Origin: Daphnia carinata
Lineage: Eukaryota; Arthropoda; Branchiopoda; Diplostraca; Daphniidae
Direction of reading: 5' to 3'
Assembly (NCBI RefSeq): GCF_022539665.2
Contig: NW_026712487.1
Location: 1-44,903 of the forward strand
DNA length: 44,903 nucleotides
Position 1 is the stretch's first letter; the number at the start of each line of letters is the position of its first letter. Under the pieces are notes generated by a model. It was not told the origin of the DNA. It worked only from the letters and a program-made list of their open reading frames with translations, and made no database searches. Both the position numbers and the translations under genes were made by a program. Positions 1 through 44,903 of this stretch are shown here, piece after piece.

Positions 1-2476
1 TTTCTTTTGTGTTTGAGGATTTTTCTGAACCCGTAGTTTGTTCAAAACTTGCAGTTTGTTCTGAACTTGTGGTTTGTTCCAAACCCCTAATTGGCTCTGA
101 ACTTGCAGCCCGCTCTGCACTTGCAGGTTGTTCCGTGTCCACCATCTCCTCTGCAGACTCCATTACCTCGACTTGACATTGTTGCTCTCCAATTTCAGCC
201 GGCTCGCCAGCTGTATTTGATGTCTCCGTCTGTTGAGTTTCAGCTTCTTTGATGTCTCTGGAAACAAGATGGTCAAAAGGCGTAGATATTTGTTGTTTGT
301 TTACCTCGGGAATGATCCCATTTGACTCATCTACAATGACGTTTCGACTGATTTCGACTTTTCTCTTTGATGGGATCCATATTCGATAAGCTTTTGTGGA
401 CACACAGCAACCAACAAAGATGCCTTGCACAGCCTTAGGATCAAGTTTTCGTCGTAACGCATCAGGAATATGTACAAAGGAAACAGAACCAAAGATACGC
501 AGGTGCGATACATCCGGCTTTACTCCATGCAGAATTTCATAAGGAGTTGCACTTCCAGTTCTTGATAGGATCCGGTTCCTTATGTAGACTGCGTAGGCGA
601 CTGATTCAGCCCATAGGTAATCAGGAACGTTTCGTGCAAGGTACATACTGCGTGCTGCTTCCATTATAGTACGATTTGCCCTTTCGGAGACACCGTTCTG
701 TTCTGGAGTATATGGGGCACTAAGTTCATGGTTGATTCCCATTTGTTCAAGCCATTCTTCAAATTCTCGATTCACATATTCTCCGCCATTGTCGGATCGT
801 AGTGTGCAGATCTGTCGATTATGTTGATTTTTAAAAATGGCTACAAACTTCTTAAATTGATTGAGGGCTTCGGACTTATGTTGAAGAAAATATATCTCCG
901 ACCAGCCACTGAAGTCGTCCTTGAATAAAACGAAGTAACGAGATTTGTTTGGAGACATCGTTTGCATAGGTCCACAGATGTCAGAGTGTACCAGATCGCC
1001 TACATTGATACCTCTTCTTCTTCCACTTGGAAACGGCAGACGATGCATTTTACCAAGAATGCATCCTGTACATAATGATGATGGGAAGTTACTATGATTA
1101 ATGTGGAGACCGCAAACTGCATTTTGACGTTCCATTTTCATGATGGTCTTGTTGTTTGTATGTGCGAGTCTCTGATGCCAAGTAGAGATTGACAGGCTGG
1201 TGGCGGCGTGTGACGTTGTTTGAATTTTTACAGTGAGATCAAGATAATATAGCTTTTCGTTGGCGCGTTTGCCAGTCATCTCTAACTTTCCGTGGCGAAA
1301 GAAAGTTACCATATCATCAGAAAAAATGGCTTCTATTCCATGTGCTGTGGCAGCACTGATAGAAAAAAGATTTATTCCTAAGCCAGGAACGTAAAGCACG
1401 TCAGTAAGTAGGAGGGATATTCCGATACTGTTAGTTACTTCCACATCACCCTTTCCTTCAGCTTGTAAACAAGTGTTTCCGATACCGAGGACCGAATGAG
1501 TTCCTTTCTTGATTGATTTGAAGTTAACAAGGATTGATCTTTTATCAGTCATGTGTTCAGATGAACCAGAGTCGGCAACAAAACCATAGGTCTCGAAGTC
1601 AAAGCTAGTTGACGATAGATAACTGTGATCTTGATCTGCTGGTTGGACTAGAAGTGAGAGATTCGCGTTTGCTTGATTTTGCTCTGCTTCATGCCTCAAT
1701 CTCACTCTACAGTTTGAGACCTTGTGTGGACCAAGACCGCAATAACCACAAAGTTGCTGTTGATATGGTGGAACTCCTCCTCGTCCTCGATACGTTCCTC
1801 GAAATCCGCGACTACCTCCTCTTAAACCTGGGTATCCACCTCTTCTCGTTCCGCGTGGAATAAAGTAAGGTTGAGGTCTGCCGATCTGCTGATAAGGAAA
1901 GCATGCTGCCTGAGGAAGATTTCCGAATTGACTAGGATGGCTGTAGCTTTGAAAATTAGTTGCTGCATAGGCTCCGCCTTGTTGAGATGCATTCCCGTCT
2001 TGATTCGTAGTAAAGGCTTGAGAGATTGCTTCTTCTTCCTGAAGCTTTGCGAGAAGTAGCTTGACAGTTCTGCCTTCCTCGGGTGAGTTGTTCCATGTTG
2101 TGTAGAAATGACGATAGGTAGATGGGAGAGTGGACAGAATTTTCGACATTACTTGTGTCTCTAGTATTTGTTCACCTACTTCTTTGAGTCTTGACCACAG
2201 GAGTTCAATAGCAGTGACATGGCTTGTCATATTGTGTCCTTGTTTGTATTTATACTCAGTGAATTGTTGAAGTAAGATGAGCCTATTGTCAGCTGCATTT
2301 CGAGCATGTTGATTTCTGATCCTGTCGTACATATCCGCAGCAGTAAGAGATGTGCACAAGGTGTCACGAAGTTCGTCATCGGTCGTAGCGAAGAGATAAT
2401 TCCTTGCAGTGACATCTTTCTCTTTCCATTTATTGATGAGATTGGCGTTTGTGACTATACCATTTTCTCCTCTAGT
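1..2476 (-). CDS. copia copy A Gag-Pol polyprotein, exon 2 (partial, cut by window edge)
   Basis: Open without a stop from the splice acceptor at 2476 to the window edge, about 825 codons. It encodes the rest of Gag, then protease and integrase, and ends in the low-complexity linker before RT. Visible motifs are an Arg-Gly-rich basic stretch, a CX2CX4HX4C zinc knuckle (CGYCGLGPHKVSNC), the protease DSG site, the integrase HHCC finger, and the integrase D, D35E triad (SDNGGEY, then GVSER). The polyprotein would package retrotransposon RNA, process itself and integrate cDNA. It lacks the frameshift that copy B carries in the integrase C-terminal region. The codon before the first exon-2 codon is an in-frame TAG, so translation must enter from exon 1 by splicing or start at a downstream Met. 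RT and RNase H lie beyond the window. Confidence 0.9.
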
Positions 2477-2850
2477 CTAAAATTTGTAATACAGTTTTTG
2501 GTTATTATTGTAATCTGTTTTTCTAAAAAGAATAGAAATATTTTCAAAATTGTTTTATGAGTTATAAATGCATTGATTGATTTGAATATGAGTGCATGAG
2601 TAAAGTCAAATTTATCTGTTTAGGTAATATTATGTTGTTTTCTACTCTTTGGAGTGCATGAGAAAAATCGAAATATCTGATTTTCTCGAAGTTACTATAT
2701 TCTTTCTGATCTTTTAAAGTCCATGAGTAAAATCGAAATATCTGATTTTTCTCGAAACAGAAAAGAAATAAGGATATGGTGACGTTTCTGTTTTAACTTA
2801 AGATGTGTAATTGTTTTTGGCTCGCAATGTAAATTACTGTACAATATTAC
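2477..2850 (-). other. putative spliceosomal intron in copia gag (copy A), 374 bp
   Basis: On the minus strand the donor is GAG|GTAATATTG at 2851/2850 and the acceptor is ACAAATTTTAG|ACT at 2477/2476, both canonical GT-AG. Joining them keeps the frame exactly (phase 0): ...ELKPAE then TRGENGIVTNANLINKW. This gives a normal copia-type Gag N-terminus. Without splicing, the exon-2 frame meets TAG directly before the acceptor, and the exon-1 frame runs on for 51 codons before stopping. The intron is AT-rich and holds three imperfect direct repeats starting near 2591, 2652 and 2717, built on GAGTGCATGAG and ATCGAAATATCTGATTT. Confidence 0.8.
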
Positions 2851-2997
2851 CTCTGCGGGTTTGAGTTCCACTCCATCAATGATGTCTAAGAGACCATGTT
2901 GTTCCAGAATTAGTCTCAAACCACACTTCCAACGGGGAAAATTGCTTCCATTGAACTTAGTTAGATGTCCAATATCCTTAAGAGATGAAGATTCCAT
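2851..2997 (-). CDS. copia copy A gag exon 1 (49 codons)
   Basis: Starts at ATG 2997 and encodes the N-terminal Gag segment with the typical copia Gag pattern FNGSNFPRWKCGLRLILEQ, ending KPAE at the splice donor. The match to the expected Gag N-terminus, directly continued by exon 2, is the main support for this start and for the intron. Unspliced, the frame would give a 100-residue truncated Gag ending at 2695. In this copy the ATG sits only a few bases from the LTR, because the leader and primer-binding site have been deleted. Confidence 0.85.
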
Positions 2998-3001
2998 TTC
3001 A

Positions 3002-3281
3002 ATGAGTAAGTATATTAGACATGTTATTTATACTTAACTGAGATGTATTATTTTGTTATAGAGAATAACACCACAAATAACTTCTTGAGGAAATACAGAT
3101 TAATTAATATTCTTACAGTGATCCAGTCTTGACAGATAGAGAAGAGAGAGAGATTAGAAATAAGAAATTACAGATGTATATATAGTAGTGAGGCAAAGGG
3201 TGAGTCTAAACAGCATCCTTTGTCTTGAGTCGGTTTCGGCAACTTATCGGGTTCCTTGGATTGCGCATTTATATTTCAACA
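3002..3281 (-). repeat. copia LTR shared by copies A and B (inner end deleted)
   Basis: Acts as 5' LTR of copy A and 3' LTR of copy B. The U3 end is intact (minus strand TGTTGAAATAT at 3281) and abuts copy B's polypurine tract. The opposite end is missing. Relative to copy B's LTR and leader, about 45 bp are deleted between two CAT trinucleotides, removing the LTR terminus and the whole primer-binding site. A TATATATA promoter-like box is retained. Confidence 0.9.
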
Positions 3282-3290
3282 TCTCCTCTC
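3282..3290 (-). promoter_or_regulatory. polypurine tract of copia copy B
   Basis: Minus-strand GAGAGGAGA lies directly before the TG of the LTR, the expected position of the plus-strand DNA primer in LTR retrotransposons. The same tract precedes the LTR at 17115 and 21696. Confidence 0.8.
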
Positions 3291-3309
3291 AAACCAAGGA
3301 ACCTGGGAT

Positions 3310-6300
3310 TCAATGATTATTTTCACACATACCAAGACTTTCACGCATTTTCTCAAAATCGGGCTTTGGAAGGGATTTGGTCAGGATATCAGCTCTCTGT
3401 TCTTTAGAGGGTACAAACAAAACATTGATAACACCATCTTCTTGAAGGGAGCGGACAAAGTGATATCTAATGTCTATATGTTTAGTTCTCTGGTGGAATT
3501 CAGGATTGTGAATAGAGCGGATCGCACTTTGATTATCACATAGAAAAGGGACAGGTTGGTCTTCAGTTTCTCCAATTTCAGACAGCAAGCACTTGAGCCA
3601 AACAGCCTCCTTGGAAGATTCTGATGCTGCGACATATTCGGCTTCTGTTGTAGACTGAGACACACATTTTTGTCTGCGGCTGCTCCAGGATACAAGACTA
3701 CCATATACAAAGAAAGTGAATCCAGATGTAGAACAGCGACTGTCTATATCACCACCAAAATCGGCATCTGTATATCCAACAAGAGGTTGGTCTGAGTTTT
3801 CGCCAAGAAGGATTCCAAATTCGGTCGTTCCTGAAAGATAAGAAAGAATTCTTTTTACTGCACTCCAGTGTGCCCGGCCTGGATTTTGGCAAAATTTCGC
3901 GACTTGATTAACGGCATATGAGATGTCTGGTCTACAGGTAATGGACAAATAGAGAAGACATCCGACTGCTTCACGATATGGCACATGTGACATGTCGAGT
4001 TTCTCCTCTTCGGATGTTGGCGACATTTCTAAATTGAGACGAGTGCATGGATCAGCAGGAGTAGACATGGGGTTGCAGGTATCCATTTTAAACTTGACAA
4101 GGATTTTCTTGATAAATTCTGGCTGATTAATCAAGATTTTTCGTTGTTCTTGATCACGATGGATATCAAGGCCGAGGAAGCGGGTTGCTGGTAGACAGCG
4201 CATATCAAATTCCTTGGAAAGAAAGTCAATGATATGCTTTACATTGGACAGGCTGGATCCACACACAATCCCATCGTCTACAAAGATAGCAACAATTAGA
4301 ATATCCTCTCTTCTTCGCCTATAATAAACGCAGGGATCAGATTCACATCTTGAGAGTCCGAATTCGACAAGAAACATGTTGAACTTCTCATTCCAAACTC
4401 TTGGTGCTTGTTTTAAGCCATAAAGACTTTTCTCCAGCAGGCATACATGATCTTCTTTTCCAGCTACTGCAAAACCTTCAGGTTGTTCCATGAAAACTTG
4501 CTCTTTCAGCTTTCCGTAAAGAAAAGCAGTTTTTACATCCAGCAGAGTGACTTCTAAGTTTCTGACTGCAATGATGGCTAAAATGGTACGAAGAGAGTCA
4601 TATTTTAGAACAGGAGCGAAAGTCTCACTATAATCAATACCGTAGCTTTGGGCAAAACCTTTTGCCACTAGTCTGGCTTTGTATCTTTCAGATACACCAG
4701 GATAGCCGGGTTTGATCTTGAACACCCATTTGCAGCCAATGATGTTTCTCTCCGTGGGCCGTTTTACAAGTATCCATGTTTCATTTGCCATAAGTGACTT
4801 GTATTCTTCTTCGATAGCCTTTGTCCATAGTTCAGCTTCATCACTTTTCATAGCTTCTTTGTAGTTTTTCGGCTCAAGGTTTTCAACTGGAGAAATAGAG
4901 ATTGCCGCTTCCATCCCAAATGACGATTTCTGATTTTTCTTTGCTATGTTCCTCCTCCATTCTAAGAATTTTTCGTTGTGGACTGGAACTCGAGATGACT
5001 GACGTCGGGGTAGGGCTATTGCTTGCTGATCGGATCTTGATTCTGCTGAAATGCTTTCTTTTGTGTTTGAGGATTTTTCTGAACCCGTAGTTTGTTCAAA
5101 ACTTGCAGTTTGTTCTGAACTTGTGGTTTGTTCCAAACCCCTAATTGGCTCTGAACTTGCAGCCCGCTCTGCACTTGCAGGTTGTTCCGTGTCCACCATC
5201 TCCTCTGCAGACTCCATTACCTCGACTTGACATTGTTGCTCTCCAATTTCAGCCGGCTCGCCAGCTGTATTTGATGTCTCCGTCTGTTGAGTTTCAGCTT
5301 CTTTGATGTCTCTGGAAACAAGATGGTCAAAAGGCGTAGATATTTGTTGTTTGTTTACCTCGGGAATGATCCCATTTGACTCATCTACAATGACGTTTCG
5401 ACTGATTTCGACTTTTCTCTTTGATGGGATCCATATTCGATAAGCTTTTGTGGACACACAGCAACCAACAAAGATGCCTTGCACAGCCTTAGGATCAAGT
5501 TTTCGTCGTAACGCATCAGGAATATGTACAAAGGAAACAGAACCAAAGATACGCAGGTGCGATACATCCGGCTTTACTCCATGCAGAATTTCATAAGGAG
5601 TTGCACTTCCAGTTCTTGATAGGATCCGGTTCTTATGTAGACTGCGTAGGCGACTGATTCAGCCCATAGGTAATCAGGAACGTTTCGTGCAAGGTACATA
5701 CTGCGTGCTGCTTCCATTATAGTACGATTTGCCCTTTCGGAGACACCGTTCTGTTCTGGAGTATATGGGGCACTAAGTTCATGGTTGATTCCCATTTGTT
5801 CAAGCCATTCTTCAAATTCTCGATTCACATATTCTCCGCCATTGTCGGATCGTAGTGTGCAGATCTGTCGATTATGTTGATTTTTAAAAATGGCTACAAA
5901 CTTCTTAAATTGATTGAGGGCTTCGGACTTATGTTGAAGAAAATATATCTCCGACCAGCCACTGAAGTCGTCCTTGAATAAAACGAAGTAACGAGATTTG
6001 TTTGGAGACATCGTTTGCATAGGTCCACAGATGTCAGAGTGTACCAGATCGCCTACATTGATACCTCTTCTTCTTCCACTTGGAAACGGCAGACGATGCA
6101 TTTTACCAAGAATGCATCCTGTACATAATGATGATGGGAAGTTACTATGATTAATGTGGAGACCGCAAACTGCATTTTGACGTTCCATTTTCATGATGGT
6201 CTTGTTGTTTGTATGTGCGAGTCTCTGATGCCAAGTAGAGATTGACAGGCTGGTGGCGGCGTGTGACGTTGTTTGAATTTTTACAGTGAGATCAAGATAA

Positions 6301-7529
6301 TATAGCTTTTCGTTGGCGCGTTTGCCAGTCATCTCTAACTTTCCGTGGCGAAAGAAAGTTACCATATCATCAGAAAAAATGGCTTCTATTCCATGTGCTG
6401 TGGCAGCACTGATAGAAAAAAGATTTATTCCTAAGCCAGGAACGTAAAGCACGTCAGTAAGTAGGAGGGATATTCCGATACTGTTAGTTACTTCCACATC
6501 ACCCTTTCCTTCAGCTTGTAAACAAGTGTTTCCGATACCGAGGACCGAATGAGTTCCTTTCTTGATTGATTTGAAGTTAACAAGGATTGATCTTTTATCA
6601 GTCATGTGTTCAGATGAACCAGAGTCGGCAACAAAACCATAGGTCTCGAAGTCAAAGCTAGTTGACGATAGATAACTGTGATCTTGATCTGCTGGTTGGA
6701 CTAGAAGTGAGAGATTCGCGTTTGCTTGATTTTGCTCTGCTTCATGCCTCAATCTCACTCTACAGTTTGAGACCTTGTGTGGACCAAGACCGCAATAACC
6801 ACAAAGTTGCTGTTGATATGGTGGAACTCCTCCTCGTCCTCGATACGTTCCTCGAAATCCGCGACTACCTCCTCTTAAACCTGGGTATCCACCTCTTCTC
6901 GTTCCGCGTGGAATGAAGTAAGGTTGAGGTCTGCCGATCTGCTGATAAGGAAAGCATGCTGCCTGAGGAAGATTTCCGAATTGACTAGGATGGCTGTAGC
7001 TTTGAAAATTAGTTGCTGCATAGGCTCCGCCTTGTTGAGATGCATTCCCGTCTTGATTCGTAGTAAAGGCTTGAGAGATTGCTTCTTCTTCCTGAAGCTT
7101 TGCGAGAAGTAGCTTGACAGTTCTGCCTTCCTCGGGTGAGTTGTTCCATGTTGTGTAGAAATGACGATAGGTAGATGGGAGAGTGGACAGAATTTTCGAC
7201 ATTACTTGTGTCTCTAGTATTTGTTCACCTACTTCTTTGAGTCTTGACCACAGGAGTTCAATAGCAGTGACATGGCTTGTCATATTGTGTCCTTGTTTGT
7301 ATTTATACTCAGTGAATTGTTGAAGTAAGATGAGCCTATTGTCAGCTGCATTTCGAGCATGTTGATTTCTGATCCTGTCGTACATATCCGCAGCAGTAAG
7401 AGATGTGCACAAGGTGTCACGAAGTTCGTCATCGGTCGTAGCGAAGAGATAATTCCTTGCAGTGACATCTTTCTCTTTCCATTTATTGATGAGATTGGCG
7501 TTTGTGACTATACCATTTTCTCCTCTAGT
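3310..7529 (-). pseudogene. copia copy B Gag-Pol exon 2 (frameshifted)
   Basis: From the acceptor at 7529 to the stop at 3310 the reading frame is complete except for one lost C near 5631, which splits it into a Gag-protease-integrase part (to 5574) and an RT-RNase H part (from about 5484). Numbering along the polyprotein, residue 1 being the exon-1 Met: zinc knuckle C292, C295, H300, C305; protease DSG at 351; integrase H483, H488, C518, C521 and D548, D611, E647. In the second part, RT has LLDVKTAF (D near 4539) and FVDD (near 4278, the YVDD box). RNase H has YTDADF, TTEAEY and LCDNQSAI. The linker between integrase and RT is rich in Ser, Glu and Thr. Length and domain order fit Ty1/copia. 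Exon 1 also carries a nonsense codon, so this copy is doubly broken. Confidence 0.93.
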
Positions 7530-7903
7530 CTAAAATTTGTAATACAGTTTTTGGTTATTATTGTAATCTGTTTTTCTAAAAAGAATAGAAATATTTTCAA
7601 AATTGTTTTATGAGTTATAAATGCATTGATTGATTTGAATATGAGTGCATGAGTAAAGTCAAATTTATCTGTTTAGGTAATATTATGTTGTTTTCTACTC
7701 TTTGGAGTGCATGAGAAAAATCGAAATATCTGATTTTCTCGAAGTTACTATATTCTTTCTGATCAATTAAAGTCCATGAGTAAAATCGAAATATCTGATT
7801 TTTCTCGAAACAGAAAAGAAATAAGGATATGGTGACGTTTCTGTTTTAACTTAAGATGTGTAATTGTTTTTGGCTCGCAATGTAAATTACTGTACAATAT
7901 TAC
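7530..7903 (-). other. gag intron, copy B, 374 bp
   Basis: Same GT and AG borders and the same length as in copy A, with only a few substitutions (for example near 7763). The repeated GAGTGCATGAG-type blocks are present. Confidence 0.8.
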
Positions 7904-8050
7904 CTCTGCGGGTTTGAGTTCCACTCCATCAATGATGTCTAAGAGACCATGTTGTTCCAGAATTAGTCACAAACCACACTTCCAACGGGGAAAATTGCTT
8001 CCATTGAACTTAGTTAGATGTCCAATATCCTTAAGAGATGAAGATTCCAT
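7904..8050 (-). pseudogene. copia copy B gag exon 1, nonsense at codon 28
   Basis: Same ATG (8050) and donor as copy A, but codon 28 is TGA (plus-strand tca at 7967-7969) where copies A and D have AGA for Arg. Translation from this ATG would stop after 27 residues. Confidence 0.9.
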
Positions 8051-8077
8051 TTCAATGTTACTCTTTTAGTCAGTGAG

Positions 8078-8095
8078 AGTTCTGGGCCCATAACC
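8078..8095 (-). promoter_or_regulatory. copia primer-binding site (initiator tRNA-Met fragment)
   Basis: Directly after the LTR end (minus strand ...TCAACA) comes GGTTATGGGCCCAG. Its complement, CTGGGCCCATAACC, matches the anticodon-arm region of eukaryotic initiator tRNA-Met rather than the tRNA 3' end. This is the known priming mode of Drosophila copia, which uses a 5' half of tRNA-iMet. Confidence 0.85.
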
Positions 8096-8388
8096 TGTTG
8101 ATTATGAGAAAGTATATTAGACATGTTATTTGTACTTTGCATAACTGAGATGTATTATTTTGTTATAGAGAATAACACCACAAAATAACTTCTTGAGGAA
8201 ATACAGATTAATTAATATTCTTACAGTGATCCAGTCTTGACAGATAGAGAAGAGAGAGGATTAGAAATAAGAAATTACAGATGTATATATAGTAGTGAGG
8301 CAAAGGGTGAGTCTAAACAGCATCCTTTGTCTTGAGTCGGTTTCGGCAACTTATCGGGTTCCTTGGATTGCGCATTTATATTTCAACA
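8096..8388 (-). repeat. complete copia LTR (5' LTR of copy B), 293 bp
   Basis: The only LTR in the window with both ends: minus strand starts TGTTGA at 8388 and ends TCAACA at 8096, a perfect 6-bp terminal inverted repeat of TG...CA type. A TATATATA box at 8284-8291 is the likely Pol II promoter. The base after 8388 belongs to the 5S spacer. The sequence accat at 8389-8393 is the candidate half of a 5-bp target duplication; its partner would lie left of the window. Confidence 0.93.
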
Positions 8389-8604
8389 ACCATCGCGTTC
8401 GGTCAACCACAAAAATGCAAACAAATAAAATTCACTTTCTTTAAAGAGGTCACTTTTCTCACGGAAATGCACCATTCTTTTTTTCAAAACTGACCACTAG
8501 TTGGCGTTTAGGTGGCGTCTTAGAAAATACTATAATTCATCGCGAGATGGTTCGTACTTCCCTGTGATTCATCCAAAAACGGCTAGGTGGATATAAAAGT
8601 TTTG
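8389..8604 (-). repeat. partial first 5S spacer next to the copia LTR
   Basis: Begins in the middle of the normal 5S spacer (accatcgcgttcgg). It has lost about 45 bp between the T-run near 8470 and the ttcaaaactgacc block. It also has an extra ttggcgttt-type segment near 8500, a partial duplication of the adjacent ggcgt..tag sequence. Confidence 0.85.
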
Positions 8605-8724
8605 ATGCCAACAGCATCCCGTATTCCCAAGCGGTCACCCATCTAGGTACTAACGGAACCCGACGTAGCTTAACTTCCTGGAGCTGACGAGACAAGGTTT
8701 GTTCTACGTGGTATGGCCGTTGAC
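8605..8724 (-). rRNA. 5S rRNA gene 1
   Basis: Minus strand GTCAACGGCCATACCACG ... GATGCTGTTGGCAT. The two ends form a 9-bp helix I (GUCAACGGC with GCUGUUGGC), and the conserved blocks GAAGTTAAGC, GTTAGTAC and GATGGGTGACCGC are present. Transcription would stop at the T4 run just downstream (8595-8598). 5S rRNA is the Pol III-transcribed RNA of the large ribosomal subunit. This is the reference sequence for the other units. Confidence 0.97.
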
Positions 8725-9075
8725 AATTCAGTTCCAAAATAAAATGAATACACTCCAGTAATGTCCATTAAAACCAGCACAAGTACAATTGATTTATATA
8801 GTTAAGGATATTGGACTGGTAACCATCGCGTTCGGTCAACCACAAAAATGCAAACAAATAAAATTCACTTTCTTTAAAGAGGTCACTTTTCTCACGGAAA
8901 TGCACCATTCTTTTTGTATTTCGTTTTAAAATACCTCTAGTTTATAGAAGATGAAATTTCAAAACTGACCACTGACCACTAGGTGGCGTCTTAGAAAATA
9001 CTATAATTCATCGCGAGATGGTTCGTACTTCCCTGTGATTCATCCAAAAACGGCTAGGTGGATATAAAAGTTTTG

Positions 9076-9195
9076 ATGCCAACAGCATCCCGTATTCCCA
9101 AGCGGTCACCCATCTAGGTACTAACGGAACCCGACGTAGCTTAACTTCCTGGAGCTGACGAGACAAGGTTTGTTCTACGTGGTATGGCCGTTGAC
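9076..9195 (-). rRNA. 5S rRNA gene 2
   Basis: Identical to gene 1 in the gene body. Its downstream spacer holds the 7-bp duplication that makes this the 471-bp unit. Confidence 0.97.
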
Positions 9196-9539
9196 AATTC
9201 AGTTCCAAAATAAAATGAATACACTCCAGTAATGTCCATTAAAACCAGCACAAGTACAATTGATTTATATAGTTAAGGATATTGGACTGGTAACCATCGC
9301 GTTCGGTCAACCACAAAAATGCAAACATATAAAATTCACTTTCTTTAAAGAGGTCACTTTTCTCACGGAAATGCACCATTCTTTTTGTATTTCGTTTTAA
9401 AATACCTCTAGTTTATAGAAGATGAAATTTCAAAACTGACCACTAGGTGGCGTCTTAGAAAATACTATAATTCATCGCGAGATGGTTCGTACTTCCCTGT
9501 GATTCATCCAAAAACGGCTAGGTGGATATAAAAGTTTTG

Positions 9540-9659
9540 ATGCCAACAGCATCCCGTATTCCCAAGCGGTCACCCATCTAGGTACTAACGGAACCCGACG
9601 TAGCTTAACTGCAGGGAGCTGACGAGACAAGGTTTGTTCTACGTGGTATGGCCGTTGAC
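9540..9659 (-). rRNA. 5S rRNA gene 3 (variant in helix III region)
   Basis: Differs from all other units by three clustered substitutions at 9611-9616: minus-strand CTCCCTGCAGTTAAG instead of CTCCAGGAAGTTAAG. This changes the nearly universal GAAG of the helix III / loop region to GCAG. It may be a variant or non-functional gene. Confidence 0.9.
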
Positions 9660-10003
9660 AATTCAGTTCCAAAATAAAATGAATACACTCCAGTAATGTC
9701 CATTAAAACCAGCACAAGTACAATTGATTTATATAGTTAAGGATATTGGACTGGTAACCATCGCGTTCGGTCAACCACAAAAATGCAAACATATAAAATT
9801 CACTTTCTTGAAAGAGGTCACTTTTCTCACGGAAATGCACCATTCTTTTTGTATTTCGTTTTAAAATACCTCTAGTTTATAGAAGATGAAATTTCAAAAC
9901 TGACCACTAGGTGGCGTCTTAGAAAATACTATAATTCATCGCGAGATGGTTCGTACTTCCCTGTGATTCATCCAAAAACGGCTAGGTGGATATAAAAGTT
10001 TTG

Positions 10004-10123
10004 ATGCCAACAGCATCCCGTATTCCCAAGCGGTCACCCATCTAGGTACTAACGGAACCCGACGTAGCTTAACTTCCTGGAGCTGACGAGACAAGGTTTG
10101 TTCTACGTGGTATGGCCGTTGAC
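10004..10123 (-). rRNA. 5S rRNA gene 4
   Basis: Gene body matches gene 1; R-type spacer with the cttgaaag form. Confidence 0.97.
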
Positions 10124-10467
10124 AATTCAGTTCCAAAATAAAATGAATACACTCCAGTAATGTCCATTAAAACCAGCACAAGTACAATTGATTTATATAG
10201 TTAAGGATATTGGACTGGTAACCATCGCGTTCGGTCAACCACAAAAATGCAAACATATAAAATTCACTTTCTTGAAAGAGGTCACTTTTCTCACGGAAAT
10301 GCACCATTCTTTTTGTATTTCGTTTTAAAATACCTCTAGTTTATAGAAGATGAAATTTCAAAACTGACCACTAGGTGGCGTCTTAGAAAATACTAGAATT
10401 CATCGCGAGATGGTTCGTACTTCCCTGTGATTCATCCAAAAACGGCTAGGTGGATATAAAAGTTTTG

Positions 10468-10587
10468 ATGCCAACAGCATCCCGTATTCCCAAGCGGTCA
10501 CCCATCTAGGTACTAACGGAACCCGACGTAGCTTAACTTCCTGGAGCTGACGAGACAAGGTTTGTTCTACGTGGTATGGCCGTTGAC
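10468..10587 (-). rRNA. 5S rRNA gene 5
   Basis: Gene body matches gene 1. The downstream spacer is hybrid: actagaattc as in W units but atcgcg as in R units. Confidence 0.97.
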
Positions 10588-10931
10588 AATTCAGTTCCAA
10601 AATAAAATGAATACACTCCAGTAATGTCCATTAAAACCAGCACAAGTACAATTGATTTATATAGTTAAGGATATTGGACTGGTAACCATCGCGTTCGGTC
10701 AACCACAAAAATGATAACAAATAAAATTCACTTTCTTGAAAGAGGTCACTTTTCTCACGGAAATGCACCATTCTTTTTGTATTTCGTTTTAAAATACCTC
10801 TAGTTTATAGAAGATGAAATTTCAAAACTGACCACTAGGTGGCGTCTTAGAAAATACTATAATTCATCGCGAGATGGTTCGTACTTCCCTGTGATTCATC
10901 CAAAAACGGCTAGGTGGATATAAAAGTTTTG

Positions 10932-11052
10932 ATGCCAACAGCATCCCGTATTCCCAAGCGGTCACCCATCTAGGTTACTAACGGAACCCGACGTAGCTTA
11001 ACTTCCTGGAGCTGACGAGACAAGGTTTGTTCTACGTGGTATGGCCGTTGAC
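10932..11052 (-). rRNA. 5S rRNA gene 6 (one-base insertion)
   Basis: 121 nt, with one extra T (plus strand) near 10975: minus-strand GTTAGTAACCTAG instead of GTTAGTACCTAG. The insertion falls in the highly conserved loop E / helix IV region next to the internal promoter C-box, so this unit may be a pseudogene. Its adjoining spacer on the left carries the rare aaaatgataac form shared only with that next to gene 13. Confidence 0.9.
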
Positions 11053-11396
11053 AATTCAGTTCCAAAATAAAATGAATACACTCCAGTAATGTCCATTAAA
11101 ACCAGCACAAGTACAATTGATTTATATAGTTAAGGATATTGGACTGGTAACCATCGCGTTCGGTCAACCACAAAAATGCAAACATATAAAATTCACTTTC
11201 TTGAAAGAGGTCACTTTTCTCACGGAAATGCACCATTCTTTTTGTATTTCGTTTTAAAATACCTCTAGTTTATAGAAGATGAAATTTCAAAACTGACCAC
11301 TAGGTGGCGTTTTAGAAAATACTAGAATTCACCACGAGATGGTTCGTACTTCCCTGTGATTCATCCAAAAACGGCTAGGTGGATATAAAAGTTTTG

Positions 11397-11516
11397 ATGC
11401 CAACAGCATCCCGTATTCCCAAGCGGTCACCCATCTAGGTACTAACGGAACCCGACGTAGCTTAACTTCCTGGAGCTGACGAGACAAGGTTTGTTCTACG
11501 TGGTATGGCCGTTGAC
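11397..11516 (-). rRNA. 5S rRNA gene 7
   Basis: Gene body matches gene 1; first of the W-haplotype units (agaattcaccacg downstream). Confidence 0.97.
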
Positions 11517-11860
11517 AATTCAGTTCCAAAATAAAATGAATACACTCCAGTAATGTCCATTAAAACCAGCACAAGTACAATTGATTTATATAGTTAAGGA
11601 TATTGGACTGGTAACCATCGCGTTCGGTCAACCACAAAAATGCAAACATATAAAATTCACTTTCTTGAAAGAGGTCACTTTTCTCACGGAAATGCACCAT
11701 TCTTTTTGTATTTCGTTTTAAAATACCTCTAGTTTATAGAAGATGAAATTTCAAAACTGACCACTAGGTGGCGTTTTAGAAAATACTAGAATTCACCACG
11801 AGATGGTTCGTACTTCCCTGTGATTCATCCAAAAACGGCTAGGTGGATATAAAAGTTTTG

Positions 11861-11980
11861 ATGCCAACAGCATCCCGTATTCCCAAGCGGTCACCCATCT
11901 AGGTACTAACGGAACCCGACGTAGCTTAACTTCCTGGAGCTGACGAGACAAGGTTTGTTCTACGTGGTATGGCCGTTGAC
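11861..11980 (-). rRNA. 5S rRNA gene 8
   Basis: Gene body matches gene 1; W spacer. Confidence 0.97.
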
Positions 11981-12324
11981 AATTCAGTTCCAAAATAAAA
12001 TGAATACACTCCAGTAATGTCCATTAAAACCAGCACAAGTACAATTGATTTATATAGTTAAGGATATTGGACTGGTAACCATCGCGTTCGGTCAACCACA
12101 AAAATGCAAACATATAAAATTCACTTTCTTGAAAGAGGTCACTTTTCTCACGGAAATGCACCATTCTTTTTGTATTTCGTTTTAAAATACCTCTAGTTTA
12201 TAGAAGATGAAATTTCAAAACTGACCACTAGGTGGCGTTTTAGAAAATACTAGAATTCACCACGAGATGGTTCGTACTTCCCTGTGATTCATCCAAAAAC
12301 GGCTAGGTGGATATAAAAGTTTTG

Positions 12325-12444
12325 ATGCCAACAGCATCCCGTATTCCCAAGCGGTCACCCATCTAGGTACTAACGGAACCCGACGTAGCTTAACTTCCTG
12401 GAGCTGACGAGACAAGGTTTGTTCTACGTGGTATGGCCGTTGAC
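12325..12444 (-). rRNA. 5S rRNA gene 9
   Basis: Gene body matches gene 1; W spacer. Confidence 0.97.
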
Positions 12445-12788
12445 AATTCAGTTCCAAAATAAAATGAATACACTCCAGTAATGTCCATTAAAACCAGCAC
12501 AAGTACAATTGATTTATATAGTTAAGGATATTGGACTGGTAACCATCGCGTTCGGTCAACCACAAAAATGCAAACATATAAAATTCACTTTCTTGAAAGA
12601 GGTCACTTTTCTCACGGAAATGCACCATTCTTTTTGTATTTCGTTTTAAAATACCTCTAGTTTATAGAAGATGAAATTTCAAAACTGACCACTAGGTGGC
12701 GTCTTAGAAAATACTATAATTCATCGCGAGATGGTTCGTACTTCCCTGTGATTCATCCAAAAACGGCTAGGTGGATATAAAAGTTTTG

Positions 12789-12908
12789 ATGCCAACAGCA
12801 TCCCGTATTCCCAAGCGGTCACCCATCTAGGTACTAACGGAACCCGACGTAGCTTAACTTCCTGGAGCTGACGAGACAAGGTTTGTTCTACGTGGTATGG
12901 CCGTTGAC
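12789..12908 (-). rRNA. 5S rRNA gene 10
   Basis: Gene body matches gene 1; R spacer, isolated between W units. Confidence 0.97.
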
Positions 12909-13253
12909 AATTCAGTTCCAAAATAAAATGAATACACTCCAGTAATGTCCATTAAAACCAGCACAAGTACAATTGATTTATATAGTTAAGGATATTGGAC
13001 TGGTAACCATCGCGTTCGGTCAACCACAAAAATGCAAACATATAAAATTCACTTTCTTGAAAGAGGTCACTTTTCTCACGGAAATGCACCATTCTTTTTT
13101 GTATTTCGTTTTAAAATACCTCTAGTTTATAGAAGATGAAATTTCAAAACTGACCACTAGGTGGCGTTTTAGAAAATACTAGAATTCACCACGAGATGGT
13201 TCGTACTTCCCTGTGATTCATCCAAAAACGGCTAGGTGGATATAAAAGTTTTG

Positions 13254-13373
13254 ATGCCAACAGCATCCCGTATTCCCAAGCGGTCACCCATCTAGGTACT
13301 AACGGAACCCGACGTAGCTTAACTTCCTGGAGCTGACGAGACAAGGTTTGTTCTACGTGGTATGGCCGTTGAC
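13254..13373 (-). rRNA. 5S rRNA gene 11
   Basis: Gene body matches gene 1; W spacer with one extra T in the T-run near 13094, which makes a 465-bp step. Confidence 0.97.
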
Positions 13374-13717
13374 AATTCAGTTCCAAAATAAAATGAATAC
13401 ACTCCAGTAATGTCCATTAAAACCAGCACAAGTACAATTGATTTATATAGTTAAGGATATTGGACTGGTAACCATCGCGTTCGGTCAACCACAAAAATGC
13501 AAACATATAAAATTCACTTTCTTGAAAGAGGTCACTTTTCTCACGGAAATGCACCATTCTTTTTGTATTTCGTTTTAAAATACCTCTAGTTTATAGAAGA
13601 TGAAATTTCAAAACTGACCACTAGGTGGCGTTTTAGAAAATACTAGAATTCACCACGAGATGGTTCGTACTTCCCTGTGATTCATCCAAAAACGGCTAGG
13701 TGGATATAAAAGTTTTG

Positions 13718-13837
13718 ATGCCAACAGCATCCCGTATTCCCAAGCGGTCACCCATCTAGGTACTAACGGAACCCGACGTAGCTTAACTTCCTGGAGCTGA
13801 CGAGACAAGGTTTGTTCTACGTGGTATGGCCGTTGAC
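13718..13837 (-). rRNA. 5S rRNA gene 12
   Basis: Gene body matches gene 1; W spacer. Confidence 0.97.
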
Positions 13838-14181
13838 AATTCAGTTCCAAAATAAAATGAATACACTCCAGTAATGTCCATTAAAACCAGCACAAGTACA
13901 ATTGATTTATATAGTTAAGGATATTGGACTGGTAACCATCGCGTTCGGTCAACCACAAAAATGATAACAAATAAAATTCACTTTCTTGAAAGAGGTCACT
14001 TTTCTCACGGAAATGCACCATTCTTTTTGTATTTCGTTTTAAAATACCTCTAGTTTATAGAAGATGAAATTTCAAAACTGACCACTAGGTGGCGTCTTAG
14101 AAAATACTATAATTCATCGCGAGATGGTTCGTACTTCCCTGTGATTCATCCAAAAACGGCTAGGTGGATATAAAAGTTTTG

Positions 14182-14301
14182 ATGCCAACAGCATCCCGTA
14201 TTCCCAAGCGGTCACCCATCTAGGTACTAACGGAACCCGACGTAGCTTAACTTCCTGGAGCTGACGAGACAAGGTTTGTTCTACGTGGTATGGCCGTTGA
14301 C
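14182..14301 (-). rRNA. 5S rRNA gene 13
   Basis: Gene body matches gene 1; R spacer with the rare aaaatgataac form also found beside gene 6, seven units away. Confidence 0.97.
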
Positions 14302-14645
14302 AATTCAGTTCCAAAATAAAATGAATACACTCCAGTAATGTCCATTAAAACCAGCACAAGTACAATTGATTTATATAGTTAAGGATATTGGACTGGTAAC
14401 CATCGCGTTCGGTCAACCACAAAAATGCAAACATATAAAATTCACTTTCTTGAAAGAGGTCACTTTTCTCACGGAAATGCACCATTCTTTTTGTATTTCG
14501 TTTTAAAATACCTCTAGTTTATAGAAGATGAAATTTCAAAACTGACCACTAGGTGGCGTCTTAGAAAATACTATAATTCATCGCGAGATGGTTCGTACTT
14601 CCCTGTGATTCATCCAAAAACGGCTAGGTGGATATAAAAGTTTTG

Positions 14646-14765
14646 ATGCCAACAGCATCCCGTATTCCCAAGCGGTCACCCATCTAGGTACTAACGGAAC
14701 CCGACGTAGCTTAACTTCCTGGAGCTGACGAGACAAGGTTTGTTCTACGTGGTATGGCCGTTGAC
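14646..14765 (-). rRNA. 5S rRNA gene 14
   Basis: Gene body matches gene 1; R spacer. Confidence 0.97.
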
Positions 14766-15109
14766 AATTCAGTTCCAAAATAAAATGAATACACTCCAGT
14801 AATGTCCATTAAAACCAGCACAAGTACAATTGATTTATATAGTTAAGGATATTGGACTGGTAACCATCGCGTTCGGTCAACCACAAAAATGCAAACATAT
14901 AAAATTCACTTTCTTTAAAGAGGTCACTTTTCTCACGGAAATGCACCATTCTTTTTGTATTTCGTTTTAAAATACCTCTAGTTTATAGAAGATGAAATTT
15001 CAAAACTGACCACTAGGTGGCGTCTTAGAAAATACTATAATTCATCGCGAGATGGTTCGTACTTCCCTGTGATTCATCCAAAAACGGCTAGGTGGATATA
15101 AAAGTTTTG

Positions 15110-15229
15110 ATGCCAACAGCATCCCGTATTCCCAAGCGGTCACCCATCTAGGTACTAACGGAACCCGACGTAGCTTAACTTCCTGGAGCTGACGAGACAA
15201 GGTTTGTTCTACGTGGTATGGCCGTTGAC
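15110..15229 (-). rRNA. 5S rRNA gene 15
   Basis: Gene body matches gene 1; R spacer with the ctttaaag form, as beside genes 2, 3 and 17. Confidence 0.97.
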
Positions 15230-15573
15230 AATTCAGTTCCAAAATAAAATGAATACACTCCAGTAATGTCCATTAAAACCAGCACAAGTACAATTGATTT
15301 ATATAGTTAAGGATATTGGACTGGTAACCATCGCGTTCGGTCAACCACAAAAATGCAAACATATAAAATTCACTTTCTTGAAAGAGGTCACTTTTCTCAC
15401 GGAAATGCACCATTCTTTTTGTATTTCGTTTTAAAATACCTCTAGTTTATAGAAGATGAAATTTCAAAACTGACCACTAGGTGGCGTTTTAGAAAATACT
15501 AGAATTCACCACGAGATGGTTCGTACTTCCCTGTGATTCATCCAAAAACGGCTAGGTGGATATAAAAGTTTTG

Positions 15574-15693
15574 ATGCCAACAGCATCCCGTATTCCCAAG
15601 CGGTCACCCATCTAGGTACTAACGGAACCCGACGTAGCTTAACTTCCTGGAGCTGACGAGACAAGGTTTGTTCTACGTGGTATGGCCGTTGAC
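15574..15693 (-). rRNA. 5S rRNA gene 16
   Basis: Gene body matches gene 1; W spacer. Confidence 0.97.
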
Positions 15694-16038
15694 AATTCAG
15701 TTCCAAAATAAAATGAATACACTCCAGTAATGTCCATTAAAACCAGCACAAGTACAATTGATTTATATAGTTAAGGATATTGGACTGGTAACCATCGCGT
15801 TCGGTCAACCACAAAAATGCAAACAAATAAAATTCACTTTCTTTAAAGAGGTCACTTTTCTCACGGAAATGCACCATTCTTTTTGTATTTCGTTTTAAAA
15901 TACCTCTAGTTTATAGAAGATGAAATTTCAAAACTGACCACTAGGTGGCGTCTTAGAAAATACTATAATTCATCGCGAGATGGTTCGTACATTCCCTGTG
16001 ATTCATCCAAAAACGGCTAGGTGGATATAAAAGTTTTG

Positions 16039-16158
16039 ATGCCAACAGCATCCCGTATTCCCAAGCGGTCACCCATCTAGGTACTAACGGAACCCGACGT
16101 AGCTTAACTTCCTGGAGCTGACGAGACAAGGTTTGTTCTACGTGGTATGGCCGTTGAC
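16039..16158 (-). rRNA. 5S rRNA gene 17
   Basis: Gene body matches gene 1; R spacer with one extra A near 15991 (gtacattccc). Confidence 0.97.
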
Positions 16159-16502
16159 AATTCAGTTCCAAAATAAAATGAATACACTCCAGTAATGTCC
16201 ATTAAAACCAGCACAAGTACAATTGATTTATATAGTTAAGGATATTGGACTGGTAACCATCGCGTTCGGTCAACCACAAAAATGCAAACATATAAAATTC
16301 ACTTTCTTGAAAGAGGTCACTTTTCTCACGGAAATGCACCATTCTTTTTGTATTTCGTTTTAAAATACCTCTAGTTTATAGAAGATGAAATTTCAAAACT
16401 GACCACTAGGTGGCGTTTTAGAAAATACTAGAATTCACCACGAGATGGTTCGTACTTCCCTGTGATTCATCCAAAAACGGCTAGGTGGATATAAAAGTTT
16501 TG

Positions 16503-16622
16503 ATGCCAACAGCATCCCGTATTCCCAAGCGGTCACCCATCTAGGTACTAACGGAACCCGACGTAGCTTAACTTCCTGGAGCTGACGAGACAAGGTTTGT
16601 TCTACGTGGTATGGCCGTTGAC
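16503..16622 (-). rRNA. 5S rRNA gene 18
   Basis: Gene body matches gene 1; the last complete gene before the array is broken by copia sequence. Confidence 0.97.
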
Positions 16623-16916
16623 AATTCAGTTCCAAAATAAAATGAATACACTCCAGTAATGTCCATTAAAACCAGCACAAGTACAATTGATTTATATAGT
16701 TAAGGATATTGGACTGGTAACCATCGCGTTCGGTCAACCACAAAAATGCAAACATATAAAATTCACTTTCTTGAAAGAGGTCACTTTTCTCACGGAAATG
16801 CACCATTCTTTTTGTATTTCGTTTTAAAATACCTCTAGTTTATAGAAGATGAAATTTCAAAACTGACCACTAGGTGGCGTTTTAGAAAATACTAGAATTC
16901 ACCACGAGATGGTTCT
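16623..16916 (-). repeat. partial last 5S spacer, joined to truncated copia LTR
   Basis: Normal W-type spacer up to cgagatggtt, then an abrupt switch to LTR sequence (ctcttgaggaaatac) in place of cgtacttccctg. Only 1-3 bases are shared at the join, and there is no LTR end, so this is not a simple integration site. Confidence 0.9.
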
Positions 16917-17114
16917 CTTGAGGAAATACAGATTAATTAATATTCTTACAGTGATCCAGTCTTGACAGATAGAGAAGAGAGAGAGATTAGAAATAAGAAA
17001 TTACAGATGTATATATAGTAGTGAGGCAAAGGGTGAGTCTAAACAGCATCCTTTGTCTTGAGTCGGTTTCGGCAACTTATCGGGTTCCTTGGATTGCGCA
17101 TTTATATTTCAACA
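16917..17114 (-). repeat. truncated copia 3' LTR of copy C, 198 bp
   Basis: Retains the U3 end (TGTTGAAATAT, minus strand, at 17114) and the TATA region but lacks about 95 bp of the other end, replaced by 5S spacer. Its gagagagagattag and acagattaatt variants match the A/B LTR, not the C/D or D LTRs. Confidence 0.9.
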
Positions 17115-17142
17115 TCTCCTCTCAAACCAAGGAACCTGGGAT

Positions 17143-20100
17143 TCAATGATTATTTTCACACATACCAAGACTTTCACGCATTTTCTCAAAATCGGGCTTT
17201 GGAAGGGATTTGGTCAGGATATCAGCTCTCTGTTCTTTAGAGGGTACAAACAAAACATTGATAACACCATCTTCTTGAAGGGAGCGGACAAAGTGATATC
17301 TAATGTCTATATGTTTAGTTCTCTGGTGGAATTCAGGATTGTGAATAGAGCGGATCGCACTTTGATTATCACATAGAAAAGGGACAGGTTGGTCTTCAGT
17401 TTCTCCAATTTCAGACAGCAAGCACTTGAGCCAAACAGCCTCCTTGGAAGATTCTGATGCTGCGACATATTCGGCTTCTGTTGTAGACTGAGACACACAT
17501 TTTTGTCTGCGGCTGCTCCAGGATACAAGACTACCATATACAAAGAAAGTGAATCCAGATGTAGAACAGCGACTGTCTATATCACCACCAAAATCGGCAT
17601 CTGTATATCCAACAAGAGGTTGGTCTGAGTTTTCGCCAAGAAGGATTCCAAATTCGGTCGTTCCTGAAAGATAAGAAAGAATTCTTTTTACTGCACTCCA
17701 GTGTGCCCGGCCTGGATTTTGGCAAAATTTCGCGACTTGATTAACGGCATATGAGATGTCTGGTCTACAGGTAATGGACAAATAGAGAAGACATCCGACT
17801 GCTTCACGATATGGCACATGTGACATGTCGAGTTTCTCCTCTTCGGATGTTGGCGACATTTCTAAATTGAGACGAGTGCATGGATCAGCAGGAGTAGACG
17901 TGGGGTTGCAGGTATCCATTTTAAACTTGACAAGGATTTTCTTGATAAATTCTGGCTGATTAATCAAGATTTTTCGTTGTTCTTGATCACGATGGATATC
18001 AAGGCCGAGGAAGCGGGTTGCTGGTAGACAGCGCATATCAAATTCCTTGGAAAGAAAGTCAATGATATGCTTTACATTGGACAGGCTGGATCCACACACA
18101 ATCCCATCGTCTACAAAGATAGCAACAATTAGAATATCCTCTCTTCTTCGCCTATAATAAACGCAGGGATCAGATTCACATCTTGAGAGTCCGAATTCGA
18201 CAAGAAACATGTTGAACTTCTCATTCCAAACTCTTGGTGCTTGTTTTAAGCCATAAAGACTTTTCTCCAGCAGGCATACATGATCTTCTTTTCCAGCTAC
18301 TGCAAAACCTTCAGGTTGTTCCATGAAAACTTGCTCTTTCAGCTTTCCGTAAAGAAAAGCAGTTTTTACATCCAGCAGAGTGACTTCTAAGTTTCTGACT
18401 GCAATGATGGCTAAAATGGTACGAAGAGAGTCATATTTTAGAACAGGAGCGAAAGTCTCACTATAATCAATACCGTAGCTTTGGGCAAAACCTTTTGCCA
18501 CTAGTCTGGCTTTGTATCTTTCAGATACACCAGGATAGCCGGGTTTGATCTTGAACACCCATTTGCAGCCAATGATGTTTCTCTCCGTGGGCCGTTTTAC
18601 AAGTATCCATGTTTCATTTGCCATAAGTGACTTGTATTCTTCTTCGATAGCCTTTGTCCATAGTTCAGCTTCATCACTTTTCATAGCTTCTTTGTAGTTT
18701 TTCGGCTCAAGGTTTTCAACTGGAGAAATAGAGATTGCCGCTTCCATCCCAAATGACGATTTCTGATTTTTCTTTGCTATGTTCCTCCTCCATTCTAAGA
18801 ATTTTTCGTTGTGGACTGGAACTCGAGATGACTGACGTCGGGGTAGGGCTATTGCTTGCTGATCGGATCTTGATTCTGCTGAAATGCTTTCTTTTGTGTT
18901 TGAGGATTTTTCTGAACCCGTAGTTTGTTCAAAACTTGCAGTTTGTTCTGAACTTGTGGTTTGTTCCAAACCCCTAATTGGCTCTGAACTTGCAGCCCGC
19001 TCTGCACTTGCAGGTTGTTCCGTGTCCACCATCTCCTCTGCAGACTCCATTACCTCGACTTGACATTGTTGCTCTCCAATTTCAGCCGGCTCGCCAGCTG
19101 TATTTGATGTCTCCGTCTGTTGAGTTTCAGCTTCTTTGATGTCTCTGGAAACAAGATGGTCAAAAGGCGTAGATATTTGTTGTTTGTTTACCTCGGGAAT
19201 GATCCCATTTGACTCATCTACAATGACGTTTCGACTGATTTCGACTTTTCTCTTTGATGGGATCCATATTCGATAAGCTTTTGTGGACACACAGCAACCA
19301 ACAAAGATGCCTTGCACAGCCTTAGGATCAAGTTTTCGTCGTAACGCATCAGGAATATGTACAAAGGAAACAGAACCAAAGATACGCAGGTGCGATACAT
19401 CCGGCTTTACTCCATGCAGAATTTCATAAGGAGTTGCACTTCCAGTTCTTGATAGGATCCGGTTCCTTATGTAGACTGCGTAGGCGACTGATTCAGCCCA
19501 TAGGTAATCAGGAACGTTTCGTGCAAGGTACATACTGCGTGCTGCTTCCATTATAGTACGATTTGCCCTTTCGGAGACACCGTTCTGTTCTGGAGTATAT
19601 GGGGCACTAAGTTCATGGTTGATTCCCATTTGTTCAAGCCATTCTTCAAATTCTCGATTCACATATTCTCCGCCATTGTCGGATCGTAGTGTGCAGATCT
19701 GTCGATTATGTTGATTTTTAAAAATGGCTACAAACTTCTTAAATTGATTGAGGGCTTCGGACTTATGTTGAAGAAAATATATCTCCGACCAGCCACTGAA
19801 GTCGTCCTTGAATAAAACGAAGTAACGAGATTTGTTTGGAGACATCGTTTGCATAGGTCCACAGATGTCAGAGTGTACCAGATCGCCTACATTGATACCT
19901 CTTCTTCTTCCACTTGGAAACGGCAGACGATGCATTTTACCAAGAATGCATCCTGTACATAATGATGATGGGAAGTTACTATGATTAATGTGGAGACCGC
20001 AAACTGCATTTTGACGTTCCATTTTCATGATGGTCTTGTTGTTTGTATGTGCGAGTCTCTGATGCCAAGTAGAGATTGACAGGCTGGTGGCGGCGTGTGA

Positions 20101-21361
20101 CGTTGTTTGAATTTTTACAGTGAGATCAAGATAATATAGCTTTTCGTTGGCGCGTTTGCCAGTCATCTCTAACTTTCCGTGGCGAAAGAAAGTTACCATA
20201 TCATCAGAAAAAATGGCTTCTATTCCATGTGCTGTGGCAGCACTGATAGAAAAAAGATTTATTCCTAAGCCAGGAACGTAAAGCACGTCAGTAAGTAGGA
20301 GGGATATTCCGATACTGTTAGTTACTTCCACATCACCCTTTCCTTCAGCTTGTAAACAAGTGTTTCCGATACCGAGGACCGAATGAGTTCCTTTCTTGAT
20401 TGATTTGAAGTTAACAAGGATTGATCTTTTATCAGTCATGTGTTCAGATGAACCAGAGTCGGCAACAAAACCATAGGTCTCGAAGTCAAAGCTAGTTGAC
20501 GATAGATAACTGTGATCTTGATCTGCTGGTTGGACTAGAAGTGAGAGATTCGCGTTTGCTTGATTTTGCTCTGCTTCATGCCTCAATCTCACTCTACAGT
20601 TTGAGACCTTGTGTGGACCAAGACCGCAATAACCACAAAGTTGCTGTTGATATGGTGGAACTCCTCCTCGTCCTCGATACGTTCCTCGAAATCCGCGACT
20701 ACCTCCTCTTAAACCTGGGTATCCACCTCTTCTCGTTCCGCGTGGAATAAAGTAAGGTTGAGGTCTGCCGATCTGCTGATAAGGAAAGCATGCTGCCTGA
20801 GGAAGATTTCCGAATTGACTAGGATGGCTGTAGCTTTGAAAATTAGTTGCTGCATAGGCTCCGCCTTGTTGAGATGCATTCCCGTCTTGATTCGTAGTAA
20901 AGGCTTGAGAGATTGCTTCTTCTTCCTGAAGCTTTGAGAAGTAGCTTGACAGTTCTGCCTTCCTCGGGTGAGTTGTTCCATGTTGTGTAGAAATGACGAT
21001 AGGTAGATGGGAGAGTGGACAGAATTTTCGACATTACTTGTGTCTCTAGTATTTGTTCACCTACTTCTTTGAGTCTTGACCACAGGAGTTCAATAGCAGT
21101 GACATGGCTTGTCATATTGTGTCCTTGTTTGTATTTATACTCAGTGAATTGTTGAAGTAAGATGAGCCTATTGTCAGCTGCATTTCGAGCATGTTGATTT
21201 CTGATCCTGTCGTACATATCCGCAGCAGTAAGAGATGTGCACAAGGTGTCACGAAGTTCGTCATCGGTCGTAGCGAAGAGATAATTCCTTGCAGTGACAT
21301 CTTTCTCTTTCCATTTATTGATGAGATTGGCGTTTGTGACTATACCATTTTCTCCTCTAGT
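17143..21361 (-). pseudogene. copia copy C Gag-Pol exon 2 (gag frameshift, exon 1 lost)
   Basis: Protease, integrase, RT and RNase H are open without interruption; from an internal Met at 20592 to the stop at 17143 the frame is 1149 codons, with all catalytic motifs (DSG, integrase D,D35E, FVDD, YTDADF). Two bases are missing near 20936 (gctttgagaag instead of gctttgcgagaag), which shifts Gag out of frame before the zinc knuckle. A Met-to-Thr change follows RT (STPAD block, near 17900). Upstream, gag exon 1, most of the intron, the leader and the primer-binding site are gone. This copy has the best-preserved pol in the window but cannot make a normal Gag. Confidence 0.92.
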
Positions 21362-21414
21362 CTAAAATTTGTAATACAGTTTTTGGTTATTATTGTAATC
21401 TGTTTTTCTAAAAA
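21362..21414 (-). other. remnant of gag intron, copy C (53 bp, acceptor side)
   Basis: Keeps the acceptor and the AT-rich branch-point side (AATAATAACC, minus strand), then runs straight into the LTR. The donor and exon 1 are deleted. Confidence 0.85.
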
Positions 21415-21695
21415 AGTAAGTATATTAGACATGTTATTTGTACTTTGCATAACTGAGATGTATTATTTTGTTATAGAGAATAACACCACAAATAACTTCT
21501 TGAGGAAATACAGATAAATTAATATTCTTACAGTGATCCAGTCTTGACAGATAGAGAAGAGAGAGAGTTAGAAATAAGAAATTACAGATGTATATATAGT
21601 AGTGAGGCAAAGGGTGAGTCTAAACAGCATCCTTTGTCTTGAGTCGGTTTCGGCAACTTATCGGGTTCCTTGGATTGCGCATTTATATTTCAACA
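21415..21695 (-). repeat. copia LTR shared by copies C and D (inner end deleted)
   Basis: U3 end intact at 21695 next to copy D's polypurine tract. On the other side it is broken at agtaagtatatt, the same LTR position at which the A/B LTR is broken. Carries the acagataaatt and gagagagagttag variants. Confidence 0.9.
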
Positions 21696-21723
21696 TCTCC
21701 TCTCAAACCAAGGAACCTGGGAT

Positions 21724-24700
21724 TCAATGATTATTTTCACACATACCAAGACTTTCACGCATTTTCTCAAAATCGGGCTTTGGAAGGGATTTGGTCAGGA
21801 TATCAGCTCTCTGTTCTTTAGAGGGTACAAACAAAACATTGATAACACCATCTTCTTGAAGGGAGCGGACAAAGTGATATCTAATGTCTATATGTTTAGT
21901 TCTCTGGTGGAATTCAGGATTATGAATAGAGCGGATCGCACTTTGATTATCACATAGAATAGGGACAGGTTGGTCTTCAGTTTCTCCAATTTCAGACAGC
22001 AAGCACTTGAGCCAAACAGCCTCCTTGGAAGATTCTGATGCTGCGACATATTCGGCTTCTGTTGTAGACTGAGACACACATTTTTGTCTGCGGCTGCTCC
22101 AGGATACAAGACTACCATATACAAAGAAAGTGAATCCAGATGTAGAACAGCGACTGTCTATATCACCACCAAAATCGGCATCTGTATATCCAACAAGAGG
22201 TTGGTCTGAGTTTTCGCCAAGAAGGATTCCAAATTCGGTCGTTCCTGAAAGATAAGAAAGAATTCTTTTTACTGCACTCCAGTGTGCCCGGCCTGGATTT
22301 TGGCAAAATTTCGCGACTTGATTAACGGCATATGAGATGTCTGGTCTACAGGTAATGGACAAATAGAGAAGACATCCGACTGCTTCACGATATGGCACAT
22401 GTGACATGTCGAGTTTCTCCTCTTCGGATGTTGGCGACATTTCTAAATTGAGACGAGTGCATGGATCAGCAGGAGTAGACATGGGGTTGCAGGTATCCAT
22501 TTTAAACTTGACAAGGATTTTCTTGATAAATTCTGGCTGATTAATCAAGATTTTTCGTTGTTCTTGATCACGATGGATATCAAGGCCGAGGAAGCGGGTT
22601 GCTGGTAGACAGCGCATATCAAATTCCTTGGAAAGAAAGTCAATGATATGCTTTACATTGGACAGGCTGGATCCACACACAATCCCATCGTCTACAAAGA
22701 TAGCAACAATTAGAATATCCTCTCTTCTTCGCCTATAATAAACGCAGGGATCAGATTCACATCTTGAGAGTCCGAATTCGACAAGAAACATGTTGAACTT
22801 CTCATTCCAAACTCTTGGTGCTTGTTTTAAGCCATAAAGACTTTTCTCCAGCAGGCATACATGATCTTCTTTTCCAGCTACTGCAAAACCTTCAGGTTGT
22901 TCCATGAAAACTTGCTCTTTCAGCTTTCCGCAAAGAAAAGCAGTTTTTACATCCAGCAGAGTGACTTCTAAGTTTCTGACTGCAATGATGGCGTAGCTTT
23001 GGGCAAAAACCTTTTGCCACTAGTCTGGCTTTGTATCTTTCAGATACACCAGGATAGCCGGGTTTGATCTTGAACACCCATTTGCAGCCAATGATGTTTC
23101 TCTCCGTGGGCCGTTTTACAAGTATCCATGTTTCATTTGCCATAAGTGACTTGTATTCTTCTTCGATAGCCTTTGTCCATAGTTCAGCTTCATCACTTTT
23201 CATAGCTTCTTTGTAGTTTTTCGGCTCAAGGTTTTCAACTGGAGAAATAGAGATTGCCGCTTCCATCCCAAATGACGATTTCTGATTTTTCTTTGCTATG
23301 TTCCTCCTCCATTCTAAGAATTTTTCGTTGTGGACTGGAACTCGAGATGACTGACGTCGGGGTAGGGCTATTGCTTGCTGATCGGATCTTGATTCTGCTG
23401 AAATGCTTTCTTCTGTGTTTGAAGATTTTTCTGAACCCGTAGTTTGTTCAAAACTTGCAGTTTGTTCTGAACTTGCGGTTTGTTCCAAACCCCTAATTGG
23501 CTCTGAACTTGCAGCCCGCTCTGCACTTGCAGGTTGTTCCGTGTCCACCATCTCCTCTGCAGACTCCATTTCCTCGACTTGACATTGTTGCTCTACAATT
23601 TCGGCCGGCTCGCCAGCTGTATTTGATGTCTCCGTCTGTTGAGTTTCAGCTTCTTTGATGTCTCTGGAAACAAGATGGTCAAAAGGCGTAGATATTTGTT
23701 GTTTGTTTACCTCGGGAATGATCCCATTTGACTCATCTACAATGACGTTTCGACTGATTTCGACTTTTCTCTTTGATGGGATCCATATTCGATAAGCTTT
23801 TGTGGACACACAGCAACCAACAAAGATGCCTTGCACAGCCTTAGGATCAAGTTTTCGTCGTAACGCATCAGGAATATGTACAAAGGAAACAGAACCAAAG
23901 ATACGCAGGTGCGATACATCCGGCTTTACTCCATGCAGAATTTCATAAGGAGTTGCACTTCCAGTTCTTGATAGGATCCGGTTCTGTATGTAGACTGCGT
24001 AGGCGACTGATTCAGCCCATAGGTGATCAGGAACGTTTCGTGCAAGATACATACTGCGTGCTGCTTCCATTATAGTACGATTTGCCCTTTCGGAGACACC
24101 GTTCTGTTCTGGAGTATATGGGGCACTAAGTTCATGGTTGATTCCCATTTGTTCAAGCCATTCTTCAAATTCTCGATTCACATATTCTCCGCCATTGTCG
24201 GATCGTAGTGTGCAGATCTGTCGATTATGTTGATTTTTAAAAATGGCTACAAACTTCTTGAATTGATTGAGGGCTTCGGACTTATGTTGAAGAAAATATA
24301 CCTCCGACCAGCCACTGAAGTCGTCCTTGAATAAAACGAAGTAACGAGATTTGTTTGGAGACATCGTTTGCATAGGTCCACAAATGTCAGAGTGTACCAG
24401 ATCGCCTACATTGATACCTCTTCTTCTTCCACTTGGAAACGGCAGACGATGCATTTTACCAAGAATGCATCCTGTACATAATGATGATGGGAAGTTACTA
24501 TGATTAATGTGGAGACCGCAAACTGCATTTTGACGTTCCATTTTCATGATGGTCTTGTTGTTTGTATGTGCGAGTCTCTGATGCCAAGTAGAGATTGACA
24601 GGCTGGTGGCGGCGTGTGACGTTGTTTGAATTTTTACAGTGAGATCAAGATAATATAGCTTTTCGTTGGCGCGTTTGCCAGTCATCTCTAACTTTCCGTG

Positions 24701-25882
24701 GCGAAAGAAAGTTACCATATCATCAGAAAAAATGGCTTCTATTCCATGTGCTGTGGCAGCACTGATAGAAAAAAGATTTATTCCTAAGCCAGGAACGTAA
24801 AGCACGTCAGTAAGTAGGAGGGATATTCCGATACTGTTAGTTACTTCCACATCACCCTTTCCTTCAGCTTGTAAACAAGTGTTTCCGATACCGAGGACCG
24901 AATGAGTTCCTTTCTTGATTGATTTGAAGTTAACAAGGATTGATCTTTTATCAGTCATGTGTTCAGATGAACCAGAGTCGGCAACAAAACCATAGGTCTC
25001 GAAGTCAAAGCTAGTTGACGATAGATAACTGTGATCTTGATCTGCTGGTTGGACTAGAAGTGAGAGATTCGCGTTTGCTTGATTTTGCTCTGCTTCATGC
25101 CTCAATCTCACTCTACAGTTTGAGACCTTGTGTGGACCAAGACCGCAATAACCACAAAGTTGCTGTTGATATGGTGGAACTCCTCCTCGTCCTCGATACG
25201 TTCCTCGAAATCCGCGACTACCTCCTCTTAAACCTGGGTATCCACCTCTTCTCGTTCCGCGTGGAATGAAGTAAGGTTGAGGTCTGCCGATCTGCTGATA
25301 AGGAAAGTATGCTGCCTGAGGAAGATTTCCGAATTGACTGGGATGGCTGTAGCTTTGAAAATTAGTTGCTGCATAGGCTCCGCCTTGTTGAGATGCATTC
25401 CCGTCTTGATTCGTAGTAAAGGCTTGAGAGATTGCTTCTTCTTCCTGAAGCTTTGCGAGAAGTAGCTTGACAGTTCTGCCTTCCTCGGGTGAGTTGTTCC
25501 ATGTTGTGTAGAAATGACGATAGGTAGATGGGAGAGTGGACAGAATTTTCGACATTACTTGTGTCTCTAGTATTTGTTCACCTACTTCTTTGAGTCTTGA
25601 CCACAGGAGTTCAATAGCAGTGACATGGCTTGTCATATTGTGTCCTTGTTTGTATTTATACTCAGTGAATTGTTGAAGTAAGATGAGCCTATTGTCAGCT
25701 GCATTTCGAGCATGTTGATTTCTGATCCTGTCGTACATATCCGCAGCAGTAAGAGATGTGCACAAGGTGTCACGAAGTTCGTCATCGGTCGTAGCGAAGA
25801 GATAATTCCTTGCAGTGACATCTTTCTCTTTCCATTTATTGATGAGATTGGCGTTTGTGACTATACCATTTTCTCCTCTAGT
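21724..25882 (-). pseudogene. copia copy D Gag-Pol exon 2 (RT deletion and frameshift)
   Basis: Gag, protease and integrase are open from the acceptor at 25882 into RT. There, 63 bp are missing at 22991/22992, removing 21 codons (the YSETFAPVLKYDSLRT region before RT motif A), and an extra A near 23006 shifts the frame so that this part ends at 22892. A second frame from 22905 to 21724 covers the rest of RT (FVDD intact) and RNase H. D is the most diverged copy: it has private changes such as Q for R in the integrase YIQNRI block and Cys for Tyr in the FLCGKLK block. RT is very probably inactive. Confidence 0.92.
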
Positions 25883-25927
25883 CTAAAATTTGTAATACAG
25901 TTTTTGGTTATTATTGTAATCTGTTTT

Positions 25928-26018
25928 AATAGTTTAACATTTGTGATGGTTGAAGTACGTAGATAATTACAAACTCATAGTCAGGTTTAAACAATTAAGT
26001 GAGTGATAAAATAGTTCC

Positions 26019-26056
<38 letters not shown>

Positions 26057-26081
26057 TATATAAAATAAAAAAGGTTTAATT
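25928..26081. mobile_element. 154-bp insertion in copy D intron, 9-bp target duplication
   Basis: Flanked by direct atctgtttt copies at 25919-25927 and 26082-26090; copies A and B have one atctgtttt here. Contains a 33-T run (26023-26055) followed by AT-rich sequence. No clear terminal inverted repeat. The T-run would be a poly-A on the minus strand, which fits a short retroposed sequence, but it is not at the very end. Class unknown. Confidence 0.65.
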
Positions 26082-26370
26082 ATCTGTTTTTCTAAAAAGA
26101 ATAGAAATATTTTCAAAATTGTTTTATGAGTTATAAATGCATTGATTGATTTGAATATGAGTGCATGAGTAAAGTCAAATTTATCTGTTTAGGTAATATT
26201 ATGTTGTTTTCTACTCTTTGGAGTGCATGAGAAAAAAAAAATCGAAATATCTGATTTTCTCGAAGTTACTATATTCTTTCTGATCTTTAAAGTCCATGAG
26301 TAAAATCGAAATATCTGATTTTTCTCGAAACAGAAAAGAAATAAGGATATGGTAACGTTTCTGTTTTAAC

Positions 26371-26548
26371 TATTGAGCATAGTAATGATTGTTTGTATGC
26401 AAGTTAATTTCACAAAAATAATGATGTTCTGCATTAATATACTATTGACAAAAAAAAATTCCTGAAATATACAGCTACTGCAAAAAAAAAATCAATTTTA
26501 CGATGAAAAAAAAATTTTAGTATCATTTAAGTTTGCAATAGAGAATAT
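26371..26548. mobile_element. 178-bp insertion in copy D intron, 8-bp target duplication
   Basis: Flanked by gttttaac at 26363-26370 and 26549-26556; copies A and B have a single gttttaac. The insert is AT-rich with several A-runs and no coding capacity. An 8-bp duplication is typical of hAT-type transposons, but I see no convincing terminal inverted repeats, so the class is open. Confidence 0.6.
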
Positions 26549-26611
26549 GTTTTAACTTAAGATGTGTAATTGTTTTTTTGGCTCGCAATGTAAATTACTG
26601 TACAATATTAC

Positions 26612-26758
26612 CTCTGCGGGTTTGAGTTCCACTCCATCAATGATGTCTAAGAGACCATGTTGTTCCAGAATTAGTCTCAAACCACACTTCCAACGGGGAA
26701 AATTGCTTCCATTGAACTTAGTTAGATGTCCAATATCCTTAAGAGATGAAGATTCCAT
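26612..26758 (-). CDS. copia copy D gag exon 1 (49 codons)
   Basis: Intact ATG at 26758 and the same 49 residues as copy A (MESSSLKDIG start, KPAE end) up to the donor. The full leader and primer-binding site lie upstream, so this copy keeps the normal 5' layout. If unspliced, the frame ends after 68 residues. Confidence 0.85.
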
Positions 26759-26785
26759 TTCAATGTTACTCTTTTAGTCAGTGAG

Positions 26786-26803
26786 AGTTCTGGGCCCATA
26801 ACC
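26786..26803 (-). promoter_or_regulatory. copia primer-binding site, copy D
   Basis: GGTTATGGGCCCAGAAC (minus strand) directly after the LTR terminus, same as copy B. Copies A and C have lost it. Confidence 0.85.
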
Positions 26804-27068
26804 TGTTGAATATGAGTAAGTATATTACATGTTATTTGTACATAACTGAGATGTATTATTTTGTTATAGAGAATAACACCACAAATAACTTCTTGAGGAA
26901 ATACAGATAAATTAATATTCTTACAATGATCCAGTCTTGACAGATAGAGAAGAGAGAGAGTTAGAAATAAGAAATTACAGATGTATATATAGTAGTGAGG
27001 CAAAGGGTGAGTCTAAACAGCATCCTTTGTCTTGAGTCGGTTTCGGCAACTTATCGGGTTCCTTGGAT
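26804..27068 (-). repeat. truncated copia 5' LTR of copy D
   Basis: Inner end intact (tgttgaatatg at 26804). At the outer end about 20 bp of U3, including the terminal TGTTGA, are replaced by satellite sequence at ccttggat|attcac. The TATATATA box near 26985 is retained. Confidence 0.9.
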
Positions 27069-30000
27069 ATTCACAATGAATACACGTATATTTGATGCTG
27101 TTTGAATGTAGATCATTAAACTGATTCTATAACACTATATTCACATTGAATACACGTATATTTGATGCTGTTTGAATGTAGATCATTAAACTGATTCTAT
27201 AACAGTATATTCACATTGAATACACGTATATTTGATGCTGTTTGAATGTAGATCATTAAACTGATTCTATAACACTATATTCACATTGAATACACGTATA
27301 TTTGATGCTGTTTGAATGTAGTTATTGAAACTCAGTGTATCACACTATATTCACATTGAATAAACGTATATTTGATGCTGTTGAATGTAGATATTGAAAC
27401 TGATTCTATAACACTATATTCACATTGAATATACGTATATTTGATGCTGTTTGGATGTAGATCATGAAACTGATTCTATAACACTATATTCACATTGAAT
27501 ACACGTATATTTGATGCTGTTTGAATGTAGATCATGAAACTTTTCTATAACACTATATTCACATTGAATACACGTATATTTGATGCTGTTTGAATGTAGA
27601 TATGGAAACTTATTGTATCACACTATATTCACAATGAATACACGTATATTTGATGCTGTTTGAATGTAGATCATGAAACTGATTCTATAACACTATATTC
27701 ACATTGAATACACGTATATTTGATGCTGTTTGAATGTAGATATTGAAACTCAGTGTATCACACTATATTCACATTGAATAAACGTATATTTGATGCTTTT
27801 TGAATGTAGATATTGAAACTCACTGTATCATACTATATTCACATTGAATACACGTATATTTGATGCTTTTGAATGTAGATATGAAACTGATTCTATAACA
27901 CTATATTCACATTGAATACACGTATATTTGATGCTGTTTGAATGTAGATATTGAAACTGATTCTATAACACTATATTCACATTGAATACACGTATATTTG
28001 ATGCTGTTTGAATGTAGATATTGAAACTCATTGTATCACACTACATTCACATTGAATACACGTATATTTGATGCTGTTTGAATGTAGATTTTGAAACTTA
28101 TTGTATCACACTATATTCACATTGAATACACGTATATTTGATGCTGTTTGAATGTAGATCATGAAACTGATTCTATAACACTATATTCACATTGAATACA
28201 CGTATATTTGATGCTGTTTGAATGTAGATCATGAAACTGATTCTATAACACTATATTCACATTGAATACACGTATATTTGATGCTGTTTGAATGTAGATC
28301 ATTAAACTGATTCTATAACACTATATTCACATTGAATACACGTATATTTGATGCTGTTTGAATGTAGATCATGAAGCTTATTCTATAACACTATATTCAC
28401 ATTGAATATACGTATATTTGATGCTGTTTGAATGTAGATCATTAAACTGATTCTATAACACTATATTCACATAGAATACACGTAAATTTGATGCTGTTTG
28501 AATGTAGATATTGAAACTCAGTGTATCACACTATATTCACATTGAATAAACGTATATTTGATGCTGTTTGAATGTAGATATTGAAACTCACTGTATCACA
28601 CTATATTCACATTGAATACACGTATATTTGATGCTGTTTGAATGTAGATCATGAAACTGATTCTATAACACTATATTCACATTGAATACACGTATATTTG
28701 ATGCTGTTTGAATGTAGATCATGAAACTGATTCTATAACACTATATTCACATTGAATACACGTATATTTGATGCTGTTTGAATGTAGATATGAAACTGAT
28801 TCTATAACACGATATTCACATTGAATACACGTATATTTGATGCTGTTTGAATGTAGATATTGAAACTCACTCTATAACACTATATTCACTTTGAATACAC
28901 GTATATTTGATGCTGTTTGAATGTAGATCATGAAACTGATTCTATAACACTATATTCACATTGAATACACGTATATTTGATGCTGTTTGAATGTAGATAT
29001 TGAAACTGATTCTATAACACTATATTCACATTGAATACACGTATATTTGATGCTGTTTGAATGTAGATATTGAAACTGATTCTATAACACTATATTCACA
29101 TTGAATACACGTATATTTGATGCTGTTTGAATGTAGATATTGAAACTGATTCTATAACACTATATTCACATTGAATACACGTATATTTGATGCTGTTTGA
29201 ATGTAGATATTGAAACTGATTCTATAACACTATATTCACATTGAATACACGTATATTTGATGCTGTTTGAATGTAGATATTGAAACTCATTGTATCACAC
29301 TATATTCACATTGAATACACGTATATTTGATGCTGTTTGAATGTAGATATTGAAACTGATTCTATAACACTATATTCACATTGAATACACGTATATTTGA
29401 TGCTGTTTGAATGTAGATCATGAAACTGATTCTATAACACTATATTCACATTGAATACACGTATATTTGATGCTGTTTGAATGTAGATATGGAGAAACTT
29501 ATTGTATCACATTATATTCACAATGAATACACGTATATTTGATGCTGTTTGAATGTAGATCATGAAACTGATTCTATAACACTATATTCACATTGAATAC
29601 ACGTATATTTGATGCTGTTTGAATGTAGATATTGAAACTGATTCTATAACACTATATTCACATTGAATACACGTATATTTGATGCTGTTTGAATGTAGAT
29701 ATTGAAACTGATTGTATCACACTATATTCACATTGAATACACGTATATTTGATGCTGTTTGAATGTAGATCATTGAAACTGATTGTATCACACTATATTC
29801 ACATTGAATACACGTATATTTGATGCTGTTTGAATGTAGATCATTGAAACTGATTCTATAACACTATATTCACATTGAATACACGTATATTTGATGCTGT
29901 TTGAATGTAGATCATTGAAACTGATTCTATAACACTATATTCACATTGAATACACGTATATTTGATGCTGTTTGAATGTAGATCATGAAACTGATTCTAT

Positions 30001-33000
30001 AACACTATATTCACATTGAATACACGTATATTTGATGCTGTTTGAATGTAGATCATGAAACTGATTCTATAACACTATATTCACATTGAATACACGTATA
30101 TTTGATGCTGTTTGAATGTAGATATGGAAACTTATTGTATCTCACTATATTCACAATGAATACACGTATATTTGATGCTGTTTGAATGTAGATCATGAAA
30201 CTGATTCTATAACACTATATTCACATTGAATACACGTATATTTGATGCTGTTTGAATGTAGATATTGAAACTGATTCTATAACACTATATTCACATTGAA
30301 TACACGTATATTTGATGCTGTTTGAATGTAGATTTTGAAACTCATTGTATCACACTATATTCACATTGAATACACGTATATTTGATGCTGTTTGAATGTA
30401 GATCATGAAACTGATTCTATAACACTATATTCACATTGAATACACGTATATTTGATGCTGTTTGAATGTAGATATTGAAACTGATTCTATAACACTATAT
30501 TCACATTGAATACACGTATATTTGATGCTGTTTGAATGTAGATATTGAAACTGATTCTATAACACTATATTCACATTGAATACACGTATATTTGATGCTG
30601 TTTGAATGTAGATCATTGAAACTGATTCTATAACACTATATTCACATTGAATACACGTATATTTGATGCTGTTTGAATGTAGATATGAAACTGATTCTAT
30701 AACACTATATTCACATTGAATACACGTATATTTGATGCTGTTTGAATGTAGATCATGAAACTGATTCTATAACACTATATTCACATTGAATACACGTATA
30801 TTTGATGCTGTTTGAATGTAGATCATGAAACTGATTCTATAACACTATATTCACATTGAATACACGTATATTTGATGCTGTTTGAATGTAGATATGGAAA
30901 CTTATTGTATCACACTATATTCACATTGAATACACGTATATTTGATGCTGTTTGAATGTAGATATTGAAACTGATTCTATAACACTATATTCACATTGAA
31001 TACACGTATATTTGATGCTGTTTGAATGTAGATATTGAAACTGATTCTATAACACTATATTCACATTGAATACACGTATATTTGATGCTGTTTGAATGTA
31101 GATATTGAAACTGATTCTATAACACTATATTCACATTGAATACACGTATATTTGATGCTGTTTGAATGTAGATCATGAAACTGATTCTATAACACTATAT
31201 TCACATTGAATACACGTATATTTGATGCTGTTTGAATGTAGATCATGAAACTGATTCTATAACACTATATTCACATTGAATACACGTATATTTGATGCTG
31301 TTTGAATGTAGATATTGAAACTGATTCTATAACACTATATTCACATTGAATACACGTATATTTGATGCTGTTTGAATGTAGATTTTGAAACTCACTGTAT
31401 CTATAACACTATATTCACATTGAATACACGTATATTTGATGCTGTTTGAATGTAGATCATGAAACTGATTCTATAACACTATATTCACATTGAATACACG
31501 TATATTTGATGCTGTTTGAATGTAGATATTGAAACTGATTCTATAACACTATATTCACATTGAATACACGTATATTTGATGCTGTTTGAATGTAGATCAT
31601 TAAACTGATTCTATAACACTATATTCACATTGAATACACGTATATTTGATGCTGTTTGAATGTAGATATGAAACTAACACTATATTCACATTGAATACAC
31701 GTATATTTGATGCTGTTTGAATGTATATGAAACACTATATTCACATTGAATACACGTATATTTGATGCTGTTTGAATGTAGATCATGAAACTGATTCTAT
31801 AACACTATATTCACATTGAATACACGTATATTTGATGCTGTTTGAATGTAGATATTGAAACTGATTCTATAACACTATATTCACATTGAATACACGTATA
31901 TTTGATGCTGTTTGAATGTAGATATTGAAACTGATTCTATAACACTATATTCACATTGAATACACGTATATTTGATGCTGTTTGAATGTAGATCATGAAA
32001 CTGATTCTATAACACTATATTCACATTGAATACACGTATATTTGATGCTGTTTGAATGTAGATATTGAAACTGATTCTATAACACTATATTCACATTGAA
32101 TACACGTATATTTGATGCTGTTTGAATGTAGATCATGAAACTGATTCTATAACACTATATTCACATTGAATACACGTATATTTGATGCTGTTTGAATGTA
32201 GATATGGAAACTTATTGTATCACACTATATTCACAATGAATACACGTATATTTAATGCTGTTTGAATGTAGATCATTGAAACTGATTCTATAACACTATA
32301 TTCACATTGAATACACGTATATTTGATGCTGTTTGAATGTAGATATGAAACTGATTCTATAACACTATATTCACATTGAATACACGTATATTTGATGCTG
32401 TTTGAATGTAGATCATGAAACTGATTCTATAACACTATATTCACATTGAATACACGTATATTTGATGCTGTTTGAATGTAGATCATGAAACTGATTCTAT
32501 AACACTATATTCACATTGAATACACGTATATTTGATGCTGTTTGAATGTAGATATGTTAACTTATTGTATCACACTATATTCACATTGAATACACGTATA
32601 TTTGATGCTGTTTGAATGTAGATATGAAACTGATTCTATAACACTATATTCACATTGAATACACGTATATTTGATGCTGTTTGAATGTAGATATTGAAAC
32701 TGATTCTATAACACTATATTCACATTGAATACACGTATATTTGATGCTGTTTGAATGTAGATATTGAAACTGATTCTATAACACTATATTCACATTGAAT
32801 ACACGTATATTTGATGCTGTTTGAATGTAGATCATGAAACTGATTCTATAACACTATATTCACATTGAATACACGTATATTTGATGCTGTTTGAATGTAG
32901 ATATTGAAACTGATTCTATAACACTATATTCACATTGAATACACGTATATTTGATGCTGTTTGAATGTAGATCATGAAACTGATTCTATAACACTATATT

Positions 33001-36000
33001 CACATTGAATACACGTATATTTGATGCTGTTTGAATGTAGATATGAAACTGATTCTATAACACTATATTCACATTGAATACACGTATATTTGATGCTGTT
33101 TGAATGTAGATCATGAAACTGATTCTATAACACTATATTCACATTGAATACACGTATATTTGATGCTGTTTGAATGTAGATCATTAAACTGATTCTATAA
33201 CACTATATTCACATTGAATACACGTATATTTGATGCTGTTTGAATGTAGATATTGAAACTTATTGTATAACACTATATTCACATTGAATACACGTATATT
33301 TGATGCTGTTTGAATGTAGATATGAAACTGATTCTATAACACTATATTCACATTGAATACACGTATATTTGATGCTGTTTGAATGTAGATATTGAAACTG
33401 ATTCTATAACACTATATTCACATTGAATACACGTATATTTGATGCTGTTTGAATGTAGATATTGAAACTGATTCTATAACACTATATTCACATTGAATAC
33501 ACGTATATTTGATGCTGTTTGAATGTAGATATTGAAACTCACTGTATCACACTATATAAACATTGAACACATGTATATTTGATGCTGTTTGAATGTAGAT
33601 ATTGAAACTCACTGTATCACACTATATTCACATTGAATACACGTATATTTGATGCTGTTTGAATGTAGATCATGAAACTGATTCTATAACACTATATTCA
33701 CATTGAATACACGTATATTTGATGCTGTTTGAATGTAGATATGAAACTTATTGTATCACACTATATTCACAATGAATACACGTATATTTGATGCTGTTTG
33801 AATGTAGATCATGAAACTTATTCTATAACACTATATTCACATTGAATACACGTATATTTGATGCTGTTTGAATGTAGATCATGAAACTGATTCTATAACA
33901 CTATATTCACATTGAATACACGTATATTTGATGCTGTTTGAATGTAGATATTGAAACTGATTCTATAACACTATATTCACATTGAATACACGTATATTTG
34001 ATGCTGTTTGAATGTAGATATGAAACTGATTCTATAACACTATATTCACATTGAATACACGTATATTTGATGCTGTTTGAATGTAGATATGGAAACTTAT
34101 TGTATCACACTATATTCACATTGAATACACGTATATTTGATGCTGTTTGAATGTAGATCATGAAACTGATTCTATAACACTATATTCACATTGAATACAC
34201 GTATATTTGATGCTGTTTGAATGTAGATATTGAAACTGATTCTATAACACTATATTCACATTGAATACACGTATATTTGATGCTGTTTGAATGTAGATCA
34301 TGAAACTGATTCTATAACACTATATTCACATTGAATACACGTATATTTGATGCTGTTTGAATGTAGATATTGAAACTTATTGTATCACACTATATTCACA
34401 TTGAATACACGTATATTTGATGCTGTTTGAATGTAGATATGAAACTGATTCTATAACACTATATTCACATTGAATACACGTATATTTGATGCTGTTTGAA
34501 TGTAGATATGAAACTGATTCTATAACACTATATTCACATTGAATACACGTATATTTGATGCTGTTTGAATGTAGATATTGAAACTGATTCTATAACACTA
34601 TATTCACATTGAATACACGTATATTTGATGCTGTTTGAATGTAGATCATGAAACTGATTCTATAACACTATATTCACATTGAATACACGTATATTTGATG
34701 CTGTTTGAATGTAGATATGGAAACTTATTGTATCACACTATATTCACATTGAATACACGTATATTTGATGCTGTTTGAATGTAGATATTGAAACTGATTC
34801 TATAACACTATATTCACATTGAATACACGTATATTTGATGCTGTTTGAATGTAGATATTGAAACTGATTGTATAACACTATATTCACATTGAATACACGT
34901 ATATTTGATGCTGTTTGAATGTAGATATTGAAACTGATTCTATAACACTATATTCACATTGAATACACGTATATTTGATGCTGTTTGAATGTAGATCATG
35001 AAACTGATTCTATAACACTATATTCACATTGAATACACGTATATTTGATGCTGTTTGAATGTAGATATTGAAACTGATTGTATAACACTATATTCACATT
35101 GAATACACGTATATTTGATGCTGTTTGAATGTAGATATGGAAACTGATTGTATCACACTATATTCACATTGAATACACGTATATTTGATGCTGTTTGAAT
35201 GTAGATCATGAAACTGATTCTATAACACTATATTCACATTGAATACACGTATATTTGATGCTGTTTGAATGTAGATCATTGAAACTGATTCTATAACACT
35301 ATATTCACATTGAATACACGTATATTTGATGCTGTTTGAATGTAGATATGAAACTGATTCTATAACACTATATTCACATTGAATACACGTATATTTGATG
35401 CTGTTTGAATGTAGATATTGAAACTGATTCTATAACACTATATTCACATTGAATACACGTATATTTGATGCTGTTTGAATGTAGATATTGAAACTGATTC
35501 TATAACACTATATTCACATTGAATACACGTATATTTGATGCTGTTTGAATGTAGATAATGAAACTGATTCTATAACACTATATTCACATTGAATACACGT
35601 ATATTTGATGCTGTTTGAATGTAGATTTTGAAACTGATTCTATAACACTATATTCACATTGAATACACGTATATTTGATACTGTTTGAATGTAGATCATG
35701 AAACTGATTCTATAACACTATATTCACATTGAATACACGTATATTTGATGCTGTTTGAATGTAGATATTGAAACTGATTCTATAACACTATATTCACATT
35801 GAATACACGTATATTTGATGCTGTTTGAATGTAGATCATGAAACTGATTCTATAACACTATATTCACATTGAATACACGTATATTTGATGCTGTTTGAAT
35901 GTAGATATTGAAACTGATTCTATAACACTATATTCACATTGAATACACGTATATTTGATGCTGTTTGAATGTAGATATTGAAACTGATTCTATAACACTA

Positions 36001-39000
36001 TATTCACATTGAATACACGTATATTTGATGCTGTTTGAATGTAGATATTGAAACTGATTCTATAACACTATATTCACATTGAATACACGTATATTTGATG
36101 CTGTTTGAATGTAGATATTGAAACTCAGTGTATCACACTATATTCACATTGAATACACGTATATTTGATGCTGTTTGAATGTAGATATGAAACTGATTCT
36201 ATAACACTATATTCACATTGAATACACGTATATTTGATGCTGTTTGAATGTAGATATTGAAACTGATTCTATAACACTATATTCACATTGAATACACGTA
36301 TATTTGATGCTGTTTGAATGTAGATCATGAAACTGATTCTATAACACTATATTCACATTGAATACACGTATATTTGATGCTGTTTGAATGTAGATATTGA
36401 AACTGATTCTATAACACTATATTCACATTGAATACACGTATATTTGATGCTGTTTGAATGTAGATCATGAAACTGATTCTATAACACTATATTCACATTG
36501 AATACACGTATATTTGATGCTGTTTGAATGTAGATATTGAAACTGATTCTATAACACTATATTCACATTGAATACACGTATATTTGATGCTGTTTGAATG
36601 TAGATATGAAACTGATTCTATAACACTATATTCACATTGAATACACGTATATTTGATGCTGTTTGAATGTAGATATTGAAACTGATTCTATAACACTATA
36701 TTCACATTGAATACACGTATATTTGATGCTGTTTGAATGTAGACATTGAAACTAATTCTATAACACTATATTCATATTGAATACACGTATATTAGATGCT
36801 GTTTGAATGTAGATATTGAAAAACATTCTATAACACTATATTCACATTGAATACACGTATATTTGATGCTGTTTGAATGTAGATATTGAAACTGATTCTA
36901 TAACACTATATTCACATTGAATACACGTATATTTGATGCTGTTTGAATGTAGATATTGAAACTGATTCTATAACACTATATTCACATTGAATACACGTAT
37001 ATTTGATGCTGTTTGAATGTAGATATTGAAACTAAATGTATAACACTATATTCACATTGATATATTCATTGAATACACGTATATTTGATGCTGTTTGAAT
37101 GTAGATATTGAAACTGATTCTATAACACTATATTCACATTGAATACACGTATATTTGATGCTGTTTGAATGTAGATCATGAAACTGATTCTATAACACTA
37201 TATTCACATTGAATACACGTATATTTGATGCTGTTTGAATGTAGATTTTGAAACTCATTGTATCACACTATATTCACATTGAATACACGTATATTTGATG
37301 CTGTTTGAATGTAGATCATGAAACTGATTCTATAACACTATATTCACATTGAATACACGTATATTTGATGCTGTTTGAATGTAGATATGATAACTTATTG
37401 TATCACACTATATTCACATTGAATACACGTATATTTGATGCTGTTTGAATGTAGATATTGAAACTGATTCTATAACACTATATTCACATTGAATACACGT
37501 ATATTTGATGCTGTTTGAATGTAGATATTGAAACTGATTCTATAACACTATATTCACATTGAATACACGTATATTTGATGCTGTTTGAATGTAGATATTG
37601 AAACTGATTCTATACCTCTATATTCACAATGAATACACGTATATTTGATGCTGTTTGAATGTAGATATTGAAACTGATTCTATAACACTATATTCACATT
37701 GAATACACGTATATTTGATGCTGTTTGAATGTAGATATGAAACTGATTCTATAACACTATATTCACATTGAATACACGTATATTTGATGCTGTTTGAATG
37801 TAGATATTGAAACTGATTCTATAACACTATATTCACATTGAATACACGTATATTTGATGCTGTTTGAATGTAGATATGAAACTTATTGTATCACACTATA
37901 TTCACATTGAATACACGTATATTTGATGCTGTTTGAATGTAGATCATGAAACTGATTCTATAACACTATATTCACATTGAATACACGTATATTTGATGCT
38001 GTTTGAATGTAGATATGAAACTGATTCTATAACACTATATTCACATTGAATACACGTATATTTGATGCTGTTTGAATGTAGATATTGAAACTGATTCTAT
38101 AACACTATATTCACATTGAATACACGTATATTTGATGCTGTTTGAATGTAGATATTGAAACTCATTGTATCACACTATATTCACAATGAATACACGTATA
38201 TTTGACGCTGTTTGAATGTAGATCATGAAACTGATTCTATAACACTATATTCACATTGAATACACGTATATTTGATACTGTTTGAATGTAGATCATGAAA
38301 CTGATTGTATAACACTATATTCACATTGAATACACGTATATTTGATGCTGTTTGAATGTAGATATTGAAACTGATTCTATAACACTATATTCACATTGAA
38401 TACACGTATATTTGATGCTGTTTGAATGTAGATATTGAAACTGATTCTATAACACTATATTCACATTGAATACACGTATATTTGATGCTGTTTGAATGTA
38501 GATATGAAACTGATTGTATAACACTATATTCACATTGAATACACGTATATTTGATGCTGTTTGAATGTAGATATTGAAACTGATTCTATAACACTATATT
38601 CACATTGAATACACGTATATTTGATGCTGTTTGAATGTAGATATGAAACTGATTCTATAACACTATATTCACATTGAATACACGTATATTTGATGCTGTT
38701 TGAATGTAGATCATGAAACTGATTCTATAACACTATATTCACATTGAATACACGTATATTTGATGCTGTTTGAATGTAGATCATTGAAACTGATTCTATA
38801 ACACTATATTCACATTGAATACACGTATATTTGATGCTGTTTGAATGTAGATATTGAAACTGATTCTATCACACTATATTCACATTGAATACACGTATAT
38901 TTGATGCTGTTTGAATGTAGATATTGAAACTGATTCTATAACACTATATTCACATTGAATACACGTATATTTGATGCTGTTTGAATGTAGATCATGAAAC

Positions 39001-39540
39001 TGATTCTATAACACACTATATTCACATTGAATACACGTATATTTGATGCTGTTTGAATGTAGATATTGAAACTGATTCTATAACACTATATTCACATTGA
39101 ATACACGTATATTTGATGCTGTTTGAATGTAGATATGAAACTGATTCTATAACACTATATTCACATTGAATACACGTATATTTGATGCTGTTTGAATGTA
39201 GATATTGAAACTGATTCTATAACACTATATTCACATTGAATACACGTATATTTGATGCTGTTTGAATGTAGATCATGAAACTGATTCTATAACACTATAT
39301 TCACATTGAATACACGTATATTTGATGCTGTTTGAATGTAGATATTGAAACTGATTCTATAACACTATATTCACATTGAATACACGTATATTTGATGCTG
39401 TTTGAATGTAGATATTGAAACTGATTCTATAACACTATATTCACATTGAATACACGTATATTTGATGCTGTTTGAATGTAGATATTGAAACTCATTGTAT
39501 CACACTATATTCACATTGAATACACGTATATTTGATGCTG
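27067..39540. repeat. 70-bp satellite array, heterogeneous part
   Basis: Tandem monomers of 68-71 bp. The core, from tattcacattgaatac to gctgtttgaatgtag, is almost invariant. Variation is concentrated in a hinge of about 20 bp after gtagat: atattgaaac, atcatgaaac, atatgaaac, atcattgaaac or atatggaaac, followed by either ctgattctataacac or c(t/a)cattgtatcacac-type ends. Odd units include two shortened monomers near 31666-31735 and a local duplication near 37055. No ORF is possible for long, because 70 is not a multiple of three and stops recur. Function unknown; such arrays are typical of centromeric or other heterochromatin. Confidence 0.95.
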
Positions 39541-42500
39541 TTTGAATGTAGATATTGAAACTGATTCTATAACACTATATTCACATTGAATACACGTATA
39601 TTTGATGCTGTTTGAATGTAGATATTGAAACTGATTCTATAACACTATATTCACATTGAATACACGTATATTTGATGCTGTTTGAATGTAGATATTGAAA
39701 CTGATTCTATAACACTATATTCACATTGAATACACGTATATTTGATGCTGTTTGAATGTAGATATTGAAACTGATTCTATAACACTATATTCACATTGAA
39801 TACACGTATATTTGATGCTGTTTGAATGTAGATATTGAAACTGATTCTATAACACTATATTCACATTGAATACACGTATATTTGATGCTGTTTGAATGTA
39901 GATATTGAAACTGATTGTATAACACTATATTCACATTGAATACACGTATATTTGATGCTGTTTGAATGTAGATATTGAAACTGATTCTATAACACTATAT
40001 TCACATTGAATACACGTATATTTGATGCTGTTTGAATGTAGATATTGAAACTGATTCTATAACACTATATTCACATTGAATACACGTATATTTGATGCTG
40101 TTTGAATGTAGATCATGAAACTGATTCTATAACACTATATTCACATTGAATACACGTATATTTGATGCTGTTTGAATGTAGATATGAAACTGATTCTATA
40201 ACACTATATTCACATTGAATACACGTATATTTGATGCTGTTTGAATGTAGATATGAAACTGATTCTATAACACTATATTCACATTGAATACACGTATATT
40301 TGATGCTGTTTGAATGTAGATATTGAAACTGATTCTATAACACTATATTCACATTGAATACACGTATATTTGATGCTGTTTGAATGTAGATATTGAAACT
40401 GATTCTATAACACTATATTCACATTGAATACACGTATATTTGATGCTGTTTGAATGTAGATATTGAAACTGATTCTATAACACTATATTCACATTGAATA
40501 CACGTATATTTGATGCTGTTTGAATGTAGATATTGAAACTGATTCTATAACACTATATTCACATTGAATACACGTATATTTGATGCTGTTTGAATGTAGA
40601 TATTGAAACTGATTCTATAACACTATATTCACATTGAATACACGTATATTTGATGCTGTTTGAATGTAGATATTGAAACTGATTCTATAACACTATATTC
40701 ACATTGAATACACGTATATTTGATGCTGTTTGAATGTAGATATTGAAACTGATTCTATAACACTATATTCACATTGAATACACGTATATTTGATGCTGTT
40801 TGAATGTAGATATTGAAACTGATTCTATAACACTATATTCACATTGAATACACGTATATTTGATGCTGTTTGAATGTAGATATTGAAACTGATTGTATAA
40901 CACTATATTCACATTGAATACACGTATATTTGATGCTGTTTGAATGTAGATATTGAAACTGATTCTATAACACTATATTCACATTGAATACACGTATATT
41001 TGATGCTGTTTGAATGTAGATATTGAAACTGATTCTATAACACTATATTCACATTGAATACACGTATATTTGATGCTGTTTGAATGTAGATATTGAAACT
41101 GATTCTATAACACTATATTCACATTGAATACACGTATATTTGATGCTGTTTGAATGTAGATATTGAAACTGATTCTATAACACTATATTCACATTGAATA
41201 CACGTATATTTGATGCTGTTTGAATGTAGATATTGAAACTGATTCTATAACACTATATTCACATTGAATACACGTATATTTGATGCTGTTTGAATGTAGA
41301 TATTGAAACTGATTCTATAACACTATATTCACATTGAATACACGTATATTTGATGCTGTTTGAATGTAGATATTGAAACTGATTCTATAACACTATATTC
41401 ACATTGAATACACGTATATTTGATGCTGTTTGAATGTAGATATTGAAACTGATTCTATAACACTATATTCACATTGAATACACGTATATTTGATGCTGTT
41501 TGAATGTAGATATTGAAACTGATTCTATAACACTATATTCACATTGAATACACGTATATTTGATGCTGTTTGAATGTAGATATTGAAACTGATTCTATAA
41601 CACTATATTCACATTGAATACACGTATATTTGATGCTGTTTGAATGTAGATATTGAAACTGATTCTATAACACTATATTCACATTGAATACACGTATATT
41701 TGATGCTGTTTGAATGTAGATATTGAAACTGATTCTATAACACTATATTCACATTGAATACACGTATATTTGATGCTGTTTGAATGTAGATATTGAAACT
41801 GATTCTATAACACTATATTCACATTGAATACACGTATATTTGATGCTGTTTGAATGTAGATATTGAAACTGATTCTATAACACTATATTCACATTGAATA
41901 CACGTATATTTGATGCTGTTTGAATGTAGATATTGAAACTGATTCTATAACACTATATTCACATTGAATACACGTATATTTGATGCTGTTTGAATGTAGA
42001 TATTGAAACTGATTCTATACTATATTCACATTGAATACACGTATATTTGATGCTGTTTGAATGTAGATATTGAAACTGATTCTATAACACTATATTCACA
42101 TTGAATACACGTATATTTGATGCTGTTTGAATGTAGATATTGAAACTGATTCTATAACACTATATTCACATTGAATACACGTATATTTGATGCTGTTTGA
42201 ATGTAGATATTGAAACTGATTCTATAACACTATATTCACATTGAATACACGTATATTTGATGCTGTTTGAATGTAGATATTGAAACTGATTCTATAACAC
42301 TATATTCACATTGAATACACGTATATTTGATGCTGTTTGAATGTAGATATTGAAACTGATTCTATAACACTATATTCACATTGAATACACGTATATTTGA
42401 TGCTGTTTGAATGTAGATATTGAAACTGATTCTATAACACTATATTCACATTGAATACACGTATATTTGATGCTGTTTGAATGTAGATATTGAAACTGAT

Positions 42501-43690
42501 TCTATAACACTATATTCACATTGAATACACGTATATTTGATGCTGTTTGAATGTAGATATTGAAACTGATTCTATAACACTATATTCACATTGAATACAC
42601 GTATATTTGATGCTGTTTGAATGTAGATATTGAAACTGATTCTATAACACTATATTCACATTGAATACACGTATATTTGATGCTGTTTGAATGTAGATAT
42701 TGAAACTGATTCTATAACACTATATTCACATTGAATACACGTATATTTGATGCTGTTTGAATGTAGATATTGAAACTGATTCTATAACACTATATTCACA
42801 TTGAATACACGTATATTTGATGCTGTTTGAATGTAGATATTGAAACTGATTCTATAACACTATATTCACATTGAATACACGTATATTTGATGCTGTTTGA
42901 ATGTAGATATTGAAACTGATTCTATAACACTATATTCACATTGAATACACGTATATTTGATGCTGTTTGAATGTAGATATTGAAACTGATTCTATAACAC
43001 TATATTCACATTGAATACACGTATATTTGATGCTGTTTGAATGTAGATATTGAAACTGATTCTATAACACTATATTCACATTGAATACACGTATATTTGA
43101 TGCTGTTTGAATGTAGATATTGAAACTGATTCTATAACACTATATTCACATTGAATACACGTATATTTGATGCTGTTTGAATGTAGATATTGAAACTGAT
43201 TCTATAACACTATATTCACATTGAATACACGTATATTTGATGCTGTTTGAATGTAGATATTGAAACTGATTCTATAACACTATATTCACATTGAATACAC
43301 GTATATTTGATGCTGTTTGAATGTAGATATTGAAACTGATTCTATAACACTATATTCACATTGAATACACGTATATTTGATGCTGTTTGAATGTAGATAT
43401 TGAAACTGATTCTATAACACTATATTCACATTGAATACACGTATATTTGATGCTGTTTGAATGTAGATATTGAAACTGATTCTATAACACTATATTCACA
43501 TTGAATACACGTATATTTGATGCTGTTTGAATGTAGATATTGAAACTGATTCTATAACACTATATTCACATTGAATACACGTATATTTGATGCTGTTTGA
43601 ATGTAGATATTGAAACTGATTCTATAACACTATATTCACATTGAATACACGTATATTTGATGCTGTTTGAATGTAGATATTGAAACTGAT
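39541..43690. repeat. 70-bp satellite array, homogenised core
   Basis: About 59 monomers, nearly all identical 70-mers of the atattgaaactgattctataacac type. Exceptions I can see are scattered gattgtataac units (near 39912, 40891), a few atcatg/atatg units near 40100-40260, and a 5-bp deletion at about 42018. From about 40911 to 43690 the array is otherwise base-for-base regular. This suggests very recent amplification. Confidence 0.93.
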
Positions 43691-44903
43691 TCTATAACAC
43701 TATATTCACACACTATATTCACATTGAATACACGTATATTTGATGCTGTTTGAATGTAGATATTGAAACTGATTCTATAACACTATATTCATTGAATAAT
43801 TTGATGCTGTTTGAATGTAGATATTGAAACTGATTCTATAACACTATATTCACATTGAATACACGTATATTTGATGCTGTTTGAATGTAGATATTGAAAC
43901 TGATTCTATAACACTATATTCACATTGAATACACGTATATTTGATGCTGTTTGAATGTAGATATTGAAACTGATTGTATAACACTATATTACACTCACAT
44001 TGATACACGTATATTTGATGCTGTTTGAATGTACATATTGAAACTCACTGTATCATACTATATTTACATTGAATACACGTATATTTGATGCTGTTTGAAT
44101 GTAGATATTGAAACTCATTGTATCACACTATATTCACATTGAATACACGTATATTTGATGCTGTTTGAATGTAGATATTGAAACTGATTCTATAACACTA
44201 TATTCACATTGAATACACGTATATTTGATGCTGTTTGAATGTAGATATTGAAACTCACTGTATTCATAACACTATATTCACATTGAATACACGTATATTT
44301 GATGCTGTTTGAATGTAGATATTGAAACTCACTCTATAACACTATATTCACATTGAATACACGTATATTTGATACTGTTTGAATGTAGATATTGAAACTG
44401 ATTCTATAACACTATATTCACATTGAATACACGTATATTTGATGCTGTTTGAATGTAGATATTATAAACTCACTGTATTACACTATATTCACATTGAATA
44501 CACGTATATTTGATGCTGTTTGAATGTAGATATTGAAACTCACTGTATTCACACTATATTCACATTGAATACACGTATATTTGATACTGTTTGAATGTAG
44601 ATCATGAAACTGATTCTAAAACACTATATTCACATTGAATAAACGTATATTTGATACTGTTTGAATGTAGATCATGAAACTGATTCTATAACACTATATT
44701 CACATTGAATACACGTATATTTGATGCTGTTTGAATGTAGATATTGAAACTGATTCTATAACACTATATTCACATTGAATACACGTATATTTGATGCTGT
44801 TTGAATGTAGGTATTGAAACTCACTGTATCATACTATATTCACATTGAATACACGTATATTTGATATTGTATGAATGTAGATCATGAAACTGATTCTATA
44901 AAA
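43691..44903. repeat. 70-bp satellite array, degenerate right segment
   Basis: Regularity ends abruptly: a 14-bp internal duplication near 43709, a monomer missing about 10 bp near 43790, an inserted acactc near 43992, and many units with ctcactgtat hinges or gatactg/gatattg core changes. The array continues to the window edge, so its true border is not seen. Confidence 0.9.

What the first reader, a model, noticed from the sequence alone, without database searches (positions are those of the whole stretch)
2477..2850. Spliceosomal-type intron inside the gag of a copia retrotransposon
Copies A, B and D have a 49-codon first exon and a second exon that join in phase 0 across perfect GT-AG borders to give a typical copia Gag N-terminus. 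A TAG sits in frame directly before the acceptor, so unspliced RNA cannot make Gag-Pol from the first ATG. An element that moves through full-length RNA should lose introns, so keeping this one implies that unspliced genomic RNA is packaged while spliced RNA is translated, a retrovirus-like split. Drosophila copia is known to splice, but there it removes pol to make Gag; this arrangement is different.
Basis: partly seen in the sequence, partly recalled or inferred. Interest (0 to 1): 0.75.

Follow-up and report, generated by a model that had tools for sequence, protein, structure and literature searches.

The report
Ancient intron inside a copia gag
A lineage of copia jumping genes in the water flea Daphnia carries what looks like an ordinary spliceosomal intron at one fixed point near the start of its gag gene and has kept it although it copies itself through RNA, which implies that the RNA that is copied and the RNA that is translated are kept apart.

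Summary
The host is a Daphnia (COI 97% to D. magna and D. carinata). The minus-strand copia elements have a 49-codon gag exon, a GT-AG intron (374 nt in A and B, 729 in D) and a second exon, joined in phase 0. All 9 genomic copies found hold intron sequence before exon 2; a fused-exon probe has 0 hits. Two copies with 5-bp target duplications and LTR pairs 290/291 and 290/290 identical carry it, so intron-bearing RNA was reverse transcribed recently. In other copia families of this genome, GT follows the same codon in 26 of 26 loci with extra sequence between the exons, against 4 of 30 without. Both borders are named in 11 families. Seven intronless families encode both parts in one ORF. A pol tree puts intron-type rows in one clade (100/98) inside an intronless grade: one gain. 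Best reading: spliced RNA makes Gag-Pol, unspliced RNA is the genome. Splicing was not observed. Splicing in copia and BARE makes Gag-only RNA, so this is a new variant; I found no description of it in an open-access library.

The parts
2851..2997 (-). gag exon 1 of copy A, 49 codons from the first ATG
   Evidence: Pfam DUF4219 / Retrotran_gag_3 below cut-off (E 0.005, 0.014); the 49-aa protein finds 69 places in the genome at E up to 1
2477..2850 (-). intron of copy A, 374 nt, GTAATA...TTTTAG
1..2476 (-). gag exon 2 and start of pol of copy A; open frame runs off the window edge
   Evidence: 825 aa open
3002..3281 (-). LTR shared by copy B (3' LTR) and copy A (5' LTR); copy A lacks the PBS and the LTR end beside it
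7904..8050 (-). gag exon 1 of copy B, with an in-frame TGA
7530..7903 (-). intron of copy B, 374 nt
5574..7529 (-). copy B exon 2, gag and first part of pol; frame broken near its end
8082..8095 (-). primer-binding site of copy B (GGTTATGGGCCCAG; likeness to the copia half-tRNA-iMet PBS is recalled)
   Evidence: sequence
8096..8388 (-). 5' LTR of copy B, TG...CA, next to the 5S rDNA array
21362..21414 (-). 3' remnant of the intron in copy C; exon 1 and PBS deleted
21415..21695 (-). LTR shared by copy D (3' LTR) and copy C (5' LTR)
17143..21361 (-). copy C exon 2 and pol in two overlapping frames
26612..26758 (-). gag exon 1 of copy D
25883..26611 (-). intron of copy D, 729 nt
22892..25882 (-). 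copy D exon 2: gag, protease region, integrase, start of RT
26804..27068 (-). 5' LTR of copy D, truncated by satellite

Best explanation
This is a real spliceosomal intron in gag, gained once in a lineage of Daphnia-type copia retrotransposons and inherited with the elements. Host splicing joins exon 1 to exon 2 to make the mRNA that encodes Gag-Pol. Unspliced full-length RNA is what is packaged and reverse transcribed, so every new copy has the intron again. In most copies the unspliced RNA encodes only a short peptide, so the two jobs of the transcript, genome and message, are divided between two RNA forms. Shown: sequence anatomy, conservation, recent insertions carrying the intron, one clade in the pol tree. 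Inferred: that splicing happens, that spliced RNA is translated, and that spliced RNA is kept out of the replicated pool. Weak donors (G at +5 in few families) may help keep an unspliced pool; that is a guess.
For: 9 of 9 family copies have the intron or its 3' part and the fused-junction probe has 0 hits. Copies on C5 and C7 have TSDs ATGAA and CTTGA and LTR pairs 290/291 and 290/290 (one gap) identical, with introns of 726 and 739 nt. GT directly after codon 49 in 26 of 26 other-family loci with extra sequence between the exons, 4 of 30 without; a frame-keeping acceptor named in 20 loci. No cluster at 80% identity holds both intron and intronless copies (45 rows, 19 clusters). Unspliced reading blocked by a stop or frame change in 19 of 20 loci. 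Family L026/27/55/57 encodes exon 1 and exon 2 in one frame with no extra residue. Of 31 metagenome relatives examined, 7 near intron families start at exon 2 without exon 1, while 9 near intronless families and 6 outgroup-like ones have exon 1 in the ORF; 9 are uninformative. Pol tree of 1035 columns: intron-type rows one clade, 100/98. Three Daphnia RT fragments from intron families then fell inside that clade and one from an intronless family outside. Within the family, introns differ by large indels while the 590 nt of exon 2 compared differ at 0-3 sites. Short introns (61-81 nt) match D. pulex median intron lengths of 63 and 77 bp (PMC5427498, passages).
Against: No RNA evidence. The L024 and L031 groups need AAG acceptors, which are unusual (recalled). 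The L025 locus reads through its 81-nt intron without a stop. The core of exon 2 alone does not recover the intron clade (2 changes; one clade not rejected, AU p 0.319). In six loci with the donor and extra sequence (L049, L061, L066, L068, L071, L078) I name no acceptor. Exclusion of spliced RNA from packaging has no identified signal: 61-nt introns leave little room for one inside the intron.
Confidence: 0.82

Rival explanations
1. The intron is real, but splicing regulates or limits expression instead of dividing roles: spliced RNA is also packaged at times, and intronless copies are lost by selection or chance.
For: Seven intronless families live in the same genome, so an intronless element is viable. 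The intronless L026 family has GAG|GTC at the same place and exact colinearity, as a precise loss would leave.
Against: No mixed family among the clusters and no fused junction of the window family. L026 falls outside the intron clade in the gag tree with both exons and in the pol tree, though weakly placed; holding it with the intron rows on the exon-2 core costs 12.1 log units, AU p 0.041.
Confidence: 0.13
2. The segment is not spliced: exon 2 is translated on its own by internal initiation, and exon 1 is a leader peptide that looks like Gag by descent.
For: No transcript data. L025 has an open read-through.
Against: Exon 1 is conserved as protein at many places; GT after codon 49 in 26 of 26; colinear intronless relatives.
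Confidence: 0.04
3. The copies with the insert are decayed or were spread by DNA duplication, so the intron was never carried through RNA.
For: Copies A and B are nearly identical neighbours sharing an LTR, and D and C also share one; A and C lack the PBS; B has a stop in exon 1.
Against: C5 and C7 insertions have TSDs and near-identical LTR pairs; open frames of 1300 or more codons exist in several intron families.
Confidence: 0.01

Closest known systems
Drosophila copia (splicing of pol to make Gag mRNA)
   Same: Ty1/copia element that uses host splicing to make a second RNA
   Different: There splicing removes about 2.9 kb of pol and yields a Gag-only RNA (PMC3735527, passages); here it would remove a shorter intron near the gag start and restore the Gag-Pol frame
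BARE1 of barley
   Same: Copia-superfamily element with separate RNA pools for translation and replication and a short intron
   Different: Its 104-nt alternative intron lies at the end of gag and ends the frame to make Gag only; the pools are set by two promoters (PMC3735527, passages)
Ogre (and Bianca) of plants
   Same: Intron spliced from part of the transcripts so that a whole polyprotein can be read
   Different: [quoted passage not shown] Bianca has two ORFs with a gap averaging 172 bp (PMC6317226, passages). That unspliced Ogre RNA still makes Gag is inferred from this layout
Cer1 of C. elegans and retroviruses
   Same: Unspliced genomic RNA has to escape splicing and be exported
   Different: There unspliced RNA is also the Gag-Pol mRNA and a spliced RNA makes another protein (PMC10309623, passages); here most unspliced copies cannot make Gag
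Daphnia copia elements (44 families in D. pulex; CoDpu clade)
   Same: Same superfamily and host genus
   Different: Neither paper has the words intron or splic- in its main text (PMC2996953, PMC3587641; term counts 0)

Membership tests
Ty1/copia retrotransposon | gag, integrase before reverse transcriptase, copia-type RT | tested here: met
   Pfam Retrotran_gag_2, gag_pre-integrs, rve, RVT_2 in that order
Ty1/copia retrotransposon | LTRs TG...CA and 5-bp target duplication | tested here: met
   C5 and C7 copies
Spliceosomal intron | GT-AG borders and frame-keeping join | tested here: met
   two groups need AAG acceptors
Spliceosomal intron | removed from RNA in vivo | not testable with these tools
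   no RNA reads
Drosophila copia-type subgenomic splicing | intron removes pol to give Gag-only RNA | tested here: not met
   intron lies within gag before the Retrotran_gag_2 match
Ogre-type splicing | intron between gag-pro and RT | tested here: not met
   position after gag codon 49
BARE-type splicing | intron at end of gag that closes the frame | tested here: not met
   join keeps the frame open into gag exon 2
CoDpu clade | RT clusters with published CoDpu elements | not tested
   no CoDpu reference sequence at hand; suggested only by host

The most novel reading that the evidence does not exclude
A lineage of LTR retrotransposons has given up translating its genomic RNA: an intron in gag, gained once at an AG|GT site, makes unspliced RNA genome-only and spliced RNA message-only, and spliced RNA is excluded from replication well enough that the intron is kept in 35 of 35 loci examined (9 of the window family, 26 of others; many are close copies), in at least 11 families with both borders named.
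Probability: 0.6. Interest if true: 0.8.

Novelty: new variant of a known kind. Interest (0 to 1): 0.66.

Why it matters
An element that copies itself through RNA should shed introns; loss of an intron in transit was the classic proof of an RNA intermediate. A lineage that gained one and kept it over deep divergence must keep translated RNA out of the replication pool. How retroelements divide one transcript between message and genome is an open question, and here the two forms would differ by a fixed, easily measured junction. Introns of 61-81 nt in some families also narrow where a packaging signal could lie.

Tried and rejected
A packaging signal in the intron: the window intron folds somewhat better than shuffles (z -2.49 for 374 nt, 1 of 100 shuffles as good; z -1.44 for the inner 211 nt, 21 of 200), and no tandem array was found. 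Since other families have 61-nt introns, I do not claim a signal. Viral contigs: no relative confirmed. First gag tree, with P0003, P0005 and distant outgroups: few supported forks; the intron label needs 1 change among the Daphnia rows but 3 when those P rows are counted as other. With two outgroups the ten intron families are one clade, 94/94 (unrooted 93/96). Exon-2 core alone: 2 changes, one clade not rejected, AU p 0.319. A first RT tree with five short pieces, one of which gave no match (L098), was largely unresolved; adding them to full pol rows placed the other four. Rows left out of the gag trees: L066, L073, L079 and L063 (broken or partial; L050 stood in for L063), P0003, P0005, P0009 and P0012. 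Exon-2 matches under 110 aa (such as L061, L065, L068-L071, L078) were not in the clustering; L065 is 82% identical to the L034 family over 99 aa, so I count them as one. L047, a frame-broken copy of an intronless family, was the 25th row. P0152 and P0154 (near P0151) were not in the pol trees. Papers: passages and term counts only for PMC3735527, PMC12786077, PMC6317226, PMC2996953, PMC3587641, PMC10309623 and PMC5427498; the Ogre paper PMC2596294 is not held. The statement that this layout is not described rests on searches, in an open-access library only.

Full report
What is there. The window is contig C35 of a 108-Mb assembly. A mitochondrial COI from it, read with the invertebrate code, is 97% identical to Daphnia magna and D. 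carinata proteins, so the host is a Daphnia. Copia elements lie on the minus strand on both sides of a 5S rDNA array of 18 genes and next to a 70-bp satellite. Pfam gives gag, gag-pre-integrase, integrase core and copia-type RT in the copia order. Exon 1 (2997-2851) weakly matches the N-terminal copia gag models DUF4219 and Retrotran_gag_3, below their cut-offs; exon 2 (taken from copy D) matches Retrotran_gag_2 at E 1.5e-24 from profile position 26 on. The two parts of a copia Gag are thus split by 374 nt with GT-AG borders.

Family copies. Nine places hold exon 2 with the 3' end of the intron, all nine with the same acceptor. Seven of the nine also have exon 1 and the donor; introns are 374 (A, B), 721, 726, 729, 739 and 771 nt. 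A and B are a shortened form; D and the others are alike. Between A or B and the long copies the intron differs at 28-31 of 373 sites plus 5-6 gap events, exon 2 at 1-3 of 590 sites; part of the substitution count may come from alignment around the deletions. No fused exon junction is found in the genome with up to 3 mismatches. The C5 copy has TSD ATGAA and LTRs 290/291 identical; the C7 copy has TSD CTTGA and LTRs 290/290 identical plus one gap. These are recent RNA-mediated insertions that carry the intron.

The intron is shared by a lineage. The exon-2 protein finds 82 places in the genome (E up to 0.001) and the exon-1 protein 69 (E up to 1). I fetched 60 gag regions and matched the exons in each. 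In 26 loci outside the window family there are 58 or more extra nt between the exons, and in 26 of 26 a GT stands directly after the codon that aligns with codon 49; in 30 loci without such extra sequence GT stands there in 4. Of the remaining four, L059 also holds a copy of the window family (and an intronless copy), and L077, L082 and L083 have no exon-2 match. One search read 24 of the 26 in detail. A frame-keeping acceptor could be named in 20 loci. Counting L065 with the L034 family (82% identical over 99 aa), that is 10 families, 11 with the window family. Introns run from 61 to 563 nt in the others and to 771 nt in the window family. Read without splicing, 19 of 20 are interrupted by a stop or a frame change; L025 is not. 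Two groups (L024, L031) need AAG acceptors.

Intronless relatives. Of 19 clusters at 80% identity (45 rows), 11 have the intron, 7 are intronless, with exon 1 and exon 2 in one frame in most members (L047 and L059 have frame breaks, L063 a stop), and one, L079, is broken and uncertain. No cluster holds both kinds. In the L026 family the alignment runs from codon 49 to exon 2 with no extra residue, and the next two bases are GT. That supports the join made by splicing, and it fits either a proto-splice site or a precise loss.

One gain. With exon 1 and exon 2, ten intron families form one clade, 94/94, on a rooted gag tree. With the exon-2 core alone this is unresolved but not rejected (AU p 0.319). 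For an independent marker I used metagenome relatives (151 proteins, 120 listed). Of 31 that I examined, 7 near the intron families start at exon 2 without exon 1, 9 near intronless families and 6 outgroup-like proteins have exon 1 in the ORF, and 9 begin inside or after exon 2 and say nothing. On a tree of 1035 pol columns the 8 intron-type rows (window included) are one clade against the 11 others labelled, 100/98, with 7 exon-1 rows as a grade outside and 7 unlabelled rows inside the clade. As a check, RT fragments from three Daphnia intron families (L025, L031, L040) fell inside, and one from intronless L026 outside; there the clade has 94/99. The metagenome DNA could not be read and gene callers choose the start, so the intron in those rows is inferred from a missing exon 1.

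How it works. New insertions carry the intron, so unspliced RNA is the template. Gag needs exon 1 joined to exon 2, so spliced RNA is the likely message. In 35 of 35 loci the intron is kept (9 + 26), though many are close copies and not independent, and in C and the C10 copy at 301 kb only part of it is left. Spliced RNA is therefore rarely copied. The means is unknown; an intron of 61 nt leaves little room for a packaging signal within it. G at +5 of the donor is present only in L025, L028 and L054 among the donors printed, and weak donors could keep an unspliced pool; I did not measure host donors.

Known systems. Copia and BARE splice to make Gag-only RNA; Ogre's intron lies between gag-pro and RT; Cer1 and retroviruses translate Gag-Pol from unspliced RNA (passages). 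None matches this layout. Daphnia copia elements have been catalogued (44 families in D. pulex; CoDpu clade), with no use of the words intron or splic- in those main texts.

Noticed in passing
8606-16622: Tandem array of 18 5S rRNA genes, mostly about 464-bp steps, with copia elements at both ends; copy C's 3' LTR is cut into the 5S spacer near 16916.
   Followed up: no
27068 to at least 40082: 70-bp satellite array that truncates the 5' LTR of copy D; by eye the flanks of the C5 and C86 copies and of the remnant at C10:301 kb are similar satellite.
   Followed up: partly
1-8388 and 16916-27068: Copies B and A, and copies D and C, stand head to tail and share one LTR; A and C lack the PBS and the LTR end beside it.
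   Followed up: partly
2477-2850 against 25883-26611: By eye, the two large gaps of A and B relative to D each fall between short direct repeats (about 8-10 nt), as template jumping would leave.
   Followed up: no
L031, L032, L034, L065 introns: By eye, a shared CCAACAG word stands about 25-45 nt after the donor in these related short introns (output).
   Followed up: no
L028, L031, L032 exon 2 starts; L026 at codon 49: Exon 2 starts with GT in several families and the intronless L026 has GAG|GTC there, so AG|GT on both sides of the intron; fits an origin at a proto-splice site or by tandem duplication.
   Followed up: partly
L077, L078, L082: Further exon-1 matches followed by GT whose exon 2 is far off or not matched: possible degenerate members or longer introns.
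   Followed up: no
G000:C92: Two COI matches about 16.7 kb apart on one contig, as if the mitochondrial genome were assembled twice in tandem.
   Followed up: no
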